This document shows positions 1 through 64,000 of a DNA stretch of 64,000 nucleotides, one piece after another. The DNA comes from Halocafeteria seosinensis (lineage: Eukaryota > Sar > Bigyra > Bicosoecida): assembly GCA_001687465.1 (NCBI GenBank), contig LVLI01000388.1, positions 45,365 to 109,364 on the forward strand, written 5' to 3'. The position numbers and the translations under genes are program-made. The notes beneath the pieces were generated by a model. That model saw only the letters and a list, made by a program, of their open reading frames with translations. It made no database searches and was not told where the DNA came from. Position 1 is the first letter of the stretch, and each line of letters opens with the position of its first letter.

Positions 1-141
1 CTAGCGAACTCATAGATCCTCATGCGAGACGGACGAAGAAAATTTTGCCACACTTCGCAATTCCACAGTGGCGAAATACCGGGTAGAAGGGTGAGAACAT
101 TCAGAGTTCGCTGAACCCGCCCAGTAGAGGAGAAGGGCGAG

Positions 142-435
142 TTGCTGCTACCACTTCAGTCTGCACTACCACGACTCGTTGATTCCAAAGCGATATATGG
201 AAAACCCCTAGGAACGAAGGATCTAGCACTGTCTGAACATACAGCACATGCATTGCGTGGTCTTCTGGTTGAAGTTGGCGTCAGCGAGCAAGGAGCAACT
301 ACAGTACACTTGTGGTATATGGAGAACAGAACCACACTTGGTTGTAACCCCAAATTGGTGGCACTAAAAAGAAGCATGGAAAGCAGGAATAGAACTGCAG
401 GCCACGGTGAGAATATTGACCAACTCAATCTTTAA
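142..435 (+). mobile_element. Possible degenerate Ty1/copia RNase H fragment
   Basis: The + frame reads, in order, an LQSALPRLVDS stretch, KDLALSEHTAHALRGLL, a TTVHLWYMENRTTLGCNPK stretch and a basic KRSMESR segment. Ty1/copia RNase H domains have the same order (a SKLQ..VALS lead, the EAEYxALSEAxxEALWLRxLL helix, a CDNQSAIxLAxNP strand, then KRTKHID). The key acidic residues are lost (EAEY is KDLA, CDN is YMEN), so any such copy would be dead. No LTR, integrase or reverse transcriptase was recognised nearby. The resemblance is weak and by eye only; it could also be chance. Confidence 0.25.
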
Positions 436-1428
436 GACAACCCAACTACAGGCTTCGCACCCTCAAAACCGGACCTTAATGAAACATCGCTGATGAAAGG
501 TCGCTGGGAGAGTTCACGTGTGTACGGGTATTGCTCAGACCGGAAGACGTGTCGAGTTCACCCAAGAAATGGCCGACATGGTAAAGATATTTTCCACTGA
601 AATGGTTGTAAACGGGAAGCCCTTGCTCTTCGTCATCAGGGAACCTGCTTGAAGGCAAGCAGCAGCTTCCCAGTGGGAACAGTTTCGTTCAAAGAGTCCA
701 AAACTTCGTCAAAGGGTCTTCAACAAGCCTTTTCAAGATGGGGAGACGATGCCGTCTTTGCCGGTGGAACCCTCGACGTCTTCCTCCCATGCCTGGACGA
801 AATGTCCACAGGTCATTCACGCAAGAGATATGTAGTCAACCAGTGCAACTACCAACTACTACTGTAGGTACAAGTTGTAGTCCCGGTGTGCGAATTCGAA
901 TAAATTCTTCATACAGCTACATATGTATGTATGTAACGGCTTCATTACAGGGCAATGCTGGCATGTCGGAAACCATTCGAAGGGTTAATGACAATGTATC
1001 CAAGAAGAGTGGTATGGAATCTCCCAAAAAGGCGTACCCAGAAGCTTACTCCAGCCTCCCGTCCCTTAATTTCCCCCATCGACCGAGATACTGCGAGGGT
1101 ACAACTAGAACTCATGCGACTCAAGTGACACTCGTATGATAGACCGCCCATCTGACAGCTACTGTCTGTACTCTGTGTTTCGTGAAAACTCCAAGTCTAC
1201 CACACGCGTACCCGACTATAACATGCAGTCTGTACTGTAAAGAACCCGCAACTATGTATTCAATACGACCGGACATCAACTACTGAGCCCAGGTGAACCA
1301 TCCTTTGTACACACTTCAAGCTCTATTCAATTTGAATCTTCTTAAAATGTTGCCCAGTTTATTTCAACAATAGCAAAGTGATTTGAAGAGCCCTGGAGCT
1401 GGAGCAAAGTAAACATGCAAACAAATGA
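436..1428. other. Gene-poor stretch
   Basis: Several short open frames occur on both strands (about 60-130 codons). None shows a recognisable domain, a good start context or splice sites that join to anything. I see no gene here. It may hold decayed mobile-element sequence linked to the fragment just upstream, plus the 3' flank of the chromodomain gene. Confidence 0.4.
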
Positions 1429-3655
1429 TCAAGAGTTGTGATCTCCTCTAGTGGGAAGCTGTCCAAATCTGGGGCTCTCAGATATCCACTGCAGCTCATC
1501 TAATGATACGGGGCAAAGGTCGGAGTATAACAAGCTTTGGTCCCCGTTCACACGTTTGCTTAAAGAGCCAACTTCACTGGTTTCCCCCTTGCCATCTTCT
1601 ACAGCAATCATAAATTCGTAGGCGGGGTTATAGTGAGTCTTCTTAAAGGGGCCTAACGGGCGCGAAGTAAAGTGCTCCTCGTCAAGGAATACTGAAAGTT
1701 CCTCCCGCGGCTTCTTTTGAGAACTTTCTTGGCTCTCTTCGACTGTGGATTCAGGCGACTGTCGTTTACCGGATCTTCCATGGTCAATTGCTGGAGAAGA
1801 GGCAGTGTGCTTTGCTACGTCTTCACTCACTACCGATCCAAGTCGCTTGCAAATGGCTCTCTCAACGTCATCCACCCGAGCACCGTATTCTCCAATATCA
1901 TGCTTGAGTTGAGATTTCGGAGAGACAGAGAACGCAGGCAACGAGGGAAACCGAGCGCGTCCGTTGGACGACAACTTTGCAGACATCGCGTACTGTGGAT
2001 AGTCATAGTTTCTGCCACTCCCAATACTCATTACTGTATCTCCCCGCTCCGCAACCCAAACAGCACCAGGCTGGCCAAGATGTGCTGCTGTATATCTCGA
2101 GTGACTTCTACCACGAACCCTCTCTAGCTTTGCTTCTCGGACAAACACAGAAAACTGCGACTCCCTATACCTTTGTTTTTGACTGTGCTGATGTTCCTTT
2201 TCATTCTCTATGTGATGCGCCGCAGAAGACATCTCCGCGCTGTTACCATTGCCTGCTTGAGCATTGGCGGAAGATGGGGGTTTGGAGCAGCCGCTTTCAT
2301 CTGGCTGGTCCGCAGAATCTGTATTGGTCGATGAGAGGACTCTCGCTTTTTCGTGGATGCTCTTGTATTTCTCCAAAATGTTTGCTGCTGATTCTGAGTC
2401 CAAACCTTGATGGTCACTGTAGTAAACATCCGCAGCAGTTAGCTTGTTTCCAGGTAGCACTTGTAGCGAGGAAGCAGTTTCTTTTCGATACTCTTTTGCC
2501 AGATCTACTAGCTTTTCTCCAGCACTTGTGGGATTCTGCTCAACCACCTGAACGGCATCGTCAACGGCTTTCCAAAGTACGTCTTCGTGAATGTCTTCCA
2601 AGCCTACATATTCCACAGTCTTCGTAGTTCTCCAAGGAGGAATCATCCCAAATAAAAAGCTTGGGACGGTACGGCTTGTTACTGGTTTCTCCTCGTGCTC
2701 TTTCAACATAAACTCAAAGCTGGCCTGAGACGGCAACTTATGTTTCTCAATGGTATTCGTGGATATCGTATAAAACGGCGCAATAATTGGGGACGAGAGG
2801 TTATTACGGGCGTGGTACTCTACTTGCAACTCCGGGCACTTCATGTTACAAGCATGAATCCATGACGAGTTAGCCGGTGATACTCCTTTCCATGCCACTA
2901 AGTATTCCAAGTGATTCTTCTGCGGAGTCGTATGAATACCGCGACTGTCTTCCTATCCAACAGAGTCATACACATGCTTACCTCAGTAAATCGGTGGCTT
3001 ATTATTCCGACTACCTCATGGCAATAATACACGATACCATCGCATCCATAAAATCCTCCTTCGACAGCAGCATGCTCAAGTGGCGTAGGAGCCGTAGTCT
3101 TCTTCAGTTCTTCTCGAGTAGCTTCTTTACCATGGCGCGCAACATGCTCAAAGATTCTCAGTCGCCTAAGGTGCACTTCGACATCATCTTGATACACCTT
3201 TTTACGAGGTCCTTTACGTGCCGGGGTGATTAACTTCCCTTTGTATCGCACCGTCCTTGAGGAATCAAGCCAATGAGCCAGTAGGTCCTGAATCCGTTGA
3301 ATCTCTTCCGGGGTCCCACGAATAGCCCCGGTGACAAATTGGTTTAACTTCTTTTCGCTGCAGGGCACATAGAAATATAGTCATGTGTTAAGAAACAGAC
3401 GAGACAGACAGAATGTTGAGAGCTGCAAGGCATGACGTGAGCTTACCTGAGGCCTAGCATGTCAGCCACCACCTTCAATGGCACCCCCGCTGCTTTGAGG
3501 GATCCTTTGACCTGCAATCATCATATTTCCCAAATAGAATAGAAAATGAAAAAAATGGAGTGAAATATGATGTCTAATGCACCCCATACGTCGTCTTGCA
3601 CTCTCTTGGAGATTTTCAGCCCTCCCGGCTGCTGTTGCACTTGGTTGGCCGCCAT
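1429..3655 (-). CDS. Chromodomain protein, likely chromatin reader
   Basis: Four exons join cleanly: 3655-3590, 3511-3447, 3357-2982 and 2919-1429, giving 665 residues from ATG at 3655 (MAANQVQQQPGG). A chromodomain lies at about residues 152-207 and spans the last intron: EVVGIISHRF, then EYLVAWKG, then the closing helix MKCPELQVEYH. Chromodomains bind methylated histone lysines through three aromatic residues. Here the tryptophan of AWKG is present, but the aromatic two positions after WKG is replaced (WKGVSP), and the usual TWEP is SWIH, so methyl-lysine binding may be weak or altered. A helical segment (residues about 23-75) precedes it. The rest is low-complexity, Ser/Glu-rich and probably disordered, with basic clusters. 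It is divergently paired with the USP gene. The family call is firm; the role is inferred. Confidence 0.8.
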
Positions 3656-3975
3656 ACTGCAGTGGTTCTATCCATCTATCCTTCATTAATAAATGAGGTT
3701 GTACCGTATCATCCAGGAACCTCGACGGGCCGACGACGGCACGACTGTACAAATCGACAAATTGCAGTACAATGTACAAACGACACTGTGAAGCAATTTG
3801 ACTTGAAGCCTTTTGTTGAATACCGGTATCATACCCGGCGGTATGCCTGGAGTTGACTGTTTGTTGCGCCACAGTTTCCTTGTCCATTTTAGTTTCCTCT
3901 TGATGGTCTGGCCATGACTCGGGAGAAACATTGTCTTCCTCCTCCTGGCATCCAATACACAGCTTGCTGGGGACC
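3656..3975. promoter_or_regulatory. Shared divergent promoter region
   Basis: This 320-bp gap separates the start codons of the chromodomain gene (-) and the ubiquitin protease gene (+), so it must hold both 5' UTRs and promoters. I see no clear TATA box or repeated site. Open frames on the minus strand here are shadows. Confidence 0.5.
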
Positions 3976-6900
3976 ATGCCGACAACACGTCGTAGTCTGA
4001 GGAAGCGCAGCTCTCCAGCGAAGCAAAATGGAGCTATTCGGGCTCATTCACCCACCAAGAAGCAGAAATCCAAGACACGGCGCTACCACCGTCGCCGCCC
4101 GAAAAGCAGTGAAGAGAATGTCAATGGAACGAGTTCTGGTCCGGCTATTATACCTCATGAAGGGGAGTTCAAAATCTGCCACCATTTTCAATGCATTCGG
4201 CGTGAACAAGTTGCTCCTGTGCTGTCCAGACCTCATAAATGGAGCTGCCAAGGTACGCTCGTTTGTGTCTCTATGTTTGCCTGAAAACCTCGGCGGCCCT
4301 CAACGGTGTCGATGCAGTCTGTTGCACCACCCAGGAAGTGTTCGTGTGCTTAACGTGTGGGCACCGAGGCTGCTCTCGAGGGGTCGATAAACACGCATAC
4401 GCCCACTTCGAAGAGCACCCGGATCATCCTCTGTCGATGCAAGTGCCAGGTGCGATTGTGTACTGCTACCAAGGTAAGCACCTGGAACTGCACCGGCTAT
4501 GGGGTTTATTGGAGGAATCTGGATTGGAGGTTTGCAGATGAGGAATGGGTACTACCGGATGCTGACAACAATCGGCATGACTTGACGCTATTACGGCAAA
4601 CCGTGTATATACTTGCGCAAGGAGCGGTGCCGTAAGTGCCAGTCGTTTTCTCTACACAACTGCTGCTTGCTTTGACGGTGCGTGTATCGTGTACAAACAG
4701 GGGAATGATCACAAGACGGGGGACGCAGTTCTCTTCGGACAAAAGTCTTGGCGTTTCTCAGCCATCTCTTGCTAGATTGCCATCGTGGGATGAAGGGGAG
4801 CAGAAGGTCGCTGGATCACCACAAGCGAGGAAAGGAGTCCTGCCAGGTCTCAGCCAGGCCGACTTAGACGAAGAAGTTGAGTCTGATCGTCTAGCTACGG
4901 CCAAACAGTGGCATCTATATCGCACTCTAGCAAGAGCATTTCTGGCTTGGCACTCGGGTGTCAAAAACAAATTTGACGAGAAAAGCCCATTCCCGGACGA
5001 AGCCGAATACATCTCCGAAGATGAAGACCAGGACCAGAAAAGAACTGATACCCAAGAAGAGATGGATTATCGTAGGTTTTACTTGTACCCAGAAGATGCG
5101 AGAGAATTAGATTTGTCCATCGCTGGCACCGTGTTTAACCTTCAAAAAGTTCCTGCTGTACTTCGGCACCATAAATCGAAGAAATACGGCGATTACTATA
5201 CCGATATACCGACGGTACGTTTTGCGCTTCGGATGACTAGTCTTGTGGATGTTTGAAGAAGAGAGTGTCCAAATTTGCAGGATTCGTCAATGAGTGCGCA
5301 GTTAGCGAGAAGGAGTACATTGCCGAAAGGGAGAACAGGTTTGAGGAATCTAGGTATGCCCGTCTTCGCTTTTGATTCATGTACCTATTTCTTGAGCGGA
5401 TCAGCTTTCTTGCTACAGGAAATACATGTTTCATCAATAGTGTTCTTCAGTGTTTACTTCATACGCGAATGTGGAGGAAGTATTTCTTGAAGCTTAAGCA
5501 ATTTACTTATCCCAGCAATGCTCCGTTTCCGTCCAGCGCATCCAGCAGTGAAGCGACAAGTTTCACGTGTACTTCCGACGGCGGAAATAGCAATACTTCG
5601 GCAAGTAGTATAGCTCATGCTACTCCAATGTTGTGGAGGCAAGATACGAGCGCGGTGTACTCTTACATGGAAAAACCTTCAAAGAAGAATACATTGGGAG
5701 AGGCCAGGGGTATCACTGAAGAGAAGGAATCCAGCATGGATGGTGGTACTGGGATCAGCTCTGGAGGTTCTGGAGCTCGAAGTGGGACGATACATTCTGT
5801 CGCTACTCGCTCGCCTTCGTTAGGACCGAGGCTTACCTTGACTCCCGCAAAGAATACTTACGAGAACGAGCCTATGAGTCCCTCGCCCTCTCCCTGGGGC
5901 CTAGATGATTTTCAGCTCGACGCACCAGCGCAAGATCAAGAGTCCCCTCATGGCACAACAGAACTTCATCGGCAGACTTCCTTTAGAGAACATCCTGACC
6001 GACAAGAAGGCCATGACAACAATGAGACTATGGTTGCTGGATTTATGTTCTACTCCAAGGATAGCACGCTTGGTGTCGAAATGAGTAACGTTGCACGCCT
6101 CCTCTGGTCAGGGAGATGGGCAGTGATAACGCCGTATGCCTTCATTGTTGTAAGTGCATCTATGGTTCAATCGTATATGATAGTGATTTTACGGAGCTGG
6201 AAATCTTGTTCGCAGACTGTGTGGCGTTTGCTTCCGCATTTTAAAGGCTACAACCAACAGGACGCTCAAGTATGTTTATACAAGAGTAATTCCGCGTGCC
6301 AGTTGGTCTGAATTTCTGAGCGCCGAAATGCAGGAATTTTTTGCTGCCCTCGTAGATTCGATGCATGAGGAAGCTATGCGTGGAGGAATTCCACAGGACA
6401 TTTATGAAAGCTTTCTCGAGAATTCAACAAATGACAATGCAAAACCAAATGGCTCTACGGAACTCCGAAGTAGCAGTGCCCTCCGTTCTCTACCAGCATT
6501 CCGTCCACCCAAGAAGGTAGGTAATACGAAGTCCAGTGGTCAGACGGCACAGCCTCAGGCGAAGACAAAACGATTAGGAGTAAGAGCATCCTCGATGAAA
6601 CGGGTGGGAGGAAAACGAAAAGAGGAGGAACCCCCGGCAACTCACCATGAAGGGCCGTTATTTTACCGATACCAACCGTCTGATCACGTGGCCACAACTG
6701 TGTGTGGGACGATGATAAACCGAATACAGTGCTCAAAGTGTCAGCATGAATCGACTCAAGAAGAACCGTTCTCGCATCTTAGTGTTGATGTTAGCGCCCC
6801 GCGCATCAAAGCCATGTCTAAAGGAGATTTGGAAGATTGCCTCCATGAAATGGTCCAACCCGAAGAGCTGAGTGGGGACAATGCCTACTACTGCTCTTCC

Positions 6901-7643
6901 TGCTGTGAATATGTGACGGCACACAAACAACGGATGCTCAACCGAGTTCCATATGTAAGGATTTCTTCATACTTGCTTCGACTCTTGGGAACCTTAGTGA
7001 TTGATCTTGAACTGCAGGTCCTAGTCATTCATGTCAACCGAGCACAATGGTCTCTGCAAGGTGCTAAAACCAAGATTGATAAATTTATTTCTGTAAGTCG
7101 TGTTTGATAAGTTAGTGGAGGCAGTTTACTTGACCTGTATGTGATTGAATGTCCTGCAGTACCCACTCGACGATTTTCGTCCCTACCGTTACGTTTATAG
7201 TGAAGCTCATCCTCCTTTAAACCAGGTGTCGGCGGATACCGGGGAATATCAGGACTCTAATGATGCTCCCCGCACACACAGACGCCGAGGATCAGTCTCC
7301 GCAGAAAGCGCTCAGTCCCTTTGGACTCCGGTAGAAGCGAAACAATTTACGGAGCTTCCTGAGTACAAATTGGTAGGACTGGTTGAGCACAGTGGGCGCG
7401 GAATCGATCGGGGTCACTACATCTCATTTTGTCGAGATCCCTTCCCTAGAGATGGTAGGTGAAGTCCTATTATCTGTGTCGGCCGCGACGACTGTGAGGA
7501 TGATTAGTGTTCCCGTTGCAGATACCTGGCATTTGTATAATGACCATCATGTAACCTTGGCTAGCACCGAGCAGGTTGCTCATACTCAGGCGTATATATT
7601 GTTTTACGAGCGCGTTGACAGCAGGAATTACCCAACTTGGTAG
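3976..7643 (+). CDS. Ubiquitin carboxyl-terminal hydrolase, ZnF-UBP USP
   Basis: This is a cysteine protease that removes ubiquitin from proteins. Eleven exons: 3976-4252, 4318-4473, 4538-4631, 4701-5214, 5281-5353, 5419-6149, 6216-6269, 6334-6954, 7018-7092, 7160-7454, 7522-7643; 1003 residues. A basic N-terminus (RRSLRKR) precedes a zinc-finger UBP domain at about 68-145 (CHHFQC, VCLTCGHRGC, then spaced His). The USP core starts at GLRNLGNTCFINSVLQCL with catalytic Cys about 375, continues with GYNQQDAQEFF, two CxxC pairs of the finger, and ends with catalytic His about 951 (GIDRGHYISF) and WHLYNDHHV. Two insertions, Ser-rich (about 390-600) and basic (about 670-740), enlarge the core. The ZnF-plus-USP layout resembles the USP3/16/22/45 group, several of which act on histones. 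All catalytic elements are present, so it is probably active. Confidence 0.92.
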
Positions 7644-7941
7644 CCTAGTGGTTGCGGGTAGTTCGAATTACCACAGGTTTCTTCCCTGTGGTACACAGCG
7701 GTAGAGGTAGAGACACAAACTCAGTCTCCCTACTATACACGTTGCGTATTCTCTTTAATGTATTTGAAAGTGAATACACCACCACAACGGTGAGTGGAAC
7801 TCCACTTGAACAAGAAAACTGTACGAGTAAGACTTAAGTTACTTAACCCTTTCCAAATTGATTATTAAATTCCACTTCACTGGATTGTTGACGAAATGAA
7901 TGTTTTTGAAATAGTTTGTATAAAGGAAAATAGTGGTAATA

Positions 7942-8553
7942 ATGGAGTACTTGAATACATTACAAAGTACGAGTGCTGAAGTTAATGCTTTAGGCGCTTT
8001 ACTGACCGATTCCAATGGGTTTACGATACAAGGTGCGCAGACTTACCTCCGTAATTTATTTTTTTTTTAAAGAGCTATCAATCCTCGTGCAGCATCGGGC
8101 GAATTACCGCTGGAGAGTGGCCCTTACATCCGATCGTTGTGTCAACGAGCGCATGCATTAGCGAAAACGACGGGGGAATCCACCAGTGGAGGCCCTCCCG
8201 TGGTGACTATCGAGACCAAGGACCGCCATATTACAGTCCGTTCCGTCGATGACCACGACCAACAGTACTCTCTGGCTCTCATCTCAGACGCGAACCAGGT
8301 GAATGCCCCATTGAAAGTGAAAAAACCAGCACATGACAGCCAATTGGACCATGGAGCCAAAGGCGCCTCGGGGGGCCAAGGAAGCCAGCATGAAGAAGGG
8401 GCCAATGAAGGCCCCAAGGCCACGTCGGATGAACATGATGAAGAGGATGACGAGCAGAATGAAGAGTATGCCGAACGAGAGGACCATCCTATGGAAGAGG
8501 ACGAAGAAGATGACGGCGGTGGCCATCATCGAAGAGGGGATTCTGAATACTGA
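7942..8553 (+). CDS. LAMTOR5/HBXIP-like Ragulator subunit with acidic tail
   Basis: Two exons, 7942-8032 and 8075-8553, give 189 residues. Residues 1-100 follow the small roadblock-type fold of LAMTOR5: a first helix, ALLTDSNGFTIQ (like the LCTDSQGL strand of the human protein), a long helix (PYIRSLCQRAHALAK), then strands PVVTIETKDRHITVRS and QQYSLALIS. LAMTOR5 is part of the Ragulator complex that anchors Rag GTPases and mTORC1 to lysosome-like membranes. Unlike typical LAMTOR5 (about 90-170 residues, no tail), this one has about 85 extra residues rich in Asp, Glu, Gly and His. The intron acceptor (AAAGAG) is not the usual CAG but sits after a T-run and gives the right phase. The homology rests on pattern, not a search. 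Confidence 0.72.
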
Positions 8554-8672
8554 AAGCCATAACACACTATGGTAGCTATATCATCAGAGGAGTGAATCAG
8601 GGTATGGGTACGAAATGTATACATGTGCTTGGAGTGCATTACAACTTGTCTCAATTATTGTTGTGAGCGTAT

Positions 8673-10937
8673 TCACACTTGTTGACCACTTACGCATAAC
8701 ATGCCTCGGGCCTTGGTATTTGGGTTGCCACCTGCACGTGGTAAAGGGGGAAGGGCATTGCCGCAACGTGTGTTTCCAGAGGCTTCTGAAAAATTGGGGT
8801 TCTTGCGGGGAGGGGCAGTTCGTTGCGGGGGAATCACCGACGTTATCTGACTCGAACTCGAGGAGATAATACCCTGTATTGCTGACTCTGCGCTGTTTTC
8901 ATCCAAAGCTGCTCGTGATGGTTGTTTTGGTTGCACTCTTCTTGGAGGTAACTGTCTTGATGTCGCGGGGATCTGTCGTGAGACCGTACCAGCCATGGTA
9001 GTAGAATTACCGCGGACAGTCATCAAACTAGGTAGAGTCTCCGGAGACTGCGTAGTATAGTCCTCCTTTTTGGACTTCCACTTCTGTGCTTGCGTTCGTC
9101 GAGTGAAACAATTTCTTTGTTGCTTCTCTTTAATTTGCTCCTTGGGTGCTGATAATGGTTTGGCACTTGGACGATGAGCATGGACGTGCTCTTCGTGAGA
9201 TCCAACTATGGAAGCTCCCCGAATGTCTAGTGATACGTCACTATGCTCTGTATTGGGTCGGTCAAAACTTGTACAATTCTCTTTATCAGAACCATTAGGA
9301 GAACTCGGTGACGAATTTGCCTTCTTCCGCCCTGCGATCCCAGGCACCGAAATTTAAGCAGGAACTATCCTAACCAAAACGTGGCTGGCACGTGCACATA
9401 CCGACAACGTTGGTGTTTAAGATCAATCCAGGCAGTATTACTTTGTGTTGACAACTAAGGGCGGGACATCTGTAATGTTTTCCCCGGAAATGATCTTCTA
9501 GACAATTCTGCGGATAAAAGAAAAAAAAAAAGCTAATCGACTGGAAGAAACTTGCCCAGAAGGACGAAAATAGTAGCTTACCTTATGGATAAGGTGATAA
9601 CACGGCAGCACACAACAGCCGGAATCATCCGTCACCAATAGTCGTACATTCATACCACAATGAACGCATGTCTGTTCGTCAAACCGCGTTGTGGCAGTCT
9701 TGAGTCTCGTTCCATCTTTCCGGCTCCACTGTTGGATACAGTTAGAAAGATATTGAAACAGCTCAGGAGATGAATTGATTCGATCCAGCTCCAAGAGTCT
9801 TTCGTAATCTTCATGGGTGATTTCTCTGTGCTCTAGTTCCTGTAGACTTTCGGGTAAAGGCTGCATATTGCTCGTTCCGTCACATTCTCGTGGAGCGGGG
9901 ATCCAAGCACAGTTGCCGGGCCGATCTTTCCGAACTATCGCATGGCCTTTGTGCCGACAACGATGGAAGCAACGACTGCAAAGGTCTGCTTCGTCGCATT
10001 CAATGCATCTATACCGGCATCCATATAATGGTTTTGTTCCACATTCGACACAAACAGTCCCAAAGTGCACGTTTTTGGGTTTCTTGCGGCTTTTCTCCTT
10101 GAGATCCTCTTGCAGTCTTCGAAGCACTTCGGGTGCTTCTCCCCATTCATGGCGGCAGAGCGGGCACGTAACGGCTTCATTGTGTGAATTGCGATGCTCT
10201 GCCCAAGCTTTCATGCACTTAACATGGGCATGCTTTTCACATGAATGGCAGAAGGTAAGGAACTCTTCGGGGATAATGTCAATCTGACAAATCGGGCACA
10301 CTTCCTCCGGGTCCAATTTCCGAACTGGCCGAGAACCTTTGCACACTGTCATGGGGTTTGCATCAATGTCTTCTTTTCTCTCTTTCTGATGCTGGTCACG
10401 CTCTTGCTGCTCCTGTTGTCGTTGTCTGCGTTCCTCGGCTAGGCGTTCCCGGTTGTCCGTCAAGTGTTGCAACTCCCGTTCGGAGAGAGACTGGTTCACA
10501 AGCACCGGGTCATTCTCTTCAAGCTGAAAGATGCGTACGAGGACAAAGACAATATGCAAGCATACTCCAAACTTGGAGTTTTTACACGAACAACACTTGG
10601 ACGGGGTCAATGAACTCAGAGTTACACGACTCGGTTTGTGTTCCTCTTCCGCGCGGACGACAAACGACAGAGGTCCTTGTTCCTTCAGCAGGAACAATCG
10701 GCAATTTCGCAGCTTCTCCATGACAATCTTCAGCATCTGTTTGGGAGTCATGTCGCTCTGTTTACCTCGTTTTCGCCTCCGTATCGTGCTCGAGGTATCC
10801 ACTTCACAAGCCTCATGATGACTGATTTGGTCCATTTCTGAACGGTCCGTTCCTCCTTGAGACCGCGCGCTGCCTTGGTTGCCAGGAATATCTCCATTTG
10901 AGGCACCAGTAGGGCCTCCAGAGGCAGCTGCCATCAT
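8673..10937 (-). CDS. E3 ubiquitin ligase, SWIM-RING-ZZ-RING (ZSWIM2/MEX type)
   Basis: Three exons, 10937-9582, 9507-9402 and 9331-8673, give 706 residues from the ATGATG at 10937. Domain order: SWIM zinc finger at about 114-130 (CCSCKNSKFGVCLH, CxCxnCxH); a coil rich in Gln, Glu and Arg (160-190); first RING at about 214-262 (CPICQ, HVKCMKAW, CPLC); a ZZ zinc finger at about 291-335 (CVECGTKPLYGCRYRC, DLCSRCF); a second RING-like finger at about 437-480 that spans the first intron (CVHCGMNV, CYHLIHK then NCLEDHF and RCPAL). This is the layout of ZSWIM2/MEX, a self-ubiquitinating E3 ligase. The remaining C-terminus of about 220 residues is Ser/Pro-rich and disordered. It converges with the LAMTOR5-like gene. 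Confidence 0.88.
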
Positions 10938-11229
10938 GCTTGGGGGTGTATCAATCTCGTAGCATGGAGAGACCGTTAAGCTCGCAGTGCACAACTTCAA
11001 CTACAGCTGATTTCGTCGTGAATGCCGCGCTCCATCAAGCCACAACCATTCTAAGACAATTATATATTTTGGTTCACATGTTTCATTCCTCCATACTAAG
11101 AAATAACTCCTTCTAAGCAGCAGAAAATAGTCCCAAGGGGAAAAGGCAACGAAAAGTTTGCACGCTTTTTGGCGGAAATAGACGATTGGAGACTCGTGGG
11201 GTTGTATATTGGCTGTTTAGGGTACAATC
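10938..11229. promoter_or_regulatory. Divergent promoter between ligase and PDZ genes
   Basis: The two start codons lie 292 bp apart and face away from each other, so the stretch must carry both promoters. It includes an AT-rich block near 11055-11110. No specific site could be assigned. Confidence 0.45.
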
Positions 11230-13562
11230 ATGGGGAGCGACAGCAGTGATGTCTCCTCCTCTCTTTTGTCTTCCTCTTCAGCCTCTTCGGGGTCTTCTTC
11301 GGAGGAAGACAAGGGAGGAAAAAGTCATCAAAGAGGGCATCGACCTCCCTCCAGAGCCGAAAAGGACTATAACGGAGGCGATTATTACACAGTTATAGCC
11401 GATTTGCGGAAGCCTTTAGGTCTCAAATGCGGGGTACGCTGCTTGCCACTTCACTCTCTGGTGTATCTCGTGTATTCACGGCCATAGTACGACGTTTGAC
11501 AGATGACGCCACGACCCCAATATGGACGCATGAAGGATAGACAGGTGCATATCAAAGAGATAGCGCGGTCATCACAGTTTTATGGGAGGATCAAAGAGGG
11601 TGACGTACTCGTCAAAGTCGCACAGAAACTAACGTCCCCTTCCAGGGAACGGAATAGCGGAAGACGAAGGCGACGGTCCTCTCAAACCGAACCAACGGTG
11701 TGGGTGATACAGACTCTGCAGGATGCGGTGAATGTGAGTGGCATGTAGTGGTAGTTCCTGGTTGATACTCCGCGTGAAGACTTATGTACTATGTGCAGGC
11801 GTTTCAAGAAGTATATGAGGCAAAAACTCGAAAGCATCCGTTTGCAGTATTATATTTGTTCCCGATGACCAACGATTCAAATCCTCGTTGTGAACCAATG
11901 CATTCCCAGGAATCTTCCGACAATTCCAGCACGAAGTTTAACGATGAATTCTACTGGGAGAATTCTCGTAGTACAGAGGCCCTTCACTGCTCCGTGAAGG
12001 AGCGAACCACTCTCACTCAGTTACAGATCTACAAGGAGAAGCTTCGCGCCGTAGCAGATTCATGGAAGCAATTAATCAGTACGAGCGAGGTGGTGGCGTC
12101 TTCGTCAGAAGGAAAGGGCGACCGAGGAAACTACCATGGATTTCCATGGACGTCTGCAAACGCGGCTTTAAAGAGAGAGATGTTAAACGAATATCAGCGA
12201 AGGAAGGCGATCCGATGCTATGGAGAAGCTCAAGCACTTTACGAGCGTGTCGAGGAGCAAGAGAATGAGGTGAATAAGCACATTGCTCAACAGGGAAAAT
12301 ACAGAAAGCATGGCTTCGCAGTCTCAAGGGAGGGTTTGTTGGACGTTATAACGCGAGACAAACTGCAGCAATTGGGTTTATCCGTGACCAAAGTGCAGCA
12401 AGATCTGACTCAGTTTTTGGACACCCTACAAAGTAATGATGGAATCGCGAACGGATCTACTCTAGAGAACGGAGAGATTAATTCAGATCACGCTAGGGGC
12501 GCCCACAAGGTAAATTCAACCTGGGAGCATTCTAAGTATCGAGGTGTTGGACATCGACATACGGAGACAGCTAAAAGGAGCAGGACTTCTAGTTACGACG
12601 AACGTATCAGCATGGCAGAACTTGAGGGATGGGCAGACGTAAGTCCAGAAGATAGTCAATTCGACAGCGAGAATGCAAGCGTCTTTTCTTCTGAGAATGA
12701 GGAACAACACGAGAAGACGAGCAAAGAGCTGACTGGCTCAAGAAAGAAAATGACTTTAAACTGCCGGGAATCACGCAAAGAAGCACATAAACTGCCTTCA
12801 GATATACCTTCGCAGACGGCATATTCTAAGGATGTTCAAACCGCGGTCACTCCAGAGCACCGACAATCCCTTAACCACTCAGGCTCCTCTCTACAGCGTA
12901 ACTCAGATCTGAAGTTGCGCCGTGGCTATAGAAACGGAATTTACACCCAGTTGAAGTCTACACCTCCACCGGCTTCTCGACTGCCCGATACGTGTCGTAA
13001 GCAGGACAAACCGCGGAAGGTCCCACAACCGGGACAAGGGTTAGAAGGCGAACGGAATACTTATATAGACGGTAATTCTAACGAAAGTGTGAACGATAAA
13101 CTGAAGAGGGTTGATGATGTCCCTGAAGCACAATTATGGCATCCCAAATCCGTGGCATCGTTTGGAGTAGCATCGGCCCAGAAGGCTTCAGCTGCAGCAG
13201 TTAGAGTAGCTCTGCACGGTGCATCCGTACTCAATTCCGATGCGGCTATGCAAGATACGATGGGTCGCGATTTTAGTTCGCTTGACATTGATAACAAGGA
13301 AAGGACAGTGTTGAAGGAGGAAGATAATTTGAGCAACGACGGAAGCACCTTTGTTCAGCAGCTATCACTTGAGGATTTGGCAGCTAGTCCCCACCTCGAG
13401 GTGAAAGACATCGCTCGAAAGGTCCGAGATCGCCTTCAACACTCTCCCACTGACAGGAAGTCTCGAGACACTGATATGGAAAAGAGTGATACCATGACTT
13501 CCACGAATACTTGTGGAACCGGAAAAACCCATCCGCGGATAGCTGCCATCTTTGGGTCGTAG
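11230..13562 (+). CDS. PDZ-like domain protein with long disordered tail
   Basis: Three exons, 11230-11433, 11503-11733 and 11799-13562, give 732 residues. After a Ser-rich start, residues about 48-165 look like a PDZ fold: YYTVIADLRKPLGLKCG (carboxylate-binding loop region), VHIKEIARSSQFYGRIKEGDVLVKV (the conserved strand-helix-GD turn), and WVIQTLQDAVNAFQEVYE before a final strand. PDZ domains bind C-terminal peptides and act as scaffolds. Helical segments follow (about 190-330, with charged coil character), then a long Ser/Arg/Glu-rich region without a known domain. The second intron phase is 0 and both joins restore the fold. The acceptor at 11501 was chosen because the earlier AG at 11488 leads to an in-frame stop. 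The last 16 codons lie in a duplicated segment (see repeat). Confidence 0.62.
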
Positions 13563-13679
13563 TCCTTCAAGTCAGCATCCCTTTGGAATTTTTCCCACAT
13601 TCAGCCCCCCGTTTCCAGTAACATGCTGGTGGAACCGGAAAAACCCATCTGCGGATAGCGGCCATCTTTGGGTCGTGGT
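13513..13679 (+). repeat. Direct repeat copying the PDZ gene 3' end
   Basis: About 51 bp at 13513-13563, covering the last codons and stop of the PDZ gene, recurs at 13629-13679 with four differences. Shared blocks include gtggaaccggaaaaacccat and gccatctttgggtcgt. The copies are offset by 116 bp and the sequence between them differs. The downstream copy no longer codes, because it lies in the tail-to-tail gap with the chitin synthase gene. Confidence 0.85.
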
Positions 13680-13730
13680 AATGCTAGTAATGTACAACGA
13701 TGCCGTATATTCCTCGTACTCATACTCTAT

Positions 13731-16700
13731 TTAAACGAACTCTTCCTCCATATGTTCGTCATGATTACTATCCCTGTAGGGGCGATCATTCAATCTCTGC
13801 GAGACCCTTCGCGCAACTCGTTCACCTTCTCGTAACAGTTCTGCGATTGACCAGTCGTCCTCGGATATGTAACTGTCCTCATCGGAAGGAGGGGCCGACT
13901 CGCTCCATCCATATCCCGGAAGAAACTTGTCTGGTTGTTCATCCTCTCCCATGCTCAACCTAACGTCACCAGGAACGTCATCTGTTTCAACGCCTATTTC
14001 AGCGACATTGCGGCTGTACGTTGCTGGGCCATTTTCTCCGGCGGATTTACCCGCCCTTAAGGCTCTTTCCTCGGCAGCAAGCTCATCCAATTCCTCAGGA
14101 CCAGCATAGCTGTCAGAATCATCTTCATCGCTCTCAAGCCAATTCGCATCCCAGTGCGACATTTCATGGGGTGCTTCCTGCTCGTCTTCAATACTCAATC
14201 TACTATCTGGTCTCGCTTCGTCAATTTCAAGCCGGGGAACAGCATCTCGTCTGTCGATATTCTTTCTCTTCGCTCTTATTAGCTTATGTCTCTCCCAAAG
14301 ACAACGCGTACGACACCACCAAGCAAAGTAATTTGTCCATACGGACTTAACTGTATGCTCTAAGCGATACAGCATCGCACCAATAAAACGCATTCCAAAA
14401 ATCAAAACGGTTAGACCGACAATGATCCAGGTGCCCCATTGGAAGACGTCATTCAGATTCACCATAGAAGCTACCATCCTGCAATGATTATCCAAGTGAG
14501 GAAGGGCAATATTAGAAGAAAGCAAGTACCTCCTCTTACCAGTTGGTGAGTAGCCAAAAGCTAAGGACCCGGGTGCGAAAGGCTGCGAATTCAGACGAGA
14601 CTGTCTCGTTCTCCTCTCGCAACTTCTTTTCCCGTCTGTAAAAGGATCGCGCAATAAATGAGATGTTACGAAAAGTCTCAACCAGACACTGCCATACTTA
14701 CTCCTTTATTTTACGTTCGACAGCCTCTTGCTGGGCGGCGACATACGCATCGTCGAGCATTTTCTGGGGGTCTTGAGGAGCTGAGTCCGTCCGTCCCCTT
14801 CTTGCCACACTGGACCTTTCATTCTCATTCTCACCCTCTTCGTTTCTATTGTCGCCTGTCGCAGGGTTATCATCAGCATAAAATTGTGCGTGCTGTAACT
14901 CCCGAATCCTCCCTTCCACCTCTTCTAAGATTTCGGACGCCCGTTTTCTCGGTTCACCTCCAACTTTAACGTCCATATTTCTCTTTATATCTCGTCGGGC
15001 TTGAAGCAGTAAGGCGTGCAAGTTTCCTTCTTGAAGCCGGTGGCTGATGTCGTTAAGATTGCAGAAGCTGTAGACTAGGAACAGATTGATATACGTTGGA
15101 AACATGAACGTATACTGCATGAAAGTGAAGGTCATTGCAAAAAAACTGCTGTTGACAACCGCAGCAACTATCAGCATACCAAGAGCTGAAGCCAAGCCCC
15201 ACACGAAAATTGGATTGAATGCCTCTTCTGCTGCTGACAGCAGGAAGAGTGCAAGCGCCACGTACATAAATGCACCATATATCAGAGAAGAGACAAGATA
15301 CACACGTTCAACGTCTTCCGCCCGAGAGGCAAGCGCAAATACAACCTGAAGGGCCAACGTTATCAGGTACACCAGGTGGAACCCAAATGTTATGATATCG
15401 GTTCCAAATCCTAATCCCGCTACGGCAGTCGTAAAGATGTAGAACATGGTCACGTACATCAGGGAAGGAGCAAACCATATGTAGAGAACATAGAACACGT
15501 GCATCAGCGATTGCACGCTCAATGCACATTTCCGGAAGAATGAGTGAGCGCTCCGCTGCCATAGAGCCTTCGCTCTCGAAAGGAAGTAAAAATAACCGAA
15601 AAAAGTACCACTGAGATAGCGGCGTCGAGATATAAGCAAGGGAACGAGTCCATTTGCTAGTTCTTGCTCCACGACCGCCCCTGCGGCATAATGAGTGGTC
15701 CAATTACTCTTGGACTTTGTAAGAACCTCGTAGGCTATGATACGGTCAACGGTAAGATATAAATTGGATAGGAAGGGTCCCAGCTTGTGCAGCCCCTCTT
15801 CCTCCACCTTAAAATATTGGTTCAGGGGCTCTCCTCTGATTGCCTCCCATCGGTATACTGTGAAACTGTTGCTAAATGGGACGACAAAGCCGGCAAACGA
15901 GTCAGCTTGTTTTTGCAATACATGTGACAACTTGTGTTCAAAAGTTTGGCTCGCTTCAGAGAAATTGTAAAGCCGCGCTGAGTAGGGACGAACTTCGCCC
16001 GCAGCTAGTCCAACCTGCGGATTGAGCTCCATGCTTTCGTACAGGTACCTAAACGCACCAGAAGTTGGGTATACACCTGGTGAGACTACAGTGATATACT
16101 TCGGCCTTATTTGACGAGCAAATCCACTAAATGACCACAAGTGCGAGTTTAGGACACCTCCAGTTTTTTCCTTAACCGAGACGATCATTTGGAGTGGTAG
16201 ATAATATTCGCGTTGCGTTATGTGACGAGCAATTTCGACCGTTCGCTCAAATATATGGCATGTTACTTCCATCCCCTTATGAATGCTCAATAGCATTTCA
16301 GGGTCCCAGATCTGTAGGTCGTGTCGCAGGTACTTGAGCACATCCTTGGGGATGCTGTTCCTTCCGTCAATTACTAGATTCACTACCGCTTGTTCCCATC
16401 GAACACCGGCCCGGTGTAATTCAGACAAATTCTCTGCTATACTCGCCAGCGTCCTGAAAGTAATATATCCGCAATGAAAAGCCGAAGCAATTGACATAAC
16501 CAACGGATGCGCTTACCTCTTCAAATGCTCCAGTGGTTCGTTATAATACGCCACACAGATAAAAAGCTCTATGTTCCGTCGCTGTCTCGTTATCCGCAGC
16601 AAAGTGCCTAAATTGCGGGGACGGCGGTTGATAGCCGGTGTATAGTCCAGTACTTTCATCTCTTCGATGTCTTGTTCATGACTTAACTCTGATGTACTAA

Positions 16701-19700
16701 ATTTCCGTCTGAGAAAGCTTGGTCCTCGGTTGTGCCTATATCTATGAGCTTCACTAGTGGCAGTTTCACCACTCTGCAAAGACTCGGTTTCCGTTTTGTT
16801 GTCTTCTGATTCATCATCTTCTTCCTTTCCGGGAGCTTGCAAGTTTGTATCAGCATTCCCTTCCTCGACAGGTGGTTCATGCGGAGCTCCTTGAAAGGCT
16901 TCGTCTTCGCGTGCGTTACGATCGACATTAGCTTTAGTCTCTCCATCGTCATTTGTTCCTTCCGCCTCCGGATATTCGTTTCTAACTTTTTTCTTTCGCC
17001 ATAGTGGCCTCATATCGGAATCCAACTTAAGCTTCCGATTGTCCCCTTTGTAGGAAAGCGGTAAGTTGGCCACCTCTTCTCCATGTTCACCCTGGTTATG
17101 CTTGTCTAGCTTCTCTGCCATACCTTCCGCAAGATCTTCTCCCTCATTGAGCCATTTTTCCAAGTCTGCCGAGTTACAGCTGCGTTCAGAAGACTCAGAG
17201 GCTCGTGATGAGTGTGGATACGCTTGCGGATCGGTACTATGTTGCCCTGAAGGGGCATGTTCGTGTGGGACACGACCATTTCGCTGAGTACCAATTTGTT
17301 CGTTGTTTGGTATTGCTGGTTTCCGAGATATTGCATCTGAATTGTGGACGGGAGTACCGGATGACCCTGGCTTATTCGTTTCAAGAATGCTCTTTCGATG
17401 CCCTGTAGTTTCTTCCCGTGTATCCTCGTCCCATCCAACGATTTTGGAAAAGCGCTTGCCGATTGCTTCCTGGTCATTGTCCGCACCCCCTTTCTGTTGA
17501 ATTAGTCCGTAACCGGTGTAGTTATCGTAATCATCAGGACCCCAGTTCCGTTCTTCTTCGAGGTCTTCGGCATTTACTTCTGACTCGATAGTGGAAGACT
17601 CCATATCATGTACCTGGCCTTGAATACGACCGAGATGACGTGCGTCCCTAACCTTCTTCTTCCGTTTCAGCAACTTCGTTATCTTGTGCCTATGCCAGCA
17701 ACACCGACAACAGCACCACCAGTGAAATGCGGAGTCCCATAAAGACTTTAGGGGGTCTTCAACCCTGAACCATAGAGCCCCTCCTAATCGGTACGCCATC
17801 TGGAACACAATCGCTCCAGTGATGAACCAGCCAAAGAGCGCGACAAGATCAAAACCCAGAACTAGCGCGGCAAATGCCCTGCAACAAAAGGCTTCCAACT
17901 GTATAAACCAAAACAGCATAAAAGCACTGTCACACATACCCATTACTAAATGCCCAGAGAGACACAAGCCGAGTCCTAAACGCAACAAATGTATTCTTGA
18001 GCTCTGCTTCTTCTTGGCGCATCTTCTCGCGTTTCCTGCACTCGAGTGTATGACCTGTTACTCGCACGAGGAGCGGCACATTGGCTAACACATACTCTTC
18101 AATTTGCCTCGCAAAACGCTCCTGTTCAACTCTCTCCACTTCCATATACATCTCATGGTGTACTGAACCCTGCTGGACTGCTGCGCCTACTTCTCCTTCG
18201 TATGCCTTCTTTTGCTTGTCGACATTCCGCACAACTTTTTCCAGATTCCGTATTCGTTTTAGTGTTTGATGATGAGCGGAGGCAAGCTCTTTGTCCCCGA
18301 GATCTTCTTTGTTAAACATGTTAACATCCGCACCTTTGTCCTGGATGTTATAGTGAGCTGCATCTCAAGTTTAGTAGTGTTAAGAAACAGATGGACACAG
18401 GCACAGAAATGTGGCCAGCGTACCTGCGGCGAGCTGCTGTCGGAGATTTCCCTCCCTGCAATAGCATCGTATAACGAAGGATGAAGGACTGTTGTAAGGC
18501 TCTAATGCACTAGCAATGTGTTCGAGTGCCTACTTTGTTCCCCATGACACATCGTGGAGATTCGTTAACGAATAGATTGTGAACATGTTCAGAAATGTCG
18601 GAAAAACGAACAAGTACTGTAAAACCAAATTGAGCGGGTGTACAAGCTGTAGCCAGCAGTTCTCAGCAGAAACACAACTAACCTGGAAGAAATTAGCTAA
18701 GATGGTTGGGAACCGGTTGAAGAGGAGTCCTGCGGCGAAGAAACTGCCAAACCCAACCAGAGATATAATTAGAATAGGGGTACTCAACCCCCGGCTAATG
18801 TGCCAAATGGACAGTCCAATGGAAATGAAAATAATAATCCCATAGAGAAGCGAGGATATGAGATAAATTCGCCGGACATCCGTTGGTTTAGAACCTAGAC
18901 CAAACAATATTTGCATCATGGTCAGAGCCAGGTAGATAGTGTAAAATCCCATGAGCAAACCAATCCGTGTTGATTCCGAAGACATTTGATCCACGGCTAT
19001 CCTGATAATGAGTACAAAACTCAAGAATAACAGCCCGACTCCAAGCCAATTGAAGATTAGAAGACTTATGTAGTAGAAAAACTGAAGGATCAAGAAGAAC
19101 CTCCGAGGAATTGAATGCCCGCTTCTAGAAAGCAGTTTCCAGAACTTGGAAACATAATAGATCAAGGAGAAAAATGAACCGTTTAGCCAACGTCGCCGTT
19201 GCTTCGTCAGCTCCAGGAGGGTCGTTGGGATGTCAGTAACAGCACCGGCTTCCTTGACAAACTTTAGCGTGTAATTGTATCCTTTCTTTGCCAGAATTTC
19301 AAAGGCCAAGATCCGGTCCTCTGCAACGACCACTGATAAAGTACCCACTATATATAGAAAGTGATGCGAACACAAATACTAACCTGCTAGATACATATTT
19401 GCAACGAATGGCCCCAAAGCGAGGGGGCTCTGCTCCTCAAGTCGAAAGTACTGAGAAAGTGGTTCTCCTTTGATAGCTTCCCACCGGTATGCCGAAAATG
19501 CACCGGGCAGTACCGACACATACCCGAACACGCTTTCCATTGGCTTTTCTAAAATGTGGCCGAGTTGATATTCAACGTTTTGAGCAGCTTGCAAGAGCTC
19601 TCCTAGGTCTGCCTTCTTTGCAAATATTTCCCCTGCAGCTCCTCCCACCTGAGGGTTCTCTTCAAATGCTCGATATAGGTAATACAACGAATCGCGAAAC

Positions 19701-21430
19701 GGCTCGGTGCCAACATCAAACAAGAAACAATATTTAGGCTGTATTTGGCGACAGAAGGCACTGAAGAACCAGAGATGCGAGTTCAATTTACCTCCGTTTG
19801 ACTCTTTCACAGCCAACAGTAACTGTAGGGGATGGTACTTGTCACCTTGCGAAGAAGATTTAGCAAGCTGTACGGTTTTCTCAAATATATGACACCTCGT
19901 CGAATGGCCTTTGTGCTCCGTCAGCAACAGCTCCTCGTCATACAAGAGCAGATCTGAAGCCAAATACTCTTTCATTGATTTACTCAGTTTGTGTCGTCCA
20001 TCTGCAACAAGGCAAACTAGGACAGATGTCCATTCTACTCCCATAGACTCCAGATAAGTTAGGTTAGGGGCAAGACCTCTCAGGGTATTTCGTAAGTCTT
20101 CCGCCTCTTCATTGAAAAGAGTAACGCAGATAACAATCTTGATTTCTCGGCCGAGACGAGTCGTTCTAATGGGAGTGTGCAAGTCAATCGGTCGAATGTT
20201 TATAGCCGGCGTGTAGTCAACAGTCCGAAATTCTTCACTAGCTTCCATGTAGCCGAACTCTTCAGTAGATAGCTCTTTTCTCAAGAAGCTGTGGCCCCGA
20301 ATCAGTGCGACGGGGAGTTCCTCCTCCTCCGACTCCTCCTCTGCTTCGTCTTCATTCGACTCCTTGTCGTGTTCGCTGTCAGTAGAAGAGTCCTTCCGAG
20401 CAGCGAGCGGTTGTTCTTCCTCTTGCTCGCTTTCGCTATCATGAGCTGCTAGTTCCAGGTTAACCGTCGAGTCACGATGTTCGGCAGGAACGTGATTATC
20501 TTCCACCAACGAGGGACCATTCAAGGCCGGTTCGCCTACCTCGCCACTACGCTCTTCATGGTATATTCCGTACAGCTGAGACGTCTTATCGTTTTCGGAA
20601 CCGATGTTCCTATCATTTGTGTGGGTGCTTTCTAAAGGAGCTTTCCCTGCCGTGCCTTGGTGAGTATGGGATTTATCCTCCCATTCCGTGGCGCGCTGGC
20701 TGCCGACTTTGTTGAGGGGCTCCATCGCTTTACATCGGAAAGACGAACCATGTGTACCCTCAGCTGCATCGTCACGCTGTTGCTGATTCCCCTTAGGAGC
20801 CGACGCTCCGCCGTCAGTTTCGTAACCCCTCTTAGGGCTCGAGGCGGTTGCAACGCTATTCCCATGGCTTTCAAGCCGGTTATCGGTAGTCAGTGGTCTT
20901 TTATATTCACTACTATGCTGGACGTCTGGGGACCGTGAGGAAGATGAAATGGAATCTGTCCGTATAACTCCATGGTCTGTCTTCCGGCGTCCCCCGACTT
21001 TTGGAGTGCTTCGAACAGCCTGAATGCCACCTCCGTTCAGTTCACCCACATCGCCTCGCCGCTGAGACGTTGTTGGAGAATGCACAGTGGTGCTCTCGTC
21101 ATTTTGTTGAGTCTTCGATGAAGCAGCCCTCGTTGGGTTTCGTTCGAGTTCTTCATAAGTCACCTGGGAGCTGCGCCCGCCAATCATGACCGACCCAAGG
21201 TCATCCTCGAGTACATCTGCATCTCCCTCTTCGTCATTGTCAGTCGCGTAACTGTCGTGGCTACCATCAATGTCCTCGGGAAAGGCATCATAATTGAGCT
21301 CTGCCTCCTCCTCTTCTTCGTCCGTCTGCCGCCGCCGCAAGTTCTCCCGTTCAGTACTCCGAGCAGGAGGAGCAGGTCCAGGAACCTCTTGCGCCCCTTT
21401 CTGCTGATCCTTAGATTGCTGTGTTCCCAT
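13731..21430 (-). CDS. Tandem double chitin synthase, 2391 residues
   Basis: Chitin synthase links GlcNAc from UDP-GlcNAc and extrudes the chain across the plasma membrane. Nine exons: 21430-19384, 19320-18683, 18616-18534, 18455-18424, 18357-17940, 17878-16517, 16453-14702, 14635-14540, 14478-13731. Unit 1: acidic N-terminus, YTPAINIRP, GT2 core from about 431 (VICVTLFNEE, VADGR, LFDVGTEP, GGAAGEI), EDR about 683, QRRRW about 722, membrane helices, SWGTK, coil, the family's FRTRLVSLW helix near 1060, further membrane segments, acidic linker. Unit 2 repeats all of this from about 1450 (SFLRRKFST, FICVAYYNEP about 1514) to the end. Exon 17878-16517 is one open frame running from the unit 1 tail into the unit 2 core, so this is one protein. 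Unit 1 keeps every catalytic motif. In unit 2, DVGT is SPGV, EDR is VDR, QRRRW is SRRRY and SWGTK is SHRLQ. It begins MGTQQSK, a possible myristoylation site. A 5' UTR intron may end just before the ATG. Confidence 0.9.
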
Positions 21431-22162
21431 TATTACCCTGAAAAAGAGACAGTAGAGCGAGGAAAGCAGTTCCCGGGTTTCCCGCTGTGACCAGGATAAT
21501 CGCTTCCTCAGACCCAAGTTTTTCCCTCAAGCAACAATCGGAATGATAACCGAAATGTTACTCAAGGGTTCCTCGATAATGTCACTCGCTGACAAACTAC
21601 CAAATTGGAGTGCATCTGAAGGTGCAGCAACCGATGTTGAACCGCGGTCGCATCTGCGACGTGGCACCTTTTTTGTTCCCTGTGGATCCCTCTAGCGACC
21701 TCCCCCCGGCTGGGCCCCAGCACAACGGCCCAGACGGGCAGGCCCGGCAGGAGTCTGGATCCTCCTGACTTAACGGACAAAAAGGACCTACAATTCTTCG
21801 CAGCTCCAATTGAAATCAGAAGGAAGAGCAACAAAAAATATACGTCTAAAGAAAAAGTCTTCTTTGTAAAAATTATGTAGTATAATCGTCGTTGTGGGAC
21901 CAAACTATCAAGGAATCCGCACACGAGAATTACAAACGGAAAGTGTAAAAAAGCTCGGCATCGTGAACACGGGACTGAAAAGCACCCGTTGTTAATTTGC
22001 TGTCCTCTGAGGGGGCCGCCGTGAACAATTCCAGTCTAGGATTGCGTTGCCTCCATGTTATCATAACGTGAAGAACTTCGGTTCTTAATCTTTTTTATTC
22101 CGATAGAGTGCGAGTTGTGCCACACAGTTGTGGCTGAGATATTTAACGACGCAGCGAAACTT
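21431..22162. other. Spacer with GC-rich and hairpin-rich block
   Basis: This 732-bp gap between two minus-strand genes holds the chitin synthase promoter. Positions 21621-21770 are clearly richer in GC and in self-complementary runs than their flanks, including a pair of ggatcc sites and blocks such as ggctgggccc. The flanks are AT-rich. A 120-codon minus-strand open frame here (21562-21924) has no protein-like features. A candidate RNA is listed separately. Confidence 0.4.
21621..21674 (+). ncRNA. Candidate small structured RNA with T-run end
   Basis: The + strand folds by eye into a three-stem shape: ggtgc (21621) pairs with gcacc (21664), closing a junction with hairpin CAAC-CGAT-GTTG and hairpin GTCGC-ATCT-GCGAC. 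Six T residues (21669-21674) follow at once, as in RNA polymerase III termination. It is too short and lacks the loops for a tRNA, and I do not recognise a family. It could equally be a chance fold or part of a mobile element. Confidence 0.25.
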
Positions 22163-24918
22163 TCATTCCTCCCCTTCCGGATCCTTAAAAACCTGTTTTA
22201 AACGCACTGCGTCAGCTTCGGGCATTATATTGCTAATTTCTCCTGAAAGGTTGGATCTCCGCTCATTTCGAGCCGCCCTACGTCGTTCCTTCTGTGGTGG
22301 TAGCAGGAACCAAAAAAACATTAGAGAACTCTCGCATTAGAATACAACCTTGGCATGTAAACGATACTTACAGCGGACAAAGTAGATAGCATGCTCGTTG
22401 AGACGCTCGAAGCACCACCTCTGCCACCTTGAGAGTTGTGCTCTCCCCTAATACCAGCTGCTTTGGAGCTGGACTTATTCTCCTGAGAATGGTAATGTTC
22501 TATACGCGGAGGTAGGGCGGAGCTATACCTGTTGGCTTCTGCCGCCTTGTCGCTTTCCCTTCTCTCTCTTGTTTTCGGATAGTATGCCTCCGATTTTAAC
22601 TCATCAGAGCTCACTTCGTCGGGTCCCGAAGAAGCAGTTCTACTACTACTTGTTTGCCGAGACGCATAGTCACCCGCTGCGATGCCATGAGGAATACTGG
22701 GAGAAGCCCCATTATGAGGACTACTGCGAGGAGGACCATCCTGGAATTGCCCTATGGATGTATCGGAGCTAAGCTGCAGTAGTGTGTTTCTGTCCATAGA
22801 GGGGGTTGTACTAGTGCGCTGATGACGGTACGGCGATGCCACGGCAGGAACTGCATCAAAGTGGCTTATCAGATTGAATCTTTCTTGCTCCGATTTCTGA
22901 AGAGATTCTTCCACAAAGACGTGAGGCGGCTGGCTCCTGCTCTTCCTATGCCCCGGTTTTTCATCACCTTCTTCAGCACTTTGAGTGGATTCTCTTGCCA
23001 AAGAGTCCCAGTAAGATGACGAACGGCCTGATGAATATTGATCCGAGCTTCCATGCTCCTCTTTTTTCGATGTGTCCAAAGAAGTAGTCCACTCTCCATT
23101 AGCGACATCATTAAAATCACCCCAACCAGTTGCTTCCTGATCCTTCTGGTTTTTCTCGGCATCGTTATTTTCTTCAGGTTTACGCTCAATGGAGAATGAA
23201 GCGCAAGACTGTCTATCGAGTTCAGAAGACCTCTCGGATCCCTCTTTACGTTTCCCTAGATTACTATCCACAGTATCTACTTCGCTTTTCTGATAGTCGT
23301 TGGACGCATGTGTGCTGGTTTCAGTGGAAGAATGCGTGTTCTGGGCAGAGGAATGAGTCGTTGCCGGTCCGTGGTACTGTTCAGCATCGTACTGACTTGT
23401 TGTAGAAGTTTGATCTTTTGCTTCAGCAAGAATAGATAGCGATTGGCAGGAGGAAATTTGCAATACTTGAGACAAATTATTTTCTCCAGAGGCCGCTTCT
23501 ATCCCGCCATTGGAAGTGTGACTGTCAGCGGGAAAATCGCCTGGTCTGTAGTGGTGATCTTGATAATACCCAAACGTGTTTGACGACTCTGAAGACCACC
23601 CACTATGGAACTTGGAGTCGTTGCTGGTTGCTGCTTGACTTGGTTCAACACCTGACGTAGGCAGGTGTTCCGTTACGGGGGCAGAATCGCCTTTATTCGA
23701 CGTTCGTCCAGTCTTTGGGGACGGAGCACGTTGGTTATTTTCATCATGTGCCTCTCGATATCCTCGCGAACGAGAGGAACTTTCTTCCGCAGCCGGAGAA
23801 TGCTTGGACATGGTTTCCTCTGCTTGCTTGTTGCCGGAACTGAGAAAGCTAATAATCAGTGCAATGAGAGCGAGAAGCGCTACTATCACCTCATACCTGT
23901 GTTGCAGCAGCTCTTCCATAAAAGATTGAGGGAAATACTGCTGACACCATTGAGGGAACTTCTCCGGTAACATCACTATTCCGGAGAGGGAGTTCCTGAA
24001 TCCACCTATCACTTCCTCCAACCAAACTTTGCTGTTCGTTACATGGGTTGAAAATTGATCAAAGCTTCCTCTCGATGTTGAAAATGCTTGCTCATCCATC
24101 AGCTCTGGTACTTGGGCCATTAAATCCTTAAGTTTTTGTCTTAGAAACACGTATCCTTGGGGTGGAATTTGCACGATGCGAGACGTTGAAATATACCTCA
24201 CCACAGGCGCAGCATACCACCTTACAAGCCCCCAGGTTGCGCGCCAGTCCACGAAGAAGTAGAGATAGATCGTAACAAAAAAAGAGACAAGTGGAGAAAA
24301 TCTTTCTTCCCTACACCGTTGTATCAAGCTCTTCCATGTGCCATCCAGTCCAATATTCCATCCGAAGTCGTCAATTTTCGTCGACCGTTCTTGGGTCAAG
24401 CGGTACCCCAGATGCCTGGATTGGGACTCTTCCGACGCCTCATTTTGAGGTGTGAAAATTCCAAGCTGTTGGAACAAGGGTCGACGATTGGTATCCCCCT
24501 GTGAACCTCCTCCTCCAGCTCCTGTAGCCCATGGCGATTGGAGAAACGATGGTTGAATTTGCTGCAGGTTCATTCCAAAGTACCCGTACTCCGAGTCTGC
24601 TCGATGTAAGCCGGGCCCATTCGGCGTTGACAAATCTGGGGAAGCCTGACCATTGTGCCCCTGATGTCGTAATACAGCCTTTGCATGCTGTAGAATATAC
24701 GTCCGAATGGTTCCCAAGAGCAGCGTTAGGAGCAATGCTAGGACTAGATACAGCACCAAGTACAGTAATAACACCACGCATATGCGCACGGGGTTCAGTA
24801 GGATGGAATTCACTGAGAACTGCACCACACGCTGTGACAGAGAGAGCCATGAAAACAAATAACTTGATAAACCACTTCCTCCAACCTCCCCATGCGCCGT
24901 TGAAGTGCTGCTATTCAT
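22163..24918 (-). CDS. Unknown membrane protein with acidic/Ser-rich region
   Basis: Two exons, 24918-22372 and 22291-22163, give 891 residues from ATG at 24918. I do not recognise the family. Visible features: a very hydrophobic, Leu-rich segment at about 44-70, a second hydrophobic segment at about 208-224 (FSPLVSFFVTIYLYFFVDW), an amphipathic stretch with conserved-looking Trp/Tyr/Pro (225-335), and a third membrane segment at about 342-361. The next 480 residues are rich in Ser, Glu, Gln and His and look disordered. The last exon adds a short basic coil (KERRRAARNERR) and ends DPEGEE. The 3' join is supported by phase and by this orderly tail. The gene sits in the same direction just upstream of the chitin synthase gene, but no functional link is shown. 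Confidence 0.75.
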
Positions 24919-25093
24919 GGCCTAAACACCTTGGAACTTGCCCATCCTAACACTATATCATGCAAAACAGGATAATGAAATACCAATCCTACCAAACCCG
25001 CGGCAGAATCGATCAACAACATGTCTATTGGAGTGAATGAACCTGGCGTACGAACTTCAACTTCTTCAGCTTCACACTTGCAAAGGAGGTATC

Positions 25094-25116
25094 ATGAGTC
25101 ATGACTCATTGACTCA
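25094..25116. promoter_or_regulatory. Three clustered TGASTCA (AP-1/GCN4-type) sites
   Basis: TGAGTCA at 25095-25101, TGACTCA at 25102-25108 and TGACTCA at 25110-25116 lie almost end to end; 25094-25109 is a perfect 16-bp palindrome. TGASTCA is the core site of AP-1/GCN4-type bZIP factors. The cluster is about 180 bp upstream of the minus-strand membrane-protein gene starting at 24918 and beyond the 3' end of the XPF gene, so it most likely serves the former. Confidence 0.55.
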
Positions 25117-25268
25117 TGACTAATGCGGGGTAGAAAAGTGGTCTCCTACATTTCGCTTCAATTGAATACCACAACGATTACTCTAAATTTCAAAAAACTG
25201 CAGTCCCAGGGTTACATGGTACTCGAAAGGAAGTCGTCGCTATTGGTGATGGATGGGTGCTTCACTGT

Positions 25269-28125
25269 TCATTCGGGATCATGGTGAAGAAATGTGTACA
25301 GCTCATTGGAATGTATCTTGCCAATTAATTTCTCCAAGGTCGCTTTGCTCAAGGTACACAATTCCGCAAGAGAGTCTACAACGCCCAGTATCTTGCCGCT
25401 ATTTGCTGCATTGACTCCCGGAAGAGACAATAGAATGTCGATCGCTGTCAAATTTCTATTATCTTCAGTGGACTTTTCGGTGTCCTCTGACTCGACCGCA
25501 TCCGTTTCATCCCCACGAATACTAGATTGAACTGCAGCATTCGCATCTGGTTCCTCCTGCTTCTCCTTAAGCAACGAAAACGTGTCCACTGTAGCATGGG
25601 GTGACCGTGTCCATATCAACCTGAGTGTTGGGAACGTCTGAACCAATTGGACTATTCGTGAGTGCACATGGTGACCGATTATCTCGTCCGGAATGGCACG
25701 TTCATTGACAAGACCAAAAGCTTTGTCAGATTCCCATTCAATTAGGAGAAGGGGCTTTTTGTAGTTTCTTGTCATAGCAGTCCCCTGGGTGAGCAGTCGA
25801 CCAGAAGCCAGAGAACCGAACAAATCAGACACACTCTTCCGCTCAACACAAATCTCCGGTGACAGAATGTAGTCACCTACTTCAAGGGTAATTGGAAGAA
25901 TTTCAAGACCTGCTTGATGTAATAAGGATGGCAGCTTCGACCTAAACTCTCTCATATCCACCAATATCTTTTTAGGAAGCTCGACATTCTGTGAACGGGA
26001 ACTGACCAAACGACTGTCTCCAGAGGCAGCTCGTACGAATAGATCGTCCCACATATCTTCTTCGTCTTTATGACCTTTTCTGGAGGTTTTACCTTTCGAG
26101 CTGCCATGATCAAATATGCCATCCCCAGGTGCTTTGTTGCGCCTGACATTGTCTTCCGGCGTCCCAGCGGGAATGGTCATGTGAGCCTTTGTCTGGATAA
26201 GCTTTTCAAAAGCCTCTTGCTCGGTCCTAAGAGATGCTAAATAACAGTGTTCCTCTACAGACTTTTCATATAAAAGAAAATACACTCGAAGAGGTCTAAT
26301 ACCTAACACTTCCGCTTTGTATACCTGCATGTGGGACACAAACATTCGAGGAAGAAGAGAATGGAAGCGTAGCTTTACAAGACTTACCTCGATCAGCCGT
26401 ACAAATGACGGCGTCGGATCATATAGTATGAGAAAAGTAGGGCGTAATTCCTTTATCAAATCAAGTCCACTTTCAACCGATACTACAGTTACATTAAGAC
26501 GGGAGAGAGCTTCGGCAATATACGAAACATCCCCTTCAGGAACAGTTTGTTCATCCGCAGCCGTCTCTGCATCCGCATCCCCAGCCGCATCCCACAATAA
26601 AGTTTGCTCCAAGGACACGTAAAGCGCCTCCTTCCGATCAGGATCATAATAAGCCTTTCTCAGTTGCTCTGTTCTCCTTCGGTTATTCTTTAGAAATTCA
26701 TACCATCTGGAGCGAAGAAAAGCTGAAGGTCCACTGCTTATAAGACGAGATAGTTGCCGAGCGGCGGTCCTGTCTTCACACGCAATGACAACAGTAGAGC
26801 CGTAATTTTCATCCGGACACTCGGAGCTGTTGCTTATCTCATGCCATTGCTCTTTGACTTCTTGCAGCACTTCAAACAGAACTCTCCACTTGCCATTATG
26901 CTCCAACGTTACATGTAGGCGTTTACTATCTTCATCTATATGGTACATTCGGCGACGCGCAGCGTAAAATACTTTTTCCGCCGCGTCAGTATAGAGCCAG
27001 GGAGATGGGTGATTTTGGTACACCCCCGCCTTCCGTACACTCTGAAGGTATAAGAAAAATGAAACGGCATCAAAGTGCGCCAAGTAGAACAGCAGTTCTC
27101 TAAGCGTTCGCAAGTCGGTAACAAGCTGTTTTGCGTTCTGCGACATCTTGTTCCATAAGGGATCCAGGAGCCGCCGCAACCGAGAGTCAAACGAGCCAAA
27201 TAAATTGTTCTCTACAGTAAGTTCCGTCAAATCGACGGACACCATTCTGCAAGCGAATTACAACAGCATGATGATGACATCCCTGGAAAAGGTTCAGTCT
27301 TATACGTAGCTTTACTTACTTCCTTAACTCCGTGATACAAGTATCCATTGCATCGATAACACAACGTTGAATATGATGTTGTCCATTCGATAAAGGTTGG
27401 GATATTTCAATTACTTCTGGAGGATTCTTCTCTAGCTCCTTGCTTACCGATACATGGAATCTCGGCCACAACATTAATTTTCTCACATGTAAGGCCCGAA
27501 GAACTTTCTCGAGCTTATTAAACCCAGATGCTAGAGACACGGGGTTGTCGGAGAAGGCTTTCACAAACCCCTCCGGATGCTTCTGCCGGAAAATACGAAG
27601 AATAAAGCCTTCCGAAGAAGTGTCCGACACGAGATGGGCATTATACACGAGTATTCCGCTAACTTGCGTGGGATCAAGTCTTTCCGTCAAAAAGTCCACA
27701 ATGCAAATCCGTGAAGTGATTAATATACATCGAGCCGTCTCGTATATAGTCTTTCTTTCGCTTACACTACTGACGTCACTTGTGATGACCGATGGCAACA
27801 TGGACGGAAGCAGTCCTTCAGCTAGAAGCGCCTCCTTCCATGCTTCAGCTAGATGCGTTGCATTCAACACCAAAATCGTCCCCTGTTTGCTACTGGGTTT
27901 ACTTCTCTTGTGGGAAGCTCTGCTGCCAGAAGGCACAGAGGAAGAGCTGGCTTGACGTGTTTCTTGAAGCGATGATGATGAACTACTACTGGTGGTTCTC
28001 GTCCCCGCATAGAAACCTAGAAAACGACGTACAATGGCCTCTATCCCCAATCCTGGCGCCATGACCACCAAACCATCCTGGCGGAGCAGGTCGCTGAATA
28101 TGGAGTCGTGGAATTCCAGAGACAT
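25269..28125 (-). CDS. ERCC4: XPF/ERCC4/Rad1 structure-specific endonuclease subunit
   Basis: XPF pairs with ERCC1 and cuts damaged DNA on the 5' side during nucleotide excision repair. Exons 28125-27320, 27246-26388 and 26324-25269 give 906 residues. The N-terminal half is the inactive SF2 helicase-like region (EFHDSIFSDLLRQDGLVVMAPG, ILITSRICIVDFLTERL). The middle keeps the typical FVRLIEVYKAE and PLRVYFLLYEKSVEE. The nuclease has GDYILSPEICVERKSVSDL, holding the catalytic GDxnERKxxxD with ERK at about 716-718, then LLLIEWESD. A helix-hairpin-helix pair closes the protein (LLSLPGVNAANSGKIL, 846-880). The third intron is 63 bp and in frame, so an unspliced form would still be open. Removing it restores the conserved IEVYKAE. 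Ser-rich and acidic insertions sit at about 46-75 and 810-840. Confidence 0.93.
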
Positions 28126-28790
28126 CCTATCATACCCTCACTGAGAGCTCCCACAGTACCGCTAAACCTGACACAAGGTCATGACATGAAAAACGGAGAT
28201 TTCTCTTTTGGGGACAATACAATACTAGGCGATAACAAGGCATGGGTTGCTGATGCAACCATTTGTGAAGGTCAAACTTCAAAATTTGACTTCAAATGCC
28301 TCTGGCTAGGATGACTGTATGTACCCACCGACAGCAGTGACAATGAATACACGCTAACAGTACACATACGTGAGCAATTCATGAAGAGATGCAGGTACTT
28401 ATTCGTACATGGTGACCCATATTCAGGCAATACTATGGCTTTGTGAAGTTAAGTTACTGCATGATTACCGGTATGGATTGCCTATTGCTCCTACTCCTCA
28501 CTGAACATAGAGCAGCAGTGAATGAGTGAAGGATGCGTGTGCTGTAGTACCTTTATTGATCTCTTCACACTACAAACCCTTGCAGGCTGATGGAATTCGT
28601 CGTTGGTTGAAGTTGCGAAAAGATTGTTGGGTTCCTCAAACTGAATAATTCCAACAGGGATACTGTCATACAGATATATGACTGATGGTGATTTTTTCGG
28701 AGGCAAAATCGCCACGAGGGGTATTCGTTCTTTGAGCGTGGTCGAAGACGCCAAACGGGGGGAGCTTGGTCGTATATTGTGACAGAAATC
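28126..28790. promoter_or_regulatory. Divergent promoter region, XPF and BLTP1
   Basis: This 665-bp gap lies between the start codons of XPF (-) and the BLTP1-like gene (+). Short open frames on the minus strand (28491-28810) look like noise. I see no repeat, RNA gene or strong regulatory motif. Confidence 0.4.
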
Positions 28791-31700
28791 ATGGTGGAAA
28801 TCTTAGTCATTCAGCGAGCAAGGCGCTCCAATTGGCCCTATATGATGCTTTTGAGCCTTATGTTGGGGATATTTGAAGCCTCATTGTCTCATGCGCAAGA
28901 GTTGGATGCTACTCCATCGACAACGACGACTCCGAGTCCGGGAACTCTAGCTCTGCCAGCAGTGTCCAAAACGCCTACCGTCACTCCCACACCTTCGGTC
29001 ACACCGAATCCGGTGTCTGCCCAAGATGTTCCCGGTATTTTCGGAGACTTGGCGCCGCCTAATATGTTCTTCTTCTGGTCGGCCCTACTCGCAGTGTTTG
29101 TGGTGCTCTTCAGCCATTCAGGAAGTGCAATCTTGGCAAAAGTTCTGGCGTTCGTGTTGAATTTTACCGTCCTCATGAACCAAGGAGGTAAGCATTTCCT
29201 CTCGTTATTCCAAAGCAAGCATGTGCGCTCGAATGTATACTTACTTCGCATTCTTACTTTTCCTCGCTTTCCACGGTCCGTTTTTGCAGAAATCAACATT
29301 GGAAGTATCCAGGTATCGCTTCTTGGTGGAAAAGTGTTTGTTTACAATATCCAGTATCTGGATAACAGCGTTTGCGCTCGCATCGTCTCATTGGTAAGTA
29401 TTTGCTGAAGTGAACGTGGTATTGTAAATACTTATCATGCACAATATTGCAGGTCATATATATTCCCTGGTGGACGAGGGAAATCCACACCACACCAGCA
29501 ACTGTGGGAAAGTTTCAGAGGCTCTCTCATAGAGTTGAGGTGATGATCGAAGGATTTGAGTTGATAATCTTAAATAGCTCTTCGGCGTATCAGAATATTG
29601 GCAAGCTGTACGAAGCTATGGGCCAGACCGATAAATCCCCCTCCGACAGGAGGGAAGAGTTCAAGAAGGATGATTTTTTTGACCGTACTCAACTCCTAGA
29701 GAATAAATTCCTGCAGACATGGTTCAATACTGGTCCCAGCACTGGAGATATTCGCAACCCCGCAGCACCAGATAAGTCCATCGTTCACTGGTTACTGCGC
29801 TTCGCTCCGGTTTCCCATGTCTGCATCCAGACAGGGTCGATTCTCGTGGGGAACCCCTTATTGCCTACGATACTTGTGACATCTTGGAAGGAAAGCAACA
29901 CCCTGGCGTTTGCTGGTAGGTGCCCAATCTCAAACCAGGCTGATGCTGGTGTGTATCGTTTCCATTTAAACACGAAATTTGAGTCAATCACGTCTTGGTT
30001 TGCCCTTAATTCTCGCTATAACGGCGATTTAGGAACTGTCAGGTCCCAAACTCAATGGGCTGTAGAGTCAATTCGACACCGATTTCACGGGGTTAGACAA
30101 GCGGTCGACGATGCTATCGGGTCGGCCAACGACAGCACAACGGATCCAACGGATAGTGAACTCGATGATTTGTCAAGGCGGAAGGCGCGGCAGATGAAAA
30201 CTCAAAAGCGGCGTGACTGGTACCGACGCACCGCTGGTGCCAGAGCACGTATGGGGCATCGCTCGGAGAGTATTGCCCAGGGAGGAGCTGCACGAGTCGA
30301 AATTGCAGACAATCCAGAGTTAGAGCGTGGAGGCCGTCTTGACAAAGTTTTAGAAGTATTGAGGAGGCGCCAACGATGTGACGAAGACTCACAACTCCTT
30401 TCGTGCTCCTCGCTTCATGTAGACTTCTACGCTGATGTCCAAGGGCATCAATCCTTAAAGGTCCGCAATAGAAAAAAACAAACTACTGACAGGCTGTTAG
30501 CAGATCTGAATTTTCACATACAAATCGGAGACGAAAATGAGCGACAGTTGGAACGCGAGTGTATATTTCAGTATGGACCCTGGCACGACCGGCAACTAAA
30601 GCTGCTGCAGTACTTCTACTTTCCAATTACCCCTGAAGACCAACCTACCGAGTTGCCGGATGGAGCCAGGCGGACATGGCTGGCCATACACTTTCGAGCT
30701 TTGTCTAAACTTCGATTGAAGATCCCCTTCATTAAGCGCACCATTGGATCCCCTAATCCCCTATTTGGAGAAGCGGCAAAAAAATGCAACATCGAACATA
30801 GCGAACAGGCACCGCAAAGCCTTGAGGAAGTACTACGTTTTGTTCAAGACAACCAAACGCAGACAAGTTGTATCCCGAAGGAAGTCCGAGAGGTCTTTAG
30901 TGCGGAGCGGACGAAAATGAATGAGAGGAAATCGAGCACGGGGAATGAAGCAAGCGTCTTCGAGGATAAAGGACCCACGACCAATGAATTTTTCCAGTTC
31001 ATGGCTGAGAATTCTAGCCCGAAAAATGAAGCGATTGCTCGTGGAGCAACACTCGATTGGTTTGAACTGACAATTTATGGCAATTCGGAGTATGATTCAT
31101 TGCCTCTCAAAGGCTGCACTACGTTTGAGGGGTACGCAGACAAGCTAATGGGCTCATTGGGAGGTACCAGCCTGGAGTTTGAAAACCTAGGCGCTTACGA
31201 AGCTTGTTCAAGCGAGCCTATTTTCGAATTACAGAAGGCAAGCTTCATCAACGCTCATCGGTACCCAGTAGAATGGAATGGCACACAGCACATTGCTAAC
31301 CGGGTTGTCTTAGAAAGCGGGTACGGCGTCCTTGGAGGTGATGAAATATTGCGAATACGGGAGTGGATTCGGTCGTGGGGCGCGTTGTATGAAGCCCCTT
31401 GGCTTCCGCACGGAGCGACAGCGTACTCTCGTAATCCATTCCAAGCAGAAAGCGGAAAAGCTTTGCATCTTCCTTATTTCAGTTACATGGAGATTAGGTG
31501 CTCATGTATGCGATTCCGCTTGTTTGCGAACCCAGACAATGTCGAAGGCTATCCAATCCAACAGAAGGACTCGCCTATGGTCATCCTGGAATCGGAGGAG
31601 TTAGTATACTCGAGTAGTAGTTATTCGAGTCCCTCGACATCAGAATCCGGGAAAACGCCGAAACCCGATGAGCAGAGCACATTCAGAGATTTTCCTGGAG

Positions 31701-34700
31701 ACTTTACGACAGATCATAAGGTTGTAATTGCTGGAAAAAGTAGCAACGAATGGACCCGCCGTACTAATGGAGGGAGCCAACCGTCTTCCACAAACCGGCA
31801 TCCATTAGAGGACGCTGTGATTTTTGTGGAACTTCCGGAACATCACCCTTTGCAAAGGGGATTACCAGATAAGAACAATCGAGAGCCCTTGGCGGCATTC
31901 TCTGAGATTGAAATGACTATGAACTATACCAGTGATTACACATCCTTTGCGAGTGCCCACGATTGTCTGATAGGGAACGTACGCTGCAGCGAGTTGGTTT
32001 TGAGCGGCTCACCCGCGTGCTTGCACGCCCTGTATAACGTATACAACAATTATATGGGGGATGCAATGGCTCCTATGAGTTTTCGAGAGTGGGAGCAAGC
32101 AGGGTATAAGAATGCTCTGGCTTCAGTACTGGCTCAGCGGTACTCCATGGTTCAGCCTACAACGGTGCTACACGCCGACTGGGTGCGACAGTTAGAAACG
32201 AGTGAGAAGGCATGCTTCAACTCTGATGCAAGGGAGCTGGATACAACATTTGACATCCAATTGATTAACCCTAATATTTCGTTTCCGCGCAAAGAACTGT
32301 TTCTTCAGGACGACCGAATAGGCAACGTTAAGTCTTTTGAAGTATCGTGCACTACGTTTGATCTCTCCTACGTTGGGTCTCCAGCACAAAGCCAAATCAA
32401 TTGCTGGCTTTCCCCTATGTGTTTTTCTGGAGTGTACACCGACGTGAACAACTTGACGAAAGCACGAGAACTGGCTTGCATCAAGTCTACCAGTTTGGAG
32501 CGCTTCACTACATATGGTTCTACTCGTCCAGATGCACTTGGTCTTCTCGCACCCCTAGAAGCAGAAACAACCGTTACTGTTGGGAACTCCAATGTTGAGT
32601 TAGAGTCGGCCGACTTTACATCAATAATGTATTTCTTGCATAATCACTCTGCTCAGTGGTCGCTGTTAGAGAAAGAGGCATGCTTGCCTCAATCCTATTC
32701 TCCAAAACGGTACATGCGGATTACGATCTCCAACCTCCAAGTTCAGTCTCCATGGCGCAATACCCTACAAACGAAGGATGCTGATGATATCGACGCTATG
32801 TTACGTGCTGCGAGTGAAGCTGCGCTATCTTCGCGGGGGCTATCGCCCTCTGGCAAACAGGCGAGCGGTAGGTTTGCGGTCTCTCTAGATATATTGAGTG
32901 GTCACCGCCCGTTCTTTGTGGAGCCGATTCCTGTGGGATGGCTCGTCACCTCAAGTAGCGGAGCCGACGTTCAATGCTCTTCAATAGCTACGGCGGAGAA
33001 AGATGGTACACTTATTTGGACGAATGAGCAGAATAGCTTAACACCAGTTTCCTTGATGGGTGATGAAGATGATACTTGCAGAGAATGGCAGTTCACGATA
33101 CCTGACAATCAGTCAATAGTGGAGTTTTCCATATGGGAAGTTTGGGCTATGTGGTATTTCGAAAAAAACAGCAGGGACGAAGCTCGGCGGGAAGTTAAAC
33201 GGCTTACTCCCGTACCTGCGGGGTCAGGTTCGTTGCAAACGATGATGTTGAAGCGCTTGCAGTCCATAGGCGCTAGCTCCCCTAACACTAGCGAGCCGGA
33301 GAGTGAAGAAGAAACAGTTCGCTATTCGAAAACAGAGGACCAGTATAACTGGATTCCGCTTCATTTTTGTACCGACAGCAGCATTCCGAAGGATGGAATT
33401 CAGTGTCCCTGTGCAATAGGAGATGCAAGAGCAGAATTGATGGGATCATCGTCTTTCTGGTTTCCTAGTAGTAAAGCATGCGGCAATTCTTCGGAGCTTT
33501 TGCGAGAACCGTCGCGTTCTTTGGTGGGAACGTCTTTTGAGAGGCGTACATCCTATGGAGATCTCGAAATCGCAGAACTTGTGGGGAACTTTAGTAAGGA
33601 AGTTGTCACTATCCACCCAACGAGTATGAACATCCATGTTGTGGATCGCCAGTTGGAGCTGTGCATGAGTATGCTCATGGAAATGAATTCTCCGTTTCAT
33701 CGGTCTATCGATATAAGCGGGAAGCAGGAAATGAGTGCTAAGCAGCTGGCAATTACCTCACAACTGTGGTCATGCGTGTCTACGCCCTCTCCAGCGAACA
33801 ACGTAGAACCCGACGCTATTCAAGACAGCTCTGAGAGTCAACAAGGTACTGTTTCTTCCAGTAACGCAGGGGTTTTCAGTGTTTTCGGTTTACATCCTCA
33901 ACAACTGAAAGGCGACATATCTGTTAATGTTAATTTTAGTATGCTTGACAATGCGGGGAATCCTGGGTACAGCAACGTAGTCGAGAAGTTGCTTGATTTT
34001 GTAACTCAGTGCTCTTTGCGCAGGGACAAGCAAGATGACCGTAGGCTCTTATTTCCAATGTTGGGCTCTGAGCGTCCCGTTGCAACTGGCTTGTCTTCCC
34101 TTCCCAATGAAATCGCTGCTCATCTTAGCTCCGTCGTTCAAGGATGGATGAAGGCCAAGGGTCTTCGGGATTTACCGCTCAGGGGGGTACCTGTGACGGA
34201 ACAGACGGGAACAAACTCCGGTAACGTTGCTGTTGACAGACATGGGAATGAGAAAGACGGTTTCCTTCTCTCAGTAACTCATCCTGTTACCGGATGGACT
34301 GATGCTGAATGTTCTGTGAAGGCTCTGCAGTTTTTTAGTTCTTTGCTGGGCAGCTACTCCTGCTCTTCGGCGTTCCTTGCTTCCTGTCTTTTTGCGGAGG
34401 AAGAAAAGACTGTATCCCAAACGTCTAAGATGTCAACTCATTCAATACGCCTAGAAGTAGACTCTCTCGAATTTTCTGTCAAGAATGTAAGAGACCCGAA
34501 GGGTGATTCCAACGTCATTCTGACAAACGTTTTATCGGATTTGGTAGTGACGTCGGAGACAGGAGACAGTGGCCACTCTCTAATGATTTATATTCAAAAA
34601 GGCGAGGCTATCGGAGCTACGATTGCTCGTGGTCGCGAGGAAAGACGGCTGGTGAGTTTACATTTTTCATCGGCCTCCGTTCGAAATGACACCTTGCCGA

Positions 34701-37700
34701 GTACATTGGAGTTTTCAGTGGGAAACGTTGACATGAATGTGTTAAGGGATCCTGTTGAAGAAGCTCTCTTAACTATTCAAACGATAGGAAGCTACGCGTC
34801 ATCTTGTGGATGTGCCGTATCGCATTGCGATGAAAAGTATTGTAATCAAATCCGTAATGTAAGGGAGTCTTTGCTCGCGGTCACTTCAGAAATTGGACTG
34901 GTTGAATGGATCATTCATAGATCCCGCCGAAACAGACAGCCGGCGGTTGACTCTAGGGGCAAAAAGAAGCAGAAAGAAAAACAACCCCATCAGAAGCAAT
35001 ATGACGCTCCCAGCACTACCCGCAGACGACAGTCTTGGCATGGTGGAATGGCCCTTCACGATGTGTCGACGTGCGTGCTTCCAGCTACTCGAAGAAGGAG
35101 AGCGAACTCTCAAGATTCATATCTTGGTTGGAATGGAAGTAGCTTGGATAACTCGTCTAAACAAGTAAACCTGTTGATGTCTGAAACGTCTCTAGAGGAA
35201 GTCTTTACCTCGGAGCCCAGTCAATTTAGAAGTCAAAGCAAGAAGGTGGACAGCTTGCTCGGTCCCGTGCAACGGATTTTAGAACATGCTGCCAACGTAC
35301 AGCGACGACTAATTTCGCTAGAGTCTCATGCGGATAATGAAGATCGCATTGTGCAATCCCTAAGAAGGATTGAGAGAAAGCTAATTCAAATTTTTGCGTT
35401 CCGCTTTGCCGAGTTTATCCAAGGGAACCGGAAGACGTATTTCGAGGGGTTTTCGAAGCAGAAGTATGTTCGGGAGGAACCGCGGCCCTTTTCGCTTCAC
35501 GAATTTGTCCACCGAACCTGTGAAAAAGCTGGCGAGCAGTGTGCGTCATTTGCTTCTCGTTCTGGGCAAACTTCCCATTCAGCCAACTTATTTGCTCATA
35601 CCTTCCGATTTGGATTCAGTGATAGCGTAACCGATGGAATTTCATCTCCCTTACTTCTTCCAACGGAAGCTCCTGAGGGGCAACCAATCCCAGATTATTG
35701 CTTTAGTGATATTGGGTATCACTCCTGTCAAGTGCAAGCGAATGATTTACTAGTTGCGGTTGAACAACATACTTCCTGGGAGTCCTTTGAAACCTACAAT
35801 TCATCTACGAATCACAAAGTTTACTGCAATAACATAAAGGTATTGGCTGAACCGGACCTCTTACCCACGGCCTTGGTAGCCGCGCAGCAGTACCAGGTTT
35901 GTAAGGCTTCTCCCTCTATTCGCTCCGCGCTGATATCGGAGAAAGCAAACCTTAATGTCAGCCCGAAAACCACTCGGATTTCCGGGGAGTCGTCGACATT
36001 TCTTTGTGTTAGCGACTTTAGTGTTCACATTTTAGGAGGGGAGAATGCCTGGCTCCAGGTTGACACAGAACTTTCAGGCTACATGGGGAACCATCATACG
36101 TTTTGCAGTATTCCTGTGGCGACTGCGGAACTCCGATCGAATTCTGTAGATGCCAGAAATGAAGCTACGAAAATGAAAGGTACGTCTTCCCTTTGGAGTT
36201 CTAAGGTCTCAAGTGTCAGCTTCTGGAGCTATCACGATACGGAGGGAGGTAAGTTCCTCACTGTCCAAAAAGCCTTCGCCGACCTGTTACTATCGCCATA
36301 TCTTGTGGACGCCATAACGGATGGGCTAATGGAATGGGAAAACGAATCTGAAACGTTCAATATATCCTTGGAATCTCTGCAGCACACAGTATCCGCCGGT
36401 GCAGTGGAATCCCAAATTTCTAAGGGGAAAGGTCTGGCGGTCCTTGTGTCGGAAATCGACTTTAATATTATAGCGTCTTCTACCCTTTGCGTCAGTTACA
36501 CCATGGAAAAGTTAAATCTGAACCAGCGTGCCTCGATAGGTGATTCTCGTTCCAGAATTTACGCATCGAAACAGTCCGTAAAGTTCCTGCGCGAGAAAGC
36601 TGTCCTGTTCGAAGTCGGACTACCACAAGTTGAAACGTACATACTGTACAAAGAAGATACCCCGGGTGTCCCATTAAGAAATGTATGCTGCATGATAGAA
36701 AAAACTGAAGCTGGATTCACGGAACAATCTGTGGCTAGCTTGCTTAGGGTGCAGGCTTCTTCAGAAGCGGAATTAAAGTTCTTGTTTCACCGCTGCTCGG
36801 AGGTATATTCATCGCTACAGAGAAGTTGGTCATCGATCAAAGGTGTAACCGAAGAACCGGCGAAGGAGCTCGCCACTTCCCCGGAGGAGGGATGCTTGAC
36901 GTCCGTGTTTATCGTACAACGATATGTAAGCATAGACTTTGACACTGTGGAGAACGCGTATACTAGGAGACTCAACTTCACTGGAGGTCCAAACTGTGTC
37001 CTCTTGACGAGGTCCGAGGGATCTAGTGCTAGTAGTGACTCTACACTAGTACCTCACGTCCAAATGGTATTCTATAATCTCCTTATCAAACTACTCGAAC
37101 GCCATGATGGCTGCGAAGAAGCCGCTGCCGTTTCTAAGAAAAATGCCTCCCTCGTCTCTCTCCCTGTGCCCTTTGCTTCAATCCAGGAGGCTAATTCTGA
37201 TGCAAACGCTGATTCGTCCTCTGTGGTATCTGAAGAATCTGGATTTACCCAGGGCAAGAATACCTCCATCCTTAGGGATCTTCGAATTTCATCATCCCTG
37301 AATATATCCGGAGACTCAAGTGATTGGTTGACAGCGTTACCTCCAAGCTCCCACTTCCGCCTGGTTGGTAGCTCCGAATCAACTCTGGGTATTGAGTTTG
37401 TACCCAAGGAACAAGAAAACTCGAACACGCACTATACAATCTCTGTTGAGCTAGCCAAGAGCGCCACGGTTGTTTTCCCTCCGGCTCTCAGGTGGATCGT
37501 AAAGTTCACCGAAAGCATTAATAAGCTTGCGCAGCGCTCATCTCTAGCGCTTAACTCCCTGGAACATGGCAATGGAAGCTCCGAACGGAAGTCAGCAACC
37601 TTCTCGCACACAACTAATAAGAGTGCGGGAGTTTCGGTGTCGGCTGATGAAGATACCGAGGATGATATGTTTGGACTCTACACAAGCGACATGACGTTGG

Positions 37701-40700
37701 ATGTTGTTGCTCAGCTCTCTATCAGCAATGCAATCGTTGCGTTTCCGTATGTTCCTGAGTGGGCGCGCGTCGGAGACATTTCTTCTACACTTCAAAAGAC
37801 TGATAGTGAACCCAAGGGCATCAATCTAGGTACAATAAATGAAGATTCTGTCGATGTCAGCAGCGTTAGAACCTTATTGCGCAAGTATGTAGCAACTGAT
37901 CCTGAACAAATTCCGGACGATAAAACTGCGAATTATCTGGATGCATTGTGCTTGAGACTCGGTGACGCTTTAGTCAATGTGAAGGCCCATAGAGATTCGA
38001 GCTACACTGAAAGTGATCATCCGCTCTCTGTGGCTGCATCCGGAATGAACGAAGATGTAGATGAATCCCAGATGCGTTCCAACTATTGGCAAGGCTCGCT
38101 AGCGTGCGCTGTGTCCGGCGTGCGTCTGGGAACCAGGGCGAACAAGGTAGAGGACTTAATTATTCGCGGCCCATCAGCAATGGAGCATGCGATTTCTAAT
38201 TTAGCAGGGTTCCTCTGTAACATATCAAAGATTGAACTGACATCGTCAGTGTCTCATGGCGTGGCACCCGCTTCTTCGGAAAAGGCGGAAGGATGTTTGG
38301 ACACACGGATTGTGGGCACTGTGTCTACCGATCCGCTGCTTGTAGCTGTAAATCCTGGCTGTCTCACAGACTTATACTCGTTGCTGTTCACGTGGAAGAT
38401 GTCTGGATGTATCGACGATGCTATTCAAGACATTCTGAGTGAAAAACAAAATAAACCATCCTTGAGCGGGCAAATCACTTCAAGGAGCACTGTGACCGCT
38501 GCCGCGTTCGATGATGAAGAGGTAGAAGAGTTCGATACCGATACAGGCCCCCAAGAAGGTGCAATCCAAGTATCCGAGGGGCCATCCTCCAGGACGCTTC
38601 AGCATTTTTGCTGTATCACCTTCATTGGTTTTGTAAGTGGGGGCTCCGCTCGCTTATATGGTTTGCCTGACCTGGCAGCTCAAAGCACTCCCAAAGATCA
38701 GAAGGAACAGAGTGGCCTTCTATTCGATATGCCATTACCACGCCTACAAATTATTTCTAACGAGGATGTACTCCCTATGGGGGCGGGTGACAAGGAACCT
38801 GGGTACATGTACTTTGGAGTAGAAGTACAGCCTTTTATCATAAATCCTGATCTATTTTCCTTTGTTCAGCAATCATTTGTCATATGGAAGTCAATTCATG
38901 CTACCAGGATTATTGCTAGTGTAGGTGAACGAGCAGGAGACATTGGCTACATGGGAGACCTGTCATCACCTCCCTGGGAGGGTGGGTACCCACAATGGAT
39001 GAGTTCTCCAAAGGCAGGCCGATTACAGCGGATTGATAGCAAATATTCTGAATCGAAACAGAAAGAACAATGGGATAAACAGTCCTCTGGCTCTGGCCAT
39101 GAGTGGTCAACAATCGTGCATATGGATATCTACACCAAGGACACCCAGAGCGTACGAGATGCTATGGAACCAGCGTTTAGTGTCTCTTGCGAACCGATGG
39201 TGAACAACGTAGAATTTCTGTGCTACCTGGAGAAACCAATACAAGCAAGTGCCCGTGTATCTCATGGGGGACTTTTTCGCTCCTCGAGTGGCAAGGTAGA
39301 CAGTTACAATGTGGTAGCGTCGAAAGTGTCCTTCAGGGTTGTTGAGAAAAAAGATGGTACTATCAACAACGTGATCACCTCTGCTGTACTTACCGGTATG
39401 GATGTATCGGCCATCAAGCGGTGCTCTGGGGCTACGGATATCGCGTCGGGCGAAACGCCGGCTGTAGAGGCCACCACTGAAGATTGGCACGATATCCAGT
39501 TGGTTTTGGGAAAATTGAGTTACAAGTTGTTCACAGCCAACATGGAGAGTGCCCTGTTGTTCCTTCATGGCTGGGGCTGCAAGCTTGAGGAAACCGCCCA
39601 TGCGCTGCAAGTCATGCTTGGCTTACTGAGTGAAGATTATCACATTCCCCAAGCGTCGTTTTCTCGTAACTCCCCTTACGATGCCCGGAAAATTCGAGAA
39701 GCCCTTATCGATTTCCTTCAGAATGTGATTGAGAGTCCACAGAAGGATGGCTTACCTAATTTTTTACTCCACCCGAATTCTGCGAGTAGAACGTACGCGC
39801 GGATAAAAAGGATAACTGGAGAACTCGGCACAAACCAAGCGGCCGGAGCGGACTTCAAAGCTAGCGTCGACAACTTCTGGTTACTTTCTCGCTTGGATGA
39901 CTGCCGCGTGTCGCCATCCAAGGGAAAGAATAACACTGACATTTCTACTGGGTTTCACAAGCTCAGTTACCGGATTTTGAAGAAGTTGAGTGTAGCCGGT
40001 AGTCTCGAATGCTCTAAAGCAAGTTTCTATGTCGGATGGAAGAAAAATCCTGAGATAAGAACGCAGCTCCAGGTACTGACAGAATGCGAGATCGGACGCC
40101 TAAGCTCGACACTGCAGGATGTTGTTGGCCAAGGAAACTCAGCGAGTATGCCAGTGTTAGATGCTACAGTGAACAGAATAGCACTGAAGGTTGGTAACAG
40201 GGTGGAACGAGGACCATCTGGTAATAGTGACGCCTTCGTATACTTGTGCCGTGTTTCTTCTATCGCTGCTAATGTGGCACCGACCCTCCTAGTAGCAACT
40301 GTTGATGTGTTGCTGGAGCCGTATATCAACCTTCTGGAGCTCTATTATCGCTCTGCTAGCAAGCTTTACAAGGTAGCAGATACATCCCTTTTCCAACTTA
40401 CAGAGTCTCCTGCGCATAAGCAAATGGTTGGGAGACTCAATGAGGCTTTCCATCAGGCTATTCATGCCCACGTCGAGCACCAGAGGCAGTGGCAGGAGCA
40501 TCGGAGACAACCTGTTGCTGTCCACACAGATCCTTTACTTGCCCTCGGTCAAGGAACTATCATGGTTGGTAAACTAGATGTTTTTTGGTACGCGGCTTCA
40601 GGCCCGGTAAAAGAAGTAAACAAAATTCGGGCCAGTGGCAAGAGTGTTAGGTTGGATCTGCGCCAGCAATTTCCGGATGTTGATGACGAGCCGCGATTAC

Positions 40701-41488
40701 ATCATCCTATTTTTGGCCGAGTCCTTACTGTAGCATACCAAGAAGTGCAACTTGACAGGATTACACAAAGGTCAGACAACCAGAGGGCTCAATATGAAGT
40801 GGTAGCTGAAGACTCGCTTCTCAAATTTCCGCCTTCAGAAATTATGATAAGAACTGAACAAGCATTTGAAGAAAGCGAATACTCGAACTTGATTGCGAGT
40901 TCCACGGGCACCTACAGTGGTGACGGTAGTTCACAGGCGGCGACGGGCGGCAAACTAACTAACGAACTTCTCTATGTCTTCAAGTCAAGATTCAAGGACT
41001 CCATAGGAACGTCCAACGACATGAGATCCTATAATTATGTGGGATCGATTAGTGGTCCGTTCAGAAGTAAAATGGCTCAAGCCAGCAATCGCTTAAACCT
41101 GTTGCTCAGCCGGCTAGAGCAATCACGGACCTCCAGTATCAATGCTCGCTTGAACCGGGAATTATATGTCAGTGTCGTTACCGGATACGTGTACCTTGCG
41201 AGTTCTCCTGCGGTAATAGCAATGAGAGCGAGCAAATATGCCGCTGCTCCAACGACTCAACTCAATTTCACTCCGAATCCCCGTGTTGAGCGATCCGAAG
41301 CTTTCCAGTTTAATCCCAAATTCTTCGGCGATCTATACTTAACAAGCATATTAAGCACATTTGGTATTCGCGTGCAGGAACGACTTCCTGAGGTCTTCTT
41401 CAATACCATATCTACCCCGACCATCGAGTTCTTGGAACTGGTACGCCAATGGTGCGAGTTGTTTCAACTCAAGAATGAGGAAGACTAA
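28791..41488 (+). CDS. Bridge-like lipid transfer protein, Csf1/BLTP1 (tweek) family
   Basis: Proteins of this family are long hydrophobic-groove rods that move bulk phospholipid from the ER to other membranes at contact sites. Exons 28791-29187, 29290-29393 and 29453-41488 give 4178 residues. Residues 1-35 resemble a signal peptide or anchor (MMLLSLMLGIFEASLSHA), then a Thr/Pro-rich linker and a membrane segment at about 92-109. The groove opens with EINIGSIQVSLLGGKVFVYNI and a WW pair (VIYIPWWTR), matching the Csf1 N-terminus. The rest lacks named domains but alternates long beta-like stretches with Ser-rich loops. The extreme C-terminus (FGDLYLTSILSTFGIRVQ, LPEVFF) resembles the Csf1 end. 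The size is in line with the family (yeast Csf1 about 2960, human BLTP1 about 5000). The 12-kb last exon without introns is odd in this gene-rich, intron-bearing region. The call rests on the N-terminus, length and C-terminus. Confidence 0.78.
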
Positions 41489-42635
41489 CTGCATTGCTTG
41501 CCTGGGAATAGCGTCACCCCCAGTGCTTCATGCTACAGAAATCGTCTGTAGCACACATCAATGCATACAATACGGCCAAATCTGTATCAGGGCACAACCA
41601 CCTTTGTTACATGTAGTGTAGGTTTCAGCACAAACTGCTGCTTGCTACACAAGTAAAGCATCAACAATGCTACCTATCGAATTCCTCAATTATTTTCACA
41701 ATCATACAACTTGTTACACAGCAAGGCAATGTTGGATTCCTCGTATGAGTCAGTGGCTTGACTCAGCAGGGTGGACTCCTCTACCGTGTTTGAAGCGGGA
41801 TTCCCAAGCCCATGTTCTTCAGCTTTACAGCATGTTCTACGCTGCCAGTTCCACATAGTAGACGCCTTCCTTTGTAGATAAAGCACATAAGCAAGCTCTC
41901 TAAGTCCGCGTTGTGGCATCCGGGACTGGAAGAGGGAAGAGAAAGGGAAGTAAAGATGGTACGAAGCATGACTCACACTACTACCCTCTACAGGAACCAA
42001 CCGTGTGAGCTGTAAGTCTCGACAGCAGCATGACTGCACCCTATAGATCGTGCTCACATTTGGGTCCGAGTATCAGCGTCTAAATTCCCCATGAAAGGAC
42101 GGCAAAAGGACCAACAACACCGGGAAATAGCCCACAAACCCAAAACCTAAGGGGTGGTTGAAGCAGCCATGCGGGAAATTATTGTGGCGTTCGAACCGGC
42201 TATGATGCTGCACACGCGCCCCATTTTTGCTGCCAAGAGAGCGCGCAGCGGCACCTTGATAGTCACATTCTTATGTGTCCCTTACAGTCTTTATGCCGTG
42301 GCTGTGTGTGAGGGTGCAGCAGAGCTTTGTAACAGGCGTGTAACGGCTTCAGCGCGTCGCCAGAGAACAGAGAACGGGGAACAGGAGTTCCCCGGGGTCC
42401 ATGATCGGAGTATTCCCTCCTTGCAGCAGTTAGTTGATGGGTTTTAACAAGGTTTGAAAAGACGCACACCCACGAACACACAAAGCGAAATAAATATTGA
42501 GGTAAAGGGCTTGATGGCGAACGGGCACTAGTTTGTGTAAAGGTGCACATACAGTAGAGTCACACTGTTCTCGCTATTGTTATCTCCGTACTTGTATCAA
42601 GAAACCTTTTAACACTGATAAGAAGAACTAACACC
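41489..42635. other. Intergenic stretch with scattered TGASTCA sites
   Basis: No supported gene lies in this 1.15 kb between the BLTP1 stop and the Zn2Cys6 start. Open frames of 60-120 codons on both strands have no domain or splice support. TGAGTCA at 41746-41752, TGACTCA at 41759-41765 and TGACTCA at 41969-41975 are possible bZIP sites; the first two are 6 bp apart. The 3' part must contain the promoter of the regulator gene. Confidence 0.4.
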
Positions 42636-43950
42636 ATGCACGCCAAGTCCTCAGGCAAACCTGAACAGCCCGCCCAATTGAAACGGGCGTGTCGCCCGTG
42701 TTCTGCGAGCAAAGTGAAATGCGATAAAGGCCGACCATGCAGTGTAAGTGCAGCATAATTCCCTCTCAGCTCAACCCCGTACTGCTAGCTGGTGTTTGCG
42801 TGTGCACATGGTGGAGTCATCTCTTATTTTCTACCCATGACTGCAGCGGTGCATTGAGCGCAATAAAACGGACGAATGTGTCGATGTACTAACAAAAGCT
42901 GAGAAGCGCAGAAGGCAATTATTGGACACGATTTCCAACTCCGCCTTGTTGGGACAGTACCTACCAGAGTCGTCCCATTCTGAATACTCTTTGTCAGAGT
43001 GGGTGTTGGAGTCCCGTGGTATACATGCTGCTTCGACAGAAGTACAGACATCGAATACTAGAGTTGCCGAACCGCAGAGCACCAGTATTCATTCAACTCC
43101 TCCCTTCTTCCCCCCCGAGCTGGAGGGTCCCCTGAGCAATGCCAAGGCGATGAATGCATCCCAACCCTGGACTTCCAGTGAAAACACATCACTACCAAGC
43201 GAACCTTCTCTATTTTCCAGTGCTGAGAGCTCCACGACGGTAAAGTCTGAAGGGGCTGGTGGTATTCCAATACCGCTACGTCCAGAAATACCGTCCAGCT
43301 TTCCGTACTGTGGCAATTATTTCGAAACATCCAAGGGCCGACTTGCAAAGGGAAATGTCGCACAAGCAGATACTCGTAACCGGGGTATGACAGGAAAGCG
43401 ACAACCATCTCCAACCCTGTATACAGAAGGCCCTCCACTCAAACAGGAGCGTTTCTCTTCGCTGAGTATTCCACCTGTGGCTGACACTGGTGATACGAGA
43501 CCGTTGACAACAGAAAATCGCAGTGAATCTCATGGGGACTTACGTTTTCCTAGTGTAAATCCGACTGACTGGAAGCAACAGAAAAAGCCACAAGGTCCGA
43601 CGGATAGCGCTTCAGACATACCTGCCCACAGTGAAACGCAAATATCCGTATCGGAGGTCCCCGCTAGTCACGCAATGGTTTCGCAACATGATTCTTCGCA
43701 CTTTGACGAGTTCTCCAGCTTCCGACCACGGTTCCCATCACATGAGGAAAAGCTCTCTCCATTGGATGCTCTGTTTGAAGGTTTTTCGGATATCGATCAT
43801 CCGCCATTTTTCCAGTCTTTTGATGGAGAGACTGGCACGCTTTTCCCTTCAGAGAGAAGGCATTCGTCCGCGAGCAATGGATTTCCTACTCCGAGAGAGA
43901 GACTAGATTCGGGCAACTCCGAAGAGCACGAAGGACTTCCCGAATGGTAA
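42636..43950 (+). CDS. Zn2Cys6 binuclear cluster transcription factor
   Basis: Two exons, 42636-42743 and 42847-43950, give 403 residues if translation stops at 43950. Residues about 18-46 are a Zn2Cys6 cluster: ACRPCSASKVKCDKG, then PCSRC, then a cysteine after IERNKTDE. The spacing is C-x2-C-x6-C-x5-C-x2-C-x8-C, within the family rule, and the usual basic loop (KVKCDKGRPC) is kept. The intron splits the domain exactly after PCS. A basic helix (KAEKRRRQLL) follows as in GAL4-type linkers. The rest is Ser/Pro/Glu-rich and probably an activation region; no fungal-specific middle domain is visible. The stop at 43950 overlaps a GTAAGA donor, so the true end may lie downstream; an open frame at 44122-44350 could be a terminal exon. 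Zn2Cys6 factors are best known in fungi, which makes this context notable. Confidence 0.82.
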
Positions 43951-44706
43951 GAACCGCAATACAAAAATGGGAGCTTCCTTGTACCAGGACGGTTGAGTTT
44001 CCAAAATATCAGGGGGAATTCATACTCCAGCTACTCCCCTTAGACTCAGAAGTACACATTATACCGGTAATCAAAGAGAGCAGGGAGCATCTTAAGGTCT
44101 GGAGGATGTTACCTTTTGTTGTTTGACATCAGGAACCCTTTCATCACCAGGACAGTGGAATCCCCCTTCTTTTGGTTTCCCATGAGGTAGGTGCGGGGAT
44201 TCGAAATAACAATCCCCACTTCGTTGAGTCAGGATCCTTGAGTATTGAAGGAGCAACCTTTCCGTTTTTCGTGGTAACAGTAGATTCCGCATCCGAAAGT
44301 CCGGGACTTATGGGTGCTCCATGGACAGACACTAGGAGATGGAGGCTTTAGATTTTCATAGTTAGTTTTTTATATATGTTTGCATGTTTTGGTTGATGCC
44401 GATATACCCTCACGGTATCCAAGGAATCGACCACTGGTCGCCGCCTGCGCGCGGTTGACTCCTCCCCTTATGTATACTCTACGGTTCCTCCCTATTCCAC
44501 CCTCCCATCACTTGACAGCAGTCTCCAAAATTTGCATTTTTTGGACAATGAAAAGGCTCATGTGTCAACCAACCACTTCTAACTGAAGTTCTAAGCTCGA
44601 GGTTGACTCTCCGAACTTCAACATAACTTCACAAACTTCCGTTTGCTGCGGCCGTTAAGTGCATTCTACCTGCTATTAGGGTGTTTATAGTCGCTCCGAG
44701 GCGTAT
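43951..44706. other. Spacer, possible extra 3' exon of the regulator
   Basis: A + strand frame is open from 44122 to the stop at 44350 (EPFHHQDSGIPLLLVSHE, then a mixed hydrophobic stretch ending DTRRWRL). It lacks a start and is preceded by a CAG acceptor-like site at 44130. It may be a terminal exon of the Zn2Cys6 gene, but no clean splice chain was found. The rest (44351-44706) must hold the promoter of the next gene and shows nothing else. Confidence 0.35.
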
Positions 44707-46590
44707 ATGGGTGACCCTAAGGTGCATGCGAAGATCGTGGGGAGGAAAGAGACCATGAACGAGGAGTACGAGAAAACGGAAATCTTGCAGGACATTGACT
44801 GCAACTTTGCTCGAGCATGCGATCTCTCGGTCAAAGTGCGTCATAAACTGCAAAGATGGCTCGACCAGACCTTAGGAAACGCTGATCCAAATGCTCAAGT
44901 AAGTGTCTTATTCCCTTCCTTGCAGTGCTCTTCTGAATGAATCGAGTGGGGTGCAGAAGTGGTCGGAAGCGTTTGCAAGAATTGCTGGAGTAGAAACTTT
45001 AAGTAACCAGGCTAACCGGAAGCATTCAACCAAGCAACCCAATAGCCATGACAGATCCTCATCGAGCGCATTAGGCGAAATTACGAACACAAACGAGATA
45101 TCTCATACGGATGAAGGAGGAAACAATGTGAGGAATAGTACTCATCTTGATTTTTGAACGAACTGTCGTTGTATAGTATGCTGTGATTTCCCCGCTTCAG
45201 GAGAATGAGGAGAAGGATTTAGAGTTAGACAGCCCTGAGATACAACTTAAATCGACTAAATTACTCACGTCTGTAGAGGACGAAGACCAAGAGACAACTC
45301 ATCCTCCGAGCTCGAGTGCGGCTGCGGGGGAACCATACTGTGGAGACTTTTTATCGAGTCCCAATTTAGACTTGAAGACGAAAGCTCACCTACTAGGATC
45401 GGAAGGAGAAAAAAAAGAACTAGACGCTGACATTTCCCCCATTCGATATGTCCCTGAAGAAGGCGAAGGCTCTACACCGGACGATCGTGGTCGCTCTCAA
45501 GGCGGAGGAGCACAACTTCACCAACACAGCTTCAATAAAGACCGTATGGCAAACACCCCTGGAAACGATTCGGTGCATTCATCAGATTTCGAGATGAGCA
45601 CGGGGAAACCTCAGAAAGCGTCGTCACGACACCGGCGACAACGGAATGATGACGATGTCGTCAACAGCCCGTCTATAGAGAGCCCTGACACTTCCAGATC
45701 TTTATCGCGATTTTCGCTAGACTATTTAGAGTCCGCTGGTTATCAGCAGCACGAACATCAGCAAGCAGAAAATTCGGCTTCTCAAGAGGAAGGCGCCGGT
45801 GACAGTAGTAGCCGTTATGAGTCAAGTGCTACCGGTAACGCTGCCTTTGGATGTTTCCAGGCATCTTGCGAAAGTACTGGCGACCTTAAGAAGCGTATGG
45901 CAGAAAGCGGAGGTAAGCCGATTAATGACAAAGAATAGAGCGCTTCTCTTTAGTTCAGGAATATAATTAGTAGTTTTTGTGGTAAACAGTGGAAGAACAC
46001 GCCGCTCCCAGTAAGCGATGCAAATCAGAGGAAACGGATCCAGAAAGCGATGATGATTTCTTTGAGGGCAACGATGAATTGCCCGTTCCAGATTTCGATC
46101 TATCCCTCTTTCCAAAGGTGCGGATAATAGCATCATTTTTCCCTCTAGGTAAAGAAAATTGGCCAAATTCGAGGTTTGGTATGCAAGCGCAGGTATTTCA
46201 ATCTGGCAAAGCTGCTCATCAGCTCGTCGCTGTTTGGAGTCAATTCGTGGCATCTGAACCACTAGGTGGAGATGCTTTTACAGGTGAAACTGAAGAACCA
46301 GAATGCTTGGTAAGTCTATTTGTCGACGACACAAACTTCCTATAATACTGTATTCGATTACATTCTTCCTCCAGGATATGAAGGAACTGCGACGACGCGT
46401 GCCGGATGTATCAGAAGGCAAGATGAAGATTCTTCTGGACACTCTTGTATCCGTCGGTTTGCTCCGCTGCATTCGCTGCCGCACATCCGCATTTAATTCC
46501 TCCTCTTCTTCCAAAAGGACTAGCGACAGTGATACTCCTGGGATACACCTGTATTGGAAGCGCCGCACTAACGCTTCCACCCTCTCCTAG
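44707..46590 (+). CDS. Unknown protein, possible winged-helix C-terminus
   Basis: Five exons, 44707-44898, 44957-45127, 45201-45912, 45990-46309 and 46375-46590, give 536 residues with all phases consistent. I do not recognise it. The N-terminus is helical and charged (ILQDIDCNFARACDLSVK, VRHKLQRWLDQTLG). The centre (about 75-370) is rich in Ser, Glu, Asp and Gln and looks disordered, with a basic RHRRQR patch. An acidic stretch (ESDDDFFEGNDE) leads to an orderly C-terminal part: helices, then MKELRRRVPDVSEGKMKILL and LVSVGLLRC with GIHLYWK, a helix-helix-strand pattern that could be a winged helix. A chromosome-associated role would fit the layout but is not shown. Spacing to the next gene on the same strand is only 139 bp. 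Confidence 0.72.
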
Positions 46591-46729
46591 TAACTGTCAC
46601 ATTCAATTTCTGCAAAATAAAATTAAAATGGTACTACATATCTGTAATCCTATGGATTGATTTAGTTATTTATTTAAAAATAAATCGAGCAAGTACCGGT
46701 ATTTAGTGTGTGTTTTGTGGTAAATCAAG

Positions 46730-48242
46730 ATGAGCAGCAGTGAATTCACCTTTCGCCAAGTGTATGAGCACGAGTTAAGCGAATGGGGCGCCTTATGTGG
46801 GAAAGCGTTCGCCCACCGTTCCGGTACGTCTTGTTGATCTTCGTGGATGCACATGTATGCGTGTGTGTGTGTGTGTGTGCAATAATAATGGAGGTGTGGG
46901 CCCCCCTCCTCAGGTCGTCCGGAGCGCTTCCTGGAAAAGTATCTGGCCGATCCTACGCGTTCCCTGGAGGGTTTACGCGTCGCAGTGTCCATGGATGGGC
47001 GTCTCGCTTCTACGGTAGGTGCTGCAGAGTGTACTCGAGGCGGGAATGGTACTTACTGGTTCATTTGTGTGTATTTTGCAGGTGCGCGTCTTTGCGCGCT
47101 CGATGCGCTTCGGACAGGATATTGTCCCCGTGGGTGGAATTGGGGAGGTCTGCACAGACCCTGCATTTCGAGGCAAGGGGCTAGCCAAGCGCGTCATGAA
47201 TGACGCGTTGGACTACATTGACAATGTGCAGAAAGCTTGGGTTTCGGTCCTGGACTCGGCGGATGGCCTCGAACAATATTATGGGTCATTTGGGTATGTG
47301 GCACCACTTGAGGGGAAAGACAGACAAAGGTGCAAATAAGCATTTGGTGTTTGCTGGAAACGCAGGTATCGGTCCGTGCCACTTTACTATTCGATGCTGA
47401 GGATACCTGTCTCAGGAACCGGGATGGCTCAACCCGTATCAAGTTCCATGGCCTCTTCCTCGGGCACCAGAAGTGACAGGACATCCTCGCCTCAGGTGGA
47501 AAAAACAAACAGAAGATTAGCCCATCTATGGCGCTCTGTAATGGGAGGGGGCGATGGAAGCGATGCAAGTGCCAATTCTAGTGCTGCTCAAACTGCCCCT
47601 GGAAGTGAATCTTCTACGGTATATGAAGCCACAGCCAAAGAGCTTGGAGATCAGAAAGTGGTTATCAGGAAAGTCGATATCAGCGAACATGTTTTCGATC
47701 TTTCTACTTTGTACGATGCTTATAGTGAAGGCTTTTATGGTGTCCTTATGAGGAGTCATGCGTATTGGAGGGAGTTCGTGTCCTATAAATTAGGCGAGAA
47801 TGGAATATGGGCTGCCTTTGCTCCCAATGAATCTGATGGAACAGAATCGATGATCGCCTATATTGCCGTTACAGAGAAACGTGGTAGCATCAAGATAGCG
47901 GAGTACGGTTGCAAGAAGTCGCTACAAAATAGCAGTAATCTGTTTGAAACACTAGCGCGAGTAGGAGTCGTCAATGTTAAGGGGATTGACAAGATTGCAT
48001 GCGATCAAGAGGGCGAAACAGTAGACGTCGAGTGTCCGAAGCCAGTATTGGCTCGACTCAACAGTTTGGACCTTCCAGTTACAACAGAAACTACGGTTGG
48101 ATCATGGATGTACAGGCTTCACCCGCGAGTACAGGAGGCGAAAGTGTCACGAAAAGCAGTGCATCCTTCTGAGTACATTAACAAGTTGAGTGAAGCCGCT
48201 GAAGACATGAGACACGTGGTGTGGTTCACGGATAAGTTCTAA
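46730..48242 (+). CDS. GNAT-family acetyltransferase, Eis-like
   Basis: Four exons, 46730-46823, 46914-47014, 47082-47293 and 47366-48242, give 427 residues. Residues 1-155 are a GNAT domain: FTFRQVYEHELSEWGALCGKAF, GGIGEVCTDPAFRGKGLAKR with the acetyl-CoA pyrophosphate loop RGKGLA at about 95-100, and the closing YYGSFGY before RSVPLYYSML. After a Ser-rich insertion (about 165-225) a second, weaker GNAT-like module follows, with AYWREFVSYKLG, an order seen in the Eis family, which acetylates amines on varied substrates. The substrate here is unknown. The gene converges on the POP polymerase gene with only 21 bp between the two stops. The first intron carries a (GT)n run. Confidence 0.8.
46861..46879 (+). 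repeat. (GT)n microsatellite in intron 1
   Basis: Nine GT units plus G form a simple repeat inside the first intron of the GNAT gene, between donor 46824 and acceptor 46913. Confidence 0.95.
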
Positions 48243-48263
48243 TGACTCCTAACAAGTGCTAAC

Positions 48264-51200
48264 TTATTTAGCTTGATACCAAGTATCTGCAGCTTGTGCA
48301 TCTACGAGCAGATCCACCAGAAGCGGCTGTGTGAAAGGGTGCTTCATGTTCTTCATTAGCTCCTCCATAGCCTCATCGACAGTAGATTCTGGTCCTTCCA
48401 TGATAACCTGTAGAATGAAAAATCTTGGGAATTTTGCCAAACAAAAACTACCAAAAGATGCAAATATAATTCGCTTACCTCGTCGTGGATTTGAAGCAAC
48501 ATTTTCCATCCAAGTTCCTGTAGTTTCTTGTTTTCAGAAATGTTCAACATTGCCATCATGACCACATCCGCCGCACCCCCTGCACCAATGAAAAATGACT
48601 AATACTCACACATGTAAAACAAACAGCCCTTTTAGCGATTCGTACCTTGTATTGGGGTATTGATAGCTGCACGTTCGGCGTGGCCTCTAGCTCGAAAGTT
48701 CCTATTGTTAATGTCCGGTAGACTTCGATATCTCCCCATTAGTGTCCGGGTTGCATTTTCCTTCCTCGCGTTCTCAAGTACATTTGCTTGCCATTCGCGC
48801 ACTTCTGGTCTGTCGGCATACCATTTTTCTACAATTTCCTTCGCCTCTTGAACGCTGACACCAAAGTCCTTGGAGAGACCGGTTGCAGTCTTCCCATACG
48901 CTATGCTGAAATTCAGAATCTTCGCAGCTCGCCTTTCTGAAGCGAAGCTGGAACGAGAGAAAACCAAAAGCGAATACATCGGCGGAATTATAAGTGCCAC
49001 ATCTTTCATACAATACATCCGACTTACACATTCTTGAGAACAGGTGCATTGGCTTCCCCCTTGTCCTCGTCCCATTCAAGGAGCACTTCTCCTTTATCTA
49101 CTTTATCACGGATATAGTCATACATGCCCATAGCGGTTCTACTATGGAAATCACCACCAGACTTGAATGCATCAATCATGCTCTTACATCCCGTCTGCGA
49201 GGCAACAAACTGGTATGGTATGTTTTTGAACCAATTATATGTAGAAAGCAACATACCATGTGAGCTAGAATTCTGAGTTCCAGTTGTCCGTAGTCTGCTA
49301 CAATGAGCTTACAACCCTTTTTGGCACGGAACGCTTCCCGTACTTTGTAACGATCCTTTTCCAAAGCAGGTTGATTTTGGAGGTTCGGCCTTCGAGCGCT
49401 CAAACGTCCGGTTTCCGTGTTCAGATTCAGAGAGCAGTGGACTCGTCCTTCCTCATCAACCATTTGCTGAAGCGGGACGATAAAGTTGGACAACATAGTA
49501 TCTATGGCACTTATATCGTACCTGCAAACCACACGATTGCTACACAATAGCTTTGACTGCGACACAAAGATAAAATAACCTACAAACATGCAATCGCTTT
49601 GCAAGCCTCAGCCCCCTCTTTTCCGCCGCCAAAGTGGTTAAAAGCCAAACCGTAACTTGGATTTTCTCCAAAAGGCTGTCCTGCTAGTTTTTTCAAAACA
49701 GTAGAGCTTACGGCAGGCCATCCATTTGCGGTTCTAGAGACGGGTGGAATCCCCAACCCTACTAAAGTTATATCACGCATTTTCTTCGGTTTCTTTTTTC
49801 CCGGTTCAATGTATTCTTCGATGTTTTCAACTTTAAAGTTTCTGTTGGAACGTACAAGGCAGAGCAAGTACTTTTTAAACAATTGCACGGCCAATAAAGA
49901 GGAATGCATACCTTTCTCGGGGCCAGTAGTTTCCCTCTCTTCCCTTCAACGCTATAGTCCCTTCATCGGGCTCTACTTCATCTAGATCGTGAAACACTTC
50001 CATGGCATCTTTGAGAGCACTGGATTGATCTATCCCCTCATCATCCAGTTCACCCTCCTTTGGTTCAACTTTTTTCGGAGGAAACTCCACTAGCGTTCGT
50101 TCTGCTCCTTTGGCACGGGTCTTCTTATAAGCTGGAGCAAACAATAAGTGAGCTCGTTGAACATCGCTCGAGACGTTCATTCTTTTCACATCAGGGCAAT
50201 ACTGTGAGGCCCAAGCGACGAATGCCTTTTCTGCTTTTTCACGCTCTTCCCTCGCCTGTTCCTCGGCTTTCGGCAAGTGCTCCTTCGTGTCTACCTGTCA
50301 TACGCAAAGAACAGTTATCAACAATAACCAGTACTAAGATACATACTGCATTCATACCTCTATTCCTACTCGCTCCATATCAGTAAGCACTTCTGCGAAC
50401 GGGACCCAGTATCTTCGGTAAAACTCCCACATAGATTGGTCCCGTATCCATGGTATCGCGGAGAGTAACTTCTTCAGCTTAACATAAATCATCCATGTCG
50501 ACTCAGCATCGTAAGTGCTGTACTCCGCAACCGTAGACACAACATTTATGTCCTCAAAAGTCAATGCAATAAGCGTCTCGCAAAGAGTCCATACCTATAG
50601 TTGATCCAGGCTGACCTCCAGTAAGGCTCCGTTTGCAAGTGCTCGACGGGAGGTATGTAGGTCTCCTTGCCGGGAGTGCCATCTTTTTTCAGTTTTGGAA
50701 CAGCAAACAATTCCTTCATAGGTGTCTTTCTGCTTTCCCATAAGATTTACTAAGGGCAATAATGCCTTTCTTCTCTACAAAAGGCACACATACTTTTTCT
50801 TCAGCAAATCCTTCGTGAGTGTTTCCAGACTGTAGCCACCTTGTTTTGAGCGAGCTGTGTCCCATAGTCTAGCCATGTGCATTGTGTCCGCTTGCAAACC
50901 TTTACATGCGATCCCATGATTGTTCAGCACATGACGATCAAAACTGTAATTATGCCACACCTGTCGAGTGGAAATCAGCCGCGTGAGTACACTTACTAGT
51001 AGTAAGTAGAAACAGGACAACGTACTTTCATGATTTTGTCGCTGTCGAAGACACCCTTAAATAAATCGAGCACTCCTTGGCTGTCTCCTAAATTGTCAAT
51101 CCACAAGCAAGAGGAGCCTTTCCCATCAAAGTCAATAGTGGGACCACCGTAGATGGAAGCACAAATGACTTCGCCATTGCCTACTGGGCTTTCCTTGCTA

Positions 51201-51586
51201 GCATCAATGTGCGCCACTTCGGTGTCACAGGCAAAGACGGTATCCTCTGGCGCAGAATAAATGATGTCCAATACGCGCAAAGCCTCCTCCTTGGTCTGAA
51301 CGACGCAAATGCCTTCCAAATTGGCATCTTGAATGATTTGATCACGCGTCGATTTTGTGCCAGTATCTTCGCCCGTGTCAGCCGCAATGGCGCTGTTCAA
51401 GCGCCTAGCAAGAAGGGCGCCGCCTTGTGTATACTTCGGGGCACTCAACACCTTCGAGTGCAGTAAATGGAAAGCTCTGGTAGCTCTAGTAGCGCATGGA
51501 TTCCATCCTAGCAGCGACATTGAAGGTCGCTGAGGGCGAAGTTTTTCCACCCATTTCCCCGTTTTGCGTCGCAGTAATACCGCCAT
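48264..51586 (-). CDS. POP: Organellar DNA polymerase, POP type (family A)
   Basis: This replicates plastid and/or mitochondrial DNA. Eleven exons: 51586-51026, 50960-50794, 50729-50595, 50517-50358, 50294-49912, 49841-49584, 49521-49257, 49194-49028, 48947-48646, 48579-48479, 48407-48264; 880 residues. The N-terminus is basic, Ser/Arg-rich and lacks acids for about 50 residues, as in organelle leaders. The 3'-5' exonuclease shows Exo I (ACDTEVAHIDAS), Exo II (HNYSFDRHVLNNHGI) and Exo III (NYSTYDAEST). Polymerase motif A is VADYGQLELRILAH (Asp about 630, with the Gly typical of plant POPs), motif B ERRAAKILNFSIAYGK (about 703-718), motif C LLQIHDEVIMEGP (about 828-840). All catalytic acids are present. 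POPs occur in plants, algae and many protists but not in animals or fungi, so this gene is the best lineage clue in the window. Confidence 0.95.
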
Positions 51587-51668
51587 TTTCCATTCAGAGC
51601 AAATTTAGGTACTCACAATTCAAAATCTGTAGATGGACCTATTCCTAGTGCACGGCTTTATATCAAGG

Positions 51669-51746
51669 TCACCCAACTTCAGAGGTTCCCAAGTAGGCAA
51701 GTCTTAGGATGAACAGCCGCAGATTGCGTGCAGACTCAATTGAAGA
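51669..51746 (+). repeat. Degenerate direct repeat, copy 1
   Basis: It begins with the 17-bp word tcacccaacttcagagg and ends near caattgaaga; copy 2 at 52057-52136 starts with the same 17 bp and ends with gaattgaaga, with a shared cttagg block between. The middle parts have diverged, so this looks like two old copies of a short element. Confidence 0.5.
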
Positions 51747-52056
51747 TTATATATAACACGTTCAAAAGATTGGGATCGTTTCTGGAGGGACCCGAAATCG
51801 CTTTCAGCGATATTTACGATGGAAACTAACCACAATTACAATGAAACCAGAGTACAGTTAAAACCCCCGTATAGATTCCTTGTTAAATTAGTAAAGAAAA
51901 ACGAATTCCATGTATTCCCGCTCAAAACAGGCAAGACAGTCATTCGAACTGCTGAACATCGACGAACAGAGATCCATACTGATTGGTCCGATACCCTTCG
52001 GGAATCAGATCGATGGGCACTTGAGCCCACATTTATATTAAGTTCACGGTAACTGT

Positions 52057-52136
52057 TCACCCAACTTCAGAGGCTGGTGAGTCTCAATAGCGACCTTAGG
52101 CTCTGTTGCTGCGTTGCCGGCGCACTGAATTGAAGA
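52057..52136 (+). repeat. Degenerate direct repeat, copy 2
   Basis: This is the partner of the 51669-51746 element, 388 bp away in the same orientation. Its start is identical for 17 bp; the rest matches only in short blocks. Confidence 0.5.
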
Positions 52137-52839
52137 GCAACTGGGGATACGCAAATTCCCGTAGTGAAATCCGTAGTGGAATCCCGCCGCCGGAAGTGAT
52201 TGATGGGAAAATCTCTGCAGCGACTTCAACTCTCCGTTGCCTTTCCACTTAACGAAAGATTGCCCGGTTGTATTTTCCGAATGTGCATTTTTGTAGAGAG
52301 GACCTGGAAATGTTAGAGAAGATAAGCCGCACTTCCATCTTCATGCCCAGTTGAGCTGCAATTTGCGAGACGACAATGCTACACGCTATCACGCTTCCTA
52401 CTTTAGCGAACTTGTGGATTTGGTACTGTATTATTGATGATATGCTTTATTCGTTGTCATCTGGCGAGCAAAAGCCTCTCCCAAATACCGTCGGCCATTG
52501 CGAGTACAGTTGTTTAGACACAGAAATCGCAAAAGAATTACCGGGACGGCCATACGTTTAATGCTCAGGACTATACAGCACGAAGATCAGCCAAAAAACT
52601 TCCCCTGGTTGCGAAAATCAATACTCCCGTGGTACAACCACTTAGTGGGAGTACAGGCACTGCAGGTGGTTAGTCTCCCTACCACCTAGAAAAAATTTCA
52701 AAAATACCCCTTTTCTATTTTCAACTTTCAAAAATGCCCCCCTCCAGCTACCGGTGTGTATTGGTATTGCTCTTACCGGAAGACGTGTCTGCCACAGGCT
52801 ACGTGAGGGGTGAACCCTACCCGGAACCGGTCCAACATC

Positions 52840-53230
52840 TTCACGTTTGTGGCGCATCGACGTGACTGACAGTTTGGCCGTCATCAGCTTGCGGAAGTTC
52901 CGCATCTCCCTTGTTCCCAGCGCGTTCCTGGCAATTCTCTTGAGGAACTGAATTGCGTCTTCCCCGAAGCCCCCCAATCCCCCGTCGCCTCTATCGCGAA
53001 CGGGATAATTTCCGTGTTGTGGTCCCTCAGGTGCCCGTATTTTGTCCGCTTCATCTTCTCCGCTTCTGCCGCGATGGTGGGGGGTCTTCCCGCTGTCCTG
53101 GCTAGTCTGTCTCCCGCGAGCGGGTTTTGCACTGTCACACTGACGTACAGTGTGCTCGTTGGGCCCGTCTGACCAACGTCGATCCACGAAAATTCCGGTA
53201 TCCGCGTTTTTCAGGCTCGCGATTTTGCGA
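52840..53230 (-). mobile_element. Retroelement relic (reverse transcriptase ORF 3' end)
   Basis: On the minus strand one frame reads YVSVTVQNPLAGDRLARTAG, EKMKRTKYG and EIIPFAIEATGDWG. The reading then continues in a neighbouring frame as GGFGEDAIQFLKRIARNALG. This order (a V-V-T-P strand, a Lys/Tyr helix, a IPFxIExxGxWG core and a xAIxFLxRIA helix) recurs at the C-terminus of reverse-transcriptase ORFs from protist and algal retroelements. The frame change sits in a G-run near 52965-52975, so the copy is broken. No other part of the element was found in the window. Confidence 0.5.
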
Positions 53231-53613
53231 TTAGCAGGCAGCCAAGCTTTTCAAACCTGTTTCAGCGAGTGTGAGTATTCACGTTGTTCCTCCGCTACAA
53301 CTCGGTCTTAAGCTCATCAGCATCCCGGAGACACACACGCACATGTGCATGTCATCCTTGGAGGAATGAACAGTGGTATGATCGTATGGTACTTCTGCAA
53401 TATCCAAGCTGACGTGTGTCAGAGTTTCGAGATCGCTAAACGGAACAGAAAGAAAACAATGTTCGCGTTTCTTTCATTCCGTCTGTACCACCGGTACAAT
53501 TGTATTCTGTGTCTTAGAATCAACCGCTAATACTAAGATAGTCATATTTGACTCATATGACGCAGGCCCACTGTAGAGAGAATGAAATGAATCAACGACA
53601 GTGGTTACCGCCG

Positions 53614-54900
53614 GTTGAACTGTTTCTCCACCGCGTCTTGTTACTCGGTCCTTGAGATGCAGCGGAAGCCAGTGCACTACGGATTGTCTCTCATAGTGGG
53701 GAGTTTCGCTGATCAGGTTCTTCATGACAGAACATTTTGAGTTACGGATCGTCTATTCTTAGCATAATGGGGAGTTTCTTGGGGCTAATGTTCAAAGAGT
53801 CATGTCTAACCAGCGAAGAACAAGATCCTCTCTTTGCAGCTTGCAGCCTTGGAGACATTGAGGCAGTCAGAAGCATCATGGATAGTCTTGAAAGCAAACA
53901 CAAGAGGAAACGCAAAGTTAAGCAAGCTAGCCCAACCATGGAATCTTTTACCCTTGACATCAACAGGATTGTGAATGATGTGAGATTGGTAGGTACAGTC
54001 AACGTAAAGCCCATCACCATTTCCGTCTGGGAAATTGCCTCATGGTTCACTCAATAAGTTCCCGTATACCACTACAATACGCCGTTAACTTTTGAACCAT
54101 TGCAGGGTGGACTTACTCCACTTCATGTAGCCGTCATCCAGGGGCAATCTGACGTTGTCAAGACGCTCATAGAGGAATTCGGGGCTTCGGTTGACATAAG
54201 AAGTATAAAAGTACGGGTTATCATTGATACGATTCTACATGTATACTGAGAGGGTTTTGTATAGAATCCAAACGTTGCAGTTCGGAGATACACCACTACA
54301 TGACGCCGTATATAATCGTGACGAAAAAATGACCCACATGCTGATAGAGTATGGTGCGGATCCAAGTGTCCAAGACTATGTAAGGGGAAATAGGAAGTAC
54401 TGTTTGTCTCGCTAACCATTAGAGGAAGTATGAGCTAGTGCAGGATGGAAAAAGCCCGTTGAATCTTGCCAAAATGGACGAACGCTTCTGGGGCAGCAAC
54501 GGCTGCCGCAAGTTTCTCGAAGGTTCCCTGAAAAGGAATCAATCGCCGTGCGGCGCGTACCGATTCGGATTCGCTCAAACAATGCCAGGCGATAATTGAC
54601 GCATATAGCTTTGTGGTTTAATAATGAATCATTCATGCAGCGGAACGGGCTCAAAGGAAGAAACACGACCGCTGAGCGAGAGGCTAGTCCGCACCCTGTG
54701 CTGTGAGGTCGCTAAGGTCTCCACGCTGTCCACGTGTTCGACATTATGGCATGACTATGCCCCTTCACATTGAGATCCTAAAGGAAGAGAGAGCTGCTTC
54801 AATGCTGTCTGTAATTTTTGAACCCTTAACGTCATGCTGGGGCCTCCTATTATCAAATTGTTGCATTCCACTCAGGAACGGTTGAACTGTTTCTCCACCG
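53614..54900 (+). repeat. Duplicated word upstream of both ankyrin genes
   Basis: The 20-bp sequence gttgaactgtttctccaccg occurs at 53614-53633 and 54881-54900, 134 bp and 127 bp before the last base preceding each ankyrin start codon, with further weak similarity after it. It shows that the tandem duplication included the 5' flank. Confidence 0.75.
53767..54599 (+). CDS. Ankyrin-repeat protein, tandem copy 1
   Basis: Four exons, 53767-53988, 54106-54210, 54281-54379 and 54444-54599, give 193 residues. After a short helical start (EEQDPLFAACSLGDIEAV, itself ankyrin-like) and a charged insert, ankyrin repeats follow, roughly one per exon: GGLTPLHVAVIQGQSDVVK, FGDTPLHDAVYNRDEKM and a final DGKSPLNLAK. 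Ankyrin repeats bind other proteins; the partner is unknown. It shares exon number, phase and motifs with the copy at 55027-55863. Its C-terminus runs about 20 residues further (ending MPGDN), because the copy-2 stop has been lost or copy 2 gained one. Confidence 0.85.
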
Positions 54901-55026
54901 GACAGGCTTCTTTTCTCCAGCGGAGATTCAACCATCGTAATTGTACCTCCCGCTTTCAGCGTTTTGATGATGCAGTAGACACGGCAGAATTGAAGGCAAT
55001 TGAATGGTGCTCCAGTCTGCCACTAT
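54600..55026. promoter_or_regulatory. Spacer and promoter of ankyrin copy 2
   Basis: This 427-bp gap lies between the two tandem ankyrin genes. Apart from the copied upstream word at 54881-54900 I see no gene or clear site. Confidence 0.4.
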
Positions 55027-55863
55027 ATGATGAGCGGACTCTATAATTTTAGGTTTAAGGAGTCGTGCTTGGCCCCCGAAGAACAAGATCCGCTTTTCGC
55101 CGCATGCAGCGTAGGGGATGTGGATAGAGTGAAGGAAATTATGCATGACCTTAAGAAGAAACAGGAGAAAGGAAATACCTTTAAAAGGGACGGTTCAGCC
55201 ATGGAGACGTTTACACTGGATATTGACAGAATCGTAAACGATATGAAAATGGTATGTACAGTGTACTGCCGAGCTGACACCCTGTCGCCAACGTGACCGT
55301 CCGTATGGGAGCTGGCCGGTACTGGTAGGCAACAGGAAGGAGGAAAATAAGCTTAGCCCCTTGAATAGAGTAATCTGGGTTCAGACTGACGGAATGGTAT
55401 CTTCTTTGCTCCTTTGCAGGGAGGTCTCACTCCGCTGCATGTTGCTGCCACAAATGGGCACGCGGAAGTTGTGCGTACATTGGTAGAGGACTTCGGTGCT
55501 GCTGTTGACGTAAAAAGCTTTAAAGTAAGAACCTATACAGCTACAACAGTAAAATAGCAAGTCCCCATTTCTCTATTAAAGAGGTACAGTTTGGCGATAC
55601 TCCATTGCATGAGGCCGTGCACAATCGCAACGAAGAAATGGCGAGGCTTTTAGTAGAACGATATGGAGCCGATCCGTCCGTAGAGAACGACGTAAGTGCT
55701 GGTGACATTCGTTGGTTCTACTCACTTGAGGATGTATTACAAACAATCGGCAATTGCTCAGGAAGGCAAAAGCCCGTTAGACGTAGTCAAAATGGATGAA
55801 AAGCTCCGGGGTAAGAACAAGTGCCGAGAGTTCCTTGAAGAGCACGGGAACCGGAACCAGTAA
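55027..55863 (+). CDS. Ankyrin-repeat protein, tandem copy 2
   Basis: Four exons, 55027-55251, 55420-55524, 55590-55691 and 55762-55863, give 177 residues from ATGATG at 55027. It keeps the same plan as copy 1: PEEQDPLFAACSVGDVDRV, a Lys-rich insert (KKKQEKGNTFKRDG), then GGLTPLHVAATNGHAEVVR, FGDTPLHEAVHNRNEEMAR and EGKSPLDVVKMDEKLRG. The second exon is the same length in both copies (105 bp) and the others differ by a few codons at most, except the last. Its repeats are closer to the ankyrin consensus than those of copy 1 (for example HVAATNGHAEVV), so copy 2 may be the more constrained gene. Confidence 0.87.
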
Positions 55864-56102
55864 CCCCCGCTGTGCGGCGAACTGCAAAGTTTCATTGGTG
55901 TACGATGACTTCAGCGGACAGAGAGTGCAGGTAGACATAGCCTGTCTTCGCCTGATTCGGAGTTCGAAATAGCGTAGGTATATGATGGATTCAGTATGGA
56001 TGGAGGTTAACGTAAATGTTGTAGAGCCGTGTCGGTGTCCTTTATCATTAACTGTGTAAGAATTATGTGATTCTGCCAGCTCATTAAAATAGTAACGGAA
56101 TT

Positions 56103-59100
56103 CTAGCTATGTTTTTTTGTACCCAAATATCGCGCATTGTAGTGACTATTCCTTCGCGACCTATCCCGGTAGGTTCTGAAGTCGTTAACCTGTTTTTCAG
56201 CATTTCTATGTATGTCTTCCATTAGATGGTATAGTCCAGCACCGGTCCCACTATCGCCTTCTCTCACCGCGTCTTGAGCCATAGCATTGGATATCTGGTG
56301 GTTAAGATCCTCCATCGCAATCGGCGTTTCAGCCCTTCCATCTTGACGCTTCAACAGTGAAGATGCAAGGGCAGACCATCTATCCCCTTGCGTTCCTGTT
56401 GATGAAGGTCCATTTCCACCTGAGGTACCTGCTTCGGCGGAGTCGTCGTTGACACGTACAGCCTGTGTGCCTCACGTTTCGTTGATAATAACAGCTATTG
56501 CACACAAGCAAGGCTTCCCACTTACCTCGAGATACGCACTTTCCAACTTAGAACTGGAGAGATCAAGCGGAACGGACTCCTCAGACTCTATCGCACACTT
56601 AGCTGCTCCCAAACCATACAAAACGGCCTCGTCCATGCTTTTACCTTCGGAAATGGCGTGCACTACCCCTGCGACAAAGTTGTCTCCCGCGCCTGCAGCG
56701 GCGGCAACCTATTTCAACACATTGCAGTTACCTTTGCAAAGAAAAGAGCCCTTACCTGTACATGTATGGACTGTCGCCGAAGGAGGCTTGTAAAGAGCAA
56801 AGTCAAAACCGGTTTCAATCGAGGCTTGGAAGAACGAAGAGGAATACATTTTCCAAAACATTTCCTCATCACGACAAGGGGGAGAGCTAAGCCACAAGAC
56901 CCCTTCCTCACCGAGGGTAATCAGGACATGTTTCATACCATCCACAGTTCCGACCAAAAGTTCCTCTGATAAAGGGTTACACATGGCTGCTAGGATTTTC
57001 TGCCCTGCCTCTAGTACAGCCGAAGTCAAAGCAGATGACTCGCCCTCCTCTTGTTCGACATCTTGGTTTTCCTTATCTCCTTTGTATCCTTTGTGCACTG
57101 TTGTCTCGCTGCTTTGCTTGGAGAAGTCTCGCTCCATACTGACAGCAGTGTATCTTTCCGAATCTTGCTCCTCCAAGGAGCTCTCATCTTGTTTCTGCTG
57201 GCGCTGGGAATCATCTGCTTTAGGAACCCTCGCTTTAGGGGTTTTCCAAGCACTTGGAACAGACGCACTCGAAGTAGAGCCTTTTGACTTCTTCCGTGGG
57301 TTGTCCTTCTTACGCTTCATCCCTATCGACTCCTTGTTTTCCGCTTCGTGCGCTTCAGGACTGGCCGCTACCCCCTCTGATGGATCTATCAATCGTGCAG
57401 TGTTCTCTTCATCCTGATTTGGAGTAGTATAGCGCTGGAGAACTGCTTGCACCTCTTCCATTGTCACCCCTGCTTCTTCCATTTTTCTTTGGGCATCTTC
57501 TGTTGCTAAAGATTGCATCATTTCAGAAACATTTATACTTGATATGTCCAAACCATGCTGGTTTGCATATTCTTCTATATTCATGGCATTCTCCGTTGTC
57601 AGTTCGTCTCCAGACTCATCGGTGAATTTAGCGTCATATGTTGAATCGTCATCTAATGACTCTGCCATAGCGATGGCTTCATCAGCATTTGGGCTCACCA
57701 CAGCCACTTTGCATAACGCCTCAAATGACGCAAGCCGTTTTCCCTGGAGTTGCAAATACATTCGTCTTGTACGTGGTTATAGGTGGCCTATGTAGGTACT
57801 ACGTACTTTTTGTAGACTTGTGGGCTCAAACCATACAGGAACTCCTTTACGCAGAGCAACAGATTCAAGCAAGGATTCGTTGGAGCAATCCTCCATAATG
57901 GAATCGATTTCGCTCATCCGTTGTTCCGGAGTCAAGGACAGCTCCAAACACGTTTCGAGCCTATTCGTAATGGGCCCTTGCTCTTTGCCATGTTTCAGGT
58001 GCGACATCATCTGATAAACCAGGTCTAACTGTGCGACCGACACTGCAGCATTGCATATGGAATTAAGTGCGGCTACGTTAAAGTTCGCATCTGCGATAGT
58101 GACAGATGATGCACGTATTCGGTTGTAAAACTTCTGTATAGAAGCATCGGTTATTTCCTCAAAACAGCTCATATCTGCGATTGCTCCTACCAAGTCTCCC
58201 TTTTCGTCCAGCATCGCCGAATAGACTGCAGACTTGGGAGCATTAGCTGAGGAGCCACGAAGGGACCCATCAAAGTCTAGTCCATTGAAATATTCCTGAA
58301 TTCATATCAAATATTAAGACGCTGCAACATAAGGAAAACCGATAAAGGGTAAGCCACACACCAGTTCTTGACTCTGTAGGTACGCTCTTATAGGTCCTGC
58401 GAAACCGTCGTCTCCGATTGCAGTAATGAAAGCAGGGTAGTGTTTCAGCCGGGATAACGCTACCGCAATATTCGAGGCCACCCCTGTATTGAGTTAAAAT
58501 GGAGATGTACACAGCGCTAATAGCCGTGAGTTACGTACCTCCGAAGGACTGCTGCAATACACCAGGGTTGCTAGTGTGGAGCTGGAACTTCTGCCCTGGA
58601 TGAGGCTTCGCAGTAAGGTCGACCACTGCTCCACCAAAAATGATAGGATACACTTCGGGGAGACTTGAATCCCTTTTCTCGGGCATGTTATCAGTAGTAG
58701 CCGCCGCAGTGCTATAAGAGCGAACCTTGCTTTCCCTGCTTGATGAAAAGTAGGCTGCTGTGATCTTCCCTCCTACTAATGCATTGTTCTTGACAAGCTC
58801 TATGTTGGACTTTAAAGACGCTCCTTTTGTCATTTCATTTACTCTCCTAAGGACATACGGGGTAACATCCTTACCTGCCATCCAGGATTCCAACACTGGG
58901 AAATGAGCTTCTAAGAGATAAAAAGTGCATGAAAACAATTACCATACCGTGTATTCCGTGTTCGTCTGCCTCCTCCAGAGACCGGAGGATGGATGAATTA
59001 ACCAATTCCGCATCCGCGGGGTTTGGGTTCGGAACGCCGAGCAGCATCCCTGATTCAATCCCTAAATAATCCGCCGTGACCATTGTCTTCGCTACCTGGC

Positions 59101-60057
59101 ATCCAGGAAAGGGAGATGACGAAACCTTATATGGCACATATTAGCTCAAAGTCGCTACTTACTGCCTCTTCATTGTGGAATACCAAAGGACACTCAACAC
59201 CTGAATTGTTGGTAAAAAATGCCGGAAACTCGTCACATTTCCACCCAGCAACGGGAACCCCATAAGTTTCCAATATTTCTAAAGTTCTGGGTATATCCAG
59301 TATACTCTTCACTCCAGCACAAACTACTGTAACCGGAGTCCGAGCCAACTCTGTTAGATCGGCAGACATGTCTGGAGTCCATCGAGCAGACAACCGTGGA
59401 TGAATCAACATGCCCTGTGCTCGTTAAACGCTACTTACCCATTGTTTCATTATACTCCCGATGCACTCCTCCTATTCCTCCTGTTACGAACAATCGGATT
59501 CCACTCCGATGCGCAAGTAGCATCGTAGAGGCAACAGTGGTAGCTCCGTGGGATCCCATCGCCACCGCGTAAGCAATATCGCGGCGAGAACATTTCCGCA
59601 CGTTTTCGGCTGTGCCGAGGACCTCTAACTCTGTATCCGACAATCCAACGTGGATTTTACCATGTAGTATTGCAATCGTAGCCGGAATGGCTCCCTGGCT
59701 CCGGACAATTTCTTCCACAGTTCGTGCTGTCTCAACATTTTGTGGGTATGGCATACCTGGGGTAAGTATCGAAAATACAAACATCATTCATCCGCATTTG
59801 AGATCCATTCATCCAAGTTACAACATACCATGAGATATTATTGTGGATTCCAAGGCCACGATTTCTGCGCAGTCAAATAAAAGTAAGCATTGGGTGCCTC
59901 CTTTCTTGTTGCCAATTCACATACGCTTTGCGCGCCCTTCGTTGAGGGCGCTTTGCACCTCTGGACTGTATGAAAATCCTGTATAGCTTCGATATCCGGC
60001 ATAACACCTCCTGAAACATGGTCTCCAGCGTGGTGAAGACACCAACAGCCGCCTCAT
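56103..60057 (-). CDS. Pseudouridine-5'-phosphate glycosidase / pseudouridine kinase fusion
   Basis: This enzyme would phosphorylate pseudouridine and then split the C-C bond to give uracil and ribose 5-phosphate. Eleven exons: 60057-59925, 59864-59829, 59756-59439, 59371-59163, 59095-58948, 58874-58539, 58483-58362, 58295-57807, 57743-56756, 56692-56526, 56462-56103; 1101 residues. The first 25 residues ([19 protein letters not shown]) are Arg-rich and acid-free, like a mitochondrial leader. Residues about 30-345 are the PsuG glycosidase: [69 protein letters not shown] and [12 protein letters not shown]. Residues from about 360 are a pfkB kinase: [24 protein letters not shown], and the anion hole/catalytic [10 protein letters not shown] near 927-936. 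About 210 low-complexity acidic and basic residues split the kinase at about 620-830. Exon 56692 was placed at the CAG before GCGCGGG because only that gives TGAGD in phase. Confidence 0.93.
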
Positions 60058-60620
60058 GCCCCCTGTCTCAATTTCCCCGACTGCTTTCCTTACTTCCTTG
60101 GACGTCTATTTTAGCTCTGAAAAATGACTTAAGACTTCGAAATCGACCCAAAAGACTGCCGAAGAGTGAGTCAGAGTGACCAAATGTGTGGAGGTGTGAA
60201 GCTGAGGACTTTGTGAAGTTAAGCGCTGCCTTCGATGAAGCTCTTCTGGGAGATAAATGCATTATGTATGCACAGACACACCCATTCTCTCTCAAGAGCT
60301 GCTGTTGAGGACGAGAACTGGCTTGTAGAACGCACCGGCGTGCGGTTTAGCCATCGAAGTTGAAGTAGCCTCACGCTTAACTTAACAAAGCAGTTCAATT
60401 CTTGCTTGAGCCTTCTGGTATTGGGTATTAACTACACTTGTAGCTAATAGTGTAGCGAATATCCACTACCGTGGCACATCAAGAACAAAGAAAAACATAC
60501 GCATCTGGTGGAGCTAGAGTACCTACACATTACCGTTGTAGGCTAAAGAAATAAAGGTGGCAACGTTTCCCAAAACTTGACAATTTTCGTGAGTCTACGG
60601 TACGAAATCAAACGAGCTTT
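60058..60620. promoter_or_regulatory. Upstream region of the pseudouridine gene
   Basis: This 563-bp gap separates the 3' end of an unknown membrane-protein gene and the start of the pseudouridine enzyme gene, both on the minus strand. One TGAGTCA lies at 60167-60173. I see no gene in it. Confidence 0.4.
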
Positions 60621-61907
60621 CTAAAGCGCAAATCGCAAATCCTCAATAACTGCAGCACTAAAAGAAGGGTTCAGTCTTATTAGAAACCAGCGATTAACAA
60701 AGTGTGGACTGCTTGGATGGTCCTTAAGTAATTTCCCGAGGTAATATGCATCCCTCAAGGGGGGCTTTTCATTTATGATTAACCTCTTTTCCATCATCGA
60801 TGTTTCGTCTTTGCCCATGAAGAAATTGAGTGCCCCGGAGCCTTTATGTTTCCCGCGGAACTGTCCCGCAAACCATTCATTCGAGCTTTCAGCGGTGGCG
60901 ACTAGCAAGGCCGCGTTGAGGTGCAGCTTATCCACATCTCGACCTTGCCAAGATTCCCTAAGTTGCTCAAGGAGGGGCATTCTTCCGTCTTTTCCTTGCG
61001 CATTTGCTTCTTCTGTCCGCGCTTCTGCTTGATTTTCTTCAAAGCCATCTTCTTGTTTGTTCTGAGCTGCTTCACCTCCGTCATCAATAAGAACGCCAAA
61101 CTCTTCCGGAGTATCCAATTGTTCACTCGCATACAGCGTTCCCATTCCTGGTTGCCAAGTTCCATCGTGATTTTCCAACACGATGACATATTGTCCATAA
61201 TTCTCCCCTGGAGCAGCAAGAGACCAGAACACACCAAGGCCCTCAACCAATACTCCATATCCCGACACAGGATCCTTCCGTTGCGGCATCTTCTGTGGGA
61301 TCTGGATAAGAAACTCCAGGCGACGAGACTGACCCGCATTCCCAAGAGTTCGTTTAGTGATCATTACAGGATACTCAACGCCAATATCCTTCACGATATC
61401 CAATTTCTTCACATTGATGCTTACGCGGTACGTCGGGTGATTGTCTTGAAACGCAATCGGAGTCCCAGGACCTGGATCCGGTATATTGCCTTTACCGAGT
61501 GTGATCCACGTGACGGCAAACTCGACAACGAGAAAGATCATAAATGCAATCATAAAGGCCTTTAAAAGATCCAACGGTGTTTCATCCTTGTCCTTGTTGG
61601 CGGCAATAGTGAACAGGGATGCAATGAAGCAAAGCAAGCAAAATCGCCACGCAACGGACGCGGCGGCTTTTGCATAAGCTGCAATTGGCTTAGCATGGAA
61701 CCCCAAATACACTTCTCTACCATCTACGGAAGCTAGCAGTACAAAGAAGCATGCCTCTGCCCAATACACGAGGCCTGTGCCTACAGACTGATTTTGAGAC
61801 AACGCAAACCCATTAACTGTGGCCGCGAGGACGGTACCTCCCGCAACCCCTTTACTGCCGGCGTCTTTCAACCCTTGAATAACTTTTGAAAAGATTTTGA
61901 CTGACAT
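60621..61907 (-). CDS. Unknown four-helix membrane protein, paralogue A
   Basis: A single exon of 428 residues from ATG at 61907; the longer open frame upstream is not conserved in the paralogue. I do not recognise the family. Membrane segments lie at about 20-37, 45-62, 82-103 and 114-135, with the conserved loop VDGREVYLGFHA between the second and third. Right after the fourth comes LGKGNIPDPGPGTPIA, shared with paralogue B. The remaining 290 residues are soluble: a beta-rich part (TYRVSINV, SRRLEFLIQIP, GYGVLVEGLGVFWSL), an acidic insert (about 295-325) and an end module WFAGQFRGKHKGSG, PLRDAYYLGKLL, VNRWFLIRL and LRFAL. Same length (428) and plan as paralogue B next to it, so this is a tandem duplication. 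Confidence 0.85.
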   Translation of the reverse strand: MSVKIFSKVIQGLKDAGSKGVAGGTVLAATVNGFALSQNQSVGTGLVYWAEACFFVLLASVDGREVYLGFHAKPIAAYAKAAASVAWRFCLLCFIASLFTIAANKDKDETPLDLLKAFMIAFMIFLVVEFAVTWITLGKGNIPDPGPGTPIAFQDNHPTYRVSINVKKLDIVKDIGVEYPVMITKRTLGNAGQSRRLEFLIQIPQKMPQRKDPVSGYGVLVEGLGVFWSLAAPGENYGQYVIVLENHDGTWQPGMGTLYASEQLDTPEEFGVLIDDGGEAAQNKQEDGFEENQAEARTEEANAQGKDGRMPLLEQLRESWQGRDVDKLHLNAALLVATAESSNEWFAGQFRGKHKGSGALNFFMGKDETSMMEKRLIINEKPPLRDAYYLGKLLKDHPSSPHFVNRWFLIRLNPSFSAAVIEDLRFAL

Positions 61908-62229
61908 TGTGATAAGGAATATAACTTTGATTACAAGCAAAACTGACTCAGAAGGGATTATGACCGAAAAGGGAACTAAGCAACTTGACAATTCAGAGGC
62001 AAGGGTGGCGGTGACACTAGGAGATGGGAATACGGCAGTGCCTAGCGGCACGACTGGCCATAGATGGTACTATCGCAAAATTGGTACGCTACAAACGCAA
62101 ATTGCACATTTAGTACCGGCAGAAAGAAGGGGTTCGCTCGGTCGATACAATGAATGAGTTTTACTGCTTTTTTCACGGAGTACCGCTTATTGCATGCGCA
62201 TTTCTTTACAACACTGATCGGTATACAGC

Positions 62230-63516
62230 CTAGAGCGCAAAACGAAGTTCCTCGATAACATTGACGGCGTAGGTTTGGTCCAATTTTAGCAGAAACCAAC
62301 GGCCACGAAGGTTCCGACTACGCGCATTGTGCAACAGAAGCTTTCCGAGGTAGTATGGCTCACGCAAAGGAGGATTCTCGCTAATGACCACATATCTTTC
62401 TTTAAAAGGATTGTCGTTGTTACCCGCGTAGAACTTGAGCGAAGCGTTGTGCTTTCCTTGAAACTGACCTGCAAACCAATCGGAACCCTCGGCCGCGACC
62501 AAGAGCCACGCGATATAAAAACGCATCTTCTCGAAATTCCTTTTGTTCCATTGTGCACTAATATTGTTCAGCAAACGTTCGTCATTCTGTTGGGTGTCTT
62601 CTTTTGCTTCTTTCGGAACAACATCGTTTCCTGGGGGATCTTGAGCCTGTCCTTGTTCTGTGCCTTGTGGATCTCCAGTCGCTTCTTCGATTACCACGTC
62701 AAAGCCCGCCGGGGTATTGAAGTCGGCGCTCGAAAATTGGGTTCCCATCCCTGCTTGCCAGTGTCCGTGCCGAAATTCCAATGCAACTACACGCTGATTA
62801 GCCGTGCCGCGAGAAAGAAACCAAAAAACACCCAGCCCAGCGACTGAGATTCCATAGCCGGCCTGACGCTCCTGGTTGTGTGAGTGTGATCTGAATTGAA
62901 CTAGAAACTCCAGCCGGCACGGATCTTTCCCGATTCCAAGGGAACGGCTGGCGACCATTATGGGCTGTTCCACGCCGTTTCCTTGGTCTAACCCCACGTA
63001 TTCTTTTTGGTTTAGGGCCTTGGCATCGATGCTTATTCGATAAGTCCTGTAGTTGTCTTCTAACGCGATAGGGATCCCGGGACCAGGGTCAGGGATGTTG
63101 CCTTTCCCCAGAATGATCCACGTAATGGCGAATTCTCCTATGAGACAAACAACGAAGGCTACCAAGAAGCCTTCTACAAAACTCAGCAGCGTCTCTTCTT
63201 CGGCATCACTGACAGTCGAAAACAACAACGCAATGAAGATAAGTAAACAAATCCGCCAAATCGTTGATGCGACAGCTTTAGAGGCTGCCGGGATCGCCTG
63301 CGCGTGGAAGCCCAAATACACTTCTCTTCCATCAACGGCTGCCACTAAAACGAAAAAGATACACTCTGCCCCATAGACTAGGTTTGAAGCTATAGATGGT
63401 TCCTGCGAGAGCGCAAACCCATTGAGAGCTCCGGCAAGGGCGATTCCTACCACTATTCCCTTGCTGGTGCTGTTGGACAAGGATCGAACGAGAGCCGAGA
63501 CAGCACTTGAAGACAT
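62230..63516 (-). CDS. Unknown four-helix membrane protein, paralogue B
   Basis: A single exon of 428 residues if ATG at 63516 is used, exactly the length of paralogue A; the frame is open up to another ATG at 63636, but that extension holds a Cys run coded by a trinucleotide repeat and is not in A. It has the same four hydrophobic segments, VDGREVYLGFHA, LGKGNIPDPGPGIPIA, TYRISID, CRLEFLVQF, AGYGISVAGLGVFWFL, DWFAGQFQGKHNASL, PPLREPYYLGKLL, RGRWFLLKL and the end EELRFAL. Roughly half of positions match A. The soluble insert is again acidic (EEATGDPQGTEQ). No known domain or catalytic motif is visible; the conserved GKGNIPDPGPG loop at the membrane edge is the best family mark. Confidence 0.85.
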   Translation of the reverse strand: MSSSAVSALVRSLSNSTSKGIVVGIALAGALNGFALSQEPSIASNLVYGAECIFFVLVAAVDGREVYLGFHAQAIPAASKAVASTIWRICLLIFIALLFSTVSDAEEETLLSFVEGFLVAFVVCLIGEFAITWIILGKGNIPDPGPGIPIALEDNYRTYRISIDAKALNQKEYVGLDQGNGVEQPIMVASRSLGIGKDPCRLEFLVQFRSHSHNQERQAGYGISVAGLGVFWFLSRGTANQRVVALEFRHGHWQAGMGTQFSSADFNTPAGFDVVIEEATGDPQGTEQGQAQDPPGNDVVPKEAKEDTQQNDERLLNNISAQWNKRNFEKMRFYIAWLLVAAEGSDWFAGQFQGKHNASLKFYAGNNDNPFKERYVVISENPPLREPYYLGKLLLHNARSRNLRGRWFLLKLDQTYAVNVIEELRFAL

Positions 63517-64000
63517 CTGTTTCACGTCGTAAACGGGTACTTTCTCCACTGAGCTGATCTTCTTACAGCAGCAGCAGCATCGAACAAGAGGATGGGTGTG
63601 CACGCAGTTGGACTTATACCGTGGGTATGGAGACATCTACCGCGTAGGATTGAATACCAAGTGAAGTGAATACTGAAAGCATAAGACATTGCGCTACTTT
63701 TCGTTCAAGTGTTGGTCGAAGCCATGTTGATGCTACATTACAACCATATGGTGGTAGTATACCGTAAACGACACTGTGTTGTCAGCACGCGATGGAGGAA
63801 ACACTTGGAGGATTTCTTCGAGAGGTTTGCGTGTTGAATTACGTCCTGCACTTCGCACCGTCACTGGTGGAGAAAGTACCCGTTTACGACGTGAAACAGA
63901 TGTCTTCAAGTGCTGTCTCGGCTCTCGTTCGATCCTTGTCCAACAGCACCAGCAAGGGAATAGTGGTAGGAATCGCCCTTGCCGGAGCTCTCAATGGGTT
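63416..64000. repeat. Perfect inverted repeat, 134-bp arms, runs off the window
   Basis: The minus-strand sequence of 63549-63416 is identical, base for base, to the plus strand at 63867-64000. The arms face each other across a spacer of 317 bp. Identity starts abruptly at gtggagaaag and continues to the window edge, so the true arm is longer. It covers 33 bases before the ATG and the first codons of paralogue B. Confidence 0.97.
63900..64000 (+). CDS. Third copy of the four-helix membrane family (partial)
   Basis: The plus strand at the window edge codes for MSSSAVSALVRSLSNSTSKG and on to GALNG, the same residues as the start of paralogue B, in opposite orientation. The gene is cut by the window. 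A frame is also open from ATG at 63792, which would add 36 residues (MEETLGGFLREV...), unlike the extension in front of paralogue B; by analogy with paralogue A the start at 63900 is preferred. Confidence 0.8.
   Translation, partial: MSSSAVSALVRSLSNSTSKGIVVGIALAGALNG

Follow-up and report, generated by a model that had tools for sequence, protein, structure and literature searches.

A single gene of the bicosoecid Halocafeteria seosinensis, on the minus strand (21430-13731) of the 64,000-nucleotide stretch of DNA analysed here (the window), encodes a pair of chitin synthase cores that share a single frame. We read the first core (unit 1) as an active GT2 synthase and the second (unit 2) as a pseudo-synthase covalently fused to it that would serve as a silent dimer partner, a reading in which function is deduced from sequence and to which we give a probability of about 0.6. 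The sequence shows that the gene has a single frame and a repeated architecture and that unit 2 has lost catalytic motifs, is compatible with the synthase fold and evolves under purifying selection. That the active site has been lost but the shape kept suggests a built-in silent partner for an enzyme that usually functions as a dimer.

Gene structure

The preliminary description of this gene had nine exons joining to 2391 residues. The in-phase join, the lack of a stop and the minus-strand span from 21430 to 13731 are borne out but the counts are not: the corrected model has 10 exons, nine introns (60-78 bp) and 2371 residues because an in-frame intron had been missed. The eight introns originally listed are GT-AG throughout (61-78 bp). 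The ninth (GTATGT...GTGCAG; 18036..18095) is a 60-bp, stop-free, in-frame GT-AG intron lying inside what had been taken for one exon, 18357-17940. P0001, a paralogue backed by a transcript, lacks the 20 residues that the stretch 18095-18036 would add and has a phase-2 intron at this point, and at two further tandem loci (C167b and C539) the equivalent stretch contains in-frame stops and so must be spliced out.

Exon 1 (19384..21430) carries the start codon, a disordered N-terminus and the unit 1 GT domain, ending at the first base of the codon for the EDR glutamate, exon 2 (18683..19320) carries EDR, QRRRW and TM1-TM4, and exon 3 (18534..18616) continues unit 1 as far as SWGT. Exon 4 (18424..18455) is followed by exon 5 (18096..18357), encoding the cytosolic loop of unit 1, and by exon 6 (17940..18035), 96 nt long with both ends in phase 2, where the C-terminal pair of membrane segments of unit 1 begins. 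Exon 7, the linker exon (16517..17878), is one open exon of 1362 bp, as first described, and runs from that membrane pair into the SFLRRKFST, YTPAIN and FICVAYYNEP sequences of unit 2. It spans the end of unit 1 with its acidic tail, the inter-unit linker (residues 1173-1436; 16729..17520) and, from unit 2, the N-terminal motif together with the first strand of the GT domain. The segment SADLEKWLNEGEDLAEGMAEKL (17107..17172) closes unit 1, and a similar one, DWSIAELLREGERVARRVSQRL (13791..13856), closes unit 2. Exon 8 (14702..16453) encodes the bulk of the unit 2 GT domain and TM1-TM4, exon 9 (14540..14635) is the counterpart of exon 6, again of 96 nt with both ends in phase 2, and exon 10 (13731..14478) encodes the C-terminal membrane pair of unit 2, an acidic tail and the stop codon. 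The arrangement probably arose when a synthase gene with introns was duplicated head to tail, after which the final exon of the first copy came to read into the opening exon of the second.

Unit 1 and family membership

The unit 1 core (residues 405-922; 18536..20218, split by introns) has all nine chitin synthase motifs in recognisable form: TLFNE, DGR, NGGKL, DVGT, QNVEY, VLPGA, EDR, QRRRW and SWG. Their counterparts in Phytophthora sojae Chs1 (PsChs1) are TMYNE, DGR, KASKL, DVGT, QHFEY, VLPGA, EDR, QRKRW and SWG, and the NGGKL form is common to unit 1, P0006, P0007 and P0015. In protein searches with each unit, both match Pfam Chitin_synth_1 (PF01644; curated cut-off 25 bits) as well as solved chitin synthases, with 131.9 and at best 375 bits for the first half of the protein and 93.5 and at best 265 bits for the second. 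Neither half matches the MIT domain (PF04212) at E values up to 0.1, which speaks against an oomycete MIT-type synthase for the window protein. Nor does the window protein match Chitin_synth_1N (PF08407) at E up to 0.1, a domain present in many fungal matches among those listed (best 120 of 512).

Loss of catalytic motifs from unit 2

The core of unit 2 (residues 1464-1978; 15040..16647, also intron-split) has the synthase fold without the catalytic motifs; neither the catalytic signature D,D,(E)D,Q(Q/R)XRW nor the VLPGA gate is intact. DVGT is replaced by SPGVYP (16066..16083), the VLPGA gate by PFSNS (15865..15879), EDR....E by VDRIIAYE (15727..15750), QRRRW by SRRRY (15616..15630) and SWGTKEG by SHRLQEG (15025..15045). 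The gene had been described as encoding two complete chitin synthases; with most catalytic motifs gone from unit 2, that claim fails. All six unit 2 sequences lack the glutamate of EDR, the proline of VLPGA and two residues of QRRRW, Q and W, each of which is kept in 118 or 119 of 119 other synthases (P0002 and P0006-P0123). Expressed as individual residues, K358, P454, E495, Q535, W539 and G743 are lost in six of six; the unit 2 of the window gene lacks D382, P454, E495, Q535, W539 and W742, and D382 is absent from P0003 too. According to PMC9556331, PsChs1 is inactive once any one of D382, P454 or W742 is lost. Among the residues missing from unit 2 are some whose mutation, one at a time, inactivates or cripples PsChs1, so the pair looks like one active and one inactive synthase.

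The loss is not complete. D291, S361, R497 and R538 are retained in all six unit 2s, position 496 (the general base) is always Asp or Glu, and D382 and W742 are present in three and two of the six, respectively. Given that residue 496, D291 and, in places, D382 or W742 are kept, some copies may still bind nucleotides or retain a degree of activity.

Fold and constraint of unit 2

Structure prediction, from an input alignment rich in active synthases, models unit 2 as a chitin synthase fold. Its coding sequence is under purifying selection: pN is 0.21-0.37, pS is saturated and the 600 codons contain no stop. The motif columns of unit 2 are conserved no better than the remainder (0.37 vs 0.36). 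The constraint on unit 2 has shifted away from the catalytic centre and onto TM1-TM3, a region more conserved than in unit 1 in a test on 3+3 sequences whose window length was picked after the motif-column comparison; it takes in a dimer contact known from PsChs1 (PMC9556331). A conserved swapping loop of the yeast Chs1 type specific to unit 2 was not found: the cytosolic loop is conserved no better in unit 2 (26 of 138 columns) than in unit 1 (24 of 144, the unit 1 of the window gene still including the 20 intron-derived residues in this comparison), which counts against the partner reading.

Might unit 2 be changed and not dead? It could be a sensor of sugar nucleotides (UDP-GlcNAc or another) or a transferase for a different sugar, in either case controlling or modifying the product of unit 1. 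The four residues and the acidic position 496 held throughout, D382 in half of the copies and the strong purifying selection are all consistent with this. It is made unlikely, however, by the six residues lost from every copy, by the further loss of D382 from the window copy and P0003, and by motif columns no better conserved than their surroundings, which is not what an enzyme that had gained a new active site at the same position would show.

Tandem copies and phylogeny

The search for the same fusion elsewhere found it at further loci, all in the same genome: C371 and C167 (the tandem C167b) have both cores, and C539 is partial, its contig ending inside unit 1. The duplicated-core scan covered the window protein and 123 proteins from the searches, which scored 7673, 7999 and 8000 candidates, the latter two sets being those with most shared words. 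A free-standing pseudo-synthase (C167a) adjoins the tandem on C167, at about 1190-8900. A public transcript product, P0001, spans the C371 tandem end to end, with 2298 of 2326 residues identical.

The single frame, the same tandem at other loci and the C371 transcript product uphold the view that one gene carries two head-to-tail synthase units. The contrary case, that the gene model has merged two adjacent genes or followed a mis-assembly, draws on the transcript record, in which a transcript was found for the C371 paralogue and none for the window gene, leaving room for a transcript end within the linker. We regard it as very improbable: linker exons are open at four of four tandem loci, a complete transcript product crosses the C371 pair, and the order of unit-1 and unit-2 clades is maintained within pairs. 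An assembly or annotation error in particular is disfavoured by the presence of the same join in additional copies and in a transcript.

In the tree, the named protein closest to the tandem family is P0006 of Cafeteria roenbergensis (among the matches listed, best 120 of 512). A Cafeteria neighbour fits H. seosinensis as the source, as do an ectoine-hydroxylase-like gene, which scores 289 bits in one frame containing a single TGA and 33.6 bits in another against a family cut-off of 336.5, and six P2X-like matches on three contigs, one of them over the cut-off, where 13 P2X genes are reported in print. The pairing of paralogues differs between the unit 1 and unit 2 trees, the window gene grouping with C371 (95/86) and with C167b (93/84), in that order, a difference that counts against the main reading. 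In AU tests, on groups named after the tree had been seen, placing unit 2 as sister to the free pseudo-synthase C167a gave p = 0.021 and placing it outside unit 1, P0005 and P0006 gave p = 0.040; a grouping of unit 1 with P0005 was not rejected (p = 0.32). The long branch of C167a (1.77) makes its placement unsure. In a scan of viral contigs with a unit-2 profile, 45 stretches matched by pattern and none was confirmed by tblastn.

The unit-2 clade, too, has a long stem branch (0.69 vs 0.22 for unit 1), which, like the lost motifs, would be expected if unit 2 were a useless, decaying remnant carried along by the fusion. Such a pseudogene is hardly credible, however, in view of the purifying selection (low pN, saturated pS, a frame free of stops), a region more conserved than in unit 1 and intact unit-2-like frames on further contigs.

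Comparison with known systems

The closest solved structures to both window units are those of PsChs1 (PDB 7wjm and related), with which they have the GT2 chitin synthase fold in common. PsChs1 has one catalytic unit per chain, with both protomers active, and an N-terminal MIT subdomain, whereas the window protein joins two units in one chain, lacks the catalytic motifs in the second and gave no match to MIT. PsChs1 dimerises via TM2, TM5 and a swapped N-terminus, its protomers acting independently with a Hill coefficient of 1 (PMC9556331). Saccharomyces cerevisiae Chs1 (8k3p and related) and Candida albicans Chs2 (7stl and related) have the same fold as the window units and are dimers in which each chain has one unit; their loop starts with a conserved WGTKG, where the unit 2 of the window has HRLQEG. 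In yeast Chs1, the dimer forms via TMH2/TMH5, and one protomer's swapping loop acts on its partner's GT domain; the loop is thought to restrain the partner protomer (PMC10409773).

The chitin synthase-like protein FNF31_00155 of Cafeteria roenbergensis (P0006) has intact motifs but, unlike the tandem, only one synthase core in its 1609 residues. Active glycosyltransferases assembled with a partner of little or no activity of its own are known in EXT1/EXT2 and GAUT1/GAUT7; these are separate polypeptides of other GT families and not chitin synthases. Among the open-licence PMC papers listed by the searches, no description of a double, tandem, dual, inactive or pseudoenzyme chitin synthase was found.

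A rival reading, in line with the preliminary description of two complete synthases, is that both units are active and form a covalent dimer making two parallel chains. The covalent pair remains an attractive reading, but two active synthases do not fit the lost motifs of unit 2: each core is a complete fold with a match to Chitin_synth_1, yet the window unit 2 lacks six of the residues, three of which are individually indispensable in PsChs1 (PMC9556331), and we give this reading almost no credence.

Proposed mechanism and implications

From the sequence, we infer that the two units form an intramolecular dimer. Unit 1 would polymerise UDP-GlcNAc and extrude chitin, while unit 2 would pack on it via TM1-TM3, taking the place of the second protomer with which the solved chitin synthases form a homodimer. 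Unit 2 would then stabilise, position or regulate unit 1 and would itself synthesise no chain, so that each covalent pair would make one chitin chain instead of two.

Tentatively, and with rather more doubt than confidence, we suggest that this is the first chitin synthase to be built as a covalent, obligate pair of active enzyme and pseudoenzyme. A homodimer making two parallel chains would have become an asymmetric one-chain machine, its second protomer only a scaffold or regulator, with several versions kept in one genome. A natural enzyme that keeps its partner but has given up the partner's chemistry would allow what the partner does structurally to be told apart from catalysis, in a single chain open to cutting, mutation and imaging. 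If the active/pseudo pairing is true, chitin synthases would join those enzyme families that have a conserved pseudoenzyme as partner, and the prediction would be one chain per pair, not two.

Structure of the gene

The tandem chitin synthase gene (21430-13731, minus strand) had been modelled as nine exons encoding 2391 residues; the eight introns of that model are all GT-AG and of 61-78 bp. The in-frame join from end to end holds, and the linker exon (17878-16517) matches its description, but comparison with paralogues shows that one intron, 18095-18036, was missed. At 60 bp this intron is in frame and stop-free, and so passes for exon by eye. The 20 residues it would encode are absent from P0001, a transcript-supported paralogue that has a phase-2 intron at the matching position, and two other tandem loci (C167b and C539) have in-frame stops within the corresponding stretch. 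Splicing out 18095-18036 brings the gene to 10 exons and its product to 2371 residues.

That the tandem constitutes one gene, as first proposed, is supported by its recurrence within the genome (30.6 Mb in 605 contigs). Two further loci carry both cores in tandem, one on contig C371 and one on C167 (~24.5-30.6 kb); a fourth, on C539, is partial, as the contig end falls inside unit 1, the first synthase core. An open linker exon forms the join at all three of these loci. The public protein P0001, a prediction from transcript GECG01007496 that is flagged as complete, contains both cores; 2298 of its 2326 residues agree with C371. These linker exons and the transcript-derived product spanning the C371 tandem disfavour a mis-join of two separate loci for the family; a transcript of the window gene itself was not found, the transcript support coming from its C371 paralogue.

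In a whole-tandem profile search, P0001 alone was covered across both units among the best 120 of 512 matches, and among the 123 proteins returned by our searches, plus the window, a duplicated core is seen in P0001 and the window only. No relatives were confirmed in the viral contigs scanned, nor was a description of such a tandem found in open-licence papers. The neighbouring genes encode an ERCC4-domain protein (25272-27257, minus strand) and a ZZ zinc-finger protein that also matches RING weakly (9498-11000, minus strand); neither has an evident connection with chitin. One uninterrupted frame of 4024 codons (29414-41485, plus strand) matched nothing in Pfam at E up to 0.001. Elsewhere, the genome has several P2X-like matches and an ectoine-hydroxylase-like gene (C210:71950-72872, minus strand; TIGR02408 at 289 bits in a frame interrupted by one TGA, and 33.6 bits in another), a hint of a halophile. 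Read alongside PMC5447177, these two features and the nearest named relative, from Cafeteria, suggest Halocafeteria seosinensis (Bicosoecida) as the source; the results for the gene are independent of this assignment.

Catalytic motifs in the two units

The structure paper on Phytophthora sojae Chs1 (PsChs1) defines nine motifs and reports mutants: those of Asp291 and Asp382 have no activity left, P454A and W742A abolish it, E495A loses ~95%, and changes at E432, Y433, R536 or W539 impair it greatly; the general base is Asp496 (PMC9556331). In an alignment with PsChs1, unit 1 of the window gene reads TLFNE, DGR, NGGKL, DVGT, QNVEY, VLPGA, EDR, QRRRW and SWG, whereas unit 2, the second core, reads AYYNE, DGR, TGGVL, SPGV, QTFEH, PFSNS, VDR, SRRRY and SHR. 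In six unit-2 sequences (window, C371, C167b, C539 and the unit-2-like proteins P0003 and P0004), K358, P454, E495, Q535, W539 and G743 are missing throughout; D291, S361, R497 and R538 are always retained, as is Asp or Glu at 496, with D382 kept in three and W742 in two. Among 119 other synthases (P0002 and P0006-P0123), E495 and D496 are present in all, and D291, D382, P454, Q535, W539 and W742 in 118 each; the misses are a gap at D291 and at W742, with the protein P0012 the single exception at the other four. The closest solved structure to unit 2 in a sequence search was the PsChs1 E495A mutant, less than 1 bit ahead of wild type. Of the two complete synthases originally proposed, unit 1 resembles a normal enzyme, with all nine motifs recognisable, and unit 2 does not. 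That the product is one polypeptide with an active-like unit 1 and a catalytically dead but conserved unit 2 is very probable.

Origin of the tandem

In the tree, the unit-1 sequences make up one clade and the unit-2 sequences another (100/100 each); the two are sisters at 95/95 and lie near P0006 of Cafeteria roenbergensis and near P0005. Alternative trees placing unit 2 outside unit 1, P0005 and P0006, or with the free-standing pseudo-synthase C167a, gave AU p = 0.040 and 0.021. A 96-nt exon, phase 2 at both ends, lies at the same place in each unit (18035-17940 and 14635-14540); in P0001 the intron pairs are likewise 32 residues apart in both (949.67 and 981.67; 2061.67 and 2093.67). A similar segment ends each unit (SADLEKWLNEGEDLAEGMAEKL and DWSIAELLREGERVARRVSQRL). 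The simplest history, we infer, is that a whole intron-bearing synthase gene doubled head to tail, after which the first copy would have lost its stop, unit 2 its catalysis, and the tandem would then have multiplied. Unit-1 and unit-2 trees group the paralogues differently (95/86 and 93/84); copies may have exchanged sequence.

Other synthase loci

The pseudo-synthase on C167 (~1190-8900, plus strand, ends approximate) is a single unit lacking catalytic motifs (DCGV, DQR, FRRPH, SPTSG); it shares its contig with one tandem, and a 3653-codon open frame (9691-20650, plus strand) lies between them. P0012 (1164 aa, metagenome contig), with D382Q, P454S, R497E, Q535A and W539Y, is by its residues likely another pseudo-chitin-synthase, and since it falls outside the unit-2 clade it suggests that catalysis was lost more than once in this group. 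A single-unit synthase on C143 (~67.5-69.5 kb, minus strand; 1494-aa open frame, close relative P0020) has all motifs recognisable. A fragment on C64 (15689-16066, minus strand), within a 175-aa open frame, is either a gene remnant or a highly split gene. Loci above the Chitin_synth_2 (PF03142) cut-off with no PF01644 match (three places on C56; C467, C150, C310, C371:40647 and C133) may be other GT2 enzymes, as the PF03142 model also fires in 4 of 14 control genomes.

A possible role for unit 2

Across three sequences of each unit, invariant columns in unit 1 make up 0.87 of the motif columns and 0.42 of the rest; in unit 2 the values are 0.37 and 0.36. Along the core, the largest loss in unit 2 is at PsChs1 483-557 (EDR to QRKRW; 0.65 to 0.27) and the largest gain at 597-683 (0.33 to 0.57), approximately the end of TM1 to TM3 judged by hydrophobic segments. 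The gain was reached by 0.64% of 5000 block shuffles, with a 75-column scan window picked after sight of the motif/rest conservation table.

According to structural reports, PsChs1 and yeast Chs1 pair as dimers (PMC9556331; PMC10409773). In the former, TM2 of one protomer packs on TM5 of the other (PMC9556331); in the latter, TMH2 and TMH5 contribute to the dimer and a cytosolic loop acts on the partner protomer (PMC10409773). Special conservation of the counterpart of this loop was looked for in unit 2 and not found, so a regulatory loop is without support.

The analysis shows the fusion, the motif loss, the retention of unit 2 and the shift in constraint. The two units would pack against each other, each pair producing one chain, and unit 2 would serve as scaffold rather than sensor. 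Our best reading, to which as a whole we give a probability of roughly 0.6, is that unit 2 would provide the partner surface within the same chain while itself producing no chitin chain.
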